A DNA stretch of 64,000 nucleotides. Source: Aromatoleum petrolei. Its GTDB lineage: Bacteria > Pseudomonadota > Gammaproteobacteria > Burkholderiales > Rhodocyclaceae. Under the pieces are notes generated by a model. That model had not been told where the DNA came from, did not search any database, and saw only the letters and a list, made by a program, of their open reading frames with translations. The stretch spans positions 5,154,501 through 5,218,500 of the forward strand of contig NZ_CP059560.1 in the NCBI RefSeq assembly GCF_017894385.1, given 5' to 3'. Positions 1 to 64,000 of the stretch are shown piece by piece. The translations under genes were made by a program, and so were the position numbers. Numbering within the stretch: the first letter of the stretch is position 1; the number at the start of each line of letters is the position of its first letter.

Positions 1-295
1 ACTTCGCTCAGGCAAGTGATATGAGAAGAATCGTCACTCTACCGTCACTGCTGCCTACTTTCTAGGTAGATCTGCGTAGACGCTCACGCGTCTCTGCGAA
101 TATTCCCGCTGGCCTCCTTTTCGTATTCTGATCCCGGCGTACGCACCTATGGCCTCATGACTATGTGGGCCGGTCGACGCCGATCCCATAACGGAGTTCA
201 GCGTGTTCAAGGTGCAGTTGGTTTGACGCAGCAACGGCTGCTGTCGCGTACCTCGGAAGTAAGCGAGGATCGCAACGGGGGCAGGGGGGACAAAA
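1..295. other. No gene recognised
   Basis: I see no supported gene here. Open frames on both strands are antisense or out-of-frame shadows around the FlaG-like gene that follows. A purine-rich stretch at 283-289 (AGGGGGGA-like) is the probable ribosome binding site of that gene. Confidence 0.4.
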
Positions 296-706
296 ATGTT
301 AGGGAGACTATCAGCGACGAGCGCGATCAGCATCGCTATGTTGGAAGGCGCATCCAATCGGCGCGGGGCGTCTTCGGACCTCCTTCGTGGCGAGCTCGAC
401 GATGCAACGACGCATCGGAAGACGGCCAACGCAATGCGGGTGCAACACGATCGATCCGCCGCGGTCCCGGGCTCAACGCTCGAGCCTGGCTTGCATGAGC
501 GCGTTAGCGTCACGAATGAACTGCCGCAGGCCCACGCCAAAGCACTGGAATTCGTCGTTTCGGCGGAATCCCGGAAGATCTTCGTACGACTTGTGGATCT
601 TGAGCGGGGCGAAGTCATTCGGGAGTATGCGATCGGAAGCGCGCCTCTCGGCGCGGACTCGGTGAACGGATACGTTCCCGGGCGGCTGGTGTCGGTCTCT
701 GCGTGA
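296..706 (+). CDS. FlaG-family-like protein
   Basis: The 136-residue product has a poorly conserved N-terminal half. Its C-terminal block (LEFVVSAESRKIFVRL followed by VDLERGEVIREY) matches the pattern of the FlaG family: an amphipathic strand, then D-x-x-x-G-E-V-I-R. FlaG proteins are small flagellar accessory proteins that affect filament length in polar flagellates. The usual ending I-R-Q-I-P is altered here to I-R-E-Y-A-I, and no flagellin or hook genes lie nearby, so this may be an orphan or decaying copy. The ATG at 296 is preceded by a G-rich ribosome site at suitable spacing; internal Met codons downstream are also possible. Family assignment comes from the C-terminal motif only. Confidence 0.5.
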   Translation: MLGRLSATSAISIAMLEGASNRRGASSDLLRGELDDATTHRKTANAMRVQHDRSAAVPGSTLEPGLHERVSVTNELPQAHAKALEFVVSAESRKIFVRLVDLERGEVIREYAIGSAPLGADSVNGYVPGRLVSVSA

Positions 707-950
707 TGCGTGTTGCGAAACAGGGTATGCGCTGCACGGTCGGCTTCAAGTTACAGAGAGCGGATCTGTTCGAAGGGACCGCGTCGCCCTAAACTGAATA
801 TCCTCGAGAGACGCTCGGAACCCGTATTTCATTTATGGTGATCGGAAGCCGGCGACATATGCCACACGGGCGGGGCGACCGAGCGGATCGTATGGGCGCG
901 CGCCCCTGCTGCGAATCGGCAGTGGCCTGGCAGCGGGGGCACATGTACGC

Positions 951-956
951 AGGAGG
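951..956 (+). promoter_or_regulatory. Ribosome binding site fixing a TTG start
   Basis: A perfect AGGAGG lies five bases before the TTG at 962. This supports that non-ATG codon as the start of the PAS-GAF-GGDEF protein, because no ATG stands in the matching place. Confidence 0.75.
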
Positions 957-961
957 GCAGC

Positions 962-2323
962 TTGCGCGACTTCGTGGATCTGATGCTCGACACGACCTTC
1001 CTCGTCGACCCGCGCGGGCGCATCGTGTACGTGAATGCCGCGTGTCAGCGCATGTTCGGGTACGCGCCTGAGGAGCTCATCGGGCAGCTGTTGTTCGATT
1101 ACCTTGCACCGGACGACCGGGCAAGAACGCAGGAGGAGGCCCGGCATGTGATGGCGGGGTGCCCTCGAGTCGGCTTCGAGAATCGCTACCTCCGTAAAGA
1201 CGGCCGTTACGTGAACGTCATGTGGTCCGCCTGTTGGTCTGCAGAGGACCAGTTGCGGATCGGCGTTGCGCGCGACGTCACCCATTTGAAGCGCACGGAG
1301 GCTATTCAGCATGCCACTTACGCGATTTCCGAAGCCGCACACAACGCGACCGACCTCGATGGTCTCCTGCGTCAAATTCACCAGATCGTCGCGCGGCTTG
1401 TGCCGGTGGCGGGCCTGGCTATCGCCACCTGCGACCGGCGCACAAAGGAGCTGAGTTTTTCCTACCAGATGGATCGGGATGGGAGCTTGCCGGTCCTCGA
1501 CGAACCGCTGGCGTGCCAGTTTTGTGCTCAAGTGATATGTGGCGGTCGTCCGATGCGGCTGCCGGATACGATGCTGCGCGCGCGATCGGGCGAAGCCCTC
1601 TCTCGTCACGACCGCACCGGCTGGCTGGCAATTCCGCTCATCGCGCAGCACGAAACGATTGGGGTCCTGGTGCTGAAAAGCGATCCGGAAACACATCACT
1701 CGGACGAGGACAGGGGCCTGCTCCATTTCGTCTCGGAGCAGGTTGCGATCGCGATCGACCGCGCGCAGATGAAAGATGAACTGCTGCGCGCGGCCCGATA
1801 CGACGAACTGACCGGCTTGCCCAACCGGCGCCTGTTCAAGGACCGTATCAACTCCGCCGTCGCCCGATGTGTCCGCAGCCGGGGCTCCATGGCGGTTCTG
1901 TACATCGACGTCGATGACTTCAAGCAGGTCAACGATGCGCTCGGACACGCGACCGGAGACCTGTTGCTTAAGGACATCGCACGCCGACTGCAACTTTGCG
2001 TACGTGGGGCAGATACCGTTGCAAGACTTGGAGGAGACGAATTCGTGGTACTGCTCGAAGGCGTCGCGACGCAGGGTGACGCTCAGCTTGTCGTAGTCAA
2101 GATTCGTGACGCGATGCTGCCGCCGCTCGATATCGGCGGTCAGTCACTGCGGATACAGCTGAGTATTGGAGTTGCGTTGTATCCCGAGCACGGCCAAGAG
2201 CTTGAACAACTTCTGAAACACGCCGATGAGGCCATGTACTCCGATAAACGCAATACCGGCGCGGTACTGACGTATCCCGCGCCGCCCAATCCCATCGGGG
2301 GTTCCAGTCCGGCCGATCGGTGA
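962..2323 (+). CDS. PAS-GAF-GGDEF diguanylate cyclase
   Basis: The 453-aa protein has no signal peptide or membrane segment and should act in the cytoplasm. A PAS domain (about 1-120, with FLVDPRGRIVYVN) is followed by a GAF domain (about 130-270) and a GGDEF domain (about 280-435). The active-site loop reads GGDEF at residues 357-361, so it should make c-di-GMP from two GTP. An RGAD sequence exactly five residues before it matches the RxxD product-inhibition site, so feedback inhibition is likely. The GAF domain contains a Cys-x-x-Cys (CQFC) and other cysteines that could bind a metal or sense redox; that is speculative. The start is a TTG behind a perfect AGGAGG. The gene stands alone, about 290 bases before the large hybrid kinase. 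Confidence 0.93.
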   Translation: MRDFVDLMLDTTFLVDPRGRIVYVNAACQRMFGYAPEELIGQLLFDYLAPDDRARTQEEARHVMAGCPRVGFENRYLRKDGRYVNVMWSACWSAEDQLRIGVARDVTHLKRTEAIQHATYAISEAAHNATDLDGLLRQIHQIVARLVPVAGLAIATCDRRTKELSFSYQMDRDGSLPVLDEPLACQFCAQVICGGRPMRLPDTMLRARSGEALSRHDRTGWLAIPLIAQHETIGVLVLKSDPETHHSDEDRGLLHFVSEQVAIAIDRAQMKDELLRAARYDELTGLPNRRLFKDRINSAVARCVRSRGSMAVLYIDVDDFKQVNDALGHATGDLLLKDIARRLQLCVRGADTVARLGGDEFVVLLEGVATQGDAQLVVVKIRDAMLPPLDIGGQSLRIQLSIGVALYPEHGQELEQLLKHADEAMYSDKRNTGAVLTYPAPPNPIGGSSPADR

Positions 2324-2616
2324 GGACGCCGCATACAGTTTTGCGCTCGCTCGCCCGCCCAACGGTAGCGCCGCTGCATTCGGGTCCCGCAACGTCGGAC
2401 CGACGATCGCCAAACGCCCTAAATACCTATAATAGTTAAGGATATTCGCGTATGCGTTCGTGCAATACTGTTCGAGCGCAGCATGGGACGGACGCGCGGA
2501 GCATTGCTGCATGACGAGGGCGGCGCACGTGAGCGTGAGGCGGTGTCGGGCGTTCCGATTCCCCGCACGACGCTCCCTGCTCGAGTCAAGGTGTCAGGTG
2601 GCGAAGGGGCTGACGC

Positions 2617-5600
2617 ATGGACATCGTTTCTGGATTAGTCTGGAGTGCCCGGTCCGGTCCGCGCAGCAATGTGCTGCTGAACATCGCTCTCGCCGGGGCG
2701 ATGTATGTCGCGGGGGGGCTGGCGGGAAGACTCCTCGCGCTTTCGCCTGGCTATGCCGCGCCGGCGTGGCCCGCCGCCGGGCTGGCGCTTGCGGCTGTTC
2801 TCGTCCTCGGCGTACGGTGCTGGCCGGGTGTCTGGGTCGGTGCGTTTCTCCTTGACCTGTGGCTGGATCGGTCCGCAACGGGAGGCGCAGTGGCGGCAAT
2901 CACCGCCTCAGGGGCAACAATTCAGGCGCTTCTGGGATTCTGGCTGACCCGGCGCTTCGTCGAGGAAACGAGTCCCCATCCCCGCCATGGCGAGCTGTGG
3001 CGGCTTTTGTTTCGAGCGGGTCCGCTCGCATGCGTGGCATCGGCGACGATCGGGGTCTTGACGCTGCGCGGTTTCGGCCGCTTGGGCGACGCGGAGATCC
3101 TGAACCAGTGGATGGTCTGGTGGGCTGGCGATGTCGTCGGCGTCTTGCTGTGCATGCCGCTCGCCCTTTTGGTGTGGCCGCGTGCGCATCATCCTTGGGC
3201 GCGCGATCGGAGCGCGACCGCGCTACCTATCGTCATGACCGTTGCGCTGATCGCGGCGGGAAATGTCGGACTCGCCCGTCTGGAGCAAACGAAGGCGCAA
3301 CGCGCCACCGAGCGGCTGAAGACTGAAGCGCATCAACTCGGCTTTCTGCCGCTGCCCTCGGCGATCGACGCCCTGATCGACGTCGAGCGTCTCTTCGCTG
3401 CCATGGGCGAGGTCACCCCGCGCGAGTTTTCCGTATTCGCCACTCATGTGATGAGTCGGCCGGGTCTGCTGGCTCTCGCATGGCTACCCCGCGTGGAGGC
3501 AGCGGAGCGGCCGGCTTTTGAGGCCGCGTTGCGAGGTGCGAGACTGGGCGATTTCCGGATCACCGAGCGGGCGCCCGACGGCGGGTTTTCGGATGCCGCC
3601 GCGCGCAGCGTCTATTTTCCCGGACTCTTCATCGAACCGCTGGAGCGCAATCGGGCCGCCCGCGGATTCGATTTCGCCTCACAGGCTGCCCGACGTATGG
3701 CGATGGAGCGCGCTCGGGACACTGGGCAGCCGGTCGCGACCGAAGTCCTTCCGCTCGTGCAGAACGGACGGATCGGCGTGCCCGTATTCATTCCGGTCTA
3801 TCGGCAGGACGCAGCGACGGATCGCACGTCCGTCGCCGCACGGCGAGCGGCGTTGCGCGGATTCGTCATGGGGTCGTTCGAACTCGAGGCTTTGTTTGGC
3901 CCGCTCGCAAGTGCGGCGCAGGAACGCGGCCTTGGCTTCCGGGTTTCTGACGTTACGCCCGGAGACGAAGCCCGTGTCCTCGCCGGCACGCTTGCGGTCG
4001 ATGTCGCCCCGAACTGGAATCGGGATGTGCAATTCGGCGGAAGGCTCTGGCGCCTGGAACTTCAGCACGTGACCGGGCTTTGGAATCCCGGAGCCAGCCT
4101 GGGGTCGCGCGCCTTCCTCGGCTTCTCGGTGGTAGCCGCGTTTCTGATTACCCTTGTCGGGCTTGGCACAGCGGGGCGCAAGGCGGCCGTCGAGGCGCTG
4201 GTTGCCGAGCGGACGGCAGAACTCGAGCAGGAACTCCGCGCACGGCAGGCCGCCGAAGTGGCGCTTCAGCAAAGCGAAAAGGACTTGGACATCACGCTGC
4301 ACTCGATCGGGGACGCTGTGATGGCCACAGATGCGAACGGGCGCATCACACGCCTGAATCCGATCGCCGAGCGGCTCACGGGTTGGTCGCTGGATCAAGC
4401 GATTGGGCATCCCGTCCAGGAGGTGTTCCGGATCATCAATGAGGAAACGCGCCGTCAGACCGAAGTCCCGATCGACGAGGTCCTCCGGACCGGGGAGATC
4501 CATGGCTTGGCCAACCATACCGTCCTCATTGCCCGCGATGGCCGTGAACATACGATTGCCGACAGCGCCGCGCCGATCGTCGATGCAGCAGGGGTGGTGC
4601 AGGGCGTCGTGCTGGTGTTCCGCGACGTGACCGATGAGCGTCGAGCCGAAGTGGCGCTCGCGGCTAGCGAAGCGCGCTACCGCCAGTTTATCGAACTGTC
4701 GCCATTCGGCGTGTTCTTGCAGTGCGATGGGCGATTCAAGTTTCTTAACCCCAAGGCCATTGCGATGCTGGGGGGGCGATCGGAGGAGCAGTTCATTGGG
4801 CGGGAGGTGTTGGACTTCATCCATCCAGAGGATCGGGGTATTGCAGCCGAGCGCATTCGACGCCTCAACGCCGAGTGGCAGTTAGCCTCTTCGATCGAGG
4901 AGAAATTGATTCGCCTCGACGGTTCTTGGTTCTATGGAGAAGTCACGGCAGTTCCCTACGAACACCAGGGACGCGTGGGCGCGCTCGTGCTCTTTCAGGA
5001 CATCACGGCGCGCCGGCAGGCCGAGGAGCAGCGTGATCGCTTCTTTGCGCTCTCGCTCGATCTCCTGTGCATTGCGGGCATGGATGGCTATTTCAAACGG
5101 ATCAATCCCGCCTTTAGCGGGGTGTTGGGGTGGAGCGAGGACGAGATCCTTGCCCGTCCGTTCATGGCCTTGGTGCATCCTGACGATGTGCCAGCAACCG
5201 CGCAGGTAATGGAACGGTTGGCCGCCGGGGACGCATTGCAGAACTTCGAGAACCGCTACCGTACGAAGGATGGCGCTTGGCGCTGGCTCGAATGGAAGGC
5301 GTTGCCCCAGCCTGACGGTTTGATCTATGCGACGGCGCGTGATGTGACCGAGCAGCATGATGCAGCACAACGCCTGTCGCACATGAATCGGGCACTCGAA
5401 CGACGCGTCGTTGAGCGTACTGCCGCGCTGGACGCCCTGAATGCCAAGGAGGAGGAGATCCGAGCGGTGGTTGACCACCTCCTCGAATGCGTCGTCCGCA
5501 TCGACTCGCGGGGCAAAGTGGTCGGCGTCAATCCTGCGGTGGAGACCATTTTCGGTTACCGGCCCGAGGAGGTCGTTGGGCAGAACGTATCCTGCCTCAT

Positions 5601-7797
5601 TCCCGAACCCCATCGCAGCCAGCATGACCGCTACCTTGACCGTTATCGGCAGACCGGCGAAGCGCATATCATCGGCATCGGCCGCGAGGTCGAAGGGCTG
5701 CACAAGGATGGACGCCTCATTCCGCTCGAACTGTCGATCGCCGAATACGCACTGCGTGGCGAGCATTTCTTCATCGGCACACTCCGCGACATCCGCGAGC
5801 GCAAGGCATTGATTGCCGAACTGAGCGCAGCGCGGACCGATGCCGAGCAGGCAAGCCGGGCAAAATCGGCGTTCCTTGCCACGATGAGCCATGAGATCCG
5901 CACGCCGATGAACGGGGTGATCGGCATGGTCGACGTGCTCGCCAACAGCCGCCTGTCGGAACACCAGTCCGATCTCATCCGGACGATCCGAGAGTCCGCC
6001 TCCGCCTTGCTCGGGATCATCGACGACATTCTGGATTTCTCCAAGATCGAGGCGGGCAGGCTGGAGATCGAACGGGCACCGCTGTCGATCGCGGATCTGG
6101 TCGAAGGGTTGTGCAATTCTCTGGTTCCCGTGGCGGCCCGTCGAGGCGTCGAACTCGCCCTGTTCATCTCGCCCGATGTTCCGGAGCGGGTGCTCTCGGA
6201 CGACGTACGCCTGCGCCAGGTGCTGTACAACCTTGTCGGCAACGCGATCAAGTTCTCCGCCGGCCGTCCCGACGTGCGTGGCCGCGTGTCGGTTCGCGTC
6301 GAGGTCGCGGAGCAGATGCCGTTCCGCCTCGCCATCCGCATCGCCGACAACGGCATCGGCATAGCACCGGAGACCCTCGGCAGCCTGTTCGCCCCCTTCA
6401 GCCAGGCGGAAGCTTCGACCACTCGCCGTTTTGGTGGTACCGGCCTCGGCCTTGCGATTTGCCGCCGACTGGTGGACCTGATGGACGGCGAAATCGTGGT
6501 CGAGAGTTTGCCTGGGGCTGGTTCCCGCTTCACCGTCACGCTCCCCTTCGAAATCGCCGGCGAACAACCTGCGCGCGCACTCCCGGACCTCAAAGCGATC
6601 GACTGCATCCTGATCGAAAATGCAGACCTGAATGCGAGCGACTTGCGTGCCTACCTCGAACACGCCGGCGCCCGCGTATTCGTGGCGAGCGATGAGCGCG
6701 CCGCGGCGGAGCAGGCCGCCCGGGTGGCGGGACCGGCGGTCGTGATCGCGTATGCCGACCACCGACGCGAGCAGACTAGCGATGTCCTGAAGGACATCCC
6801 GAATGCGCACAGGTTGTACATCACGCACGGGCGCCGACGGCGCGCCCGGGTGGCGGGACCGGATCGGGTCATCCTGGACGGCGATGCCTTGAGGCGCCAG
6901 GCCCTCCTGCACGCGGTGGCCGTGGCGGCGGGCCGTGCGTCGCCCGAAATCGTCCACGACAGTGGCAGTGGCGTCCAGGAGGACGACGAGGCGCCGCCGC
7001 CATCCGTCGCTGAGGCCCGCGCTCTCGGTCGGCTGATTCTGGTGGCGGAAGACGACGAGATCAACCAGAAGGTCGTCCTGCAACAGCTCGCGCTACTCGG
7101 TTTTGCCGCCGAGGTCGCCTCCACGGGCATCGAGGCGCTGCGGATGTGGCGCAACGGGCATTACGCGCTCGTGCTGACCGATCTTCACATGCCCGAAATG
7201 GATGGCTACGCGCTCGCGGAAGCGATTCGTCGGGAAGAGGCCGGGCGGCGACGCATACCCATTCTCGCCCTCACAGCCAACGCGTTGCGCGGCGAGGCGA
7301 ATCGGGCCCACGCGATGGGAATGGACGAATATTTGACCAAGCCGATCCAGATCCATGTGCTTCGCGCCGCGTTGGAGAAATGGCTGCCGGTGCCCAGAGC
7401 CTCGCATGCGGCGCCCCCCCTGACCGCATCCACCCGGGCAGCATCCCCGACGCCTGTTGTGGACGTCGCGGTTCTGCGGGCGCTCGTTGGCGACGACAAG
7501 GAAACCGTGTGCGCCATTCTTGGGGACTATCTGGTCGTCGCCAGGCAACAGGCGGCGGAGTTGCAAGCCGCATTTGCCGACGGGGACATCCGTACCGTCG
7601 GCGCGCTTGCGCACCGTCTCAAAGCGTCCTCGCGCGCGGTCGGCGCCGCAGCGCTGGGGGATCTCTGTGCGGAACTCGAGAATGCGGGGCGTGCCGAAGA
7701 TCGGGAGGCCATCGCACACCGGATCGCCCAGTTTGATCTCATCCTCGGCACAGTACTGGCCGAGATCGCGGTACTCATTGAACAGAACACGTCATGA
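2617..7797 (+). CDS. Large hybrid histidine kinase: MASE1-CHASE-4xPAS-HisKA-HATPase-REC-HPt
   Basis: This 1726-aa membrane sensor begins with a multi-helix MASE1 domain (about 15-205) and an extracytoplasmic CHASE domain (about 230-430), then a helix near 498-520. Four PAS domains follow (about 550-670, 685-800, 808-930, 945-1065). The kinase core has its H-box SHEIRTPMNG (His1092), N-box near 1205, and the ATP-lid motifs DNGIGI and GGTGLGL. A first receiver-like segment (about 1320-1430) lacks the phospho-acceptor Asp. A complete receiver (Asp1522 in LTDLHMPEMDG) and an HPt domain (His1666 in AHRLKAS) complete an internal phosphorelay. PAS4 carries the FixL haem-PAS pattern PEPHRSQHD and IIGIGR, with His1003 and Arg1023 spaced as in FixL. 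The ATG follows GAAGGGG at good spacing. Its stop overlaps the next frame as ATGA, so it is probably co-expressed with the receiver-EAL protein. Confidence 0.95.
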   Translation: MDIVSGLVWSARSGPRSNVLLNIALAGAMYVAGGLAGRLLALSPGYAAPAWPAAGLALAAVLVLGVRCWPGVWVGAFLLDLWLDRSATGGAVAAITASGATIQALLGFWLTRRFVEETSPHPRHGELWRLLFRAGPLACVASATIGVLTLRGFGRLGDAEILNQWMVWWAGDVVGVLLCMPLALLVWPRAHHPWARDRSATALPIVMTVALIAAGNVGLARLEQTKAQRATERLKTEAHQLGFLPLPSAIDALIDVERLFAAMGEVTPREFSVFATHVMSRPGLLALAWLPRVEAAERPAFEAALRGARLGDFRITERAPDGGFSDAAARSVYFPGLFIEPLERNRAARGFDFASQAARRMAMERARDTGQPVATEVLPLVQNGRIGVPVFIPVYRQDAATDRTSVAARRAALRGFVMGSFELEALFGPLASAAQERGLGFRVSDVTPGDEARVLAGTLAVDVAPNWNRDVQFGGRLWRLELQHVTGLWNPGASLGSRAFLGFSVVAAFLITLVGLGTAGRKAAVEALVAERTAELEQELRARQAAEVALQQSEKDLDITLHSIGDAVMATDANGRITRLNPIAERLTGWSLDQAIGHPVQEVFRIINEETRRQTEVPIDEVLRTGEIHGLANHTVLIARDGREHTIADSAAPIVDAAGVVQGVVLVFRDVTDERRAEVALAASEARYRQFIELSPFGVFLQCDGRFKFLNPKAIAMLGGRSEEQFIGREVLDFIHPEDRGIAAERIRRLNAEWQLASSIEEKLIRLDGSWFYGEVTAVPYEHQGRVGALVLFQDITARRQAEEQRDRFFALSLDLLCIAGMDGYFKRINPAFSGVLGWSEDEILARPFMALVHPDDVPATAQVMERLAAGDALQNFENRYRTKDGAWRWLEWKALPQPDGLIYATARDVTEQHDAAQRLSHMNRALERRVVERTAALDALNAKEEEIRAVVDHLLECVVRIDSRGKVVGVNPAVETIFGYRPEEVVGQNVSCLIPEPHRSQHDRYLDRYRQTGEAHIIGIGREVEGLHKDGRLIPLELSIAEYALRGEHFFIGTLRDIRERKALIAELSAARTDAEQASRAKSAFLATMSHEIRTPMNGVIGMVDVLANSRLSEHQSDLIRTIRESASALLGIIDDILDFSKIEAGRLEIERAPLSIADLVEGLCNSLVPVAARRGVELALFISPDVPERVLSDDVRLRQVLYNLVGNAIKFSAGRPDVRGRVSVRVEVAEQMPFRLAIRIADNGIGIAPETLGSLFAPFSQAEASTTRRFGGTGLGLAICRRLVDLMDGEIVVESLPGAGSRFTVTLPFEIAGEQPARALPDLKAIDCILIENADLNASDLRAYLEHAGARVFVASDERAAAEQAARVAGPAVVIAYADHRREQTSDVLKDIPNAHRLYITHGRRRRARVAGPDRVILDGDALRRQALLHAVAVAAGRASPEIVHDSGSGVQEDDEAPPPSVAEARALGRLILVAEDDEINQKVVLQQLALLGFAAEVASTGIEALRMWRNGHYALVLTDLHMPEMDGYALAEAIRREEAGRRRIPILALTANALRGEANRAHAMGMDEYLTKPIQIHVLRAALEKWLPVPRASHAAPPLTASTRAASPTPVVDVAVLRALVGDDKETVCAILGDYLVVARQQAAELQAAFADGDIRTVGALAHRLKASSRAVGAAALGDLCAELENAGRAEDREAIAHRIAQFDLILGTVLAEIAVLIEQNTS

Positions 7798-7803
7798 ACA
7801 ATC

Positions 7804-7809
7804 AGGAGG
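7804..7809 (+). promoter_or_regulatory. Ribosome binding site deciding the start of the receiver-EAL gene
   Basis: AGGAGG lies two bases before an ATG at 7812 and five before an ATG at 7815. An ATG at 7794 overlaps the kinase stop, but it is upstream of this site. The spacing and the receiver fold, which begins at MNILLIDDDP, favour 7815. Confidence 0.6.
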
Positions 7810-7814
7810 CGATG

Positions 7815-9017
7815 ATGAACATACTGCTGATCGATGACGACCCCATCATGCTCAGGCTGCTCGCGCACCAGTTGTCCCGACTCGGTGCGGGGGAGGTGAC
7901 GTCCTGCGAGCGGGCGCGCGACGCGCTGGTCGTCCTCGACCAGCGCGGAGTCGCCGTCGATCTGATCTTTTGCGACCTGCAGATGCCGGAAATGGACGGC
8001 GTCGAGTTCGTCCGGCAACTCGTGCGGATCGGTTTCACAGGGTGCCTGGTATTGGTCAGCGGCGAAGATGCGCGAATTCTCCAAACGGCGGAACGGCTCG
8101 CCCGGGCGCACAGGCTGGATGTGCTCGGCGGACTGCAGAAACCCGTTTCGCCGATCCAGTTGCAGCAGCTTCTCGCCCACATGTCCGACCGCCCCACGCC
8201 AAAGCCCCGCGCGCACCGCAAACGCTATAGCGCCGAGGAGTTGCGACTCGCCATCGCGGGTGGGCAATTGATCAACCACTATCAGCCAAAAGTGGCGTTT
8301 GCCTCCGGAGCCATCACGGGGGTCGAAACCTTGGTACGCTGGGACCACCCCGAAGATGGCCTGGTCTTTCCCGATCAGTTCATCGACCTGGCGGAAGAAT
8401 GTGGCCTCATCGATGCCCTGACGCAGACGGTGTTGGACAGCGCGCTGAAACAGGCCCGCCGTTGGCAAGCGGCGGAGCTGTCCCTGCCGTTGGCCGTCAA
8501 CGTTTCCATGGACAACCTCACACGCCTCGAATTTCCCGAACTCGTGGAGCAGCGGGTGGCCGAGGCGGGCATCGCCCCAAGTTATCTCACGCTGGAGGTG
8601 ACCGAAAGCCGGCTGATGAAGAATCGGCTGGAGTCGCTGGATATCCTGACGCGGCTGCGCCTCAAACGGTTCGGCCTGTCGATCGACGACTTCGGCACTG
8701 GCCACTCGTCGCTCGTGCAGTTACGCGATATCCCGTTTACCGAACTGAAGATCGATCGCGACTTCGTCCGTGGAGCCCCAAACGACGCGTCGGCTCGGGC
8801 GATCCTCGAGGCAAGTCTGAGCATGGCGCAGCAGCTCGGGATGACGACGGTGGCCGAAGGCGTTGAAGACCTCGAGGACTGGGACTTCCTGCGCGCCAGG
8901 GGAGTTGATGTCGCACAGGGCTGGTTCATCGCCAAGCCGATGCCGGCGGACGACTTGTCCGCATGGATCGCGGCGTGGGAGCTACGCCGTCCCGTCTTGC
9001 TGGGGAGGCCGCAATGA
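7815..9017 (+). CDS. Receiver-EAL response regulator, putative c-di-GMP phosphodiesterase
   Basis: The 400-aa cytoplasmic protein joins an N-terminal receiver (about 1-120; DDD near residue 10, phospho-acceptor in FCDLQMPEMDG) to a C-terminal EAL domain (about 150-390). The signature is ETL instead of EAL. The other metal and catalytic positions look present: EVTES, DDFGTGHSS, LKIDRDFV, EGVED and a final QGWF. Hydrolysis of c-di-GMP to pGpG is therefore plausible, though the signature change could reduce it. The gene abuts the large hybrid kinase and is its obvious partner: phosphate from the kinase's HPt domain could reach this receiver and set c-di-GMP breakdown. An in-frame ATG at 7794 would add seven residues; I prefer the start with the better-placed ribosome site. 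Confidence 0.9.
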   Translation: MNILLIDDDPIMLRLLAHQLSRLGAGEVTSCERARDALVVLDQRGVAVDLIFCDLQMPEMDGVEFVRQLVRIGFTGCLVLVSGEDARILQTAERLARAHRLDVLGGLQKPVSPIQLQQLLAHMSDRPTPKPRAHRKRYSAEELRLAIAGGQLINHYQPKVAFASGAITGVETLVRWDHPEDGLVFPDQFIDLAEECGLIDALTQTVLDSALKQARRWQAAELSLPLAVNVSMDNLTRLEFPELVEQRVAEAGIAPSYLTLEVTESRLMKNRLESLDILTRLRLKRFGLSIDDFGTGHSSLVQLRDIPFTELKIDRDFVRGAPNDASARAILEASLSMAQQLGMTTVAEGVEDLEDWDFLRARGVDVAQGWFIAKPMPADDLSAWIAAWELRRPVLLGRPQ

Positions 9018-9100
9018 GTGCGAACACACGGATCGCGGGCGCCACCGACGGCGTCGCAGATGCGGTGAGAAAATGGCTGCTCGATGAGTTAGAGACCTGA
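9014..9100 (+). CDS. Very short open frame overlapping the EAL gene
   Basis: An ATG overlaps the stop of the receiver-EAL gene (ATGA) and opens a 28-codon frame (MSANTRIAGATDGVAD...). The overlap is typical of translationally coupled genes. The product is too short to recognise, and it may be the stub of a gene lost by deletion before the second kinase operon. No family could be assigned. Confidence 0.25.
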   Translation: MSANTRIAGATDGVADAVRKWLLDELET

Positions 9101-9393
9101 TCGATCGGCATCAAGGGTTGCAGCGCTATTTGCCACGCCAGCCGTTTTGTGCAGGCGCACTGTTCGGAGCGGTGTTCCCGCGCACCCTCCGGTGCGCGGA
9201 ATTTGTCACGCGAATCGCTTTACTGCGGTCCGTCGCAGCCCAAAATGGGCATAACATGACTATAAAGCGCTAATTAAAAACAATAAGACTCGGAATTTCC
9301 GTGATGCCGGGACAGGTGGCACGTATCGCTTGGCCCATTTTTTTCTTCGGTGTCCCAACAACGCTGCCCTTCCAGCCGGAGAGGAATTAGTCC

Positions 9394-12300
9394 GTGACTG
9401 CTCGTCTTCCCATCGGTCTGGCCAACCGCCTGCAGGTGGTGGTTGCGCTCACGCTGTCGCCGCTACTGCTGCTGCTCACCTACTGGAGCTGGAACGACTT
9501 CCGTGAGGCCGAGGCGCGCGCGCGCACCACCGCCCAACGCATTGCGTCCAATACGGCGCTACGCATCGAGGAGCACCTGGGTGGGTTGCGCCAGTCCCTC
9601 CTCACGCTGGCCCAGGCAGGTGAGCTCGGCAACTTGCCCTTCGAGCAGTGCGCGGCGTTGCTTGCGCGGGCTCACTCGGTGCTTCCGGAGTTTCTCGCGC
9701 TCAGCGTCGCGGCGCCCGAAGGACCGGTACGGTGCGGGTCGCGACCCCTTGCGAGTGCGATTACCGCAGCCGGCCGCCCGTATTTCCAGCGCGCCCTCGA
9801 GACGCGCGAGTTTGCCGTCGGCGAGTTCCAGATCGGACGCGCGACCGGGCGTCCATCGATCAATCTCGCTTATCCGCTGACGGGCGATGGCGTCGCGGTC
9901 ACTGCGGTGCTCATCGCGCCGATGAGCACCGCGGCCTTTGCCGAGTTTGTTACCGACACCCGTCTGCCAGCTAATGCGCGCCTGACGCTGATTGATCGCA
10001 CGGGCACGGTGGTCTCCCGCAGCGGCGAGGATGGCGAGCGCTGGGTAGGCCGCCAACTTCCCGAGGCGCCGCTGATCCGCGAGGTGCTTGCGCGCGGCGA
10101 GGGTCTCGCCGACCTTAAGGGCCTCGACGGCAATTTCCGGCTACATGCCTTCGCACCGGTGCGGTCACGGCAGGAGCCGGTTTTCTACGCCATTGTCGGC
10201 ATCGACCGGGAGGATCTGGTGGCCGATGCGTGGGTGCGGCTCGCCCAGCGGATGGGATGGCTTGCGCTGATTGTTGTCCTCGCCCTCGCTGCGGCGGCGG
10301 CGAGCAGCCGGCGTATGATCGTGCACCCGGTGCAGAGCCTCACCACCATGGCCGGCCGGCTGCGCACCGGCGACCTTGCGGCGCGCAGTGGCTTGGCGCA
10401 TTCGCCCGACGAGCTCGGACAGCTCGCTCACGCCTTCGATGATTCGACCGCAGCGCTGCAGGACGCGCTTGCGGCAACCCGGCGCGGCCAGGAAGAACTC
10501 GCCGCGCTCAACCGCGATCTCGAACGCCGCGTCACCGAGCGCACTGCCGCGCTGGAGGAGGCCAACCGGGAGCTCGTGCAGGGGGCGAACTACGACGTCG
10601 GGCACGGCGAGGCCTTGCGCCTGATGAACACGTTGCATGACCGTCCAGCGTTGCTCGCAGCGGTGCTGGCGCTGCTCGCCGAGCGTTTTGCCTACCCCGC
10701 CGGTGCCGTGTACGCATTTGACGAATGGCACGGCGACTACGCCTTCGAGGCGGGGTATGGCGTCTCCGCCCGGCTCGCCCGCCGCTTTACCGCCGGCGAG
10801 GGCCTGCTCGGCGAGGCGGCGCGGCGCGGAGAGGTGGTCGTCGTCGAGTCTCCCTCCACGATGGAAGGGTTCGCACTTGAGGCGGGGATTGTCGACCTCG
10901 TGCCGGCGGCCGTCGTGATCGCTCCAGTGGTTTATCAGGAAAGCCGTCTGGGCCTCATGGTTCTGCTCGCGTCGCGCGTGCCGAACGATCGGGACCGGAC
11001 CTTCATCGGGCGACTCTGCGCCCAGCTCGCAGTCGCGCTGCACAACCTGCGCCAGTACGAAGACGTGCGACTGCTGGCGACCCAGTTGCGCGCGCGGGGT
11101 GAGGAGATCGGCGCCAAGAACGCCCAGCTTGAAGAGGCCAATCGCCTGAAGTCTGAATTTCTTGCCACGATGTCGCATGAACTCCGCACGCCACTCAATG
11201 CGATCATCGGCTTCTCGGAAATTCTCAAGGACGGTATGGCCGGCGAGCTCGCGCCGCGGCAGCTCGAGTTTTGCGAGGAGATCTTCGGCAGCGGGCGGCA
11301 CTTGCTGGCGCTCATCAACGACGTCCTGGATCTATCCAAAATCGAGGCGGGGCGGATGGATCTCGAGCTCGAAACGGTGCTCTTGGGCGAAGTGCTGCGC
11401 AACAGCCTCTCCGTGGTCAAGGAACAGGCCAACGCGCATCGGCAGGCCCTCGAGCTGGAGTTGGGCGACAGTCCCGCCGAGTTGGTCGCCGATCCACGCA
11501 AGCTCAAACAGATTCTCTACAACCTGCTCTCCAACGCCGTGAAATTCACGCCCGACGGCGGTCGAGTCTGCGTTAGCGCCCGACTATGCGGAACCGCAGA
11601 CGTACAGGCCGCCCTCGCGGACCGGCCGGGGCGTGCGCGCGGGGTCGCGGAAGGCGCCTTCAGCCGCTTCGTCGAGATCGCCGTGCGCGACACGGGCATC
11701 GGCATCGCCGGCACCGACCTCGGCAAGCTCTTCCAGCCCTTCACCCAGGTCGACAGCGACTTGTCGCGGCGCTACGCCGGCACCGGCCTCGGATTGGCGA
11801 TGGTGGCCAAGCTGATCGAGCTGCATGGCGGCGCCGTGGCGGTCGATAGCGTCCCCGGCGAGGGCAGCACTTTCTTCGTCTGGCTACCGGTGCGTGAGAC
11901 CGCTCTGCCTTTGGAAACGAAGGCCATGGAGCGGGTGGTGGCCGCGCCGCCGTCGGGGTCGCGCGTGCTGGTGGTCGAGGACGATCCCGCGGCCTTCGGG
12001 CTGATCCGCAGTCAACTCGAGGACGAAGGTCTCGAGGCCGTGCAGGCCGAGACGGGCGAGATCGCCGAGAAGCTGCTTGCCCAGACGAAGTTTGATCTGA
12101 TCATCCTCGATATCCTTCTGCCCGGCGTCGATGGGTGGGAACTGCTCGCACGCCTTAAGGGTAATCCTGCGCGCGCCGCCACGCCGGTCGTGATCATCTC
12201 GGTGGTCGCCGACACGCGGCGCGGCCTGTCGCTGGGCGCCGCTGACGTGCTGCAGAAGCCGGTCGGTCGTGAAGAACTGCTCGACGCACTGGGACGACTG

Positions 12301-12705
12301 GGCTTCGTCGAAGATGGGGGGCGGCCGCGGCGGGTGTTGGTGGTGGACGACGATCCGCATGCGGTCGAAATCGTCGCCAGCCACCTTGAACAGGCGCGAT
12401 TTGCGGTGAGCCGCGCCTACAGCGGCGCTGAAGCGGTCGAGGGGGCCCAGCGCGAGCATCCCGCGCTGATCATTCTCGACTTGCTGATGCCGGAGATGAG
12501 TGGTTTTGAGGTGGTCGAAAGCCTGAAGTCGCACTCCGCTACCGCGACGATCCCGATCATGGTATTGACCGCCAAGGAACTGACAGTGGAAGATCGCGCA
12601 GCGCTCAACGGCCATGTTGAGAGGATCGTGGGCAAGGCCCATTTCAACCACGGACGCTTCGTCGGGGAGGTCCGGCGCGCGCTGCAGCGGCATCCGGAGA
12701 TCTAG
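9394..12705 (+). CDS. Hybrid histidine kinase with periplasmic sensor, HAMP, GAF and two receivers
   Basis: The 1103-aa protein starts with a membrane helix (about 12-30). A Cache-like extracytoplasmic region of about 250 residues and a second helix (about 288-308) follow, then HAMP, a short coiled linker and a GAF domain (about 415-560). The kinase core has SHELRTPLNA (His595), an N-box in LYNLLSNAVKF, RDTGIGI and YAGTGLGL. Two receivers follow, with phospho-acceptors at Asp906 (ILDILLPGVDG) and Asp1029 (ILDLLMPEMSG). There is no HPt domain, so onward transfer would need a separate one. The start is GTG behind GAGGA at 9381. The stop touches the ATG of the next receiver gene, starting a four-gene operon of phosphorelay and c-di-GMP parts. 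The sensed signal is unknown. Confidence 0.94.
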   Translation: MTARLPIGLANRLQVVVALTLSPLLLLLTYWSWNDFREAEARARTTAQRIASNTALRIEEHLGGLRQSLLTLAQAGELGNLPFEQCAALLARAHSVLPEFLALSVAAPEGPVRCGSRPLASAITAAGRPYFQRALETREFAVGEFQIGRATGRPSINLAYPLTGDGVAVTAVLIAPMSTAAFAEFVTDTRLPANARLTLIDRTGTVVSRSGEDGERWVGRQLPEAPLIREVLARGEGLADLKGLDGNFRLHAFAPVRSRQEPVFYAIVGIDREDLVADAWVRLAQRMGWLALIVVLALAAAAASSRRMIVHPVQSLTTMAGRLRTGDLAARSGLAHSPDELGQLAHAFDDSTAALQDALAATRRGQEELAALNRDLERRVTERTAALEEANRELVQGANYDVGHGEALRLMNTLHDRPALLAAVLALLAERFAYPAGAVYAFDEWHGDYAFEAGYGVSARLARRFTAGEGLLGEAARRGEVVVVESPSTMEGFALEAGIVDLVPAAVVIAPVVYQESRLGLMVLLASRVPNDRDRTFIGRLCAQLAVALHNLRQYEDVRLLATQLRARGEEIGAKNAQLEEANRLKSEFLATMSHELRTPLNAIIGFSEILKDGMAGELAPRQLEFCEEIFGSGRHLLALINDVLDLSKIEAGRMDLELETVLLGEVLRNSLSVVKEQANAHRQALELELGDSPAELVADPRKLKQILYNLLSNAVKFTPDGGRVCVSARLCGTADVQAALADRPGRARGVAEGAFSRFVEIAVRDTGIGIAGTDLGKLFQPFTQVDSDLSRRYAGTGLGLAMVAKLIELHGGAVAVDSVPGEGSTFFVWLPVRETALPLETKAMERVVAAPPSGSRVLVVEDDPAAFGLIRSQLEDEGLEAVQAETGEIAEKLLAQTKFDLIILDILLPGVDGWELLARLKGNPARAATPVVIISVVADTRRGLSLGAADVLQKPVGREELLDALGRLGFVEDGGRPRRVLVVDDDPHAVEIVASHLEQARFAVSRAYSGAEAVEGAQREHPALIILDLLMPEMSGFEVVESLKSHSATATIPIMVLTAKELTVEDRAALNGHVERIVGKAHFNHGRFVGEVRRALQRHPEI

Positions 12706-13101
12706 ATGGCAACCATCCTGCTCGTCGAAGACAACCCGGCAAACATGAAGCTCGCTGCCTTCGTGCTGGCGCAGGGCGGGCACGACGTATTGTGCGCGAC
12801 GAGCGCCGACGAGGCGCTGGTGCTGGTGCGAGAGCGCCAGCCGGCGCTCGTGCTGATGGACGTACAGCTGCCCGGGATGGATGGTCTCACCGCCACACGC
12901 CAGCTCAAAGACGACCCGTCGACGCGCGCCATTCCAGTTATCGCGCTCACCGCCTTCGCGATGCGGGGCGATGCCGAGCGTATCCGCGCGGCCGGTTGCG
13001 ACGGTTATATCGCCAAGCCCATCCGTTATCAGCAGTTGCTGGGCGAGGTCGCGCGCGCGCTGGAGAACAACAATGAGAACAACCCCGTGGGCAGATCATG
13101 A
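12706..13101 (+). CDS. Single-domain receiver protein (CheY/DivK type)
   Basis: The 131-aa product is one receiver domain and nothing more: an acidic pair in LLVEDNPANMKL, phospho-acceptor Asp in LMDVQLPGMDG, conserved Thr in ALTAFAM and Lys in IAKPI. The LVEDNPANM start and FAMRGDAERI stretch resemble DivK-like single receivers that pass phosphate or bind partner proteins rather than DNA. Its ATG directly follows the stop of the double-receiver kinase, and its end overlaps the next receiver gene by four bases, so it is translated in the same operon. It could be an intermediate between the kinase and the EAL protein downstream. Confidence 0.92.
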   Translation: MATILLVEDNPANMKLAAFVLAQGGHDVLCATSADEALVLVRERQPALVLMDVQLPGMDGLTATRQLKDDPSTRAIPVIALTAFAMRGDAERIRAAGCDGYIAKPIRYQQLLGEVARALENNNENNPVGRS

Positions 13102-13481
13102 ACACACCCAACACCCCGTATCTGCTGATCGTCGATGACGATCCGCGCAACCGGCGCGTGCTCGAAGCCATGCTGGCCGGCGAGGGCTACCGGGTCGTCA
13201 GCGTGGGCTCGGGGCGCGAGTCGCTGGCAGCGGTCGGCGCCGAACCGCCCGCGGTCATCCTGCTCGACCTGATGATGCCGGAAATGGACGGTTTCGAAGT
13301 GGTGCGCCGACTGCGCGCCGATGCGGCGACACAGACCATCCCGATCGTCGCCGTGACGGCGATCGACGATGCGGGCTCGCGCGCGCGCCTGGCCGCCGCC
13401 GGCGTGGTCGACGTGCTTGGGAAACCGGTCGAACGCTGGACTCTGCGTGCCTGCCTCGGGCGCCTCCTGGAGAAACGATGA
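13098..13481 (+). CDS. Single-domain receiver protein
   Basis: This second stand-alone receiver has 127 residues, with an acidic DDD patch in IVDDDPRNRRV, the phospho-acceptor in LLDLMMPEMDG, a conserved Thr in VAVTAID and Lys in LGKPVERW. There is no output domain. It overlaps the preceding receiver by ATGA and the following GAF-EAL-receiver gene by ATGA, so expression is tightly coupled. Together with the two receivers in the kinase and one at the end of the EAL protein, five receivers are encoded in one operon, suggesting a branched or multi-step phosphorelay. Confidence 0.92.
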   Translation: MNTPNTPYLLIVDDDPRNRRVLEAMLAGEGYRVVSVGSGRESLAAVGAEPPAVILLDLMMPEMDGFEVVRRLRADAATQTIPIVAVTAIDDAGSRARLAAAGVVDVLGKPVERWTLRACLGRLLEKR

Positions 13482-15811
13482 TGGCCGACGATTCGTCTGC
13501 GCTGCGGGAGCTTGAGCATCTCAACCGCTTGTATGCGATGCTTAGTGCGGTGAACCGGGCGATCGTGCGCAGCGACGACGTCCAGTCGCTGTTCACGGAG
13601 GCATGCCGCATTTCGGTCGAGAAAGGGGGATTCGCTGCTGCCTGGATCGGGCTGTTTGAGCCGGGCGAAAACCGGCCACGGATCAATGCGCGCGCCGGAG
13701 TTAGCGTGCCTTCGCCGCAGTGCGCGGCTTGCGGCGATGAATGTCCGCTGCGTGCGGGACAGCCCTGCCGCCTCGATGATCTTGCCGCCAACGCATCCGC
13801 GGTGGGCTGGCGTGCATTGGCCCGCGACGCCGGCCTGCGCGCAAGCATAGCGCTGCCGCTGCACAACGGTACGGAACTGGTCGGAGCGTTTGGCATCGCC
13901 ACGCAGCAGCCGCAGGGGTTCACCGAGGCTGACCGTCGCCTGCTCGACGAAGTCGCGGCGGATGTGTCTTACGCGCTCGCCGCACTGCATCGCGAGCAGG
14001 CGCGCGTCGCCGATCAGTCACGCATCGAGTTCCTCGCCTATTACGATGCCCATACCGGCCTGCCCAATCGTGCTTTGTGCGAGCGGCGGCTGCGCGAGGC
14101 GACGACGCGCGGCGAGCGCCTCGCCATCCTCGTGGTCGAGTTGGGCGTGTTCCACGATGCTGCGCGCCTCTTCGGTCCAGGCGGAGCCGTGCTCATCGCG
14201 CGCGAGGCCGCGCGTCGGCTCGAGGCGGGCCTTCCGCAGGCCGGCGTCGCGCGCATTGCCGAGAACGCCTTCGCGCTGTGGGTTCCGGGGCTGCCCGCAG
14301 ACGAGGAGACCCGTGACATGGCCGCGAGGGTAGCGTTGGGGATTGGCGAACTGCTCGCACCGGCCCTGCGCATCGAGGGGCAGGATCTGTATGCCGCCCC
14401 TTTTGTCGGCATCGCGCTCCATGCGGGTGACGGGGCGACCGAGGAGACGCTGCGCCAGGCCGTGGTGGCGGCGGGGCGTCGGCGCGGTACGGCCGATGCC
14501 AGCTACTGTTTCTATGCCGGTGAAATGGCGAACAGCTCGCTGCGGCGATTCGATCTCGATGCAGCCCTGCGCCGGGCGCTCGACCGCGGCGAGTTCCTGC
14601 TGCACTACCAGCCGCAGGTGGACCTCGCTAGCGGTGAGGTCATCGGCGCCGAGGCCCTGCTGCGTTGGAATCGGCCCGGCGTCGGACTGGTGTCGCCGCT
14701 GGAGTTCATTCCAGTGCTGGAGAGCAATGGGCTCATCGGCGCAGTCGGCGAATGGGTGCTCGACGAGGCCTGCCGCAGCTGCCGCGACTGGCAGGAATTC
14801 GGCGGAGCGCCTTTGCGGGTCGGCGTGAACCTCTCCGCGCGCCAGTTCCGCGACGGCGACGTCGGTGCCGTGGCGCGCCACGCGATCGACCGCAGCGGCC
14901 TCGATCCGCGGCTGCTCGAGCTTGAACTGACCGAAAGCATTGTCCTGCAGGATGCCGACAGCGTGATTCGCTGCCTGCGTGAGTTACGCAGTGACGGCAT
15001 CGGTACCGCGCTCGACGATTTCGGCACCGGCTACTCGTCATTGAGTTATCTGCAGCGGCTGCCCGTGGATCGCATCAAGATCGACCGCTCCTTCGTCACC
15101 GATCTGACCAGCAATCCCAACAGCAGCGCGATCGCCCGCGCGGTCGTCGGTATGACGCATAGCCTCGGCATGACGGCGATCGCTGAAGGAGTCGAGACGG
15201 AGGGGCAACTCGGGTACCTGCGCGGCCTCGGCTGCGAAGCCATGCAGGGCTACCTGTTCAGTCCGCCGCTTCCCGGCGACGCTTTCGTCAATCTGTTGCG
15301 TGACGGGTGCCGCATGGCGTCGGGCGACGCCGCGACGGAAGGCAAACGCATCCTGCTGGTGGTCGACGACGAGCCCAACGTGCTAAACGCGCTGCGTCGA
15401 GTGTTCCACCGCAAGCGTGTGCAGGTGTTCACCGCTACCAGCCCGCACGAAGCCTTCGAGTTGCTCGCCCGGCACCCTGTCGGCGTGGTGGTGTCCGACC
15501 AGCGCATGCCCAGCATGTCGGGCACCGAATTTCTGCGCCGCGTGAAGGCCCTGCATCCGGACACCGTGCGCATCGTGCTGTCAGGCTATACGGAACTCGG
15601 CGCGGTGATCGAAGCGGTGAACCACGGGGCAATCTACAAGTTTCTGACCAAGCCTTGGGAGGATGAGGGAATACGCTCAATCATCGACGAGGCTTTCGGG
15701 ATATTCGAGCTGGCGCAGCAGAATCGTGTGCTGACGGAGAGACTGGCGACCGTGCTCGCCGCCTCGATTCCGTCGCCGGCGCGATCGGCCACCGCACACG
15801 GTCGCCACTAA
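13478..15811 (+). CDS. GAF-degenerate GGDEF-EAL-receiver protein
   Basis: The 777-aa cytoplasmic protein has a GAF domain (about 10-175), a GGDEF-fold domain (about 180-340), an EAL domain (about 350-600) and a C-terminal receiver (about 620-740). The GGDEF loop is replaced by AENAF, so cyclase activity should be lost; the domain may bind GTP or be structural. The EAL domain looks intact: EALLRW, ELTESI, DDFGTGYSSLSYL, KIDRSFV and EGVET, so it should hydrolyse c-di-GMP. The receiver (VVDDEPNVLNALRR, SDQRMPSMSGTEFL, LTKPW) is of the kind found in HD-GYP response regulators, and placing it after EAL is uncommon. The protein is the last in the operon and its likely output. Confidence 0.93.
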   Translation: MMADDSSALRELEHLNRLYAMLSAVNRAIVRSDDVQSLFTEACRISVEKGGFAAAWIGLFEPGENRPRINARAGVSVPSPQCAACGDECPLRAGQPCRLDDLAANASAVGWRALARDAGLRASIALPLHNGTELVGAFGIATQQPQGFTEADRRLLDEVAADVSYALAALHREQARVADQSRIEFLAYYDAHTGLPNRALCERRLREATTRGERLAILVVELGVFHDAARLFGPGGAVLIAREAARRLEAGLPQAGVARIAENAFALWVPGLPADEETRDMAARVALGIGELLAPALRIEGQDLYAAPFVGIALHAGDGATEETLRQAVVAAGRRRGTADASYCFYAGEMANSSLRRFDLDAALRRALDRGEFLLHYQPQVDLASGEVIGAEALLRWNRPGVGLVSPLEFIPVLESNGLIGAVGEWVLDEACRSCRDWQEFGGAPLRVGVNLSARQFRDGDVGAVARHAIDRSGLDPRLLELELTESIVLQDADSVIRCLRELRSDGIGTALDDFGTGYSSLSYLQRLPVDRIKIDRSFVTDLTSNPNSSAIARAVVGMTHSLGMTAIAEGVETEGQLGYLRGLGCEAMQGYLFSPPLPGDAFVNLLRDGCRMASGDAATEGKRILLVVDDEPNVLNALRRVFHRKRVQVFTATSPHEAFELLARHPVGVVVSDQRMPSMSGTEFLRRVKALHPDTVRIVLSGYTELGAVIEAVNHGAIYKFLTKPWEDEGIRSIIDEAFGIFELAQQNRVLTERLATVLAASIPSPARSATAHGRH

Positions 15812-15819
15812 AGACGGGA

Positions 15820-15843
15820 AAGGGGCGCGTGTCGGGCGCCCTT
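15820..15843 (+). terminator. Possible terminator hairpin after the kinase operon
   Basis: Nine bases after the operon's last stop, AAGGGGCGC can pair with GGCGCCCTT across a short loop, with one bulged G. There is no clear T-run after it, so it is a weak candidate for an intrinsic terminator. Confidence 0.35.
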
Positions 15844-15943
15844 GCCTGTCAAGTGTCGCCGGATGTGCGCACCGCACGTGACATGGGACTCCGCTTTGCG
15901 CCCTCTACCACGACGAATGTAGATTTCATTGCCCGCACGAAGC

Positions 15944-15963
15944 CGACAACACCCTTGTTGTCG
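15944..15963. repeat. Small inverted repeat
   Basis: CGACAAC and GTTGTCG form a perfect 7-bp inverted repeat with a 6-base loop, between the kinase operon and the convergent ihfA-like gene. It might help end transcription from either side. No T-run is visible. Confidence 0.35.
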
Positions 15964-16089
15964 ACTGTGCTATTTAGGCGATGGACGTACGTACAGGGCA
16001 GTGCGTACTCGCTGGTGACGTAATCAAGGATGTGCCCGACAGGGTGAATCGGGGCCTTGCCGGGCCTAGGCAGGCTTGTCGGCTCGAAG

Positions 16090-16461
16090 TCAGGCAAATT
16101 CGTCGGCTTCGCGCTCGACGGCGTCCAACATGCCGACAGGGCGGGGAAGGCCGCGCGATGATTTGTCAGACGCGGGCATCCGTGCCTCAATGTTCTTCTT
16201 GAACGTGTTGCTGGCGTGAAACACCACCACGCGGCGTGCGGTGATCACGGCCGTTTCGCCGGTCTTGGGATTGCGCCCCGGGCGCGAGGACTTGTCGCGT
16301 AACTGGAAACCGCCGAAGCCGGACAGTTTGACGTCCTCGCCCTTTTCAAGCGCCGCGCTGATCTCCTCGAAAAAAGCATCGGTCAGTTCGCTCGCCTCGC
16401 GTTTGTTGAGGCCGATGGTGTCGATGATGCGTTGTATCAGGTCGACCCTGGTCAAGGTCAT
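16090..16461 (-). CDS. ihfA: Integration host factor alpha-like DNA-bending protein
   Basis: The product is a 123-aa HU/IHF-fold protein. It starts MTLTRVDLIQRI and has the FFEEI helix, KLSGFGGF and the DNA-intercalating RPGRNPKTGE arm seen in IHF-alpha. It should pair with IHF-beta and bend DNA in replication, recombination and transcription. IHF-alpha is usually about 100 residues, and this copy has an extra tail of about 25 residues (after the ASNTFKKNIE block) rich in charged residues. The frame is open for 62 codons further upstream, but the similarity begins at this ATG. Housekeeping ihfA normally sits behind pheT; no pheST is here, so this may be an extra, accessory copy. It is convergent with the kinase operon. 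Confidence 0.85.
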   Translation of the reverse strand: MTLTRVDLIQRIIDTIGLNKREASELTDAFFEEISAALEKGEDVKLSGFGGFQLRDKSSRPGRNPKTGETAVITARRVVVFHASNTFKKNIEARMPASDKSSRGLPRPVGMLDAVEREADEFA

Positions 16462-17080
16462 GGCGGTTCTGCCCTTGTACGCGTGTTGTGAGTGAGATGC
16501 CCGAATTCTGCCATAGGCGCTCGACCGGGAACCTACCTCTGCCATCGGGTAGGTCGGACGGCGCTCGGACTGAACCGGCCGGCGGGAGCAGGCCAGCCGC
16601 GAGCGATCGCACGATCCGACCGGCCCCGGACCATCGATGTCGCCCACTATGACTTTCGGAAAGCGGGTCCATCAGCACAACGCTTAAGACAAGGAACGGC
16701 GTTGATGCGAGCAGTGCCGTCCGATAGATACAACGGCCCAGAAAGTCCCATCGATGCACCGTACGCGAATCGCGCTCACGAACTTGTGCATTTGGCCTTC
16801 GCCACCCAAAAACGTCGCTTGCTGTCCTGCAATCCGGTGCTATACCGACACAATGCTAGAAGACATTGCCGCCCATCTCGCATAGTCAAATCGGGCGGGC
16901 AGGGGCGTAAGCCGTGCGAGAGGAAAGGGCGTTTCGGCCTTCGCGCAGTAATGTCAACGTTTTTCGGTGGATTCAGCGACGCAATGATGATGTCGGCCGT
17001 GCTCTTCCTATTAGGCATATGATGCCGCGAGGGGCATTAGCGAGTTTGCGTAGAAGTTGTGCTGCCCGGAGCTTCTTCTT
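16462..17080. other. Gap without a recognised gene
   Basis: This stretch separates the minus-strand ihfA-like gene from the plus-strand PhoD-like gene and should hold promoters for both. Two open frames (about 177 and 80 codons) have compositions and sequences that look non-coding. I see no RNA gene and no clear sigma-70 boxes. Confidence 0.4.
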
Positions 17081-18529
17081 ATGGCTAACAGCTCAGTCAT
17101 CACAGTGCCAGGAAGGCCTGGATTTAATGGTCTTTTGTGGTGGTTTCAAGGGCCGACGAGCAGTCTGGATCAGTTTTCGTTCGAGCTCGATGGTAGCCCG
17201 ATCACAGTGGAGGCTGGTTCCGTCCGGTTGATTCCGTTGACCGGCCTGGGAGGGAGCCCCTCCGGCTCTCCTGCCGATCGAAGTTTTCTGCTGATTACAT
17301 CGCATGCGGGACAGAAGCCGGGCACAGCGCACCAGCTACGAGTGACTTGCGCGGGCCAGACGAGCAACATTGCACGCTCTAGGACCCTACCCGAAACTCC
17401 GGATACCCTTGAAATCGTCCTGGCAAGCTGCTTTTACCGGCAGAACAATCGAATGACGGGCGCTATGCCTCTGCCCAAGCGATTCATGCCGCCAAACCCG
17501 CCGCCTCATCTGAAGATCCTTAGCGGCGACCAGATCTACCTCGATCTCAGCGGTGTCGGCTTGCCGGTCTTTAATATGAAGAATCCGTGGGACGACTACG
17601 CACGCCAGTGGCGTGACCCAAAATTTCTCGCTTGGTTGAGTTCCGGACCTAACATCTGCATGGCCGACGACCATGAATTTTGGAACAACTACCCGAAGAA
17701 GATCCGCCTGGCGAAGTTTGCCTCCTCAATCTTCAAGATTCCTGCTCGGGAAGTCATTGATGAAATGCACTGGGGATTCCTCGTCTATCAGGCTGCCCTC
17801 AATGCGGACCCCGATCACCTACTGGCGAATCCTGTCGCATTACTCGACCCAGATGACTTGAAATGTTTTGAGTTCCCGAACCCGGCGACCACCCCTCAGT
17901 TCACACGCGGGTTCAGCGCCTTCTTTCTCGATACTCGAACTGAACGAGCAGAGTCTCCTGAGGGAGGGTTCACCAAGGCGGCGTGGCTTCGTCGGGCAAT
18001 CGACTGGATTGAACAACGCAACGGCCCAGGATTCCTCGTTACTTCACAGCCATTGCTTGGCGAACCCAGCAAGTCTGAGACAGACCTCGCGTACTTCAAG
18101 AATCAGTTCTTCGACCTATGGCATGCGATCCAGGCCAGCAAACATCAGCTGACGTTGCTCACGGGTGACATTCACTGGAGCAGAGCTCAGGAGATTGCAA
18201 GCATAGCCGGGGCGGTCCCTCACTACGAGGTCGTATCATCGGCGATCTCTCGCATTGCCCTATACGACCCGACGGCCTCATTGGGGCGAGTGCGAACCCA
18301 AACAAAGCTCGGGAATACACGTGTTGCCACCGCGGTTCGATTAGCAGACAGCAACGCGGCCCAGAATTTCGCGGTCCTTACGTTCGCCGCTGGCGCCCGT
18401 GGCGGCCTGAAATGCACCGTCCAGTGGTGGCAGTTTGACGAGAACGGAGCAATCTCCTTGGCCGACGTTTATCCCGGCTGGGGAGACTTGTTCCGCCGAA
18501 AGATGAAGGTGGAGTTCGAGATAGCTTAG
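17081..18529 (+). CDS. PhoD-like metallophosphatase/phosphodiesterase
   Basis: The 482-aa product carries the ordered motifs of the PhoD/metallophosphatase fold. SGDQIYLD (about 146-153) stands for GDxxY, MADDHEFWNN (about 193-202) for the DDHE-x-x-NN metal site, and LLTGDIHWS (about 358-366) for the GD-x-H site. Known relatives cleave phosphate mono- or diesters outside the cytoplasm. I see no Tat or Sec signal here, so this member may be cytoplasmic or exported another way. The ATG at 17081 has GGAG upstream; a GTG-type start 24 bases earlier is possible but adds a cysteine-rich leader with no support. Twelve bases separate it from the next gene, and the two are probably one operon. The substrate is unknown. 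Confidence 0.8.
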   Translation: MANSSVITVPGRPGFNGLLWWFQGPTSSLDQFSFELDGSPITVEAGSVRLIPLTGLGGSPSGSPADRSFLLITSHAGQKPGTAHQLRVTCAGQTSNIARSRTLPETPDTLEIVLASCFYRQNNRMTGAMPLPKRFMPPNPPPHLKILSGDQIYLDLSGVGLPVFNMKNPWDDYARQWRDPKFLAWLSSGPNICMADDHEFWNNYPKKIRLAKFASSIFKIPAREVIDEMHWGFLVYQAALNADPDHLLANPVALLDPDDLKCFEFPNPATTPQFTRGFSAFFLDTRTERAESPEGGFTKAAWLRRAIDWIEQRNGPGFLVTSQPLLGEPSKSETDLAYFKNQFFDLWHAIQASKHQLTLLTGDIHWSRAQEIASIAGAVPHYEVVSSAISRIALYDPTASLGRVRTQTKLGNTRVATAVRLADSNAAQNFAVLTFAAGARGGLKCTVQWWQFDENGAISLADVYPGWGDLFRRKMKVEFEIA

Positions 18530-18540
18530 GGAACCTGGCT

Positions 18541-19482
18541 ATGACAAGTAGACAATTTTTTGTACCCCAGCGGCTGGACGACGGGCAGTCCAAGAACGGT
18601 TATGCGGCGATCGACATGACGAAGGAGTTTGCGGAGAAGGACAACGCGAGCTTCCTCGCGAGGGTCGCATTAGACCTTCAGGCGATCAAGAAACGTCCCA
18701 AGAACAAGTTGGAACACGCAAGAGACGGGTCTATGGCCATCGGCCTGATCGGGCGGTACGGTCTGTTCGGTTATGGACTCCGTCGGAGTCAGGAGATTGT
18801 TCGCTTCGACCGGGGACCTTCGTACTGGAGCCACGCATTTCTGTTCCACGGGAACCTTTCACCCGACGAGGATCGCTTGCGCGGGGAGGACAGTCCGTGG
18901 CTCCTGGAGTGCGCGATACATCCACCTAAGTCGCTGAACGATTGGATATACAAAGATGGCGTAGCGCCAAGGCGAGTCTCGGACTACGCGCGAGCCGAAT
19001 TCCATTGGTTGGCTGAATGCAGTGTTCCTAATATTGCAGTGATTTCCATTGCAATGACGCAGGCCGAGCGGGAGGCTATTCGCCGAGCCGCCCTTCAACC
19101 GGACGCCGCGCGCCTTCAGTACGACCTCCTCGCCTTGGCGGGGATGTGGTTCCAGCATCTAACCAACACGGCGGAGGTGCCCAACCCGCTGACCCAGGGG
19201 AATCCGATCTCCTCGTCTGCCTACGTGCAAATGGCGTACAACGCAGCCAACATCGATCTTGCTCCCACCGCAATTCAGGGGACATCCACACCCGAACACT
19301 TTTGGTCGCTCGCACGCCGGTTGCCTGGCCGTGCTGTCTACTGGGAGGAGAAGACGAAAGCACTTTCCCAGCGGTCTATTCAGTTATGGTACTGCGTGCG
19401 GGATCCCTACTGTTTGATGGCGCCGCCGGAGGTACTCCTTGAGTTTAGTTTGGAGCACATTGTTGGGAACACTTCTGGCTGA
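18541..19482 (+). CDS. Permuted NlpC/P60 (YiiX-like) fold candidate, catalytic Cys apparently replaced
   Basis: The 313-aa protein has a SYWSHAFLF segment (about residue 95), like the N-terminal His motif of circularly permuted papain-fold (YiiX/LRAT-type) enzymes. Near the C-terminus it has NPISSSAYVQMAY followed by TSTPEHFW, which fits the usual CSE-x-V-x-x-A-Y ... TP-x-x-L end of that fold. At the place of the nucleophile Cys there is Ser. It could be a serine-type hydrolase, an inactive binding protein, or a chance resemblance. No signal peptide is visible. It follows the PhoD-like gene by 12 bases, so the pair may act on a common phospholipid or cell-envelope substrate; that is inference. 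The fold call is tentative. Confidence 0.5.
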   Translation: MTSRQFFVPQRLDDGQSKNGYAAIDMTKEFAEKDNASFLARVALDLQAIKKRPKNKLEHARDGSMAIGLIGRYGLFGYGLRRSQEIVRFDRGPSYWSHAFLFHGNLSPDEDRLRGEDSPWLLECAIHPPKSLNDWIYKDGVAPRRVSDYARAEFHWLAECSVPNIAVISIAMTQAEREAIRRAALQPDAARLQYDLLALAGMWFQHLTNTAEVPNPLTQGNPISSSAYVQMAYNAANIDLAPTAIQGTSTPEHFWSLARRLPGRAVYWEEKTKALSQRSIQLWYCVRDPYCLMAPPEVLLEFSLEHIVGNTSG

Positions 19483-19757
19483 GGGGCACAGTGTGAGGGA
19501 CGCACCAAGCGGTTGAAGGCTGTACGGCAAGGTCAAGGGCGTCACCACGAGGCAGGGGGTGACCGAGAGCACCTTGTAGCCAGCCTGCGCGATGGCATTC
19601 AGCCTTTGGGGCGCGATAAAGTGAGTCACGCCCTCGATTGAAGGCGGCTAAGCAATAGGCGCCCTAAGTCTCGAGTCCATGTGACGAACTAGATTTGATG
19701 TGAAGAAGCAAAAAACTGTGACCTTCCATTAAAAAATTGGACGTTCTTAATGTAGAG

Positions 19758-20336
19758 ATGGGAATGCGACTCCTTCTTACCGCTATTCTGATTCTCATTG
19801 CGTCTGGTTGCGCTTCAAAATTATACCGCGGCACCGAAGCAGGCCGATTCTCGGGGGCGATCGACGTAAGATGGATACGCAGCGACTACTTTCTATTCAC
19901 CCCGAATGAAGACGACCCGTTCCTCTTTACCCGTAGGGATGGAAGCGTGATCCGTCCAGGACCGATGTACACCGATGGAGGTTCGATTCCGCGATTTTTG
20001 TGGGGAATCGAAGGTTACTCACCGTGGGGCTATGCGCCTGCTTACATCATCCACGATTGGATCTTTGAAGCGCACCACTGTGGTTACGCGTCGGACAGTC
20101 GATACACCTTCGCTGATTCGACTGCAGTAATGGGTGAGAGTTTAAAGGCGCTGATGGAGGAAAGCCCGGAGTATCGAAACTACTTTGTGTTCGACTCAGT
20201 AATTGCGGCGGTTGGCTCCCCTATCGCAAAGAGGTTATGGGAGGACGGCTCCTGCAAGCCTCCGCCAATCGACCTTTTTGCAGTTCCAGAGACGGTCTTG
20301 CCTGGCGAACTGATCATGAGAATACAATTTAAGTAA
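19758..20336 (+). CDS. DUF1353-family lipoprotein
   Basis: The protein (192 aa from this ATG) begins with a lipoprotein signal: a hydrophobic run LLLTAILILI and a lipobox LIASGC, so it should be attached to a membrane by lipid on Cys. The mature part has the DUF1353 pattern: a YTDGGSIPRFLW segment, then an IIHDWIFEAHHCGY segment with conserved His/Asp that could bind metal. DUF1353 proteins are found in phages and bacterial accessory regions; their function is not known to me. A TTG start seven codons earlier and an ATG two codons later are alternatives. The gene and its surroundings are AT-richer than the kinase operons, suggesting transfer. Confidence 0.75.
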   Translation: MGMRLLLTAILILIASGCASKLYRGTEAGRFSGAIDVRWIRSDYFLFTPNEDDPFLFTRRDGSVIRPGPMYTDGGSIPRFLWGIEGYSPWGYAPAYIIHDWIFEAHHCGYASDSRYTFADSTAVMGESLKALMEESPEYRNYFVFDSVIAAVGSPIAKRLWEDGSCKPPPIDLFAVPETVLPGELIMRIQFK

Positions 20337-20646
20337 CACATTCCCAATGTTGCGAGTCGGTTTGTTTGCCTTGCACTCTGCTCCGGATCAATTTTCTGTA
20401 GCTTAGTCACAGGGCATGATGTAAAAAAACATTTGACGCATTCGAGTCCGCAGTTTGGCCAACAGGTCAGTGGTTCTTGCTCCAGATTGTGAGGTGACGC
20501 CGACGACTGGGTCGGCAAAGTCTCCTTCGATCTCGGGAGCATTTAGACGAGCCATCGCAAGTGCTGATTGAAATCGGAATACACCGAAATAGGCCGGTTA
20601 CGTCACAATTAAACATCGAAGACGTCGAGTAATAAAGGAGGCACCA
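20337..20646. other. Gap without a recognised gene
   Basis: No gene is supported. The stretch is AT-rich and ends in AAAGGAG at 20634-20640, the ribosome site of the dihaem cytochrome gene. The promoter of that gene probably lies here, but I cannot point to convincing boxes. Confidence 0.4.
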
Positions 20647-22575
20647 ATGGTTTCAGTAGTTCGACGCGCCTTGATTACCCTTGCCGCCTTCTCGATATCT
20701 TCGGCGGGGGCCGAGGAGCGGTCAGTCGCTTACCTTGACCAAGGCTGGTCTCCGGAACAAAGGGCGGTTTGGTACACGCTTTCGCAAGGCTCACGCTTAT
20801 TGCCGCTCGATTGGCTCCGTGCCCTCGAACAACCGGGCTCCTCCGATCCATTCCTAACGCGCGGATATATTGAGGAATTTCGATACCTATGGCCTGAGCC
20901 GGCAGCAATGAATCAGTTGCCAATTGGATTTGCGATCGATACTCAAAGCGATCGGCATTTCTCTGATAGAACTAGATTGCGTTGGAAGGCAGGGCAAGCC
21001 GATCGTGAGCCCTGGGTTGGTCTGAATTGTGCAGCTTGCCACACCGCGGAGCTGACATACCAAGGAAGGCGTTTTCGAATTAATGGCGGCCCAACTCTTG
21101 CCGACTTCCAAAGCTTTATCTCTGCGCTAAATAGGTCACTCATTGAGACAAGAAACGACAGTGCGAAGTTCGATAGATTTGCCCAGTCCGTCCTAGGAAT
21201 TGGCGAAAGGAGCAAAGAGAACCTGAGTTTGCTAAAAAATGCCATGGATCGATTGATCAAATGGCAGCTTGAAGAAGAGACGGCGAACAAAGCTGCCATC
21301 GAATACGGTTTTGGACGACTCGACGCCTTCGGGCACATATACAACAAAATCTTACTGAGTCTACGTGCGAGAACGCAGCTGAATAATCCAGCTGATGCCC
21401 CGGTAAGTTATCCATTTCTGTGGAACACCCATCAACAAGATAAAGTCCAATGGAACGGTATCGCGGCTAACACCACTTTTGAAAACATTGCGATCGGAGC
21501 GCTTGGGCGCAATGTCGGTGAAGTAACCGGCGTATTTGCTGATCTGAAGCTATTTCGCTTTGGTCCGGCAGTCAATGGATATGTAACTAGCGCTCGGCTC
21601 AAGAATTTAATGCGCTTGGAAGGGCAGCTAGCACAACTCAAGCCACCAAGTTGGCCCGACGCATTCCCAACCATTGATGTGGAACGATGGGAGCGCGGAA
21701 AAGCTCTTTTCCTTGCCCCTTCTGGAGGCTGTGTCAGCTGCCATAGTGTTATCGGCAACGACGATCTAACAACGTCGGTAAATGTGGAAATGACCAAACT
21801 GAGTGGAGAAGGAGCCATTGGCACCGACCCTTGGATGGCGTGCAACGCATACACGTATCAGGCCTACTCAGGCATCCTGAGGGGAACACCGAGGAGGTTC
21901 ATAATTTTCTCCAGTTCGCCATTTGAAGAAAAAGCGCCTTTAGCTGATTTGCTAAGTGCGACCGTTGTCGGATCCATCTACTATAAAAGGACAGAACTGC
22001 TGGGAAGTGTGCGGGCAGCATTAAAGGCCAGCCATCCATTTTTACTTGAGGCTTCGTCGGATCAAGATATCTCTTCCGAAATTCGTAGTGGCGGAGACGT
22101 CGTTCAAGTGTTGTCCAACATAGCAAGCATGAAACTGGAAACTGGAAAAGTTGCACGCCTACAGCGCTGCATGACAGAAAAAAATGCACTGCTGGCATAC
22201 AAGGCCCGACCACTTACTGGTATCTGGGCGACTCCCCCATTTTTGCATAATGGTTCAGTGCCAACACTCTATGACCTGCTGCTGCCACCAGAGTCCCGGC
22301 CGAGGTATTTCTCGCTGGGCACCAGAGAGTTTGATCCAGAAAAGGTCGGCTATGTTAATGAGTTCTCGGGTGATCCACACCGCACACCGCAGGCAATTGA
22401 AAAAAATATATTTCAGTTTCGGGCCTTCGATGGCTTTGGTGCCGAAATTCCTGGAAACTCGAACGCCGGACACGATTATGGCAATAGGCAGTTTTCCGAT
22501 GAGGACCGTTGGGCGTTGGTGGAATATATGAAGGCCGTGGGCGGTCATCGAGACGGCAATAGAATCGCTCCCTAG
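20647..22575 (+). CDS. RoxA/MauG-like dihaem c-type cytochrome
   Basis: The 642-aa product has a Sec signal (about 1-22, ending SSAGA) and so should act in the periplasm or outside. Two c-haem sites are clear: CAACH at 128-132 and CVSCH at 362-366. The C-terminal block GIWATPPFLHNGSVPTLYDL (about 520-540) is the signature of the MauG/cytochrome c peroxidase superfamily, and the size and LLPPESRPRYF tail fit the RoxA-like branch. RoxA and RoxB are secreted dihaem dioxygenases that cleave polyisoprene; many relatives have no known substrate. A strong ribosome site precedes the ATG. It appears to be a single-gene unit among AT-rich accessory genes. A peroxidase role is the main alternative. Confidence 0.85.
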   Translation: MVSVVRRALITLAAFSISSAGAEERSVAYLDQGWSPEQRAVWYTLSQGSRLLPLDWLRALEQPGSSDPFLTRGYIEEFRYLWPEPAAMNQLPIGFAIDTQSDRHFSDRTRLRWKAGQADREPWVGLNCAACHTAELTYQGRRFRINGGPTLADFQSFISALNRSLIETRNDSAKFDRFAQSVLGIGERSKENLSLLKNAMDRLIKWQLEEETANKAAIEYGFGRLDAFGHIYNKILLSLRARTQLNNPADAPVSYPFLWNTHQQDKVQWNGIAANTTFENIAIGALGRNVGEVTGVFADLKLFRFGPAVNGYVTSARLKNLMRLEGQLAQLKPPSWPDAFPTIDVERWERGKALFLAPSGGCVSCHSVIGNDDLTTSVNVEMTKLSGEGAIGTDPWMACNAYTYQAYSGILRGTPRRFIIFSSSPFEEKAPLADLLSATVVGSIYYKRTELLGSVRAALKASHPFLLEASSDQDISSEIRSGGDVVQVLSNIASMKLETGKVARLQRCMTEKNALLAYKARPLTGIWATPPFLHNGSVPTLYDLLLPPESRPRYFSLGTREFDPEKVGYVNEFSGDPHRTPQAIEKNIFQFRAFDGFGAEIPGNSNAGHDYGNRQFSDEDRWALVEYMKAVGGHRDGNRIAP

Positions 22576-22873
22576 AGGCTCGCCCCTGAAATTGCTCCGC
22601 AAAGTGGCTCGATTAAAAGTCAACACAAAATGGGGCGGACAGATTATCTAGAATTTGAACAAGCGAGAAGTAACTGAACCGCGACTCTGGCCGTCGTCGC
22701 TGCCCGCAAATACGAGCGCGTTTGTCTGGAGTGTTTTCTGCCGACATTTATTGGAATCGCCGCTTCCTATGCATAGCAATCGGCGAATCCTGCCTCACGT
22801 ATCGTCGGAGGCGACTCGGGTTCAATCCGCCTCTGAACTTAGTCGTTGGCGGCACGGGCAATAGGGAGCATTC

Positions 22874-23344
22874 ATGACTGAAGAGCAGTTTCGCAGTGTG
22901 CTATTGGAATACCGAGAGGAGATCAGATTCCAAATTGCACAGCACTCCAAGCTGCGTGGATTGGATGGAACGTTGTATAATTATACTACTGGCGTCGTTC
23001 TCCTATGCACCGCTCTTTTGTCCACATTGCCGGGTGCGGAAGGCGGGTTTTTGTTCTGGTTTATGAAATCTCTAGCCGTCCTAAGTATGTTCTTGGTAGC
23101 GCTGGATCGAACGCTCGGTTTTGGGCCGAGGTGGAGATTTCATATCGAGATGGAAAATTCATATCGAACGCTGCTTGATCATCTCCTCATTTTAGAAACG
23201 GTCGAACCAATGGAGCGTGGATCGCGTTTGGACAAATTTCGCGGAGAATTGTCTGGTGTTCGCAGTAGGGAGCACGGTTTGCCTGGCATCTCGACGGCTG
23301 ACGACAACAAGGCTGTACCAACGAAAGTGAGGCCAGACCAGTGA
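22874..23344 (+). CDS. Small membrane protein, two helices (SLATT-like)
   Basis: The 156-aa product has a charged N-terminal helix and two adjacent membrane helices (about 38-55 and 58-82) with a very short loop. A long C-terminal amphipathic helix follows, containing MENSYRTLLDHL. This layout and the YR-x-L element recall SLATT/DUF4231 proteins, which are predicted pore-forming effectors in nucleotide-signalled defence systems. The resemblance is of architecture only and no partner synthase lies next to it, so the function stays open. The ATG follows AGGGAG. The tail after about residue 125 is polar and probably disordered. Confidence 0.6.
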   Translation: MTEEQFRSVLLEYREEIRFQIAQHSKLRGLDGTLYNYTTGVVLLCTALLSTLPGAEGGFLFWFMKSLAVLSMFLVALDRTLGFGPRWRFHIEMENSYRTLLDHLLILETVEPMERGSRLDKFRGELSGVRSREHGLPGISTADDNKAVPTKVRPDQ

Positions 23345-23652
23345 TTCGGCAACTGGCTGCCTCCAGAGCCCATTTCGGAGCGGTTGGTCGAGGAGGAGGC
23401 AATGAAGATTTTCATCTGGTCGAGTTGCTGTCCATAGAACGCAGTGCCGGGTAACTGCGCCTCTTTGATACCTGCCGGACGACTTTTGACAGTTCGAGTG
23501 GCAGTCAGTGCTAAAGCATTCAATTGTCATCGATATGCCAGACTAACCCACATCGCATTATTCGTCATTGAAAGGCATTCATACTCAAGCACTTGCGCAG
23601 GCATCTTGTGAGCCTTTCTCAAAAGGCTTCCACTCTCTTTTGGGCTACGAGA
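23345..23652. other. Gap without a recognised gene
   Basis: Several short frames exist on both strands, none with a credible ribosome site or recognisable product. The stretch directly precedes a transposase remnant and is probably mobile-element debris. Confidence 0.35.
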
Positions 23653-23833
23653 ATGGAAACACCGGCGCCGATACACTTGATGAATTGTCTTGCCCAAATT
23701 GAAGACCCACGCCGGGCGGGCTATACGCATCGCCATGAGCTGCGGGAGTTCCTGGCGATCGCCGTCTGTGCTGTGCGATGTGAACAGCTTCGAAGACATT
23801 GCGTTCTGGGCCGAGGATAAGGTGGTCTTGTAG
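23653..23833 (+). pseudogene. ISAs1-family transposase remnant, frameshifted and truncated
   Basis: Codons from the ATG read NCLAQIEDPRRAGYTHR and LREFLAIAVCAV, the N-terminal helper region of ISAs1/H-repeat transposases (pattern: DPRR ... H-x-L-x-x-I-L-x-I-A-x-C-A-V). The continuation typical of the family, LCDVNSFEDIAFWAED, is found in a different reading frame, so one frameshift lies near 23770. A TAG then ends it and the catalytic DDE part is missing. This is a dead fragment next to the intact IS66. Confidence 0.7.
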
Positions 23834-24008
23834 TGGGAGTGGTGGGGATTTTCGACGCTTGGGGGATAATATCAAGCCTCAATTGAATGCAGAGGGCGCA
23901 GGGCTGACAGACGTCATCGCCCATCCAACTCGTGCAAATCTTGCACAGGTTGAGCTCATTGGAGGCCGAACCCGATCAAGTCCAGATTTTGGACATACCT
24001 GTGATGAC

Positions 24009-24016
24009 CACTCACG
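24009..24016. repeat. IS66 target-site duplication, left copy
   Basis: The eight bases CACTCACG just outside the left end of the IS66 element are repeated exactly outside its right end. Eight bases is the duplication size known for IS66. Confidence 0.9.
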
Positions 24017-24041
24017 GTAAGCGTCCGGTGCCGACCGTCTT
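24017..24041 (+). repeat. IS66 terminal inverted repeat, left
   Basis: GTAAGCGTCCG, six unmatched bases, then ACCGTCTT. It pairs with the right end, giving 19 matches in 25. Confidence 0.85.
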
Positions 24042-24050
24042 GCGCAGGCG

Positions 24051-24356
24051 TCAGTCCGATGCGTTGATCTCGTCGGTGAACTCTCCGTCGCGCAATGCGC
24101 GGCTGATGGCGGCATCAAGCCGGATCAGGAGCTCGTAGAGGGTTTCGCCGTCGCGGCGCTGGAGGATAGCCAAGCAGTTGTGGTCGTCGTTGGCGATGGC
24201 GACGCAGCCGACGGGGTACAACTGCCCGAGGGTGATTTGCCCTTCGGTCTCGATCAGGGAGGTGACGTTGGGGAGGCCGGCCAGCGGATCGTCCGCCGGG
24301 CCTGGCGCTACGCGGCTTCCTGGTTTGCTTCGACCGGGGCGAGTTCGACGTTCCAT
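24051..24356 (-). CDS. Accessory small protein at the end of the IS66 element
   Basis: The 101-aa frame starts inside the 3' end of tnpC (49-base overlap, different frame) and runs almost to the left end of the element. The product reads cleanly as a folded protein: [20 protein letters not shown], then [20 protein letters not shown], then a helical [16 protein letters not shown]. To my memory, similar small frames occur downstream of tnpC in other IS66 members, with no known role. The overlap implies translational coupling. The start could instead lie upstream in the same frame, because the frame stays open through tnpC. Confidence 0.6.
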
Positions 24357-25828
24357 GGCAGCAACTCCTCGATGCGGTTGACCGGGTGCTCGGCGATGCG
24401 CGCGAGCACGTGGCGCAGGTAGGCCTCCGGATCCAGATCGTTGAGCTTGGCCGTGCCGATCAGGCTGTAGATCGCGGCCGCGCGCTCGCCCCCGGCGTCC
24501 GAGCCGGCAAAGAGGTAGTTCTTGCGGCCGATCGCCACGGTGCGCAGCGCCCGCTCGGCGGCGTTGTTGTCGATCTCGATACGCCCGTCGGCGGCGTAGC
24601 GGGTGAGCGCCGGCCAACGCGTGAGCGCATAGCGAATCGCCTCGGCCAGCGCCGAACGCTTCGAGATCTTGGTGAGCGTCTCGCCGAGCCAGTGCTGGAG
24701 CTCGTCGAGCAGCGGCACGGCGCGCGCCTGGCGCACCTCGCGTCGCACGTCGGGCGGCTGCCCGCGGATGGCGGCCTCGATCTCGTAGAGCGCGCCGATG
24801 CGCGTGAGCGCCTCGGTGGCGATCGGCGAGGCCTGCGCCTTCGCGAGCTCGTAGAACTTGCGCCGGGCATGCGCCCAGCAGGCGGCCTCGACGATGTCTC
24901 CGTCGGCATACAGCGGCTCGTAGCCGGCGAAGGCGTCGGCTTGCAGGATGCCTCGGTATGCCTTGAGGTGCGCCTGGGGATGTTCGCCGCGCCGATTCGG
25001 CGAGTAGGCGAACCATACGGCGGGCGCCGCGCGGTCGCCGGCCGGGCGATCGTCCCGAACGTAGGTCCACAGCCGCCCGGTGCGGGTCTTGCCTTCTCCC
25101 GGCGCCAGCACGGGCACCGGTGTGTCGTCGGCGTGGACCTTGGCGGCTGCGAGCACGTACCGGTTAAGCGCCTCGACGAGCGGGCGCAGCAGCGCGCTGC
25201 ACTGGCCGACCCAGTCGGCGAGCGTCGAGCGTTCGAGCGTGACGCCCGCCCGGGCGTAGATGTCGCTCTGGCGGTAGAGCGGCAGGTGGTCGCAGTACTT
25301 GGCGGTGAGGACATGGGCGAGCAGTCCCGCACCGGCCCGCCCGCGGGCAATCGGGCGGCTCGGTGCCGGCGCCTGGACGATCGCGTCACAGCGGGCGCAG
25401 GCAAGCTTCGGGCGCACGTGGCGGATCACCCGGAAGGAGTCGGGCACGTACTCGAGCATTTCGCTCACGTCTTCGCCGAGCCGCTTCAACGCGCCGCCGC
25501 AGTCCGGGCAGCAGCTCGCCTGCGGCGCATGTTCGAGCGGCTCGCGCGGCAGGTGCGCCGGCAACGGCTCGCGCGCGGCGCGTTCGGATTCGGTGCCGGG
25601 AATGCTCGGGGAAACGGCGACGGCGCGCTCGGCGCGCACCGCCTCGAACTCCTCGAGCGAGAGTTCCAGTTGGCCGATCGTCTCGTCGAGCTGCTCGGAG
25701 CGGCGGCCGAATTGCGCCCGGCGCAGCTTCGCGATGATGAAGTTCAGTCGCTCGATCTCGACCTGCTGGGCCGCGACCATCGCCTTGAGCAGCGTGGCAT
25801 CATCGGGCAGGGGCGAGGTCGAGTCCAT
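24308..25828 (-). CDS. tnpC: IS66 transposase (TnpC)
   Basis: The 506-aa transposase has an N-terminal leucine-zipper-like helix (about 10-60, with [13 protein letters not shown]) and a zinc-finger segment with CPDCGG and CARC. The DDE catalytic core contains [10 protein letters not shown], a central [13 protein letters not shown] and a C-terminal [11 protein letters not shown]. The closing [15 protein letters not shown] block is diagnostic for IS66. All key blocks are present and the frame is intact, so it is probably active. It catalyses cut and strand transfer of the element. Its 3' end overlaps the small accessory frame. Confidence 0.97.
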
Positions 25829-25880
25829 GAGGCGAGTCTACGCGAGTCGGCCCCGTGTGAACAGCCCCCCGGCAACCCTG

Positions 25881-26228
25881 CTATGCGGCGCATTCGGGCT
25901 GCCAGCTGCGCCGGGGCCGACGCCAGTCGATGCCTTCGAGCAGCATCGACAATTGCGCCGCGGTGAGATGGACTGCGCCGTCAGTCGCCTGCGGCCACAC
26001 GAAGCGCCCGTGCTCGAGCCGCTTGGTAAAGAGGCACACCCCGTCGCCGCTCCACCACAAGAGCTTCACCAGATGACCGCGCCGCCCGCGGAAGATGAAC
26101 ACGTGCCCCGAGAACGGATTCTCCCCCAGCGCGCCTTGCACCAGCGCGGCCAGACCGTCCATGCCGCGGCGCATGTCGGTGACGCCGGCCACGAGCCAGA
26201 TCCGGGTGCCCGCCGGCAGCCCGATCAT
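25881..26228 (-). CDS. tnpB: IS66 accessory protein TnpB
   Basis: The 115-aa product begins MIGLPAGTRIWLVAG and contains TDMRRGMDGL, FSGHVFIFRGRRG and KLLWWSGDG, the standard blocks of the IS66 Orf2 (TnpB) family. It is required for transposition of some IS66 members, but its biochemical role is not settled. The ATG overlaps the tnpA stop (ATGA), so the two are coupled. The gap of about 50 bases to tnpC is usual for the family. Confidence 0.95.
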   Translation of the reverse strand: MIGLPAGTRIWLVAGVTDMRRGMDGLAALVQGALGENPFSGHVFIFRGRRGHLVKLLWWSGDGVCLFTKRLEHGRFVWPQATDGAVHLTAAQLSMLLEGIDWRRPRRSWQPECAA

Positions 26229-26635
26229 GTCCGCGCGTCCAGGCAGTCGAGGACCGTGCGCAGCGCCTCGCGACTGACTTCGCCGAGCACCCGCACGGTC
26301 GCACTGCCGATGACGATCTCGAGCGCCGCCGACTGCTTCGCCTCCTCCAAGTCCTGGCCCGCGGTGGGCGACAAGGTCACCACCGGTAGCAGTTTCGGCA
26401 TCACGCCCCTGCCAGGCATCCCAGCTACATGCTCCGGCTGTGGCCTGCCGAACAGTCCGGCGCGGTAGTAGCGGCGCCACTTGAACAGCAGGTTGGCGTT
26501 GAGGCCATGCTCGAGTGCGAGCTTCGCGACTGAGATCCCCGCCTCGCACGCGAGACCGGCGAGGTGGCGTTTGACGTCGACCGGATAGTTCGGACGCCCC
26601 TTGCGGGTCACCCGCGTGATGCCATTCGTAGCCAA
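26225..26635 (-). CDS. tnpA: IS66 accessory protein TnpA (helix-turn-helix)
   Basis: The 136-aa product has the helix-turn-helix region of IS66 Orf1 (HLAGLACEAGISVAKLALEHG, then LNANLLFKWRR). A Pro-rich linker and a C-terminal ALEIVIGSATVRV ... VLDCL segment follow. It probably binds the element's ends. The start is uncertain: a TTG giving ATNGITRVTRKGRP is chosen because family proteins begin shortly before the basic GRP segment; the frame is open for 16 more codons upstream across a palindrome. Confidence 0.88.
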   Translation of the reverse strand: MATNGITRVTRKGRPNYPVDVKRHLAGLACEAGISVAKLALEHGLNANLLFKWRRYYRAGLFGRPQPEHVAGMPGRGVMPKLLPVVTLSPTAGQDLEEAKQSAALEIVIGSATVRVLGEVSREALRTVLDCLDART

Positions 26636-26642
26636 AGTGGTC

Positions 26643-26662
26643 CCCACCAAATATTTGGTGGG
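26643..26662. repeat. Perfect 20-bp palindrome before tnpA
   Basis: CCCACCAAATATTTGGTGGG is fully self-complementary. It sits 7 bases before the proposed TTG start of tnpA, within the IS66 right end. It could be an operator, a hairpin that hides the ribosome site against read-through transcription, or a transposase-binding site. Confidence 0.7.
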
Positions 26663-26693
26663 CGCCACTCTGGGCGATCTCAATCAGAGACGG

Positions 26694-26718
26694 AAGACGG
26701 TGCTGGGCGGACGCTTAC
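26694..26718 (-). repeat. IS66 terminal inverted repeat, right
   Basis: Read on the minus strand it starts GTAAGCGTCCG and contains ACCGTCTT, matching the left end in 19 of 25 positions. Confidence 0.85.
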
Positions 26719-26726
26719 CACTCACG
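26719..26726. repeat. IS66 target-site duplication, right copy
   Basis: CACTCACG is identical to the eight bases outside the left end of the element. Confidence 0.9.
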
Positions 26727-26780
26727 GCGGTGTGTCTGCTGTCAGCGGCAAGCGAGCGAATTTTTGGGGGGAGGGAGCCC

Positions 26781-27098
26781 ATGCGTCAGCCCACCGGACA
26801 AAACAAGCGCCTGTCGGTAAAGGTGCGTGTTCGCATTCGCCCGGGCCGGATGATCCTCATCCGGCCACTGCTCCTGCGCACGCTCGGAGCGGATCCCGCG
26901 CAACTCACGGTCGAGCAGGAAGGGAACCGGCTTGTGATCTCGCGGCGCCTCTCACCGCAGGAAGCGCGTCTGGCCCGTCTCAAGACGCGACTCGCAGACC
27001 GCGGTGCGGCGGTCGAACAAATGAGACGCTTCATGCATGCTGCGCCACCAACGGCCGGCGTTGATCTCAAGGCGCTCATCGATGAGGGGCGCGTGTGA
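26781..27098 (+). CDS. AbrB/MazE-like DNA-binding protein, orphan
   Basis: The 105-aa product has a swapped-hairpin AbrB pattern near the N-terminus: VRIRPGRMILIRPLLLRTLG, then an acidic segment and GNRLVISRR. That layout is typical of MazE-type antitoxins and AbrB regulators. A basic helical region follows, and the C-terminus (DLKALIDEGRV) resembles an antitoxin tail. GAGGGAG precedes the ATG. No toxin frame follows: after the stop only a 12-codon frame is seen before other stops. The IS66 insertion about 60 bases upstream may have separated the gene from its promoter. It may be an antitoxin left behind or a solitary regulator. Confidence 0.55.
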   Translation: MRQPTGQNKRLSVKVRVRIRPGRMILIRPLLLRTLGADPAQLTVEQEGNRLVISRRLSPQEARLARLKTRLADRGAAVEQMRRFMHAAPPTAGVDLKALIDEGRV

Positions 27099-27480
27099 GG
27101 GCGTTCCGCCGTTTGGGTTGGGGAAAGCTGTAGGTCGTGAGATTCCTCATCATGTCGGTCGTGGTCGAAAAGCGGGGCAGGGGCGAGCAGCTTATGATGG
27201 CAGCGCAGCGTCCCGCAGGCACGCCAATCCCAGCGGCGGCAGAAACGTGTGTCTTGGGGGTTAATGTCAAACGAAGTAGGGCAGGGGAGGCGCTCCAGCT
27301 TTCCGGTCGTTGGCCGGAGCTGTCATCCACTCGCTTTGCGCGCAATGGCCTGTCAGGAGTAGTTACCCGCCATACAAGTTGCAATGTAACCGAAAGCATT
27401 ATCGATTCGGGCAACTCTCCATCCCATTTGAAGGCGGTCTTAGCGTCGCTCACCGGGGGCGGACGGGTCGGCTGCCCAGC
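27099..27480. other. Gap without a recognised gene, holding a repeat copy
   Basis: This stretch lies between the AbrB-like gene and the convergent end of the six-gene defence-like operon. It contains one copy of the dispersed repeat (listed separately). Frames crossing it continue antisense into the neighbouring operon and look non-coding. Confidence 0.45.
27255..27319 (+). repeat. Dispersed repeat, copy A
   Basis: The copy begins TGGGGGTTAATGTCAAACGA and continues with GTAGGGCAGGGGAGGCGCTC and then a TCCGGTCGTTGGCCGGA-like block. It resembles copy B at 35195 over about 60 bases, and copy D at 54425 more loosely. Such motifs may be ends of an insertion sequence or of a defence cassette. Confidence 0.55.
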
Positions 27481-28653
27481 TCACCCTGTGGCACTGTATG
27501 CTTCTCCGGTCAAAAGCAGCAGCGAGACATCAGGCTTCGACTGCTGCAGCAACTCGACGGAAGCGAGGTACCGCCTCGGCTCTGCATGCGGAATCGCCAC
27601 ACCATACTTCGCGTTCAAGTCGGAGGGACGCATCTCAAAGCACGCCAAGCCGGCACCCAGGGTGATGAGCTTGCTTCCCAGTGGGGTCATCACCAGTCGG
27701 CAACCTCCCAGAATCGTCATGCTGTGTTGGTAGCGCAGCATCGCGCCCAAAAGCTGCCGGTAGGCTTCGAACGGCTGCAACTCGTGGGCATAGAGGATAT
27801 TCGACGTCGGCGTCTTGCGGCTGTCGAACAGTGGCTCGCGGTACTCCACAAGCAGTCGATCCGCCTGCCGCGGATCCTTGGAGGGATGGGGTACGACCGG
27901 ACAGACCTCCGCTTCCGTCGGTATTGAGCCTGCGATCTTCTGCAACTGGTTCACTCGCCCTTCGCCAAGAACAGGAAACCAGACCAGGGGCCAGTCCTGA
28001 ACACGCTCCGCCTGCCATGCAGCGAAGAAGCCTGGGATGTTTAGCAGATCGTTGCTCGGATCTTCGGCCCGGATCTGTCCATCCAGCTTGGCGTCTTCCG
28101 CGACCAATACCTGGAAGTTAACCCCATTGGCATACAAGGGGTGAGCCCCACCTTCGACAGCCGTCTTGTTGGGGACGAGCTTTTGCAGGATGTTAGTGAG
28201 CAGGGCGAGGTACGTTGCGCGCGGCAAGGAGCTTACGTCGAGGATGATGTCCGTCTTACCACCCATCTCATCCAGAACCGTCTTAACGCGCTGGCGCAGC
28301 GCATCGCTGGCACTCGCCTCTTCCTCCCCCTCCGGCGTCTCGATCGTGATAGTGGTCGTCTCACCAAGCGGTGAGAACGCCGCCTTCAATGCCGCAGCGT
28401 TCTCGTCGGTGAGCTCTTGAATTCGCTTGTCCAGTTCGTAGCCGTCGAGCCCGAGCAACAGCAGCTTGGCGCTCACCGTTCGGCGTCCGGCTCCCCGTTG
28501 TCCCGCCACGAATTCGCGCATCACCGCCTGTGCACGAACGTCAAAACCACGACCTGCAATGTACAGCAACTTGGCGGGGCGGTCCTGCAACAAACTGTCC
28601 CACAGCTCGTGCACTGCGTTGCCGCGACGGAACACGTAGTGGTCCCAGAGCAT
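27481..28653 (-). CDS. Unrecognised 390-aa protein, last gene of the NADAR-PRTase-ATPase operon
   Basis: I do not recognise this family. The N-terminal half looks like an alpha/beta (Rossmann-type) fold: strand LLYIAGRGFD, helix, strand KLLLLGLDG, later TDIILDVSSLPRATYLALL with a D-x-S-S-x-P-R motif on a strand end. The second half has VCPVVPHPSKDP, SNILYAHELQPFEAYRQLL and VMTPLGSKLITLGAGLACF. There is no membrane segment, P-loop or nuclease motif. It starts one base after the ATPase stop and ends the operon. A sensor, adaptor or enzyme acting on the system's small molecule are all possible; the motif near residue 140 is the best place to look for function. Confidence 0.85.
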   Translation of the reverse strand: MLWDHYVFRRGNAVHELWDSLLQDRPAKLLYIAGRGFDVRAQAVMREFVAGQRGAGRRTVSAKLLLLGLDGYELDKRIQELTDENAAALKAAFSPLGETTTITIETPEGEEEASASDALRQRVKTVLDEMGGKTDIILDVSSLPRATYLALLTNILQKLVPNKTAVEGGAHPLYANGVNFQVLVAEDAKLDGQIRAEDPSNDLLNIPGFFAAWQAERVQDWPLVWFPVLGEGRVNQLQKIAGSIPTEAEVCPVVPHPSKDPRQADRLLVEYREPLFDSRKTPTSNILYAHELQPFEAYRQLLGAMLRYQHSMTILGGCRLVMTPLGSKLITLGAGLACFEMRPSDLNAKYGVAIPHAEPRRYLASVELLQQSKPDVSLLLLTGEAYSATG

Positions 28654-28654
28654 G

Positions 28655-30571
28655 CTAGATCGCCTCCTGGCTCTTGCGGATGGGTGTCAAGCGGCGCTCC
28701 ATCCATTTCATCAGTTCGCCGACGGAAACATCCCGCCATCCGCCCATTTGAAGGGGTAGGCCGTAGTGCGCGCACAATGAGCGATTCAGATAGAATACGG
28801 TGCCGCTGTCGCGCGAACCCGTGGCTTGGCTCTCGCGTTGGACCAGCAGGTTCTCCGCTGCGCACTCCGCCAGTACCCGTTGCAATATGATGCCGTTGGG
28901 TCCGAGCGGATTGGAGGGAGCGGTGAGCTTCGTCAATTCCGAACGGGACAAGCGCACGCCAGTGACGCCCGGTGCATAGGGAGCGTTCGGCGCGAAGGTC
29001 TGCTCATAGCAGAACGCGCCAATGGAATCCAGAAGCCTTTGTGCTCGTGTGCCTTCGGTATGCGATTTGGGGATGAACTCGCGCTTGCGACCAGCCGCCT
29101 CGCGCAGGAGTTTGTCCTGCTCAAGGGGAGACAAGATCGGCTCGGACTTGCGCAGCACCTGCTTGGTCTGCAGGCCAACGTAGAGCGCCGCGGCAAGAGC
29201 CAGCAGTTCCTCAACATTGTTCGTTGCCATAACACAAAGACGTTCGAACCCAAAGTAGTACGGAATGCCCAACTCCTCGTGCATGAACAGTTCGGCTGCG
29301 CCGCGCAGCTGGGAACTGTCGCGATCTTCGAGTTCCTCCTCGGTCAACGTCAGGTCTAGAGACAACTGGCGCTTGGACGCGTCGCGAACCAGCAGGATAC
29401 GTGTGACGTAGAGCTCCAGCAGCGATTCCAAGTTCTGGTCAACGGTGTACTGGTCCGCTCGCGCAAGCCATTGCGCGTAGCGCAAGTTGGATTGGTGACG
29501 CTCCACTTCGTTGCGAAAACGCTGAATGCCATCGGCTACTTGGCTGCGCACCTCGCTACTGACCAGTTTGTCTCGCAGGCATTGCGTGAACGACCCCGCC
29601 GGCACCGCGTCCTGGTTTTTCATCCGGCGATCCAGAATGTTCTGTGCGTAGGACACGAACTGGTTCGCCCCCTTAGGATCGCTCCACATCCTGTCCAGAT
29701 TGTACTCGCGCAGATCGCGGCCTTCGCGCACGCCCTGGGACAGCAATTCCGTTCCCAACGCCACCGTGCGCTCCGCGAGCCAGACCGGAATGGATGGGCG
29801 CATCACCGTCAGATCGTCGATCAACAGGGCTCGCTGCCTGCGTCGCAACTTGTGCATGTCATCGACCATTAACAAGCGCTGTCCGGCAACAACTCGACCT
29901 TCGTAAAGGAACTGGATTGACTGCAACCACAGCACCCCCTCGAAGCGTAAATGGCTTGGCAAAGTCGCGCTGGTGGGCTCAATGAAGGAGTCCAACTGCG
30001 CATAGACGCGCTGCTCGTGCTCCTCAGCCCAGGTGGCGAGTTCCAAAGCATTGCGCCGTTCCGGAATGCCCTGCAGTCTCGGCACTGTGGCATAGTCAAG
30101 CGAGATCTCGGCCAGTTGCTCCGGCGCGCTGAGTCCAAGCAATGCACCTAGGCTACGCAGCGTGCGCAACACGATGCGGCAATCCAGAAGCGCCCGGAAC
30201 AGCCCTTCCTGTTGCAGGCCCTCGCTGGAGGGCAGATCGGCGAAACCAGAAGCGCAGCTGAGGAAAACGCCGAGCAGCTGAGGGCTGTCGTCCTCGGTCA
30301 GCAATCCGCGGTTGAGCAGCTTCTGGAACGACTCGGACAACTCTGGCCGATTGCGGGAGTTCCAGAACGCCCGTAGTGCCGACGGCGTGAAGGCGCGCAG
30401 CAGCGTCGTCTTTCCGGCACCGGGCGCGCTGCGGAACATGTGCACTGCGCCATCGAACGCGTCCTCATCCAGCTTCTCAAGGATCTTGGGCGAAAACAGC
30501 CGCACGAACTCCATGTCTGAGGTGGTGCGTTCGGACATGCGCTCCAGGAAGGGGTTGGTGTTGTAGGCCAT
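28655..30571 (-). CDS. ORC/CDC6-like P-loop ATPase of a conflict-type operon
   Basis: The 638-aa product has a clear Walker A, SAPGAGKT (48-55), and Walker B, LLMVDD (233-238), followed by MHKLRRRQR. The opening NPFLERMSERT and the unusually long, helical A-to-B spacing differ from standard AAA proteins. They fit the ORC/CDC6-like or STAND-like ATPases found in prokaryotic conflict systems. The C-terminal third (about 430-638) is helical and may be a winged-helix or sensor region. It should be cytoplasmic and may be the sensing or switching part of the system. The ATG overlaps the stop of the phosphoribosyltransferase-fold gene by one base. A longer frame upstream is open, but this ATG is the coupled one. 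Fold assignment is by motifs only. Confidence 0.85.
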   Translation of the reverse strand: MAYNTNPFLERMSERTTSDMEFVRLFSPKILEKLDEDAFDGAVHMFRSAPGAGKTTLLRAFTPSALRAFWNSRNRPELSESFQKLLNRGLLTEDDSPQLLGVFLSCASGFADLPSSEGLQQEGLFRALLDCRIVLRTLRSLGALLGLSAPEQLAEISLDYATVPRLQGIPERRNALELATWAEEHEQRVYAQLDSFIEPTSATLPSHLRFEGVLWLQSIQFLYEGRVVAGQRLLMVDDMHKLRRRQRALLIDDLTVMRPSIPVWLAERTVALGTELLSQGVREGRDLREYNLDRMWSDPKGANQFVSYAQNILDRRMKNQDAVPAGSFTQCLRDKLVSSEVRSQVADGIQRFRNEVERHQSNLRYAQWLARADQYTVDQNLESLLELYVTRILLVRDASKRQLSLDLTLTEEELEDRDSSQLRGAAELFMHEELGIPYYFGFERLCVMATNNVEELLALAAALYVGLQTKQVLRKSEPILSPLEQDKLLREAAGRKREFIPKSHTEGTRAQRLLDSIGAFCYEQTFAPNAPYAPGVTGVRLSRSELTKLTAPSNPLGPNGIILQRVLAECAAENLLVQRESQATGSRDSGTVFYLNRSLCAHYGLPLQMGGWRDVSVGELMKWMERRLTPIRKSQEAI

Positions 30572-31677
30572 CAGAACTCTCGATGGCGGCTGACACGGGG
30601 GAACAAGCCATGCGGCTTGAACTGTTCCGGCCCCCACAGCAGGAAAACCGAGTTGTTTGGCGTATTGTGGCCCAGTACAACCGGTAGCGCGCACCCGGCG
30701 AAGCCCAAACCGGCATCGTCCGTTCCCCCGACGAGAAAGTTTTTGTCGACCACGCTGTTATTGCAATACGCAGGATTCGCCAGCAGGGCTTGCAGTTCAG
30801 TGTCGGAACTCCGAGATAAGGAAACTTCGGACTCTATCGGGCAGAGAATGCGCACCTGTAAGGGCTTGAAACCGTGGTCTGTCGTAAAGCGTTCGGACCA
30901 ATACTCGATATGGTCGATCGCCTGACGCGTTGCAGTGTAGAGCATCAGGAACACCTCGTAGTGCGATGGATCCACCATGCCTCTCTGGTGAAGCCGCTGG
31001 TAGATCTTCGGCAGCTTGCCCTTGAACCTGCGTGACGCTCCGTCGTACCGAATGTAGGTGTTGCCGCTACCCGAGAAGTCGTCAAGTAACCAGATCAGGT
31101 TGAAGTGGGGAGCATCGGACGGGAAGCCTGCCTTTTGCAACGACGCTGCGAGCTCGTCGAGCATATCCCCGGCCTTCTCGTCGCCCAACTCGTAGGCCTG
31201 CCAGATCTGCTCGTTGCCGATCTCCCCGTCGCTGGCACGGCGCAGCTCATTGGTGCGGGCGCCGTCACTCAGACCGAGGTACAGCGACGTCAGACGAAGT
31301 TGTTCGAAGCGCCGATGCCGTGCGATCTCCTGGACCTTGAAGGACGGGATCTCGTGCTCCTCCGATACCAGACGCATCCGTTCCTGTACGATCCAGTCGC
31401 GATATGCCGTGCGCACGAGGTGCGAGAGCTCGGCGTCGGAGATGAACACCAAGTGGTCGAGGACCAGCCTCAGCGCTGTCGATCGATCTTGAGGTTCGAA
31501 CTGGTGGAGCCACAATGCAAGGCTTTCGATGAAGCGGCGGCCCGGGCCAAAGCGCTGATAGTGGTCATACTTGAAGTCGGCCAGCAACTGGAGGGTTGGC
31601 AGAACCTGTGGCACGGCCTCCAGGTCCTCCCACCCCATTACCTTCGCCAGCATTTTGGCAGCATTCTGGTCACGCAT
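30571..31677 (-). CDS. Phosphoribosyltransferase-fold protein (PRTase-CE-like)
   Basis: The 368-aa product has a helical N-terminal region (about 1-185). An alpha/beta domain follows, with LLDDFSGSGNT (197-207), the acidic-pair PRPP loop of type I phosphoribosyltransferases (hydrophobic-DD-x-x-x-(S/T)G-x-T). Later segments VRILCPIES, GTDDAGLGFAGC and VFLLWGPEQF fit the end of a PRTase fold of the kind described in bacterial conflict systems. It could attach a base or small molecule to ribose-phosphate, or sense PRPP or nucleotides. The ATG lies inside the 3' end of the SIS-HAD gene (8-base overlap), and its stop overlaps the ATPase start, so it is strictly coupled to both. The catalytic reaction is unknown. 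Confidence 0.85.
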   Translation of the reverse strand: MRDQNAAKMLAKVMGWEDLEAVPQVLPTLQLLADFKYDHYQRFGPGRRFIESLALWLHQFEPQDRSTALRLVLDHLVFISDAELSHLVRTAYRDWIVQERMRLVSEEHEIPSFKVQEIARHRRFEQLRLTSLYLGLSDGARTNELRRASDGEIGNEQIWQAYELGDEKAGDMLDELAASLQKAGFPSDAPHFNLIWLLDDFSGSGNTYIRYDGASRRFKGKLPKIYQRLHQRGMVDPSHYEVFLMLYTATRQAIDHIEYWSERFTTDHGFKPLQVRILCPIESEVSLSRSSDTELQALLANPAYCNNSVVDKNFLVGGTDDAGLGFAGCALPVVLGHNTPNNSVFLLWGPEQFKPHGLFPRVSRHREF

Positions 31678-33655
31678 CGCCGTCGCTCCCACGGTCACGG
31701 TCGCGCGGGAGGTCCACGCGGAACACACCTTCGCCTTCTTCCGTCATCCGCTCGAGGTACCACAGCGTGGCATCGACGTCCCGCTTCTCGGTCGGCGCCA
31801 GCTTCCATCCGCGGTCTAGGCGGCGCGAAGGAACGTCGACACTCAGTGAGTACCGGTGTTCTAGGAGCGCCGCGTCGTTCCCGGGCCAAGCACCCTGGTC
31901 ACCCATGGTGAGGACTTGATAGGGATCGATCTTGTCTTGCTGGATGATGTGCGCGATAAGTGCCGACTTACTCACGCCACGAGCGAGGATGTCCACGGAG
32001 TGCTTGCTGCGTACCATCGTCGACAGATCTAGCCCCGCTTGGCGCAAGGCGTCGGCAATCACAAACCACATAGCATCGGTCGCGATTCCTTCGCCAAAGC
32101 GCACGCTCACCTGGTATGGATGCGTGGTGCGGTGGGCAAGGATTGGCACGCCCAGCGCCTTCAAACGCACCACAATACGGGTCACGTGGCTGAGGAACTC
32201 GCTTGTCTCCTGCGGCGGCGCCGGAGGTACATCCGCCGTGGAAATCCAGCCTCCGTTGTAAAGCCCCAGCCGTATCTTCGGCAGGACGTCCTGTGGTACG
32301 GCTTCCTGAAGGCAGGTCTGGATCGAGCCGCCCCGTCCTGAGGCGATGCCAACGACAATGCCGGCGCGGGCGAGTCGCACCAAGTGCTCAACAACATCCT
32401 GCGACGGTGGGCCGTCCTTGCTCTGCGAACTACACAGGGTCCCGTCGTAGTCGAAAACCACCGCCTTGAAGCGCTGCGCGCGGATCGTGTCGGCGAAGGT
32501 CTGCGCCGCCCGGCGCATCGTGCCGTGATTCCTCTGGGACGGCCAATGGGCTCCGAGAACTTCGTACTTGGACTGCTCCTCGTCAGGCCCTGGCGCCTTC
32601 GGCAATGGGATCACGTCACGCAGGTTCGCGTAGTGGATCTCCCGCCCATAGCTCGGCACATCCGGTCGCCCGGGATCCTTGCCCAGTGCGCGGCCGATCG
32701 CCGCCACCAAGTGCATCTGCGCAACCAGTCCCGCGATCATGTGAACGGGGGCAACACTGGATAGCGGCATGGCAAGCGTGGGAATGTCGGCAGGAAATTT
32801 GCTGCGCATGCCTTCCCAGAGCTTGTCTAGGGAGGGCTCGACTAGGGCGAGGATCGCACAATCCTGAGGGCGCTGCGCCAGCCAGAGGTGCCTGCCATGT
32901 GCATAGGACCGCAAATCGGCCAACTGTGTGTGCAGGAGCGCTCCTTCGGAGAGCTTCGACTCCAGATCGGCGGCGACGGGGCGCAGAAGGGGCGAGTAAA
33001 CGACGGTGAGTGCTCCCCGCCGCACTGCTTCGGTAACGAATGGCATTGCCGAGTCAAGCCAAGCATCCACGGGCTGATTGCCGACCCGAAGCGCTGCCAT
33101 GTTTGCAGGCATCGGTTCAGAGTGCCCGTTAAGCTCGCCATACGCCCTGGCTACCAAGACAGCGTCAAGCAGCAAGCTGTTGGTCGCGAGGTAGCCGTCC
33201 TTCTTGTCGAGTTCGAAGACGTACGGCTTCACCCCCGGAAGCGCATGCACATGCTCCATCAGCACGCTGTCCTGCCGATTGGTCAATACGTGGACCGTGC
33301 GGGGGCTGAAACGCCGTGCCCGCTCGAGCGCCTCCACGATATCTGGGTTCTTGCCCTCGGCCGAAACGAGAAAGACTGGACTGGAAGAAGCCAGCGCAGG
33401 ACTACAGATAATCTCCAGCGGCGTGGAGGGGCGTGAGACTCGCCCCGTGTAGGCCTCGTGCAGACTGCACAGCAGCGACGCCACCGTGAAGGAGCCGCCG
33501 GAACCCACGCCGATCATGCTGGACTCGGCGGTGCTGGCAATCGCGAGTTTCAACGAGTCGATATCGGCGGCGCACGCCGCCGAATAACTGTGCCCGAGCT
33601 GCGCGAGTTCGTCTTCGTAATGGCTGGCGACCGTCTGCATATTCTGCCCGGTCAC
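31670..33655 (-). CDS. SIS domain-HAD phosphatase fusion protein
   Basis: The 661-aa product fuses two enzyme-like domains. Residues 1-330 form a double SIS region like GlmS-type sugar isomerases, with GVGSGGSFT (49-57) for phosphosugar binding and a second Rossmann unit (about 200-330). Residues 395-640 form a HAD phosphatase: motif I DYDGT (402-406), motif II in GIASGR, the cap, and motif IV GDQGAWPGND (585-594), with Lys in VSKSALI. Motif I has a second Asp two residues after the first, so phosphatase activity is expected. The start is GTG overlapping the NADAR stop (GTGA). A sugar- or ribose-phosphate is the likely ligand, and the domain pair may make or trim the molecule handled by the neighbouring PRTase and NADAR proteins. 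Confidence 0.9.
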   Translation of the reverse strand: MTGQNMQTVASHYEDELAQLGHSYSAACAADIDSLKLAIASTAESSMIGVGSGGSFTVASLLCSLHEAYTGRVSRPSTPLEIICSPALASSSPVFLVSAEGKNPDIVEALERARRFSPRTVHVLTNRQDSVLMEHVHALPGVKPYVFELDKKDGYLATNSLLLDAVLVARAYGELNGHSEPMPANMAALRVGNQPVDAWLDSAMPFVTEAVRRGALTVVYSPLLRPVAADLESKLSEGALLHTQLADLRSYAHGRHLWLAQRPQDCAILALVEPSLDKLWEGMRSKFPADIPTLAMPLSSVAPVHMIAGLVAQMHLVAAIGRALGKDPGRPDVPSYGREIHYANLRDVIPLPKAPGPDEEQSKYEVLGAHWPSQRNHGTMRRAAQTFADTIRAQRFKAVVFDYDGTLCSSQSKDGPPSQDVVEHLVRLARAGIVVGIASGRGGSIQTCLQEAVPQDVLPKIRLGLYNGGWISTADVPPAPPQETSEFLSHVTRIVVRLKALGVPILAHRTTHPYQVSVRFGEGIATDAMWFVIADALRQAGLDLSTMVRSKHSVDILARGVSKSALIAHIIQQDKIDPYQVLTMGDQGAWPGNDAALLEHRYSLSVDVPSRRLDRGWKLAPTEKRDVDATLWYLERMTEEGEGVFRVDLPRDRDRGSDGDA

Positions 33656-34251
33656 GCCGTTGCGGGCGCCCGTTTGGACGCGGTCTTGATGCTTCCCGGC
33701 GTCTTGCCTGCTGCCGAGGTCTTGGACTTGGTATTCTGCGCCGGCTGCTGACGATAGTCTGCCCGCAGCTCCATCAGCATCACACCGAGCATGTTCTCGC
33801 CCTTGCCATCAACCTCGCCCCACAGCCGGTTAACGGCGTTGTTGACGGTCCCGGCTTCCACGAGCCTCGCATCACCGGTCGACAGCAACAGATCCCGTAG
33901 GTCGGCGTGTTGATCGAACTTCGCGCGTAGCACGGCGCGCATGCGATCGAACTTGATCTTCGCCCAGTCGGGCACCACGTCCCAGACGTAAAGACCGTGG
34001 GCCGCCATGGCGGCCAAGGCGGGAGTGGGGGCACTGAGGATCCAATCGCGAACCGCGGGTTTGCGGGCCTTGCCCGCCTGGTAAGCGTGCTCGGATGTGG
34101 GATAGGTGGTCCCCTCAAAGTCGATGGGGCGCTGAAACAGATTGCTGAAGGCGCCATACGGCTTTTCGTTGGCGCGATAGAAGCGAATCTCCGGGGCAGC
34201 GGCCGTATTATCGGTGGGGCGCTCGCACGCCGCCTGTCGTGTCTTTGTCAT
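33652..34251 (-). CDS. NADAR-family protein (YbiA-like)
   Basis: The 199-aa product has the NADAR fold signature: YGAFSNLFQRPIDFEG, then YPTSEHAYQAGKA, a central MRAVLRAKFDQHADLRDLLL and a late VNRLWGEVDGKGENMLG. Members act on riboflavin precursors (YbiA/RibX-like N-glycosidase) or, in later work, remove ADP-ribose from guanine bases. NADAR proteins are common in NAD/ADP-ribose-linked conflict systems. The C-terminal 35 residues are Ala/Lys/Thr-rich and basic, perhaps for nucleic-acid contact. The ATG is coupled to the upstream regulator (ATGA overlap) and its stop to the SIS-HAD start. It is probably an immunity or processing enzyme in the operon. Confidence 0.9.
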   Translation of the reverse strand: MTKTRQAACERPTDNTAAAPEIRFYRANEKPYGAFSNLFQRPIDFEGTTYPTSEHAYQAGKARKPAVRDWILSAPTPALAAMAAHGLYVWDVVPDWAKIKFDRMRAVLRAKFDQHADLRDLLLSTGDARLVEAGTVNNAVNRLWGEVDGKGENMLGVMLMELRADYRQQPAQNTKSKTSAAGKTPGSIKTASKRAPATA

Positions 34252-34445
34252 TGACGAGATACCTTGACATAGTGTTCGGGACTGAGGCCCAGCGTCCGGC
34301 AATGGTTGACGATGAGCACTTCCAAAAGGCTGGTGAGGCTGCGGTGTTCATGCTCCGCCGCAGCCTCGGCCGCGGCTTTGATCTTGGGATCAAGCCGAAC
34401 TGTAAGGGTGGCGGTCTTTACCTTCGGACGTCGTGTGGTGGTCAT
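34248..34445 (-). CDS. Ribbon-helix-helix regulator, first gene of the operon
   Basis: The 65-aa product has a beta strand TATLTVRLDP followed by two helices (KIKAAAEAAAEHEHRS, then LTSLLEVLIVNHCRTLG), the layout of MetJ/Arc-type ribbon-helix-helix DNA-binding proteins and many antitoxins. The ATG is chosen because MTTTRRPKVK leads directly into the strand; the frame is open 26 codons further up across the putative operator. It overlaps the NADAR start by four bases. A perfect inverted repeat 45-60 bases upstream is a likely binding site, suggesting that the operon is autoregulated. Confidence 0.8.
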   Translation of the reverse strand: MTTTRRPKVKTATLTVRLDPKIKAAAEAAAEHEHRSLTSLLEVLIVNHCRTLGLSPEHYVKVSRQ

Positions 34446-34487
34446 ATAGGCAGACGATATTGAGAGCAAGCACCGGAGCGTTAATGT

Positions 34488-34505
34488 ACTGCACTTTGCA
34501 GTGCA
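34488..34505. promoter_or_regulatory. Inverted-repeat operator candidate upstream of the six-gene operon
   Basis: Two overlapping perfect inverted repeats are present: ACTGCA-CTT-TGCAGT and TGCACT-TTGC-AGTGCA. They lie just upstream of the ribbon-helix-helix gene, where its promoter must be. Short repeats of this size suit dimers of such regulators. No unambiguous -35/-10 pair could be read. Confidence 0.6.
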
Positions 34506-34715
34506 TATTGGGCGCCGAATCATGCCGTGATGTTGTTCGAAGAGGTTCCATCCAAAATTTGCCGAAAAGGGAAGCTGTCGTTCGAACGAACTTTCAGCCT
34601 ATGAGTTGTAACCGGCCCTGAGCGGCCATCTAAGCGATGAGTCATCAATGACCGTTGCGGCCGGGTGGGAGACGATGACCTTCCTCGGCGCGAGCTTGTT
34701 ACGGCACGCGCCGGA

Positions 34716-34925
34716 TCAGGCCCACGGAATAGTGGGTGGGTGTTTCAGCTGGATCAAATGTTCCGCCGGGATAGGCAAGATCGCGTAAGCGATCCCGTCG
34801 AAGTTGGCGAATTCGACGAGAACATGGTCGCCATCAAGTTGCTCGACCACGGTCCCAACCTGACCTTTCCCAATATGCTGCTCAGGGTACTCCCGCAGAG
34901 TGGCTACCACATCGAGGGTTTTCAT
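34716..34925 (-). CDS. DUF4926 protein
   Basis: The 69-aa product starts MKTLDVVATLREYPE and continues HIGKGQVGTVVEQLD, VLVEFANFDG and AYAILPIPAEHLI. This is the full length and pattern of DUF4926, a small beta-rich domain often found beside toxin-antitoxin and polymorphic-toxin genes; its function is unknown. It stands alone here. The short length and complete fit make it a real small gene rather than chance. Confidence 0.8.
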   Translation of the reverse strand: MKTLDVVATLREYPEQHIGKGQVGTVVEQLDGDHVLVEFANFDGIAYAILPIPAEHLIQLKHPPTIPWA

Positions 34926-35360
34926 CGCAATCTCGAAAAATAGCGCACCTTAGCAGTCTAGATACATCGCAACCGCAGCGCCAACCGGTCCTGAGCTTGC
35001 CGTTGCTGAAATACCTTCGAGGCGACGCAAGTGCTTACTGTCGGACATCGGAGGTGGCCTCAAGCGGGCGAACCGCAGGTGACCACCGTATTGTTGCCGA
35101 AGGTGGGCCTGAGAGTCGAGGTCACCATGGGCCGCGAAGGGGAGATTGGAAGCAGGGCATTCGTCCAACGGCTCAAGAATCCCTCAAGACGTACGGGGGG
35201 TAATGTCAAACGAGGTGGGGTAGGGGGGCGCTCCGTCCAACTTTTGGTCCTCGACCGGAGGGTGGTGCGGACGAAAACTTCGACTCTTAAGGAGTTCGTC
35301 CATGTATTCGTACGCACCTCCGGGGGGTCAAAATTCAACGCGCGCCGGTAGACGTCGGGC
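34926..35360. other. Gap without a recognised gene, holding a repeat copy
   Basis: This stretch lies between the DUF4926 gene and the end of the c-haem GGDEF-EAL gene. It carries copy B of the dispersed repeat (listed separately). Short frames around the copy do not look coding. Confidence 0.45.
35195..35271 (+). repeat. Dispersed repeat, copy B
   Basis: The copy begins GGGGGGTAATGTCAAACGAG, then GTGGGGTAGGGGGGCGCTCC, then a TTGGTCCTCGACCGGAGG block. It is the best match to copy A at 27255, and the two copies bracket the six-gene NADAR-PRTase-ATPase operon and the DUF4926 gene in the same orientation. Confidence 0.55.
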
Positions 35361-37958
35361 TTAAGCGATCGCGTCGGACGCAATTTCCTGCTGCATGTGC
35401 GCGGCCGTGCTCCCCACCGGAAGCAGTTGTGGATGCGGTTTGCCGATGAAATAGCCCTGCGCGAAATCGATCCCCTCCCTTCTTGCGGCGTCGAGGATCT
35501 CCAGATCTTCGACATACTCGGCGATGGTCTTGACACCGAGTCCCCGCGCGAGGGCAATGATACTCTGCACAAGCGCCCTGTCCTTGTCGTCCTTGAGCAT
35601 GTTGCGGATGAATTCCCCCTCGATTTTTATGTAATCGATAGGGAAGCGTTTGACATACTGGAAGGACGAGAAACCCGACCCGAAATCATCGATCGCGAAC
35701 TTGAACCCCTCGAGCTTGAGGGCCATGACGAATTTTTCGAGCAGGGTGATGTTGCGCACCGTCTCGCGTTCGGTGATCTCGAAGACGATGCGCTGCGGAT
35801 CGATGCCTGCGTCCTGCGCAAGTTTCTGTATCCTGGAAATGAATTCGCCTACGATAAGGGCCTTCGGCGACAGGTTGATGAACAGCATACCTCCGTAACC
35901 CTGCGCCTTCACCGCTGCGAAGGCCCTCTCGATTAGCATGTAGTCCATTTTGTGGGCGATGCCGAGGCTCTCCGCGACCTCGATGAACTCGCCGGCGGGG
36001 ATGATCCTCCCGTCCGCTTCGATGCGCATCAGCAGCTCGTGAATGACGATGCGCGAGTTGCGGGCGTCGCAGATCGGCTGGAAGAACGGGACGATGCACC
36101 CTTCCGCCAACGCATTCATCACGAGCTGGCTCTTTTCGCCCATTTCACGGAACAGGCCTACCATGTCGTCGGCAGAGGCGATGCAAATTGCATTCTTGCC
36201 CTCGTGTTTGGCCTTGTACATCATGTTGTCGGCAACCATGAAAAGGTCGCGCGCGTCGTTGCCATGGTCGGGGAAGACGGCGACGCCGATCGAGGTAGTG
36301 GCCTTGACCGTTGAACCGTCGGGGGCGACAAGCGACATCCGCTCGACGTGCTGCAGCAGGCGCTGCGCGACGAGATAGGCCTGCTCCTCGCCGGTTTCCG
36401 GGAGAATCAAGGTGAACTCATCACCTCCGTAACGGGCCATGAGGTCCCCCTGCCGCAAGGCCTGGTGCATTTCTACCGCGAGGGCCTGCAGGTAACGGTC
36501 GCCGAATTCGTGGCCGTGCAGGTCATTGACAGTTTTGAAGTTGTCCAAGTCGATGACCACCACGGCGAAGTGGTAGCCGTGCCGCCCGGCACGCATGATT
36601 TCGTATTCCAGAAGTTCCCAGAAAACGCGCTGATTGAAGAGGTCGGTCAGCGGATCGCGGGTGGCGTAGTACTCGAGGTCCTTGGTGTAGCGCGAGATCG
36701 CCTTAACCGAGCCGACTACGTTCAGCATCGTCGTCAGGATGCTGTCGATCACAATGAGGCGGACCGAATCCTCGGCCATGATCGACTGCATGCCAATGCC
36801 GACCACTCCGCCGATGCGCGGGGTGTCGAGCAACAGCGACTTGGTCTGCAGTTCGATCGCATGCCTCGGGATAGGATCGAGTTGCCGGGTGGGATCGGCG
36901 ACCACATGCTCGATGTGGAGTTTCGGCGACATATCGAGGTGGGTGTGCTCCGCGATTCGCGCGCGGATGATCTCCTCAAACAACGAGCGCGTCTCGGGCG
37001 TAGGCGATCCGGTCCAGAAAATGTCGAGTTCGTGGGCGTCATCGTCGACTTTGAAGATAGTAAACAGGCTATACGCTGGGAGGATCTCGTCGATGTCGAT
37101 GAGCAGATCGCGGATGTAGCGCTTCCAGTCGCGGACGATGTCTGACGTGATGATGAATTTGCCGAGGATCTTGATTTCGAATTCGAGAATGTCCTTGTCG
37201 ACGGCGATCGCACGCATGCGCTCGACAAGCGCCCCCATGTGCTGAAACAGATCGTTGATTTCGTCGAAACCGAGATCGACGCTTTCGAGATCGAGCCTGC
37301 TGAGGTCCTTGACCACTTCGACCTGCTCGATGCGCTCACGCACCGCATCGATCGGCTTGCGGATGCGCCGTGCGAATACGGCGGCGGAAATCGCGGCGAC
37401 GGCGACGAGCGCTGCGGCGAAACCGATGAACAGCACGACATACCCTTGGCGGACTTCGTTGGTGATCGGACGCAGATCGTGTTCGACCGAAATCACGCCG
37501 AGCGTCTGGCCCACGGTGGCATTGACGTGGCAACCGAGGCACTCGTCGCGGGCAACCAGGGGGTACACGTAACGTAGCGCACCGCCGTCTTCCCGCACAA
37601 TCTCGGCGGGGCCAGCCAAGGCGGCCGTGACGTCCGCATCGGGGGGCGGCTGGTCAATCGCGCCGAAGAGGCTTTCCACGAGCGGGCCGCGGTAGATCGT
37701 GACCCGGTGAGCGGTACCCTGGAATGAGGTTCTCGCCGAGTCAAGGAATCGTGCGAGATCCTCGCGCGTCCAGCCCTTCCGCATCACCTCGAACATCGTA
37801 TTGAAGGTCTGCACGGCGATCGCGCGCGAGGTTTCGCGCGCCTGTTCGGTGATCAATCGCTCGTAAAGAAGCGATGCGGCAAGCGTTGTCGCGAGGAAAA
37901 CGATGACGGCGACGGTCGTGATCGTCGCGAAGCCGAAGCCTTTGAGTGTCCTGGCCAA
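35361..37958 (-). CDS. Membrane c-haem sensor with GGDEF and EAL domains
   Basis: The 865-aa protein has an N-terminal membrane helix (about 10-32) and an extracytoplasmic region with a c-type haem site, CLGCH (140-144), in a DUF3365/Tll0287-like setting. A second helix (about 170-195) and HAMP follow, then a GAF-like middle region (about 260-420), GGDEF (about 435-590) and EAL (about 610-845). The cyclase loop reads YGGDEF with RQGD five residues before it (inhibition site). The EAL signature is ELL, but EITERE, DDFGSGFSSF and EYVED are present; KIE replaces the usual KID. The haem could sense redox state, O2 or NO and set c-di-GMP level. The start is TTG behind GGGAG. It is one gene, unrelated to the flanking defence modules. 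Confidence 0.92.
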   Translation of the reverse strand: MARTLKGFGFATITTVAVIVFLATTLAASLLYERLITEQARETSRAIAVQTFNTMFEVMRKGWTREDLARFLDSARTSFQGTAHRVTIYRGPLVESLFGAIDQPPPDADVTAALAGPAEIVREDGGALRYVYPLVARDECLGCHVNATVGQTLGVISVEHDLRPITNEVRQGYVVLFIGFAAALVAVAAISAAVFARRIRKPIDAVRERIEQVEVVKDLSRLDLESVDLGFDEINDLFQHMGALVERMRAIAVDKDILEFEIKILGKFIITSDIVRDWKRYIRDLLIDIDEILPAYSLFTIFKVDDDAHELDIFWTGSPTPETRSLFEEIIRARIAEHTHLDMSPKLHIEHVVADPTRQLDPIPRHAIELQTKSLLLDTPRIGGVVGIGMQSIMAEDSVRLIVIDSILTTMLNVVGSVKAISRYTKDLEYYATRDPLTDLFNQRVFWELLEYEIMRAGRHGYHFAVVVIDLDNFKTVNDLHGHEFGDRYLQALAVEMHQALRQGDLMARYGGDEFTLILPETGEEQAYLVAQRLLQHVERMSLVAPDGSTVKATTSIGVAVFPDHGNDARDLFMVADNMMYKAKHEGKNAICIASADDMVGLFREMGEKSQLVMNALAEGCIVPFFQPICDARNSRIVIHELLMRIEADGRIIPAGEFIEVAESLGIAHKMDYMLIERAFAAVKAQGYGGMLFINLSPKALIVGEFISRIQKLAQDAGIDPQRIVFEITERETVRNITLLEKFVMALKLEGFKFAIDDFGSGFSSFQYVKRFPIDYIKIEGEFIRNMLKDDKDRALVQSIIALARGLGVKTIAEYVEDLEILDAARREGIDFAQGYFIGKPHPQLLPVGSTAAHMQQEIASDAIA

Positions 37959-38574
37959 TACGATACTCCCGCCTGCTATGCCGTTTGCTGGATGACGTAT
38001 GCCGTATCCCGGCGGAAGTGATCGCGCGTGTGGCTCGTTTGATCACCCTCTAATCCATTCCAATGTGTTAATTTGTTATGCCGGATGGGCCTAAGATTAT
38101 ATCCCGTGTCAATTGCCTTCGCTCTTGTCTGAAATCAAGGATAGTCTCGTCGTATCTTTGTAGTCCGGCTGCTCGGAGCTGCGGCGCCGCTGAAGTGACA
38201 TATGCATTCGCGTCGGTCGTGGCGAATTTACAAGACGCGTAATGGGCAGGACCGAGTTGCGCTCATAATATGTGGACGGATGGTCCAATCGGAATGCTGT
38301 TATTGTTGCCACTCTGATCCCGACGGCCGGAGCGGGTCGGTTGCTGACCTGGGGGTTAAGGTCAAGTTCTGACGGTGCGAAGGACGTGGCGGAGAGTAGG
38401 GCGGGGTAGCACGACCGACACAGCATGACGCGCGATTCAGACTTTGGGCATGGGACGGATGCCTCATGAAAGAGGTATATTCTTGTCAGCAGCCGTGTCC
38501 TGCTACGGCGAGCTACTTCAAGCGGCATCCCCCCTTTCCGCAGTCCGAAATTGACCTTGTCAGAAGGATGGAAC
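37959..38574. other. Gap without a recognised gene
   Basis: This stretch holds the promoter region of the c-haem GGDEF-EAL gene and the leader of a small basic protein. A partial repeat-like stretch, CTGGGGGTTAAGGTCAA near 38350, resembles the start of the dispersed repeat. Frames on the minus strand antisense to the small protein look non-coding. Confidence 0.4.
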
Positions 38575-38826
38575 ATGGCAAACAACAAGACCACTGGCAG
38601 CAAGGCCGCAACGGCGGCGTCGAAGACGTTACAGAGCAATTCCACCGGCGCAAAATCGAAGACCGCTGCCGCGAGCACATTGTCACAAACGGGCGCACCG
38701 AAAAAGCAAACCTCGGCGCCTGCGGCATCCGCAGCATCCAAAGTCCTTCAGGACGGCCGGACCAGCGCTCAATCGAAAACCGCTGCTGCCAGCGCACTAG
38801 CCCAGGCAAAAGGCAAGAAGAAGTAG
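38575..38826 (+). CDS. Small Ala/Lys/Ser-rich protein with two internal repeats
   Basis: The 83-aa product consists of two similar units, SKAATAASKTLQS ... KSKTAAASTLSQ and SAASKVLQD ... QSKTAAASALAQ, ending in a basic KGKKK tail. It has almost no aromatic residues and no hydrophobic core, like small histone-like or spore/DNA-associated proteins, but I do not recognise a named family. The ATG at 38575 follows AGAAGG; an upstream ATG eight codons earlier is possible. The ordered repeat pattern in one frame argues that it is real. Confidence 0.65.
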   Translation: MANNKTTGSKAATAASKTLQSNSTGAKSKTAAASTLSQTGAPKKQTSAPAASAASKVLQDGRTSAQSKTAAASALAQAKGKKK

Positions 38827-39171
38827 GCGGTTTCGAAGTCGACCCTACCAGGGCCCATGATCACTTCATCTTAGGTCCGGCTAACTCGTCGGTGGGCTCC
38901 ATCCAACGATTCGTCGCGCGCCAGCGATCGCCACTTTTGGCTGCTGGCACGCCGCGGCAATCTGAGCCCGTACCACACCGCGCGCGCCATATCGGCGAAG
39001 CTGGCTGGATCAGCGTGTTCATGTGTCCACCCGCCATGGAGACTGGGGGGTAATGTCAAACAACTGTTCGCGGAGGGGCGGGGCGCCCACTGAGTGGCAT
39101 CGTGGCCTCGTCGCCAGCGCATTCAATCCGGAACCCTTTTACCTGCATAGTAATCCGTTGAAAACCGCGGT
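38827..39171. other. Gap without a recognised gene, holding a repeat copy
   Basis: This stretch lies between the small repeat protein and the convergent end of the helicase module. Copy C of the dispersed repeat is near its right end. No coding frame is supported. Confidence 0.4.
39043..39090 (+). repeat. Dispersed repeat, copy C
   Basis: The copy begins CTGGGGGGTAATGTCAAACA; similarity to copies A and B is strong for about 18 bases and then weak (a GGAGGGGCGGGGCGCCC stretch). It lies just past the 3' end of the helicase module. Confidence 0.45.
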
Positions 39172-41229
39172 TCAGGTATCCATGCCAGCGAGCCTCGCGA
39201 GCTTCTCGAGCAGGGACGTCTTTCCGCTTTCATTAAGGCGCATGACGCCGTTGGTGAGTGTCCCTAGGTAGAGTTGAATGAGACGGTCGTCGAGCAGCCC
39301 TGCAGAAACCGCCTCGTAACGCGTGCCATCCGTCTCCTGGTACACCATGAGATCGTGCAGATTGGAGAAGCCCATCGAGGCGTTCGCGGGCAGCAAGGCC
39401 GGAACAAAGTAACGTACAAAGGCGCCGCGATCCTCGATGAAAGACAGTTGCCGCCATTTCTTCAGCTGAGCGTCTCCGACACCGGTGTAGTAGGGGAGCA
39501 GGAGCCAGTTGGCTGCACGGCTATAGAGTCCAGAAGGAGAAACGCCACCGGCAGCCGTCATGTCCGTCAGGGCTTCCTCAATGCCGCAGTAGCGGGCATT
39601 GAGCAGGATCTTGGGTACGATGGCGCCAGTGAAGCGACGCAGGAAGACCGGTCGCTCGTTGTCGATGAGGTAGAAGTCGTCGCCTTTCAGTTTGCCCCCG
39701 AGGCACGGGAATCGTTTATGCAGGGCACCGAGCTCGTCGGGGGCGATGTCGGGCAAGAATTCTGTGTTGCGAAGGTGCAATGCGCCGTCGCTGATCTCGA
39801 ACTGGACGATGGCGGCCATTGAAAGGATTTCGCCATTGAACGTGTCCGGGCGCAGGCGTATGCGATCGGTGTGCAGCAGCGTGAATCGGCCTTCGGGCAA
39901 GCTCATGTCGACCGGGATCCTATTGCGGGAAAAGCTGTCCTTGATCGCCAGCTCCACCGCGCAACGCCGAATGGCGGCCATGTTCTCCGGTAGGCGTAGG
40001 TTGCCGTCTTCAATCTCGAGGTCGATCCCCTGCAGAACCGGATAAGCGCCGCGACGACGGTACAGGCGATCGAACTTGGCCCAAGTATAGGCATCGACGT
40101 CGTCGGCCAGCAGGATGTCCTGTGCAAGGCCATGGTAGGCATCCCAGGGACGGTCGAAGCGCGTGGTTTCGACCTGGATGCTGGTGCCGCTCACTTCTGC
40201 GCGCCGATTGAGCACCAGGCAAGCGGCACCTCGATCGAGATGATTCATCCACTGCCGGTCTCGCGCTGGCCCACCCCCGTTATGGAAGGACACCTGCGGG
40301 AACGTCACACCATCGGCCTTCAGTGCGTCGAGCAAACGACCGTGGGACTCGGCCGGCCATGACGCGCTGGTATTGTTGATGACGACGAGTGGCCGCGAGA
40401 CAGTGGCAATATCCGATAGCTGCACCCTCGGCACGGTCGTGGCGTGGGTGGGCGCGAAGGCGCGGCGCTCATGCGCCACGCCGGCTTGTTTGAGGATGTC
40501 CGAAAAGGTCTCGGTGAGGCGGTTCAGCAGGTACAGGCGCGAACCCGTCATGGCGGATTGCTTGAAGGAGATGTCATCCAAGTGCGTTTTCCGTCCATCC
40601 CACTTACGGATGCGATCAGGGGAAACCAGGGACAGGGAGAAGCCGGTTTCGTCCGGCGTCAGGACGTCTCCTGATTTCATCGCCCCGGGCAACACCTGCA
40701 TGGCCTTGGCTGCCAGAATGACCTGGACTTCTCGATGCAGGTAGTTGGTCTCGAGCAGAAACGCCTCGACGCCGGTCGCGCCCGCGGCAGCCTTGAATGT
40801 ACGCGCACCCAGATACACGGAGGGGCCCACAGCGTCAGCAAGCAGCCCCGGAGCCGAACGATTCAGGAGCGCCGCCAGTAGACACAACTGAATGATCAGC
40901 GGCGCGTCGCCGGCTTCGATCGCCGGCACCGCAGGGTCAGCGCCAGGCTCGAGGTAATAATACTGGCCAGCCCGTCGCCCACGGAGAAACGGGATATGGT
41001 GCGCCTCCAGGCCCGTCCGCTGGGCAATTTCGCGCTTGCGCGCCTGAATGGGCACCGCCGGCGATTTTCGGTGTGTCTTGTCGATTTCGGTGGAACGCAG
41101 TTGCCAGCGCTGACCGCCCGCGGCGAGCTGGCGTAGGAGCTTCTCGGCCGCGGCGATGTCGGTCGGTTCGGTGATGGTCAGAAAGTTGGTCCAGGCCGCC
41201 GGAACTGAAGGAGTGAGTGGTTCGAACAT
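39172..41229 (-). CDS. Unrecognised 685-aa partner of a helicase-nuclease
   Basis: I do not recognise this family. The protein has no membrane segment or P-loop. A central alpha/beta segment starts LVVINNTSASWPAESHGRLL and continues TFPQVSFHNGG; a Rossmann-like unit of this sort occurs in MID domains of Argonaute-like proteins, but I cannot identify a PIWI active site, so that idea is only a hint. The second half is rich in strands (GRFTLLHTDRIRL, KLKGDDFYLIDNERPVFL). The gene starts 12 bases after the helicase stop, with GAGGAA upstream, and nothing follows in the operon. It probably works with the helicase as a recognition or effector subunit. Confidence 0.85.
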   Translation of the reverse strand: MFEPLTPSVPAAWTNFLTITEPTDIAAAEKLLRQLAAGGQRWQLRSTEIDKTHRKSPAVPIQARKREIAQRTGLEAHHIPFLRGRRAGQYYYLEPGADPAVPAIEAGDAPLIIQLCLLAALLNRSAPGLLADAVGPSVYLGARTFKAAAGATGVEAFLLETNYLHREVQVILAAKAMQVLPGAMKSGDVLTPDETGFSLSLVSPDRIRKWDGRKTHLDDISFKQSAMTGSRLYLLNRLTETFSDILKQAGVAHERRAFAPTHATTVPRVQLSDIATVSRPLVVINNTSASWPAESHGRLLDALKADGVTFPQVSFHNGGGPARDRQWMNHLDRGAACLVLNRRAEVSGTSIQVETTRFDRPWDAYHGLAQDILLADDVDAYTWAKFDRLYRRRGAYPVLQGIDLEIEDGNLRLPENMAAIRRCAVELAIKDSFSRNRIPVDMSLPEGRFTLLHTDRIRLRPDTFNGEILSMAAIVQFEISDGALHLRNTEFLPDIAPDELGALHKRFPCLGGKLKGDDFYLIDNERPVFLRRFTGAIVPKILLNARYCGIEEALTDMTAAGGVSPSGLYSRAANWLLLPYYTGVGDAQLKKWRQLSFIEDRGAFVRYFVPALLPANASMGFSNLHDLMVYQETDGTRYEAVSAGLLDDRLIQLYLGTLTNGVMRLNESGKTSLLEKLARLAGMDT

Positions 41230-41241
41230 GGAGGATCTTCC

Positions 41242-44200
41242 TCAGGCGTGATGGGGGCTGGCCGGATCAAGCAGACGAAGCAGGCGGTCATTGATCCGGT
41301 AGCGGGTCCATCCATCGTCGTCGGGTTCGGCTACGAACAGGTTGAAGAAGTGAATGCGCCGACCTTCGAGCACTTCGGTACCGTACGGGCGTTCACCGCA
41401 CAGATTGACGTACAGCGGCACCACGGGCTTGTTGCCGAGCAGACGCTCGACCTGTTTTGCACGGAGGAGGGCCTTGCGTTGACTGGTCAGCGGAATTTGC
41501 ATGGCGACCTGCACGATTTCGGCCTTGCGAGGAGCGTTGTCACGCAGGGAACGCCCCGCCAGACGATCCGCGCGCCGGCTCCAGTTCTTCAGGTCGATTG
41601 CGTACACACACGACTCCGTTTCGACGAACTCGTCAAAGCGCTCGAATAGTTCTTCTGCATGCGGATGTGTCGCTGCGTCGATCGTCGCAACGCCCCGCCG
41701 GCGCAGCAGCTCGCTCATTACGAGCTCGGCGAAGTAGCCTTTCACGTAGTCGTTAAAAAATTGCGCTCGCGGCACGTGATCCTGAAACAGATGATCGAGA
41801 TCGATCTTTAGGCGTTTCATGATCTCCTGGAATTCCGGCGTGGCGCGCAAGCCCACAGGCGCCAGTTGCCTGCCTGGATCGAAGCGTCGTCCCTTGCTGT
41901 GATGGAGATCGGCATAGAACGCGAGTTGCCCGCGCACGGATTGCGCTACGTCGCAAACGGCCTCACCTAGAGCGTTTTCAGCATCATCGATGGCCTCGAT
42001 CGCCTTGTCGGCGCGCAGGATGTAGCGGTCGGCATGGTCATTTGCCACGAAGGCGTAATCGACAAAGCTGCGCCAGGCGCGTTCATCGACACCCGCCGGC
42101 GGCGACTGCAGCGATTCAAGGTAGGTGGCCGGATCGGTAAACATCAGCGGGCTGCGGATTTGCACCCAGGCTTCACGATAGGCGTTGTTGCGAAAGCCGC
42201 GGTAGATCCGGCGGCTTGCCTTCAGGAAGCTTGCGCCCAGTACGATCTCCTGACGCACGTATTCATTCCAGCCGGTCTCGTTGCTGAACATCGAGGTTCG
42301 TTTCATGAAAGCTTGCACGTGCTCGTACACCGCATGATTGCCAGCCGAGAGTCTTCGCGAAAAATCGGGTTCGAGTTTGTAGAACTGGGCGAGCTCGAGC
42401 ACGATCTCGTGGTTGAGCAGAATGCTTTGGGCTGCAACGCCGGTTTCAACGCGCTCGACGCGCCCGATCGTCTGCACCATGTCGCGACCGATCTTGCGGA
42501 AATATTCGTCGCGGAACGCCTCTTCGTGCTCATTGGCGATCGCCGCTGGCAATTCCTGATAGGTGTAATCGACCAAGCGGTCCTCGAGGTAGAGGTGCTG
42601 CAGCATCGCCTGCAGACGTTCCATGTGCACCAGGGACAGGTCGGGCACCCGATACAGGCCGTCGTAATAGGGCGACATCGCCACCATGAGGATGTCAAAA
42701 TCCTTGCGCCACGTGCCGTTCTTCTCCCGCCCGTCCGGCCCCGAGTGCTTGGGTGTGAGGTTCAAACCACGCGACGCCGAGCGAAAGCCGCTGATCATGA
42801 GTACCTTGTGCTCCGTTTCGTCGAGCAGGCCCTCGAGGATCGATTCGTCGTTTTCCTCGTCGATATCGTCTTCACCGAAGCGTCGGAACTCCCCGTCAAC
42901 GATGCGGCCAGGCTCCTTGCCGAAACCCGCGGTGTAGAGAATCAGGCGGACCTTGTCACCTGGCTGGCCGAACGCGACCGGATTCAGTGTGTAGAGCCCC
43001 CGGACGACTTCGTCTGCGGTGACACCCATCTGACGACGAGCAAGCCCGTCAACGATTGCGCGGATCTTGCTAACTGTTTGCGTGAATGCGATTGCTGACC
43101 GCTCTTGGCCGGTGGCGAGACGGCAAAGCAGGGCAGCGAAGTAGCGCAGCTCATCGAGCTTGTAGGGATTGCGTTCGCCACGACCATCGGGCTCGGCGGC
43201 CTCGAGCTCGTTCATCATTTCGCGCTCGAGACGACGGTACAGTGCGCCAGGCTCGATACGGGAAAGGAAGGTGTCACGATCGAAGTCCTGAACGCGCGTC
43301 TCGCGTAGCGCCTGGCGGTAATGCCTGAAGTCCGCCATAAAGCGGTACTCCGCATCACTTGCCCCCTCGACTCGGCCATCAACGTCCTTGAGGCGAGTCG
43401 CAAGATAGGGCAGGTTGAACCCGCCTCGGCACCCATGCATGCCGCCGGTGGCCGACATCAGGTAGGCAATATTGCCGGGCAGATGCTCGAACTCGCGGCG
43501 CTTCGCCGTGAGGAAGGCGTCCAGCAAGTCTTCGGGGGTCTTGCGCAAGACGGTTGTCGCAATCGACATTATGCGGAGGTCGTTGGCGTACTCCTCGCGC
43601 AGCACCGTGTCTTCAACGATACTCAAGGCGAATTTGCTGCGCCGGAAGACAATGTCGTCGGTGAGCGGCTCATCGGGCGCGCGCTGCGTCAGGCTCGGCA
43701 GGTCGTCCTTGTTGAGCTTCCAGCTCCCGATTTTTTGCCGGTATCGGCGCAGCACGTTCCATTGATGGTCTGTGATCTTCGCGGTCTTCTCCTTCGCGGG
43801 GGCCTTGATCGGGGTGTGCAGCAGTATGCGGGTGATGGCCATCACGAAACGCAGGAACTCGCCCAGAGAAAAGCTGTTGCGCTGCCGACGCAGATTCCCC
43901 TCCTGGTGGAGTGCATCGGCGCTCACCAGTTCAAGGTTGTTGTGCGCGACGGACGGCACGAGACGGATGCGTTCGAGGACTTGATGCTCGTAGAATTCGA
44001 GCCGCTCGTTGAAAAATAGGTACTCCAGTTCGCCGCTGAAATCGCGCAAAGTTGCGGCGTTTGCGAGGATATGCTTCTTGTCGTGAAACACGCGCTGGAG
44101 TCTGCGATAGACCTCGAACTCGCTCTGCGGCACCGTCGCATCCGGCCAGGGCTGGACCGCTTCGCGCGCGAAAATCTTGATGGCGTCAATGATCTTGAGC

Positions 44201-45429
44201 TTTTCCCGCAGCTTCGTGAAGTTGTTGTGGATGTCGTGCTTGGCAAAGAAGTCTTGCGCCAGCACCTGCAGCCAGGCCGGCTCGAAGCCGGCAAAACAAG
44301 GCAGCACCTGCAGTCGTGCAAGCTGATCCTCGCTGCTGGATGATTCGAGCAGAGTCTTGCGGATGGCGCCCAAGTTGGCACGGATCGCGCCAGACGAGTC
44401 AAACAGGCGACGTGCGAAGGTTTCGCTTTCGTAATCTGCGTAATCCGAGAAACCCGACAGATCGAAGTGATGAAAGAATGCGTAGATCACGCGATGCAGA
44501 TCGACGTCGCGATTCGTGAGGTCGCGCTTGAGGGCTCTGAACAGAAATTCGTGCGCTTCTTCCTCCTCGTCGATCAGCAGCGCAAAACGTTCGTGGCACT
44601 TCGACGCCCACTCAAAGAACGTTTCATAGGGGTTGGATTTAGCCTTGGCGATGCCCAGCTTTTCAGTGATCAGTTCGTACTGGATACAGCGACTGGCGAA
44701 TTTGCTGGTCGTGGCGATGATGATGCCGGGCTGGTATTGAAACAGATCCAGCGGCCGCAACTTGAGCAGCATCGGCCGAAGGTCCGGGTTTTCAAACAGC
44801 TTGTCCCGGTAGCCATTCATGACTTCCTGGAGGACGATTTTGCGGCTCAGAGCATTCAATCCGCCGAGAATCGTCCCCATGGCTTGGCGCAACTCCTCGC
44901 TCAGTTGCTGGTCTGTGGGACTGATGCGCAGGAATTCGTGCAGCCGCCGGTAGCGCGTCACGGCATTTTCGGTGCGGCGCAACCAGTCAGCCGCGGAATG
45001 GCCGCGTGACGCGGTTTCTCCGTCGGCCGGAGACTCGTCGAAATCGTCATCGAGGAGATCATGTGCTCCGGCGAGGTACCTGCGTGCTGCCACGCAGAAT
45101 GGCACCGCTTCCGTCAGAAGGGTATCGTCGTTCGCGAAGTCCTCGCGAGCATAGATACGATAGACCGGGATCGTGAGCCCGCGCTCCGCAATGAGCTTGC
45201 GCACGCCCGGCTCGAAGTCCTCGATCAGCCTCTTTATGGGCGCAACGTACACCGGTATGGCGCGAGCCCCAGCGAAGATGTCAATCACCAACGATTGAGC
45301 GGCGTAGGTCTTTCCGCTTCCGGTGGGGAGGTATACCCCCTTGAGGAGCGCATGTTGAGCGCTATTCCATGCCAATAGGGGAAGTTGGAAGGCTTCGTCA
45401 GGAAATTTCGGTCGCGGAGAGGTGCGCAT
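41242..45429 (-). CDS. SF2-type helicase with C-terminal PD-(D/E)XK nuclease-like domain
   Basis: The 1395-aa product has Walker A LPTGSGKT (34-41), a DEEE box at about 287-290 (LLIDEEEEAHEF), SAT at 659-661, a motif V-like SASRGLNL, and motif VI QTIGRVER at about 986-993. These are the superfamily 2 motifs, with a long insertion between boxes II and III. Near the C-terminus, FAELVMSELLRRRG, then FDEFVE and YAIDLKNW, fit a PD-(D/E)XK (Mrr-like) nuclease core with D-x-K. It should unwind and possibly cut DNA. The ATG giving MRTSPRPKFP follows AAGGG; a longer upstream frame is open but unlikely. It forms a two-gene unit with the 685-aa protein and resembles the helicase of a restriction-type defence system that I cannot name. 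Confidence 0.88.
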   Translation of the reverse strand: MRTSPRPKFPDEAFQLPLLAWNSAQHALLKGVYLPTGSGKTYAAQSLVIDIFAGARAIPVYVAPIKRLIEDFEPGVRKLIAERGLTIPVYRIYAREDFANDDTLLTEAVPFCVAARRYLAGAHDLLDDDFDESPADGETASRGHSAADWLRRTENAVTRYRRLHEFLRISPTDQQLSEELRQAMGTILGGLNALSRKIVLQEVMNGYRDKLFENPDLRPMLLKLRPLDLFQYQPGIIIATTSKFASRCIQYELITEKLGIAKAKSNPYETFFEWASKCHERFALLIDEEEEAHEFLFRALKRDLTNRDVDLHRVIYAFFHHFDLSGFSDYADYESETFARRLFDSSGAIRANLGAIRKTLLESSSSEDQLARLQVLPCFAGFEPAWLQVLAQDFFAKHDIHNNFTKLREKLKIIDAIKIFAREAVQPWPDATVPQSEFEVYRRLQRVFHDKKHILANAATLRDFSGELEYLFFNERLEFYEHQVLERIRLVPSVAHNNLELVSADALHQEGNLRRQRNSFSLGEFLRFVMAITRILLHTPIKAPAKEKTAKITDHQWNVLRRYRQKIGSWKLNKDDLPSLTQRAPDEPLTDDIVFRRSKFALSIVEDTVLREEYANDLRIMSIATTVLRKTPEDLLDAFLTAKRREFEHLPGNIAYLMSATGGMHGCRGGFNLPYLATRLKDVDGRVEGASDAEYRFMADFRHYRQALRETRVQDFDRDTFLSRIEPGALYRRLEREMMNELEAAEPDGRGERNPYKLDELRYFAALLCRLATGQERSAIAFTQTVSKIRAIVDGLARRQMGVTADEVVRGLYTLNPVAFGQPGDKVRLILYTAGFGKEPGRIVDGEFRRFGEDDIDEENDESILEGLLDETEHKVLMISGFRSASRGLNLTPKHSGPDGREKNGTWRKDFDILMVAMSPYYDGLYRVPDLSLVHMERLQAMLQHLYLEDRLVDYTYQELPAAIANEHEEAFRDEYFRKIGRDMVQTIGRVERVETGVAAQSILLNHEIVLELAQFYKLEPDFSRRLSAGNHAVYEHVQAFMKRTSMFSNETGWNEYVRQEIVLGASFLKASRRIYRGFRNNAYREAWVQIRSPLMFTDPATYLESLQSPPAGVDERAWRSFVDYAFVANDHADRYILRADKAIEAIDDAENALGEAVCDVAQSVRGQLAFYADLHHSKGRRFDPGRQLAPVGLRATPEFQEIMKRLKIDLDHLFQDHVPRAQFFNDYVKGYFAELVMSELLRRRGVATIDAATHPHAEELFERFDEFVETESCVYAIDLKNWSRRADRLAGRSLRDNAPRKAEIVQVAMQIPLTSQRKALLRAKQVERLLGNKPVVPLYVNLCGERPYGTEVLEGRRIHFFNLFVAEPDDDGWTRYRINDRLLRLLDPASPHHA

Positions 45430-45601
45430 GACAAAGCCCTTCACAGAAAAGACTGAAACTATCTTAGCAGGGGTGACATCTCGGCACGATAGCAAATCAC
45501 ATTGGTATAATTTTCAGTTTTGCAAAAGTGCAGGTCGAAGAACGAAGGCGGAAAGAAAAGGGAGATAGGGGGAAATTTCAAGAAAGGCGGGCGCGCAGGA
45601 C

Positions 45602-45628
45602 CTGACCGAAGTGGGGTAGGGGGAGTCC
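45602..45628 (+). repeat. Dispersed repeat, partial copy F
   Basis: ACCGAAGTGGGGTAGGGGG followed by AGTCC matches the middle of copy B (ACGAGGTGGGGTAGGGGG, then CGCTCC) but lacks the TGTCAA start. It lies between the helicase gene and the PIN gene. Confidence 0.35.
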
Positions 45629-45649
45629 ATTTCGTGCGTGTGTTGTCGG

Positions 45650-46171
45650 CTAGGGAATCATCCCAAATCGGACCTTGACCTTGATTTCGTCGAGCCAACC
45701 GTTCCGATAATGCTCCTTCAGGCTGCTGACTTGCCCCCGGGCGACCCCCGAAGTTTGTGCGAGTTGCTCCAGCGAAACTAGGGAGTCGAGACCGCCCAGC
45801 CGTCCTGTCGCCACGATGGCGGCCTTGTCAGCCGTCGACACCAGCACGAGGACATGAGGCAGTAACCCTTGTGCATTCAACCAGGCTAGCAGGTGAAGTT
45901 CGCCATCGTCGAGTGCCTGGCATTCAGGATGCTGCAACGCGAAGACCGCAAGGTCGCGTTTGCCGACCGCGTGCCGGGCAGCAAGTCCGTTGATGAGCTC
46001 ATCGTGATTAACGACGATTCGACCGGGTTCAGTGGGGTCGCCGGTCTGGGTTTCTTCAATGCATTTCTCGACGGTTTCGATGGCATAGTGCTGGCAGATT
46101 GCCGTCCAGCAGCCCGTGCGAAACGCCTCCAGGATGACATTGGTGTCGACGAAGACGCGGCGCTTGCTCAT
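45650..46171 (-). CDS. PIN-domain protein, probable toxin/RNase
   Basis: The 173-aa product opens with RRVFVDTNVILEAF, the first acidic motif of PIN ribonucleases. Further acidic residues follow in VEKCIEET, in a DDGELHLLAW block and in VLVSTADKAAI, which would complete the metal site. PIN proteins with this length and an adjacent regulator often act as RNase toxins. The gene lies 13 bases after the XRE-ImmA/IrrE gene and is transcribed with it, so the pair probably forms a toxin-antitoxin or stress-response unit. An upstream in-frame ATG would add 17 residues; the chosen ATG sits directly before the core. Confidence 0.82.
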   Translation of the reverse strand: MSKRRVFVDTNVILEAFRTGCWTAICQHYAIETVEKCIEETQTGDPTEPGRIVVNHDELINGLAARHAVGKRDLAVFALQHPECQALDDGELHLLAWLNAQGLLPHVLVLVSTADKAAIVATGRLGGLDSLVSLEQLAQTSGVARGQVSSLKEHYRNGWLDEIKVKVRFGMIP

Positions 46172-46184
46172 CTGCGACAACCTC

Positions 46185-47306
46185 TTATTGTTCGAAGGGG
46201 CTTGCCAGTGAGTGCTCAGCAAAAAGGTCGGCCAACTGTGGCAGGGTCATGCCTAGCGCCTTAGCAGCCTTGCGGACCGACAGACGTCCCTTGTCGATGG
46301 CTGCATGCAGCATGGTGACGAAACTGACGGACAGTCGCTTGGGGGTGCCCGATGTCGTTGGGCGCTGCCGCTCCTGTTTCAGCGCATCGCGAGTCTCCTC
46401 GCCAATCCACTTCATGTTGTACAGACGCCAAGCAAGCGCCATTGGCGAAACACGCAGTTCTGCAGCGATATCAGCCAGATGGTCGGTATCGTTGATGTGG
46501 CGCTTATCGATGAGATGCTCAAGCGAGGCAGTTGGCATGAGCAACGCAGCGGCAAAGTTATTGGCCAGTTGTTCAATACGCCGGGTACGGCCACGCTCTT
46601 CATACGAGTTCGATTCGCGGTGTTCCGGTTGCATTGCGTCCCACGTCAGCGCGTGAAAGAGTTCGTGAGCCAGGTCATAAAAGCGGCGGGCTTCACTTTC
46701 GTTTCGGTTGATCAGGATGACCCCAAGGTCCTGCAGATGGCACGTCGCACCCGAGATCGAATCTCCCCCGAGGGTCGTGACCGTGTCGACGAACAGGATC
46801 GGGATATCCAGCTTCTCTTCGATGCTCTCGATCAGACGTTCGGCCGGCACCTTGCCCAAATTCAGGGCCTGAACCAAGTCTTCCGCGCGGGCGATTGCCT
46901 CTTCAAACGTAGACTGCGTCGTCAGTCGCAGGCTGTGCTTGAGCGGATTGACCCGACCCTGTTCCCCTTCGCGCAACCAACGCAGCAGACCGATCCACTG
47001 CCCGGCGCGCAGTTCGAAATCGTCCAGAGGGTCTTCGGGAAGCGCGGGTGATGCCCGCCAGGAAAACTCGGCTTCACCGACCACGGCGAAGGGATCCAGG
47101 AAATACTCCACGTCGCGTTCCAAGACATCCGACAGCGTGACCAGCTCATCGGGGTGGAGGCGACGCTTGCCGTTTTCGATGTCGGAGATGCTTTGCCGAT
47201 CCTTGAGCCCGAGCACCTCCGCCAGTCGCTCTTGATTCCAGTCGGCGGCCTCGCGTGCAGCTTTGACGCGATACCCGATGAGGCGATTGGAAAGTTGTTC
47301 AAGCAT
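46185..47306 (-). CDS. XRE regulator with ImmA/IrrE metalloprotease domain
   Basis: The 373-aa product has an N-terminal helix-turn-helix (about 8-70, with RLAEVLGLKDRQSISDIENGK) and a central ImmA/IrrE zinc protease domain. The zinc site is HELFH (214-218), with a probable third ligand Glu245 in RIEQLANNFA. The C-terminal segment (about 330-365) is a further helix-turn-helix-like stretch (RKAAKALGMTLPQLADLF). Such proteins cleave repressors, or act as antitoxin-type regulators beside toxins. It is followed by the PIN gene. A promoter overlapped by a perfect inverted repeat lies just upstream, so it very likely controls its own expression. Confidence 0.9.
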   Translation of the reverse strand: MLEQLSNRLIGYRVKAAREAADWNQERLAEVLGLKDRQSISDIENGKRRLHPDELVTLSDVLERDVEYFLDPFAVVGEAEFSWRASPALPEDPLDDFELRAGQWIGLLRWLREGEQGRVNPLKHSLRLTTQSTFEEAIARAEDLVQALNLGKVPAERLIESIEEKLDIPILFVDTVTTLGGDSISGATCHLQDLGVILINRNESEARRFYDLAHELFHALTWDAMQPEHRESNSYEERGRTRRIEQLANNFAAALLMPTASLEHLIDKRHINDTDHLADIAAELRVSPMALAWRLYNMKWIGEETRDALKQERQRPTTSGTPKRLSVSFVTMLHAAIDKGRLSVRKAAKALGMTLPQLADLFAEHSLASPFEQ

Positions 47307-47339
47307 GGCGGGGACTCCTCTGACTGGGGTCGGTTGAAC

Positions 47340-47371
47340 ATTCTATTCTTGCGAACTATGTTTCGCAAGAA
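47340..47371 (-). promoter_or_regulatory. Promoter overlapped by an inverted-repeat operator
   Basis: On the minus strand TTGCGA (47368-47363) and TAGAAT (47345-47340) are separated by 17 bases, a good sigma-70 arrangement. TTCTTGCGAA and TTCGCAAGAA (47346-47355, 47362-47371) form a perfect 10-bp inverted repeat with a 6-base spacer, covering the -35 box and the spacer. It lies about 35-65 bases before the XRE-ImmA/IrrE ATG, which suggests autorepression. Confidence 0.75.
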
Positions 47372-47785
47372 TTTGACGCGAACTAACATGTGCAAGCGTC
47401 GAGATCCAAAGCTCACCTGCTCAATCACAAGGCGGGCACGATCTCGAATGAAGTCTTCGCGCCCACGATCACAGTGCTGGACGTGCATGGGGATAAGCCG
47501 GCAGCGCCCATTGCCCCCCACGCCGCGGCCCTATCGAAGCAGAAGGAGGTCAGCGATGAGCGGCCCCGGTCATCACCGACCAACGCTGGTGGGCAGCCCG
47601 TCGTCCTGTTGCACGCCAATGTCGTGCTTGCCGTGACGGACGCAACTCGCCCTTCGCATATCAGTATGATAAAAGCACTGTCTTGCCATCTGGACGTGCA
47701 AGGTCGGACCATGGCCCAGGGGGCACGGAAGGCAGCCAGCAAATGAAGAGTGCCGCGCCAGCGGCTCACTCGGCGGGGGGAAAAA
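47372..47785. other. Gap between divergent genes
   Basis: Apart from the operator region just left of it, I see no supported feature. A plus-strand frame of about 118 codons exists but lacks a ribosome site and a recognisable product. The G-run just before 47786 probably serves as ribosome site for the giant helicase gene. Confidence 0.35.
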
Positions 47786-50700
47786 ATGGAAGAGCGGCAG
47801 ATACAAGGCAATACTGCCCCTGTAGACCACGCGCATCACATCGATGCAACATTGGTCGCGAAGCTGAATCTTGCGGACTTCCAGAACGCAATCCCGCTGC
47901 TGCGAGAGCTCAGCGTCGCGAATGACGCTGCCGAGGCCATCACCGGCCTCGAGCTTCGCCTCGAATCGGCCCCGGCCTTTCTTAAACCGAAACTCTGGCG
48001 GATCGACGCCGTCGCCGCGGGTAGCCGGTATCACGTCACCGACCTCGACGTGGAACTCGATGGCGGGCTGCTGTCGCGCCTGACTGAAGCCGAGAAGGCC
48101 ACGCTATCGTTTGGACTGCGACGCGCTGGCGATATCCCGGACGAACTGGCTCGCCGCGACTGCATCGTCGAACTTCTGCCGCGCAATCAGTGGGGCGGGC
48201 TGTCCCATCTACCGGACCTTGTGGCGGCGTTCGTCCAGCCAAACGAGCCGGCCGTCGAGCGCCTGCTGAAGCAGGCGGCTGAGATTCTCCGTAAAAACGG
48301 TCGAAATCCGGCACTGGACGGCTACAACGGTGCCCCGAAGCGGGCGTGGGAGCTCGTCTCCGGCATCTGGAGCGCAGTTGCGGCAATGGGCCTCGACTAT
48401 GCATTGCCGCCGGCGAGCTTCGAACACGCCGGGCAGAAGGTGCGCGGTCCGGCGCAGATCGCTGAGTCCGGGTTGGCGACCTGCCTCGATCTCGCTTTGC
48501 TCTTTTGCTCGGCCCTCGAACAGGCGGGCTTGAATCCGCTACTGGTCTTCACCAAGGGGCATGCCTTCACCGGGGTCTGGCTCAAAGCCGAAGAGTTCTC
48601 AACCACGGTGGTCGACGATGTCACCGCACTGCGCAAGCGCGTCAAGCTCAAAGAGCTCGTGCTGTTTGAAACGACCGTCGTTACTCAACGCCCCGCACCG
48701 TTGTTTTCAGAAGCCGCCCGGCTCGGCGAACAGCAGATTTCCGAGGCGAAGGAAGAAGGCTTCGAGCTTGCGGTGGATATCCGTCGTGCCCGCCTGCAGC
48801 GGATCAAACCGCTGGCAAGCCACGAGGAGCCTGTCGCCGTTGCCCCGGCCGAGCCGCCCCCTGTGGTCGAGCTTCCGGTCGAAGATGCTCCGGATCTGCC
48901 CGACGAAGACATCACCGTCGAGGCAGATCCGGCCACGCTCGATCCCAAGGATCGACTCGCACGCTGGCAGCGGAAGCTCCTCGACTTGTCGCTGCGTAAC
49001 AACCTGCTGAACTTCAGGGCGGGAAAGAAATCGCTGCGACTCGACGCGCCCGATCCGTCCTCGCTCGAGGACCTCCTGGCCGGGGGACAGTCCGTCAAGC
49101 TCCTGGCGCGGCCCGACCTCATGGACGGTTCGGACCCGCGCAGTCAGGCGATCTATGAGGCGCGCGAGCGCGAGGACCTGCGCCGGGCGCACGCCCTCGA
49201 CGCCCTGAAGCGATGTGAGGTGTTCGTCGGTCTCGCGCAGGATGAGCTGGACGCGCGCTTGGTCGAGTTGTACCGGTCAGCCCGTAACACCATGCAGGAA
49301 GGCGGCGCCAACACGCTGTTCCTCGCCTTGGGCTTCCTGTCTTGGACGCGCGACGACAAAGCCGGCCAGCGCTACCGCGCGCCGTTGATCCTCGTGCCGG
49401 TCACGCTGAACCGCAAGAGCGTCCGTTCGGGCTTCACCTTGACCCTCCATGACGACGAGCCACGGTTCAATCCGACGCTCATCGAAATGCTACGCCAAGA
49501 CTTCAAGCTCAATCTCGGCGTTGCCGAGGGCGAGCTCCCCAAGGACGAGGCCGGTCTCGACGTCGCCGCCATCTGGCGGACGGTCTCGCAGGCGATCAAG
49601 GACATCAAGGGTTGGGAGGTGACGGAAGACGTCGCGCTGGCGATGTTCTCCTTCGCCAAGTACCTGATGTGGAAGGATCTGACCGAGCGCACCGATCAAC
49701 TACGCGAGAATCCGGTGGTGCGTCACCTTATCGACACGCCCCGCGAGCCCTATCCCTCGGGCGTGGCCTTCCCGAATCCCAAGCGCCTGGATCATGATTT
49801 CGCGCCGGAGCAGACCTTCTGCCCCCTCCCGGCCGACTCATCGCAGCTTTCGGCAGTCATGGCCGCTGCCCGCGGCAAGGACTTCGTCCTGATCGGCCCG
49901 CCGGGGACCGGCAAGAGCCAGACGATCTCCAACCTCATCGCGCAGTGCCTGGCCGAGGGCAAGCGCGTACTCTTCGTCTCCGAGAAGATTGCCGCCCTCG
50001 ACGTGGTGTACCGCCGTCTGCGGGAGGTCGGCCTGGGGGAGTTCTGCCTCGAGTTGCACTCCAGCAAGGCCCGCAAGCTCGATGTACTGGCCCAGCTCCA
50101 GCGAGCCTGGGAGACCCGTGGCGAAGTCGATCCCGAAGTATGGCGCACGGAGGCGGCGCGGCTGAACAGGCTGCGCGGCGAACTCAACGCCTATGTCGAG
50201 CGCCTGCATTACCGGCACCGAAACGGCATGACGATCTTCGAAGCGATTGGTCGCGTCGTCGATGGGGCGAATCTGCCCGCCCTGGCCATGTCCTGGAACA
50301 CGCCGGGCGTGCATGACGTTGCCGCCCTGGAAACGCTGCGCGACATCGCCGACCGTCTGGAAGTAAACGCCCGGGCGGTCGGGTATGACCATCTCCTCAG
50401 CAATCCGCTGGCGCCCATCGCGCAAGGCGACTGGTCACCCAATTGGCAGCAAACCGTGCTCGATGCGGCGCGCGCTGTCGTTTCCACGGCCGCGGCGGTC
50501 GAGCAGGCCGCTGAGCGATTCCTGCAGGCGATCGGACTTTCGCCCATCACGCTGGACCGCAGGACCCGTGGCGCCGTGGCCGTACTCGCTCGTACCCTGC
50601 CGAATGCCGCGGGGCGCGACTGGCGCTTCGTGTTACGGGCCGATGCGCGCTCGATCGGCGAACGGCTGCAGGCCGGTGCCGCGCTCCTGGCCCGGCACCG

Positions 50701-53700
50701 GCCTGCAAATGACGCGCTCTCACCGCAATGGCCGGAGGGGGTGGTTGCCGCATGCCTGCAGGGTTTGCAGCTCCTGCAACAACGCCGGAAGACACTGGCC
50801 CACATCCCCCAGCCGTGGGCAAGTAACGTGGCCGATGAGCTGCGGAAAGGCATCGGGCTTCTGGACGAGATGCTCCAGACGACGAAGCAACTCTCGGTGC
50901 AGTACGGCGAAGGGGTCGAGTTACTCAACGTAAGCCAGCTCCAGCGCGAATGGGCCAAGGCGGAGAAGGCGATCTGGCCCCTGTCGTGGCTTGGGAAACG
51001 CCGCATCCGCAAGCAGCTGGATGGCGCCGTCGCCGGTGAGGGAGAGCCCGATGTGGCGAAGGACTTGCGCGCGCTCGTCCGGATCCGCGCGCTGCGTGCC
51101 GAGGTCGCCGCCCTCGAAATCGGTGCTGCGACGGACGGCGTCTGGGCCGGCCTGCGGACACGTGCGGAGCTCGCCCAGTGCGCGCTGAGCTTTCAAGGCG
51201 CGCTGCATGCCGCACGGAACGAGGAGCCGTGGGACGATAGTGGCTTCGACCCCATCGCCGAAGGGCGCTGTGGCGAGCGCATGGCCACGGCGCTCGCCCA
51301 GCTGCGGGCGCTGCGGGCGCTCGATGGCGAGCTGAAAGCGCTGGATCACCTCGGCGCCGCCACCAGCGGCCTGTGGGGTGGCCTGCAAACCCACACCGAT
51401 CATCTCGCTGCCGCACTCCGTTTCCTTGCCGCCGTGCAGGAGGTGCGGGAATCGGGGCGGCTGTCCGGCGATCACGAGGCGGTGGCCCAGGGCGCGTGCG
51501 GCGCCGTCTTGGCGAGCGATCTTCGGCAATTGCTTGAGCGCGCCGAGCTCGAACGTCAGCTTGCCGACTACGATGACCTGCGAGAGCGCACGGCTGGGCT
51601 GTGGAACGGCCTCAAGACCCGCATCGACGAGGTCGAACAGGCCCTGAAGTTCCAGAGCGCGATTTCGGCCGCGGTGGCGAGCCTAGCGAGCACACCGGAG
51701 CAGATCAGCGCGGTCAAGGCGCCGCTCGAGCGCCTCATCGGGGAGGGCAATGCCCTGCTGGCTGCCGGCGGCGCGATCACCGAATCCGGCAATACCTATC
51801 TCGAGGCATGGGGCTGCTTACAACCGGCTATCGACCACCTCGCGGGCGCCGGGTACTTCTCCGACAGCACCAAGAACGAGTTCGGCGAGCGAGCACTCGA
51901 CGAGCTCGTGACGCGCTGCACCGCCATCATCCACGCAGAGCACCGTCTTCACGCCTGGTGCGCATGGCGCAAGACGCGCGACCAGGCCGTGGCGCAGGGC
52001 CTGACGTCGCTCGTGGCGGGCATCGAGCAGGGCACCGTCGCAGAAGGGAGCGTGCGTCGCGCCTTCGAAACCAACTACAGCCGCTGGTGGCTGAACGCGG
52101 TGGTCGACGAAGAGCCCGTGATCCGCAGTTTTGTTTCGGCCGAGCACGAGAAGCGCATCGACGACTTCCGGGCGCTGGACGACCGTTTCACCGCGCTGAC
52201 GCGGGCCAGCATCCGCGCCGCGCTGTGTGCGGAGCTTCCCACCCAGGAGAGTGTCACCCGTAATTCGGAGTGGGGCACCCTGCGCCACGAGATGAGCAAG
52301 AAGAAACGGCACTTGCCGCTTCGCGAGCTGCTGTCACGAATTCCAGCCGCGCTGCCCAAACTCACGCCATGCCTGCTCATGAGCCCACTGTCGATCGCGC
52401 AGTACCTTGCCACCGATGCCTGCGCCTTCGATGTCGTGGTCTTCGACGAGGCATCGCAGATCCCGGTATGGGATGCGGTGGGTGCGATCGCCCGCGGCAA
52501 GCAGGTCGTCATGGTCGGCGACCCGAAGCAGTTGCCGCCGACCAGTTTCTTCGACCGTGCCGAGTCGGATCTGGACGACGAGGACGTGGAAGGGGACCTG
52601 GAGAGTATCCTCGACGAGTGCCTGGGGGCCAATCTGCCAACGATGAATCTCGCGTGGCACTACCGTAGCCGCAATGAGAGCCTGATCGCCTTCTCCAATC
52701 ATCGGTATTACGGCGGTTCGCTCGTCACCTTCCCGTCGCCAGTCACCGAGGACCGAGCGGTGAGCTTTCACCACGTCAGCGGTGTGTATGAGAAAGGCGG
52801 CGCCCGCATCAACAAGCCGGAGGGGAAGGCGCTGGTCGCAGACCTGATCGCGCGGCTGAAATCGCCGGGATTCAGCGCGTCGGGCCTCACGATCGGGGTG
52901 ATCACCTTCAATTCGGAGCAGCAGGCGTTGATCGAGGACCTGCTCGACGAGGAGCGCCGCAAGGATCCTTCCATCGAACCCCATTTCGCCGAGACGGCGC
53001 TGGAGCCCGTGTTCGTGAAGAATCTGGAAAGCGTCCAGGGTGACGAGCGCGACATCATGTACTTCTCGATCACCTACGGCCCCGACCACGCCGGCGCGGT
53101 CTCGATGAATTTCGGCCCAATGAATCGCGACGGCGGTGAGCGGCGCCTGAACGTGGCCATTACCCGCGCCCGTCACGAGCTGCGGGTCTTCTCCAGTCTC
53201 AAGGCCGAGCAGATGGATCTTGCTCGCACCCAGGCTGCTGGCGTGCGTGATCTCAAGCACTTCCTGGAGTTCGCCGAGCGAGGTCCGCGCGCTCTAGCGG
53301 AAGCCTCCATCGGCAGCCTAGGCGGCTTCGAAAGCCCGTTCGAGGCGGGAGTCGCCGCCGCGCTTGCCCACAAGGGCTGGCAACTGCACACACAGGTCGG
53401 GGTTTCCGCCTTCCGCGTCGATCTCGCGGTGGTACATCCCGAAGCAGCGGGCTCCTACCTCGCCGGGATTGAATGCGACGGCGCCACTTACCACCGCTCA
53501 GCCACGGCCCGTGATCGGGACAAGCTCCGCGAGCAGGTCCTGCGCGGCTTGGGCTGGGAAATCCTGCGGGTCTGGTCCACCGACTGGTGGATCGATGCCG
53601 AGGGCACCCTGAACGCGCTCGATGCCCATCTGCGCGCACTCCTCGAGGCGAGCAGCGCGAAGCGCGCCGCGGAGGCGGAGAGGACAGAGGCATCACGGCT

Positions 53701-54409
53701 CGTGGCCGAAGCCGTGATCGCCCGGGTCAAGGAGACGGCGGATGCGACACCGGCCTCTCCCGAGGAAGCCGACTCGGCGGGGACTCCAGCGGACGGCGCC
53801 ACATTGGACGCTGACACCTGGAATGGTCATCGCGATGCGGAGATCGCCTCCGCGACATATGCCAGGAACGCGGCGGCATCGCCACCTGCGGCGACCGCCG
53901 TCTTCGTCGAAGCGGACCCGGCGTCGGTGGTTCCGGCCGTCAATCCGGACGCGTTTTTCGAGGCAGCTTATGACATTACGCTGAACGCGCAGATTGCACA
54001 CGTCGTGACCGTCGAGGGACCCGTGTTGGACGCCGTGCTCGCCCGCCGCATCGCCCGCGCGCACGGTTGGTTGAGGACCGGTTCGCGCATCAGGGAGCGG
54101 ATCGAGGCGCTGGCAGCGCAGACGTACTCGACCACCAAGGAAGACGTCGGGACGTTCTACTGGCCAAATAGCGTCGATCCCCTAACTCCCGTCGTCTTCC
54201 GGCGATCGACCGATGCTGCGCGGGCGGTCGACGAAATCTGTTTGGAGGAGCTTGTCGCGCTGGCGCACGAAGTCTTGGCCGATGGCGCACCGGAGGATGA
54301 CTGCGTCGTCGCAATGGCCCGCCGGGCAGGCTTGCACGCGCTCAGGGCGCCAAGTCGCGCCCGCTTGGAGAAGGCGCTGCAATATGCAGTCTCTCATCGA
54401 CCGATGTAG
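47786..54409 (+). CDS. Hhe-like DUF4011-helicase-Vsr/DUF559-like-DUF3320 protein
   Basis: The 2207-aa protein has an N-terminal transglutaminase-like segment (about 225-275, with ATCLDLALLFCSAL and KGHAFTGVWL), then DUF4011 (about 390-600). The helicase is superfamily 1-like: Walker A GPPGTGKSQT (about 704-713), Walker B VVFDEASQIP (about 1551), GDPKQLPPT (about 1577), then SVQGDERDI and NVAITRARHEL. A Vsr/DUF559-like nuclease domain follows (about 1845-1955; FRVDLAVV ... GIECDGATYH), and a DUF3320-like end (about 2080-2150). This is the architecture reported as the single-gene antiphage system Hhe. It should sense and cut or remodel foreign DNA in the cytoplasm. The ATG at 47786 sits behind GGGGGG; an upstream frame gives only low-complexity sequence. 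Confidence 0.88.
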   Translation: MEERQIQGNTAPVDHAHHIDATLVAKLNLADFQNAIPLLRELSVANDAAEAITGLELRLESAPAFLKPKLWRIDAVAAGSRYHVTDLDVELDGGLLSRLTEAEKATLSFGLRRAGDIPDELARRDCIVELLPRNQWGGLSHLPDLVAAFVQPNEPAVERLLKQAAEILRKNGRNPALDGYNGAPKRAWELVSGIWSAVAAMGLDYALPPASFEHAGQKVRGPAQIAESGLATCLDLALLFCSALEQAGLNPLLVFTKGHAFTGVWLKAEEFSTTVVDDVTALRKRVKLKELVLFETTVVTQRPAPLFSEAARLGEQQISEAKEEGFELAVDIRRARLQRIKPLASHEEPVAVAPAEPPPVVELPVEDAPDLPDEDITVEADPATLDPKDRLARWQRKLLDLSLRNNLLNFRAGKKSLRLDAPDPSSLEDLLAGGQSVKLLARPDLMDGSDPRSQAIYEAREREDLRRAHALDALKRCEVFVGLAQDELDARLVELYRSARNTMQEGGANTLFLALGFLSWTRDDKAGQRYRAPLILVPVTLNRKSVRSGFTLTLHDDEPRFNPTLIEMLRQDFKLNLGVAEGELPKDEAGLDVAAIWRTVSQAIKDIKGWEVTEDVALAMFSFAKYLMWKDLTERTDQLRENPVVRHLIDTPREPYPSGVAFPNPKRLDHDFAPEQTFCPLPADSSQLSAVMAAARGKDFVLIGPPGTGKSQTISNLIAQCLAEGKRVLFVSEKIAALDVVYRRLREVGLGEFCLELHSSKARKLDVLAQLQRAWETRGEVDPEVWRTEAARLNRLRGELNAYVERLHYRHRNGMTIFEAIGRVVDGANLPALAMSWNTPGVHDVAALETLRDIADRLEVNARAVGYDHLLSNPLAPIAQGDWSPNWQQTVLDAARAVVSTAAAVEQAAERFLQAIGLSPITLDRRTRGAVAVLARTLPNAAGRDWRFVLRADARSIGERLQAGAALLARHRPANDALSPQWPEGVVAACLQGLQLLQQRRKTLAHIPQPWASNVADELRKGIGLLDEMLQTTKQLSVQYGEGVELLNVSQLQREWAKAEKAIWPLSWLGKRRIRKQLDGAVAGEGEPDVAKDLRALVRIRALRAEVAALEIGAATDGVWAGLRTRAELAQCALSFQGALHAARNEEPWDDSGFDPIAEGRCGERMATALAQLRALRALDGELKALDHLGAATSGLWGGLQTHTDHLAAALRFLAAVQEVRESGRLSGDHEAVAQGACGAVLASDLRQLLERAELERQLADYDDLRERTAGLWNGLKTRIDEVEQALKFQSAISAAVASLASTPEQISAVKAPLERLIGEGNALLAAGGAITESGNTYLEAWGCLQPAIDHLAGAGYFSDSTKNEFGERALDELVTRCTAIIHAEHRLHAWCAWRKTRDQAVAQGLTSLVAGIEQGTVAEGSVRRAFETNYSRWWLNAVVDEEPVIRSFVSAEHEKRIDDFRALDDRFTALTRASIRAALCAELPTQESVTRNSEWGTLRHEMSKKKRHLPLRELLSRIPAALPKLTPCLLMSPLSIAQYLATDACAFDVVVFDEASQIPVWDAVGAIARGKQVVMVGDPKQLPPTSFFDRAESDLDDEDVEGDLESILDECLGANLPTMNLAWHYRSRNESLIAFSNHRYYGGSLVTFPSPVTEDRAVSFHHVSGVYEKGGARINKPEGKALVADLIARLKSPGFSASGLTIGVITFNSEQQALIEDLLDEERRKDPSIEPHFAETALEPVFVKNLESVQGDERDIMYFSITYGPDHAGAVSMNFGPMNRDGGERRLNVAITRARHELRVFSSLKAEQMDLARTQAAGVRDLKHFLEFAERGPRALAEASIGSLGGFESPFEAGVAAALAHKGWQLHTQVGVSAFRVDLAVVHPEAAGSYLAGIECDGATYHRSATARDRDKLREQVLRGLGWEILRVWSTDWWIDAEGTLNALDAHLRALLEASSAKRAAEAERTEASRLVAEAVIARVKETADATPASPEEADSAGTPADGATLDADTWNGHRDAEIASATYARNAAASPPAATAVFVEADPASVVPAVNPDAFFEAAYDITLNAQIAHVVTVEGPVLDAVLARRIARAHGWLRTGSRIRERIEALAAQTYSTTKEDVGTFYWPNSVDPLTPVVFRRSTDAARAVDEICLEELVALAHEVLADGAPEDDCVVAMARRAGLHALRAPSRARLEKALQYAVSHRPM

Positions 54410-54424
54410 GAGCGCCACCATGAT

Positions 54425-54487
54425 CGGGAATGTCAATCGAAGTAGAACGCGAATGCCGCCCTCAGCTACTGGTCCTCGGCCTGACTG
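54425..54487 (+). repeat. Dispersed repeat, copy D
   Basis: The copy begins GGGAATGTCAATCGAAGTAG and continues to CTACTGGTCCTCGGCCTGA. It matches copies A and B at the TGTCAA-x-CGA-x-GT-x-G core and again at the GGTC-x-T-x-GGCC block about 35 bases later. It lies just past the Hhe-like gene. Confidence 0.45.
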
Positions 54488-54698
54488 TTCATTGGGGACC
54501 GGAGCCATCTACGTTCGGAATGAATCCGCAGTAGCTCAGCGGTCGCCTCCAAGGAATTGGTCACCGTTGACCGCCCGGCACTTTTAGTCATAGCTGCCAA
54601 TATGGTGTGAAAGCTATTAATCGTCATAGAATCCGGAGTACATGAGCCCTCAATACACACTATGAGCGACTGCTTGCCTGAGGAAGGAATTCTCACCT

Positions 54699-56168
54699 GT
54701 GTTCTCAATACTTCACATCTCTGACCTTCATCGCACCCCCAATGCGAAGATTTCAAATGAGGAGCTTCTATCGGCGCTCATCCGGGACCGTGACTCCTAC
54801 ACACGGGGCGACAACCCCATTCGCTCGCCCGACGCGATTGTAGTGAGCGGGGATATCGTGCAAGGGGTACCACTGAAGGCGCCGAACGGTCAGGCAACTT
54901 TGCAGGCACAGTATGACGAGGCCGAGGACTTCCTGCGAAAACTCGCCGCGGAATTGGTCGAGGGCGATCACTCCCGGGTCATCATCGTTCCCGGAAACCA
55001 CGACATAGATTGGCAGCTAGCAAAACAAGCAATGCAGTTGGTTGAGGTGGGCGATTTACCGGCGAATGTGCTTGGTGCTTTGCAGGAACCGAGCAGCCTA
55101 TATCGCTTCTCGTGGGCCACGAGGGAGGTGTTCCAAATCTTCGATACCGAACTCTATGGCAAGCGGCTAGACGCTTTCTGGAAGTTCTTTGAGTCGTTCT
55201 ATTTCGAGGTTGCCGGGTTGCTTCGGGTTAAGACCGGAAGCGACGCCAATCTGTACTCATTGCATGGTGGGCGGATTGGTGTGGCGGCATTCAATTCTTG
55301 CCACGGCAACGACTGCTTTACCTTTCACGGCTCTATTCCTGCCAAGGTGATTTCGCAGACGCATCTCGATATGCGTAGTCTTGGACCCTTTGAGCTTTCC
55401 ATCGCAGTGTGGCACCACAATCTAGAGGGTCCTCCTTACAGAACGGACTATATGGACATCGAGATTGTCCGCGCAATGATCGCCCGCGGCTTTCGGGTGG
55501 GGATGTACGGCCACCAACACCGTGCTCAAGTGTCCGCGCAGTCCTTGCGACTCGCAGCGTCGGAGACTATGGCAATTCTTGGGACTGGTGCCTTGTGCGC
55601 CGGAGGGGCGGATCTACCGAGCGGCAGTAATCGGCAATACAGCATCATCGAAATCAACGACGACCTTTGCAGTGCTCTAGTGCACGTACGTGAAGTCATG
55701 GCGTCCGACATGTTCGGGCCTGCCTCGCTGCCGTCGTTTGGCCGCCGCAGCTCCATGGAAGTCACCTGGGACCGGCCAACGAACTCCCTTGGAGCGCCGA
55801 TTGATACCGAGCAAAGGGCTCTCACAACCGCTGTCGAAGTAGCCGAGCGGCTTGTGAAGGCATCATGTCATGCTGATGCTGTGACCAAACTTTGGCCTCT
55901 ACGCAATCAGCTTTCAGGGTATGGCCGCAAGCTCTTGCTCTCCGCCGCCGAAGCCGCCCGCGACTGGCCCCCTCTCGTCGAACTGACACTTGAGCCGGGC
56001 AGCATCGAAGAATTGGTCCTTGGCGTTGAGGCGCGAATTCGTATGGGTGATTGTGCAGCCGCCAAAGCACATGTAGCCCAATACACACCCCGCCTCCAAC
56101 TTCCTGCGCATCAGGCGAGTGAGTTATTGGCCCGTATCGCTGCAGAAGAAGGGTTGAGAAAGAAATGA
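54699..56168 (+). CDS. Calcineurin-like metallophosphoesterase with C-terminal helical extension
   Basis: The 489-aa product has the full metallophosphoesterase motif set: DLH in HISDLH (9-11), SGD (50-52), GNHD (99-102), the WHH at 238-240 and GHQH (271-274). It should be a two-metal phosphodiesterase or phosphatase, in the cytoplasm. The final 130 residues are a helical, repeat-like extension (AVEVAERLVKASCHADAVTK, LGVEARIRMGDCAAAKAHV) that may bind the partner. The start is GTG with GAGGAAGG upstream. Its stop overlaps the ATG of the HSP90-like ATPase (ATGA), so the two are a coupled pair in the defence island. Substrate unknown. Confidence 0.9.
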   Translation: MFSILHISDLHRTPNAKISNEELLSALIRDRDSYTRGDNPIRSPDAIVVSGDIVQGVPLKAPNGQATLQAQYDEAEDFLRKLAAELVEGDHSRVIIVPGNHDIDWQLAKQAMQLVEVGDLPANVLGALQEPSSLYRFSWATREVFQIFDTELYGKRLDAFWKFFESFYFEVAGLLRVKTGSDANLYSLHGGRIGVAAFNSCHGNDCFTFHGSIPAKVISQTHLDMRSLGPFELSIAVWHHNLEGPPYRTDYMDIEIVRAMIARGFRVGMYGHQHRAQVSAQSLRLAASETMAILGTGALCAGGADLPSGSNRQYSIIEINDDLCSALVHVREVMASDMFGPASLPSFGRRSSMEVTWDRPTNSLGAPIDTEQRALTTAVEVAERLVKASCHADAVTKLWPLRNQLSGYGRKLLLSAAEAARDWPPLVELTLEPGSIEELVLGVEARIRMGDCAAAKAHVAQYTPRLQLPAHQASELLARIAAEEGLRKK

Positions 56169-58477
56169 ACGCACAGGCAATCGACAAAATCGTCTTTGAG
56201 GTCGACATCAGCAAGATGATCGAACTCCTAGCTGCACAAATTTATCCATCCCCTTTAGCTCTGCTGCGAGAAAACATCCAGAACTCGTTTGATGCCATTT
56301 TGCAGCGACTGCACGCGGGCGACATTTTCGAGCCGCTCATTGATGTCACGATTACACCGCAAGAAATCACGATCACCGATAACGGGAAGGGGATGTCAGT
56401 TGCTGAGCTTAGAAACAATTTTTGGAAGGCTGGATCGAGCAGCAAGAATACCCCGGAGGCTCAGGCGGCAGGTGTCGTTGGGACTTTTGGCATCGGTGCG
56501 ATGGCGAACTTTGGAATCGCGAGTTCACTGTCGGTTGAGACCGAGAGCATCCAGACACGCGAACGAACGGTTTGCTCGGCGGAGAAGGCGAAGCTATCTG
56601 TGACTGAGGAATGCATAACATTCCAATCACTTGAGCCTGCTGGTCAATTCGGCACGACGATTCGCGCTAGCATCGCAAGAGGCTCAGAGGTCGATGTGCA
56701 TGGTGCGACTGAATACATCCGCGAATTCGTTAAATACTTGCGGTTTCCTGTAAGGGTAAACGGGGTTATCGTAAGCCTCAGCGATATGAGTAGCGCAGTC
56801 CCTAGCTTCGCGCAGGCTTGGAAAAGCAGCGGAGGCGGGATCTCATTCGGACATGGCGTCACCGGCGATTTTGAACTGGAGGTGGCCGGGACTGGTGAGA
56901 CCCGAATTGCGCTATCCAACGTTACAGTTGATTCGGTTCCCGTAGAAGGGCGCGTTATCCTCCGCGAAAACGCGGGGAGCATCATGACCTATCGTAACGC
57001 GTTTGGCCTAGCGACTGCAGCGGTAGCGAGCCGATACAACTTTGGTGGCGTCGCGGACTTTCTGTTTTTTAAGCCGACTGCAGGAAGAGAAGCCTTGACC
57101 ACAGGAAGTGTCGCAATGCTCCAGAGAATTCTGGGGCCTCTTGATGAGTTCGTCTCTTTAGAATTGGCGAAGAGGCCGGAAGCCAACCAAAATGCGAACT
57201 TTATTGCGTGGGTTCACGCACATCGCCGCTATGAGTTGTGCGGCTTCATGCGGGCTCGCATTGAGCCAGGAGATTCTGAGACTCTTGATAATTTGAAGAA
57301 GCGCTCGCTCATAAAGCCTCTTCTTGTGTATGCGGGCAATGATCAGTCAATCATTAACCTGGGCTCCGATGAACAGCCAATGGTCATCCTTGCGCGGCAA
57401 ACCGCCCGTCGAGATTGTGAGTACCAATATCTCACACAATTTTGCTCGATCGAAGAGATTAGCAATGAGCCGAAAGTTCTGAGTGTCGTCCCCGAAAGTG
57501 AATACTCGTTGTCGGAATCCGCTTTGGCGTTTCGCCTCTCGACAATAGTATCGAGCGACTATTTTGTCTCAACCGACATCCGCTTCGGAGAACTCTCTCA
57601 CGGTTTACCAGTCCTTGTGCAGGACAAGTTAAAGCCTGTGCAAATCGTTCTTCAACGTTCCAGCCCATCACTTCAGATGATGAAGCGGGTATATGAGAAG
57701 GAATATGGTGCTTTCGAGCATATGGTGAAGGACTTTGTTCGCAATATCATTTTTCCTAAGATTTCGTCTCTCGTTCCAAGCGCCACTCGTCAGGGAGCTG
57801 AAGCCTTCCTAAACACTATTCAACGCAACCGAGAGGTATTCGAATACGAGTACGATGATGTCGAAAGCTTGACGAAGGTTTGGAACGACTACATTGATGG
57901 CAAGATCACCCAGCCCCAGGCAGCGGCGCGCGTTAATGCGATGGCCAAGCGTAGCCGTCAGGTTATTGATGCCGCCGCCGCTGGCCCTATCGCCGAGGTA
58001 GTGCCAGATGTTATCGAGAACGAGCAGGTTATACCTGGCGAAAGAGGCAATCTAGATGCTCAGCCACCAATTGAGCGTCTCGATATCGAGACTCCTCGCA
58101 AGCTTCTGACTATTGGGGCGAGAGAACCTGCACTGCGAGGCTATCGATGCTTTCTCGCACTGACGGAAAGGATTCGTGACGAGCGGGGAGATTTCTTCCT
58201 CCAGCCGCATCGCACCTCGATCGTCTGGGGAGGACAAAAGGCACTCTTCATTTTTGAGCACCACTCAGGGGATTTCGGGCTTTACTATGAGATTCAGACG
58301 ATGCTTCCGGTGAGTACCGTGTCAGGTGGAGGCGCTGTTGAAACTTGCACAATTGTCATGAAGAACCGGATATTCATTCCGATACCAACTCACCTTGAGA
58401 GCAGCTTCGTTCCAGAGTCAGGTGAGAAAAAACGCTTGGATGTACGATGCGAGTTGCTGTACATCGATAGAAAATAA
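56165..58477 (+). CDS. HSP90-like GHKL ATPase, partner of the metallophosphoesterase
   Basis: The 770-aa product has an N-terminal GHKL ATP-binding domain with LLRENIQNSFDA (34-45, N-box), TDNGKGM (71-77) and GTFGIGAM (106-113). HSP90-type order, a Glu-Asn N-box and a following SEDF-like lid region (AGSSSKN) point to HtpG/HSP90-like chaperone ATPases rather than histidine kinases. The rest (about 200-770) is not HtpG; I recognise no named domain there. There is no membrane segment. It probably uses ATP-driven clamp closure to control the metallophosphoesterase or to sense a target. It is the second gene of a two-gene unit, AT-richer than the helicase gene before it, in keeping with separate acquisition. 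Confidence 0.85.
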   Translation: MNAQAIDKIVFEVDISKMIELLAAQIYPSPLALLRENIQNSFDAILQRLHAGDIFEPLIDVTITPQEITITDNGKGMSVAELRNNFWKAGSSSKNTPEAQAAGVVGTFGIGAMANFGIASSLSVETESIQTRERTVCSAEKAKLSVTEECITFQSLEPAGQFGTTIRASIARGSEVDVHGATEYIREFVKYLRFPVRVNGVIVSLSDMSSAVPSFAQAWKSSGGGISFGHGVTGDFELEVAGTGETRIALSNVTVDSVPVEGRVILRENAGSIMTYRNAFGLATAAVASRYNFGGVADFLFFKPTAGREALTTGSVAMLQRILGPLDEFVSLELAKRPEANQNANFIAWVHAHRRYELCGFMRARIEPGDSETLDNLKKRSLIKPLLVYAGNDQSIINLGSDEQPMVILARQTARRDCEYQYLTQFCSIEEISNEPKVLSVVPESEYSLSESALAFRLSTIVSSDYFVSTDIRFGELSHGLPVLVQDKLKPVQIVLQRSSPSLQMMKRVYEKEYGAFEHMVKDFVRNIIFPKISSLVPSATRQGAEAFLNTIQRNREVFEYEYDDVESLTKVWNDYIDGKITQPQAAARVNAMAKRSRQVIDAAAAGPIAEVVPDVIENEQVIPGERGNLDAQPPIERLDIETPRKLLTIGAREPALRGYRCFLALTERIRDERGDFFLQPHRTSIVWGGQKALFIFEHHSGDFGLYYEIQTMLPVSTVSGGGAVETCTIVMKNRIFIPIPTHLESSFVPESGEKKRLDVRCELLYIDRK

Positions 58478-58763
58478 ATGGGACGCTACCGCATGCAGTT
58501 GGTGTCGCGTACGGGGTCGCATTCCGATTCGCTCAGCGGCCATTGGAGAACCACTACTTGTGACCGTTTGTACGCATGTTCACGTTTGATGGCTGACAGA
58601 AGTAAGCAAACGCAACCATTCACGCCGAGGGGTCTGGACGGCTGTTCAGGCCGACGAAGAAGCATCTGTTTGTTGGGTCCCGAAAAGGAGCGGGGCGTGA
58701 GGTGTGAGAACCTAATCCTGCTCCTGGAGCAACAATGCGTGCAGAAGGTGCTTCACTTTCCAC

Positions 58764-59948
58764 CTACCAGCCGATCCGATGCTTGCGTTCGGTGGCCTGG
58801 TGGCGCTGGTCATCCTCGGAATGGAGATACTTGCTAGTTGTCGAGATGGACTCGTGGCCCAAATTGTCCCGCACAAACCGCAGGTCCATGTCGCTGTCGG
58901 CCATGTTCGAACCGGCGGTGTGCCTCAGCCAATGCGCCGATCCTGAGCGGAGGAGTTGAGCGCGCGAGCAAAACTCCGCACCGCGTGCCTCAAGACGCTG
59001 GGCTGCCCGCTCAAAAACCTCCTTCACAATCAGATGGACGGCGCTCCGCGTCAGTGATCGTTGTCGTCCACCGATGGGGAGGAGGAGGGGAGTGGGCTCG
59101 CCCGAAAGCGGAAACGACGTCAGGCCGTTTTCGCGACGATAGCGCGCCAGTTCCACCGTCAACTCGTTGGTCGCGGGCACGATCCGCGTCTTGTCGCCCT
59201 TGCCGGTCACTTCGAGCCACCAGCGCTCCTCGCCATCCCGGTCCCGCCGTGCAAAGAATCCGCCCATGGTATTTGCGGTCACCTCCGAGATCCGGAGGCC
59301 ACACAGATAGAGCAAGCTGAAGAGCCATCGAACCCGGAAGTAGTGCGCGCGTTCGCGATCCGTCTCACGCGGCATCGCTTCGATCGTGGCTTTGACCTCG
59401 GTCCAGAGCTCCTCATCAAGGAAACGGATGATGCGCGGCTTGGCTTTGCGCTGGCGCTGACGGGATAGCGATAGGGGATTGCCGGCGAGATAACCGGCAT
59501 TCACGAGCCACGAAAACAGCGTATTGAGGATCACAATCGCCTGGCGCTGGCTCGTAGGCGACAGCGGTCCGGCAAAGGGACGCCACTCGGGGTCGAAGCG
59601 CGACCATTTGCGGCCCGCCTTCATGACCCAGCGTTCAGCCGGTTGCGGATCGCCCAGAAATCGCTGGTACATCAGGAGGTCTTCGTGGGTGAGGGCGGAG
59701 AGAGGCTTACCAAGCTCCGTCACGGCCCACAGCAGGAGCCGTTCCGCTTCCTTGCGGTAACTATCGAAGGTCGTGCGCGTATCGGCGAAGCGCGCGAGCC
59801 ACGCCTTGATCGCCTCGATATCGTTCTGCGCGGCAATCTGCGGCCGGATGCCGACGGCGCGGTTGGCGCCGGCGCTGCCGTCGAGATCGTTATGAAGTCG
59901 GACAAGTTCGAGCGGCGCAACGGCGCCAAGCCGTACTAGGTCGGTCAT
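58764..59948 (-). CDS. Tyrosine recombinase/integrase (XerC/D-like)
   Basis: The 394-aa protein has an N-terminal SAM-like core-binding region (about 40-150, RTTFDSYRKEAERLLLWA) and a C-terminal catalytic domain. The catalytic Arg is in CGLRISEV, with a Lys in TGKGDKTR, then HWLRHT and LGHESISTTSKYLH with the nucleophile Tyr. All key residues appear to be present. It cuts and rejoins DNA by a 3'-phosphotyrosine link and is probably the recombinase of the island or of a smaller element within it. An ATG with AAGG upstream is chosen over an in-frame TTG 27 bases earlier. It is divergent from the KfrA-like gene. No tRNA or obvious att repeat is visible beside it. Confidence 0.93.
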   Translation of the reverse strand: MTDLVRLGAVAPLELVRLHNDLDGSAGANRAVGIRPQIAAQNDIEAIKAWLARFADTRTTFDSYRKEAERLLLWAVTELGKPLSALTHEDLLMYQRFLGDPQPAERWVMKAGRKWSRFDPEWRPFAGPLSPTSQRQAIVILNTLFSWLVNAGYLAGNPLSLSRQRQRKAKPRIIRFLDEELWTEVKATIEAMPRETDRERAHYFRVRWLFSLLYLCGLRISEVTANTMGGFFARRDRDGEERWWLEVTGKGDKTRIVPATNELTVELARYRRENGLTSFPLSGEPTPLLLPIGGRQRSLTRSAVHLIVKEVFERAAQRLEARGAEFCSRAQLLRSGSAHWLRHTAGSNMADSDMDLRFVRDNLGHESISTTSKYLHSEDDQRHQATERKHRIGW

Positions 59949-60127
59949 TACTGGAGCCTTCGCAGGTGTGCCCAATTCTCATGATAAAGCCCCCGACATA
60001 ATTCGACAGTAGAGTCATAATGTCAAATAGTATGGGTAGATCGCACGAAATAGTACGTGTTACGTTGTATTATTCCTAACACTCCCGTCAAACATCGCCG
60101 CTTGTCCTGTGGAGCCCAGTCGCAGCC
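59949..60127. promoter_or_regulatory. Divergent regulatory region between integrase and KfrA-like genes
   Basis: The 179-base gap is AT-rich compared with both genes. It contains TAATGTCAAATAGTATGGG, which shares TAATGTCAAA with the dispersed repeat, and the near-repeat TACGTGTTACGTTGTA. KfrA proteins bind their own promoter region, so this gap may be an operator for both genes. Exact promoter boxes cannot be fixed. Confidence 0.4.
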
Positions 60128-61234
60128 ATGAACATCGAAAGCGAAATCCGTGAGGCCATCGACGCGCTGCGCGACACGACGGCGAACACCCAAGAGCTGT
60201 ATCGAGAGGCTTGCGCGCTTTTGTTCTTCCGCTACGGCATCACGCCGACCGCCAACAAGCTCTATCACTTCGTCAGAAAAGGGAGCATGTCTGCGCCGGC
60301 GGAAGCCTTGGCGCGTTTCTGGGAGGAGTTGCGAGAGAAGAGCCGGGTCCGCATCGAACACCCTGACCTTCCCGACACACTGAAAGCGGCGGCCGGGGAG
60401 TTGGTCGGCCGCCTATGGAACGATGCCCAAGCGGCTGCACAGGAAGATCTGAGCGCCTTCCGACAGGAGGCCGACGCTCGCGTTGCCGCGGCCGAGGCTG
60501 CAACGCTGCGCCTCGAGCACGACCGGCAGGCTGCCAACGACGAGCTCGAGCATCTGCACGAGGCGTTGGATGGGGCTTCGGAGCGCAACCTTTCACTGGA
60601 GCGCGCTGTGGCAGCGGAGCGCGCGGAAAAGGAGGCGCTTGCCCGGGAGCTTTCGGAAGCACGGCAACAGCACCAGGCGCTCGAAGTGGAATTGTCCGCG
60701 GCACGCAAGGACTTTGCGTCCGAGCTCGAAAAGCTGCGCGCTGCCTTGCGGCGTGCGGAGGATCGCTACGAAGCGGCCGAGAAGCGGGCTCTGCTGGAAA
60801 TCGACCGCGAGCGCACGGCCACAGCGAAGATGCAGAAGGAACTGACTCAAATGCGGCTGGCGAATGCGGATCTCGTTCAACGGCAGCACGACGAACTCGG
60901 TGCCCTCCAACGCGAGTTGGGAGACATCCGTCAAAACCTGGGAGCCGCAGAAGGCAGTCTCATGAAGATGAAGGAGGTCGCGGGGCAGCACATCGCACAG
61001 ATCGACGCAATGCGCGGGCAGCTTTCACAGCGAACAACCGAGGCTGCGCTCCTGCGGCGCGAGTTAGAGCTCCGTGACGAGAAGATCAAGACTATGGCGC
61101 AGCAAATGCGGCCCGCGCCAGAACCGGGCGATGCACGCCCCAGCCCGAAGCCGAAGGCGCGAAAGCGGAAACCCTCGTCGCCGGTTGCAGTTGCGGGTGC
61201 TGTAACCACAACACCGCCCCCGAAAGCTCGCTAG
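60128..61234 (+). CDS. KfrA-like DNA-binding coiled-coil protein
   Basis: The 368-aa product starts with a KfrA-type N-terminal DNA-binding domain (about 1-95: EIREAIDALRDTTANTQ, YGITPTANKLYHFVRKGS). A long coiled coil follows (about 95-320, dense in Glu, Ala, Arg, Leu heptads), then a basic tail (PKPKARKRKP). KfrA is a plasmid protein that represses its own promoter and helps organise plasmid DNA; chromosomal relatives occur in integrated elements beside integrases, as here. It should bind the divergent gap on its left. A hairpin terminator follows it. Confidence 0.88.
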   Translation: MNIESEIREAIDALRDTTANTQELYREACALLFFRYGITPTANKLYHFVRKGSMSAPAEALARFWEELREKSRVRIEHPDLPDTLKAAAGELVGRLWNDAQAAAQEDLSAFRQEADARVAAAEAATLRLEHDRQAANDELEHLHEALDGASERNLSLERAVAAERAEKEALARELSEARQQHQALEVELSAARKDFASELEKLRAALRRAEDRYEAAEKRALLEIDRERTATAKMQKELTQMRLANADLVQRQHDELGALQRELGDIRQNLGAAEGSLMKMKEVAGQHIAQIDAMRGQLSQRTTEAALLRRELELRDEKIKTMAQQMRPAPEPGDARPSPKPKARKRKPSSPVAVAGAVTTTPPPKAR

Positions 61235-61287
61235 ATGAGGATCGCCGCGCGATTGGTCGCGGATTTTCACTTTCGCTTCAGTTAAAC

Positions 61288-61304
61288 GTCGCTGCTTGAG
61301 CGAC
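61288..61304 (+). terminator. Intrinsic terminator candidate after the KfrA-like gene
   Basis: GTCGCT and AGCGAC pair across a GCTTG loop and are followed by ATTTTC. It lies in the 108-base gap between convergent genes and could stop transcription from the left. Confidence 0.5.
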
Positions 61305-61342
61305 ATTTTCATGATTACTTCCAAATCAGTACCACTTTTACT

Positions 61343-61675
61343 TCACTTACCGCCCGTGCTGTTGTCGTCCAGATCGTCGTGCAGGATCGCTTCGTAATCC
61401 TGGCCGCCGTAGAACACGCCGATGATGGAAACCAGATCGGCGGCGACGTCGAAGGCGATCACGGCGCGCTTTCTGTAGTGCGTGATGCGAAGGCCGGGCC
61501 GCACATCGTCGCGCCTGGTGCCGCGCTGCGGAAATGTGCGCAGGCTTTCGCAGTAGGAGACGATTGCCTCGGTGTAGCGCGCGGCAACTTCAGGCGAGGC
61601 GGCCGCCGCGATGTAGCGGTACAGCTCGGCAAGCTGCTCTTCGGCCTCGGGGGAGAAAACGACCTGATAGTTCAT
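61343..61675 (-). CDS. parE: ParE/RelE-family toxin
   Basis: The 110-aa product has the ParE/RelE pattern: YQVVFSPEAEEQLAELYRYI, FPQRGTRRDDVRPGLR, YRKRAVIAFDV and IIGVFYGGQDYEAIL. ParE members poison DNA gyrase; RelE members cut mRNA on ribosomes. The RGTRRDD and GGQDYE features favour ParE. It follows the antitoxin gene with a 4-base overlap and is complete. Confidence 0.9.
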   Translation of the reverse strand: MNYQVVFSPEAEEQLAELYRYIAAAASPEVAARYTEAIVSYCESLRTFPQRGTRRDDVRPGLRITHYRKRAVIAFDVAADLVSIIGVFYGGQDYEAILHDDLDDNSTGGK

Positions 61676-61941
61676 CGCGCCTTCGCGTGTTCGGCCGCGA
61701 GGCGGGCACGCACCTGGTCGGCGGTGACGGCGCGGGTGGGATCGGCTTTCAGGGCGTCATAGGCCGGACCGACCTCGTTGTGAAGCCAGGCTTCGACGGC
61801 ACGATCACGCGCCATCAGCGCCCGCAGGCCATCCCGGATCACTTCGCTTTCGCTGGCGTACTCGCCAGTTCGCACCTTCGCCTTCACCACGTCCGCCATG
61901 TCATTGGGTAGGGTGATGCTCATTTGCTGGGTGGTTCGCAT
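61672..61941 (-). CDS. parD: ParD-like antitoxin
   Basis: The 89-aa product has a ribbon-helix-helix start, QMSITLPNDMADVVKAKV, then TGEYASESEVIRDGLRAL, typical of CC2985/ParD antitoxins, and a flexible C-terminus that should wrap the toxin. A perfect AAAGGAGG five bases before the ATG (61954-61947) fixes the start, even though a second Met stands six codons in. It should repress the parDE promoter. Strong antitoxin translation is expected from the ribosome site. Confidence 0.92.
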   Translation of the reverse strand: MRTTQQMSITLPNDMADVVKAKVRTGEYASESEVIRDGLRALMARDRAVEAWLHNEVGPAYDALKADPTRAVTADQVRARLAAEHAKAR

Positions 61942-62386
61942 AGCGGCCTCCTTTGGCTTCGATAGGATTTAATCCTACTCGCGTCGTGGTCAGCAGTCCA
62001 GCCTCCTCGACGCTCGTCATTTCGCGCCACGGCAAGCGGAATAGCTTTCGAGAACAACCCGACCGCACAGGCGCTACGGCTCGATACTCTCATTCGTGTC
62101 AGCGAGTCTAGAATACAAACAGGGTTGGATTGATATTGCTCACGCCTAGAAGCATCGCTGTACTGTTCAGCGGCTTTGCTTCGTCTGGCTGTCGCCATTT
62201 TTCTGTTAAAAATGGTGCCATCTTTCTGTAACCCGTCGACAAGAGGATTGTAGTCGCACGCTTGATACATTATATAGTTAACATAATACCAATTATGGTG
62301 GTTTTAGATGCGCCGGCCGATCGCCGGGCGACGGTCGTGACACCACTGCACTCGACCCGAACAAGTCTTCGTTGTCGCCAAGGAAC
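61942..62386. other. Gap without a recognised gene
   Basis: This stretch holds the promoter side of the parDE pair and the 3' flank of the DUF6351-type gene. An AT-rich patch near 62260-62300 (TATATAGTTAACATAAT-like) is notable in this GC-rich window, but I cannot assign it. No coding frame or RNA gene is supported. Confidence 0.35.
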
Positions 62387-64000
62387 CTATCTCACCACCT
62401 CGCCGCCCATCACATCATTTGGACGTCCCTGGTCGGGTTGGCGGTAATCGCACACACCATCGGGAAAAATCTGCTCGAGCTGTGCCTTGTACGGCTGCAT
62501 GTCCACCGGCTTGTAGACGCCACGGTCGAGCGCGGACGATACGCTTTGCAGTGCGCACTTGAAGCGGTCGCCACGGATCCCGTCCCCGGCGACCATGCGG
62601 GAGTTCGCGTAGATCGGATAGACGCGCATGCACGCGCCCGTCGGGAGCTCGTTCCAGTCGCCGTCCCAGACCCGGTCGCCCTTGAACATGATCCGCCCGC
62701 GAGCGTCGAAACAGCGGTCACTGGCGCTCTCCGGGCGCGCTTCCGCCCACGAAAGCTGGGGACGCGCGTGTTTCGCACGCAGCCACTGATCGATCGTGGT
62801 GAAGGCCTTGGGTGTCGGATCGTAAGCCTTGTCGCTCACCCAGATCGCCTGGTTCCCGGCATCGCCCTGGGCTGCAATCATCCGGGCCCGAGCGGAAAAC
62901 GATGCGGCAGTGTGATGCATGTCGAGCTCGGCTTCGAGATACAGCCGCTCGTCGATGACGGGAATATCGATGCTGCCAAGGAAAACCTGCCCCGAACGGT
63001 AGGCGGCCGCGATCGCTTCGAGGCCCCCGGCAAAGCGCGGCGCCGGGTGATCGCGGTTTCGACCCATGTTCATGTTGTGGGCGCTCCACGGTGAAAAGTC
63101 GCGCAGTTCGCTCTCGCCGCCGTCGATCAGCCAGTAGCGTTCGGGCTGCATGTCCGCGGGTGACTTCCAGCTGCCGATACTTGCGTTCAGGCGCAGGAAC
63201 TGCTCCGGACCGATCTGTTTCCGCTGCAGCGCACGGAGGCCGTACTGCACACCGACATTGTCCCACGGAATGCGTGCGTACCCCCTCGCGTCGGTGCCGA
63301 AGAAACGTTTGAGGTCCTCGAAGTAGCTCCAGCGCACCTGCTGGAAAACGTCGCGTGCCAGATGCGACTCGAAATGCGCAAACCGCGGATTCAGGACCAG
63401 CGGCGTCAGGCCCCGCCAGCCGACCACGCACTCGGTTTCGCCCTTGCGGTCGTGTACGGTTTCGCCGCGCATCATGAAGGCAACCCTGGACGCGACCTGG
63501 ATCCGCATCAGCCCGCCGGAGCTTTCATGGCGATTGCTGGCGTTGAAACCTTCTATCCAGCGCCGGTTCTCGGCCTTGCGCCAGGTGCGGTTGTCCCTGT
63601 CGGTAACGTCGAAGTAATACTCGAGCAGTTCGCAGTCGAACACTGGAATCGTCTGCGTGATCATGTCCGGATAGGAATATTGGGCGATGGCCGCATCGAT
63701 GAGGCCGGGGCGGTTCTGCGCCAGCAGATATTGCTGGATGGCGCCGCCCGAAGCGCCCACGCCCACCGTGTAAGCGGGCTCGCCGTAAAGCGCGACGAAC
63801 TGCCGTTTGACGCGCAGCGCGGTGTCCTCCGCGAGCCAGATGTCGAAGTGGTTGCGGCTGGTGGTTCCGGTCGATGCGACGACCGCGTAGCCCTGCGCGA
63901 GCTGATCGCGGCGATCGTCGAGGACGGCCTTCACGTTCGCCCTGCCCTGTCGATGACCGATTCCGACGCCTCCATAAAACTGGTAGATCAAACGACGGTT
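62387..64000 (-). CDS. DUF6351-type hydrolase-like protein, 5' end outside the window
   Basis: At least 537 residues are present, and the frame runs open past the right edge (Asn-Arg-Arg before LIYQFYGG), so the true start lies outside. The visible part has a GVGASGGAIQQYLLAQN segment like the nucleophile elbow of an alpha/beta hydrolase, then AAIAQYSYPDM. A large Arg/Trp-rich body follows, ending with CALQSVSSALDRGVY and IFPDGVCDYRQPDQG, as in DUF6351 proteins. These are large, probably exported, hydrolase-like proteins often annotated near lipid or steroid breakdown genes. The enzymatic role is not established. No signal peptide can be judged here. Confidence 0.7.
   Translation of the reverse strand, partial: NRRLIYQFYGGVGIGHRQGRANVKAVLDDRRDQLAQGYAVVASTGTTSRNHFDIWLAEDTALRVKRQFVALYGEPAYTVGVGASGGAIQQYLLAQNRPGLIDAAIAQYSYPDMITQTIPVFDCELLEYYFDVTDRDNRTWRKAENRRWIEGFNASNRHESSGGLMRIQVASRVAFMMRGETVHDRKGETECVVGWRGLTPLVLNPRFAHFESHLARDVFQQVRWSYFEDLKRFFGTDARGYARIPWDNVGVQYGLRALQRKQIGPEQFLRLNASIGSWKSPADMQPERYWLIDGGESELRDFSPWSAHNMNMGRNRDHPAPRFAGGLEAIAAAYRSGQVFLGSIDIPVIDERLYLEAELDMHHTAASFSARARMIAAQGDAGNQAIWVSDKAYDPTPKAFTTIDQWLRAKHARPQLSWAEARPESASDRCFDARGRIMFKGDRVWDGDWNELPTGACMRVYPIYANSRMVAGDGIRGDRFKCALQSVSSALDRGVYKPVDMQPYKAQLEQIFPDGVCDYRQPDQGRPNDVMGGEVVR

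Follow-up and report, generated by a model that had tools for sequence, protein, structure and literature searches.

What is accomplished by a bacterial gene cluster that joins enzymes of nucleotide and sugar-phosphate chemistry, through overlapping reading frames, to an ATPase and a ligand-binding receptor? This question is raised by a locus of Aromatoleum petrolei (contig NZ_CP059560.1), which lies within a 64,000-nucleotide stretch of DNA (termed here the window). The original prediction, made from the sequence alone, was of a co-translated operon of six genes--the last of unknown function--within an island of defence genes. What was computed here, for this cluster and its relatives, is how far the genes are conserved together and coupled, the identity of their domains, the predicted folds and the catalytic motifs; a role in defence, the direction of control, the substrate and the roles of the phospho-sugar/N-glycosidase module are what we infer.

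Gene coupling and protein families

All six open reading frames lie on the minus strand, in the gene order RHH, NADAR, SIS-HAD, PRTase, ORC-like ATPase and CARF6. With gene starts supported by family alignments, successive genes in this order overlap by 4, 4, 8 and 1 bases and end with a 1-base gap, reproducing the predicted layout. The further claim of obligate co-translation stands in part: near-strict conservation of spacing is confined to PRTase-ORC, where 29 of the 31 junctions in close contigs have a spacing of -1 and the other 2 a spacing of 0. Spacings at the remaining junctions are at most 10 bp in 30/31 (ORC-CARF), 26/32 (NADAR-SIS-HAD) and, approximately, 27/34 cases (SIS-HAD-PRTase); for these counts a start is the alignment column of the window's start codon, and because some rows, above all those of SIS-HAD, have a gap or no start codon in that column, the spacings of those rows are approximate. 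No inverted repeat 5' of the RHH gene was reported at the settings used.

The first gene (34248..34445, minus strand) encodes a small DNA-binding protein of RHH type (65 aa), which is less conserved than the others and whose profile matches, as a single protein, all fall below cut-off. Its relatives occur upstream in 19 of 36 related contigs when sought by profile and in 22 when sought by tblastn, 32 of the 36 reaching as far as NADAR; its inclusion as a core member was rejected for this reason, and it is probably a regulator of the operon.

The NADAR gene (33652..34251, minus strand; 199 aa) encodes an N-glycosidase of the YbiA (glutamate) type, matching Pfam PF08719 above its cut-off, at 89.7 bits, and NCBIfam TIGR02464 at 83.2 bits (cut-off 73.7); against the PDB its profile finds YbiA (2b3w, E 5e-38), and the glutamate of its LMELR motif is invariant in all 27 rows of the family alignment. 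It is also the slowest evolving of the families compared: the median identity between divergent loci is 66.7% (8 rows) for NADAR and 28.0-36.3% for the other five families, which fits a fixed substrate.

The SIS-HAD fusion (31670..33655, minus strand; 661 aa) combines an SIS-type phosphosugar isomerase/deglycase part with an HAD-IIB phosphatase part. The HAD match is above the Pfam cut-off, and the match to the HAD-IIB subfamily (40 bits) is just below the NCBIfam cut-off of 41.8. The SIS part is weak in the single protein (12.1 bits against a Pfam cut-off of 25), for which a sequence search of the PDB found no meaningful relative; the family profile matches the SIS-type PDB chains 3fj1, 2aml and 3eua. 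Residues D402, D404, K563, D586, E237 and H253 are kept in 53-54 of 54 rows.

Next come the PRTase-CE gene (30571..31677, minus strand; 368 aa), which encodes a phosphoribosyltransferase-fold enzyme, and the ORC-CDC6-like ATPase gene (28655..30571, minus strand; 638 aa). The former matches Pfam PF24390 (PRTase-CE) at 59.5 bits (cut-off 27) and carries the PRPP loop DDFSGSG, in which D217 and G222 are present in all 58 rows; by sequence, neither the protein nor its profile finds a meaningful relative in the PDB. The latter matches PF24389 (ORC-CDC6-like) at 78.1 bits (cut-off 27) and has a Walker A motif, PGAGKT, whose K95 is kept in 53/54 rows, and a Walker B motif, DD, whose first aspartate, D278, is kept in 54/54; against the PDB its profile aligns with P-loop stretches only. 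The chemistry originally assigned to the NADAR, PRTase, SIS-HAD and ATPase proteins holds, and the motifs in question--the HAD aspartates, the SIS Glu and His, the PRPP loop and the Walker motifs, residues of which we take to be catalytic--are nearly invariant across the families.

The last gene (27481..28653, minus strand; 390 aa), originally called unknown, encodes a tandem CARF-type receptor that is already represented by a PADLOC model: it matches CARF6 (PDLC01910) at 403.7 bits over residues 1-386, and the three divergent full-length relatives tested (from L081, L091 and L094) match at 369-410 bits. The protein is predicted to have a CARF fold, and the fold search shows two halves; in structure it comes closest to a type III CRISPR nuclease that is activated by cyclic oligoadenylate, with Csm6 next. 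(Two folds were predicted in all, with 38 and 36 aligned rows.) Residues G36, F37, D38 and K328 each occur in at least 16 of 17 members; the CARF profile found no meaningful relative in the PDB by sequence, and a fused effector domain was not found. The place of CARF6 within the CARF superfamily reportedly goes back to Makarova et al. 2020; the PADLOC model's name speaks of three CARF units, whereas two halves are seen here, and the model gives no partner genes.

Distribution, mobility and modular variation

Within a collection of species genomes, NADAR, SIS-HAD, PRTase, ORC and CARF occur in that order in 29 of 36 related contigs (including L032, whose CARF is cut by the contig end); of the other seven, six are cut by contig ends and one, L013, lacks ORC and CARF. 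This recurrence of five genes is more than chance. Among 398 genomes of the phylum, PRTase-CE is above cut-off in 18; SIS-HAD and CARF6 occur in an identical set of six, five of which also have PRTase-CE above cut-off and the sixth of which (G204) has a contig that stops beside CARF. Together with the plasmid loci described below, these counts bear out the expectation that homologues would be co-located rather than scattered; of the six-gene set itself, it is the five-gene order that is upheld, and not the RHH gene.

Among 21 relatives, the PRTase occurs in A. petrolei's own genome alone. In the PRTase tree, the window's protein clusters with rows of Burkholderiales and Chromatiaceae (99/98); interleaved among the pseudomonadal rows are others that bear the titles Acidobacteriota, Chloroflexota, Nitrospirota and Thermodesulfobacteriota, some of them metagenome bins, a pattern that suggests horizontal transfer; three loci (L099, L094 and L101) form long branches, so that the deep order is unsure. 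Relatives are also encoded by 19 plasmid records, 8 of which are typed as conjugative, and the cluster is apparently mobile. No empty insertion site was found: the GGDEF/EAL flank gave matches of about 66% within the genus, most likely to paralogues. A search of 50,697 phage records gave no match, a result counted neither for nor against defence.

Plasmid loci were examined in 17 of these 19 records (H13 and H14 were left out), using iterated profiles that were built partly from the loci they scored; in 15 of the 17, PRTase, ORC and CARF occur together, each time with SIS-HAD (in L106 in broken pieces), the exceptions being L099, which has no ORC, and L100, which has the PRTase alone. Wherever all three genes of this triad occur on plasmids, they are consecutive; the order of the remaining modules varies, with SIS-HAD on either side of the triad and a PfkB kinase, which the original prediction did not include, at several places. 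The kinase accompanies all of the 15 triad loci but L090 (14 of 15), occurs also at the divergent genome loci L076, L080, L081 and L089, and is part of the wider system; it was found in none of the 36 close contigs, within the stretches covered, and so not in the clade of A. petrolei. Of the 15 plasmid operons, 8 have NADAR within the stretch, 6 of these on the opposite strand; in the other 7 it is missing within about 8 kb, so that there it cannot be an obligatory antidote; the notion that the full set always comprises five or six genes including NADAR was rejected on the same ground.

Two rhizobial plasmids carry more than one set. In L101 (Sinorhizobium), a single SIS-HAD/PfkB/NADAR set lies between two triads, and the PRTase of the second triad is split over two frames; in L092 (Rhizobium), a triad is accompanied by a second PRTase-ORC pair, which the end of the stretch cuts off before any CARF. 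Within these loci the paired copies are 32-35% (PRTases) and 21-22% (ORCs) alike, the two CARFs of L101 are 26% alike, and each duplicated protein is closer to triads of other loci than to its partner in the same locus. Judged by sequence, the second PRTase-ORC pairs appear to have diverged anciently from the first; because such diverged pairs lie beside one module, a single metabolic module seemingly serves different triads.

PRTase-CE also occurs in other company. L072 is a type III-A retron, in which a reverse transcriptase (461 bits) lies beside PRTase-CE; in L071 the PRTase is followed by an ORC-CDC6-like gene (424 bits), without matches to the operon's CARF or SIS-HAD profiles; and in L068, PRTase-CE and NADAR lie between a helicase and a DUF1156 methyltransferase (Pfam). 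L069 resembles L068 in its PRTase match, layout and NADAR profile match, which gives a second setting for the pairing of NADAR with PRTase-CE. L072, L071 and L068 would be cases of an effector exchanged between sensors. The original suggestion that NADAR removes an adduct as a form of immunity fits the pairing in L068 and L069, but not the plasmid copies that lack NADAR. In two of the three retron-type PRTases aligned, TD replaces DD in the PRPP loop, and this family may therefore not depend on the same chemistry. A further setting is that of L099, a Streptomyces plasmid, where PRTase-CE lies 5' of a weakly CARF6-like protein (E 1.8e-6) that lacks the conserved G, D and K residues, and with them most of the conserved residues of CARF6, and where the neighbours are an inositol-phosphatase-type gene, two PhyH dioxygenases and a glucose-6-phosphate isomerase. 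This cluster looks biosynthetic and counts toward readings in which the system makes a signal or serves metabolism.

Defence context and known systems

Other defence-type genes do lie in the window, as had been claimed: an HTH-IrrE protein and a large DUF4011/MTES_1575 helicase-nuclease (PADLOC PDC-S37, 1251.6 bits). Beyond the window, ten neighbouring genes were picked by hand from 14 loci, one per locus; one has a clear defence match (PD-T7-1, 555.3 bits, in L014), and another four encode an integrase, an IS66 transposase or transfer functions. One of these four also matches mad8 but is, by Pfam, a TrwB-type transfer protein. The neighbourhood lends modest support to defence and better support to mobility.

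PRTase-CE, ORC-CDC6-like, CARF6 and NADAR are already catalogued families, and a conflict dyad of the first two is said to have been described by Burroughs and Aravind 2020. The operon's PF24390 and PF24389 genes are adjacent, in the same order as in L071; relative to the dyad, the operon adds the CARF6 receptor and a sugar/N-glycosidase module. The operon's PRTase also matches PADLOC models of the type III-A retron (PRTase_III-A, at best 52.5 bits), but the one retron PRTase tested, that of L072, scores far higher (284 bits), and no reverse transcriptase was matched among the six operon proteins. A DprA-PRTase pair, which protects against T7 and lambda, likewise joins a PRTase to a nucleic-acid-related sensor (as judged by description), and the operon, unlike that pair, has no match to DprA; the same source treats retron PRTases as probable effectors and describes how the PRTase effectors of retrons and DprA pairs act as not known (PMC9122126).

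NADARs are described as antitoxins that reverse guanine ADP-ribosylation, and those of the DarT1-NADAR and YarT-YbiA toxin-antitoxin pairs are of the glutamate (YbiA) type, as in the operon (PMC11125620); among the six operon proteins no ADP-ribosyltransferase was matched, the transferase here having the PRTase fold. A 2026 survey includes a PRTase in one validated defence system and NADAR domains in others, and its main text names neither CARF nor ORC (PMC13092281); the operon's NADAR matches DS32_2 of these DefensePredictor systems in NCBIfam at 63.5 bits, far below the cut-off of 240. The Ter system likewise combines a PRTase and a HAD phosphatase with ligand-binding partners, the enzymes being proposed to make a nucleotide signal for ligand-binding domains (PMC7824862); no Ter domain was found among the six operon proteins. 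Among the papers listed by literature searches, none was recognised as treating this gene combination, though a prior description in surveys of CARF or conflict systems is possible.

A candidate mechanism and its alternatives

The cluster probably serves defence against viruses. The explanation that we favour, tentatively and at somewhat less than even confidence, is that it is a mobile system of defence type: ORC and CARF would control a PRPP-dependent transferase, and SIS-HAD, PfkB and NADAR would handle the product. Its core would be the PRTase-ORC-CARF triad, in which the tandem CARF receptor would sense a nucleotide, the ORC-like ATPase would sense the threat or act as a switch, and the two together would gate the PRTase as the output enzyme. 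The PRTase would transfer phosphoribosyl from PRPP to a base or base-like target, yielding a growth-arresting or signalling N-glycoside, consuming PRPP, or both. SIS-HAD would work with PfkB (in most relatives beyond this clade) and with NADAR (in this clade) as a shared phospho-sugar/N-glycosidase module for limiting, recycling or shaping the product, with NADAR cleaving its N-glycosidic bond and SIS-HAD isomerising and dephosphorylating the sugar phosphate; RHH would autoregulate transcription of the operon. The PRTase is cast as the effector because PRTase-CE seems to be swapped between sensors and protection is reported for the DprA-PRTase pair. Points against this explanation are the lack of NADAR near 7 of the 15 plasmid operons, the biosynthetic-looking cluster of L099, the single clear defence match among ten neighbours and the TD loops of retron-type PRTases.

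CARF receptors are for the most part linked to cyclic oligoadenylate, and none of the usual sources of such a signal is clearly found beside the operon. Conceivably the ligands of CARF6 are cyclic oligoadenylates or CBASS nucleotides that are produced in trans, and the other genes are an accessory effector module of type III CRISPR or CBASS; the closest structural matches of CARF6 agree with this, as do one SMODS (CD-NTase) match in A. petrolei's own genome (a weak 27.8 bits against a cut-off of 26.5) and matches above cut-off to the broad Cas10 palm model PF22335 in three of the six genomes that have the system. At curated cut-offs, however, Csm1 and Cmr2 are each found in none of these six genomes and SMODS is missing from five, and the PF22335 matches are weak (at most 31.3 bits) and most likely represent GGDEF-type palms; the model is above cut-off in E. 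coli too, so that it does not single out Cas10. In these six genomes type III CRISPR is thus an unlikely source in trans, and the proposal as a whole is very improbable. A CARF without a cyclase might instead read what its own operon makes: the PRTase and SIS-HAD (with PfkB) would convert PRPP into a soluble nucleotide-like messenger, NADAR would destroy this messenger, and the tandem CARF, on reading it, would drive the ORC ATPase. The single module beside two diverged PRTase-ORC sets (L092 and L101) and the far stronger conservation of NADAR, as for a fixed small substrate, favour this proposal; but PRTase-CE is found elsewhere with sensors that lack the operon's CARF, which suggests an effector rather than a synthase, NADAR is missing near 7 of the 15 plasmid operons, and we know of no messenger of this kind. 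The Ter enzymes, as proposed nucleotide-signal makers, offer a precedent (PMC7824862), and we consider the proposal possible, if rather doubtful. A bolder version, which we rate as unlikely, would be self-contained immune signalling through a messenger of a new class, derived from PRPP and either a non-cyclic nucleotide or a phospho-sugar N-glycoside: PRTase-CE, SIS-HAD and PfkB would make it, a tandem CARF receptor lacking its own cyclase would read it, ORC would relay it and NADAR would switch it off, and one synthesis/quenching module could feed two independently evolved receptor sets.

The genes might also have nothing to do with defence and constitute a pathway of catabolism or damage repair that deals with unusual nucleosides or glycated bases, for which a kinase, a deglycase-type SIS protein, a phosphatase, an N-glycosidase and a transferase would be suitable enzymes. 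The SIS profile's matches do include a putative fructose-aminoacid-6-phosphate deglycase chain (3eua), PfkB accompanies nearly all of the plasmid operons, NADARs have been suggested to act on riboflavin intermediates (PMC11125620), and the Streptomyces cluster of L099 points the same way. Yet an ORC-type switch ATPase and a CARF receptor would be unusual in catabolism, the distribution among relatives is patchy, PRTase-CE is present in a retron (L072), and no transporter is among the recurring genes; we regard such a pathway as distinctly unlikely.

In one mobile operon a PRTase is joined to a tandem CARF receptor, with neither Csm1 nor Cmr2 above cut-off in six genomes, and the genes for an N-glycosidase, an isomerase, a phosphatase and a kinase that lie beside the PRTase together constrain its possible substrate. 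An understanding of the operon could reveal the action of PRTase effectors and tell whether ligands other than cyclic oligonucleotides are read by CARF domains.

Surroundings of the operon in the window

The end of the operon is adjoined by ORFs (24308-26683) that, as read from their translations alone, look like IS66 transposase genes; in one of the close contigs (L033) the operon is likewise adjoined by an IS66 transposase. What looks like a second cluster of defence type occupies 47750-58837, where a large DUF4011/MTES_1575 helicase-nuclease, which matches the PDC-S37 and Hhe models, is followed by genes for a metallophosphoesterase and a HATPase_c_3 protein and by a small ORF. Elsewhere in the window are a protein combining an HTH with an IrrE-type peptidase (46185-47306), which matches the RmrA and capP models, and a pair of large neighbouring proteins of 685 and 1417 aa (39172-45495), neither of which has a Pfam match above the cut-off or a PADLOC match; the second of these has a weak DEAD match under the cut-off. 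At 2617-15811, hybrid histidine kinases of multi-PAS and GAF type are clustered with receivers and EAL proteins.

Doubled, broken and lone copies on plasmids

Two plasmid loci, one from Sinorhizobium (L101, 2-12134) and one from Rhizobium (L092, 4346-17124), each carry two PRTase-ORC sets alongside a single SIS-HAD/PfkB/NADAR set; within each locus the two sets are anciently diverged, and the second PRTase of L101 is spread over two frames. Another plasmid copy of the operon is in pieces (L106, 7977-15465), with the PRTase, CARF and SIS-HAD genes each broken up. On plasmid locus L100 a lone PRTase-CE (7977-9038), which is close to that of plasmid locus L097 and has a diverged C-terminus, has no ORC or CARF beside it.

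PRTase-CE in other settings

At two other genome loci (L068, 4671-16691; L069, 4902-16914), PRTase-CE and NADAR adjoin each other within a locus that encodes a helicase with a NO VEIN C-terminal domain and a DUF1156 methyltransferase, and which is similar to a DISARM-type system. On a Streptomyces plasmid (L099, 6288-12532), PRTase-CE and a weakly CARF6-like protein are clustered with an inositol-monophosphatase family protein, two PhyH dioxygenases and a glucose-6-phosphate isomerase, and nearby lies a gene whose annotation is isocitrate lyase/PEP mutase family; the pair that occurs in the operon may here be put to a biosynthetic use.
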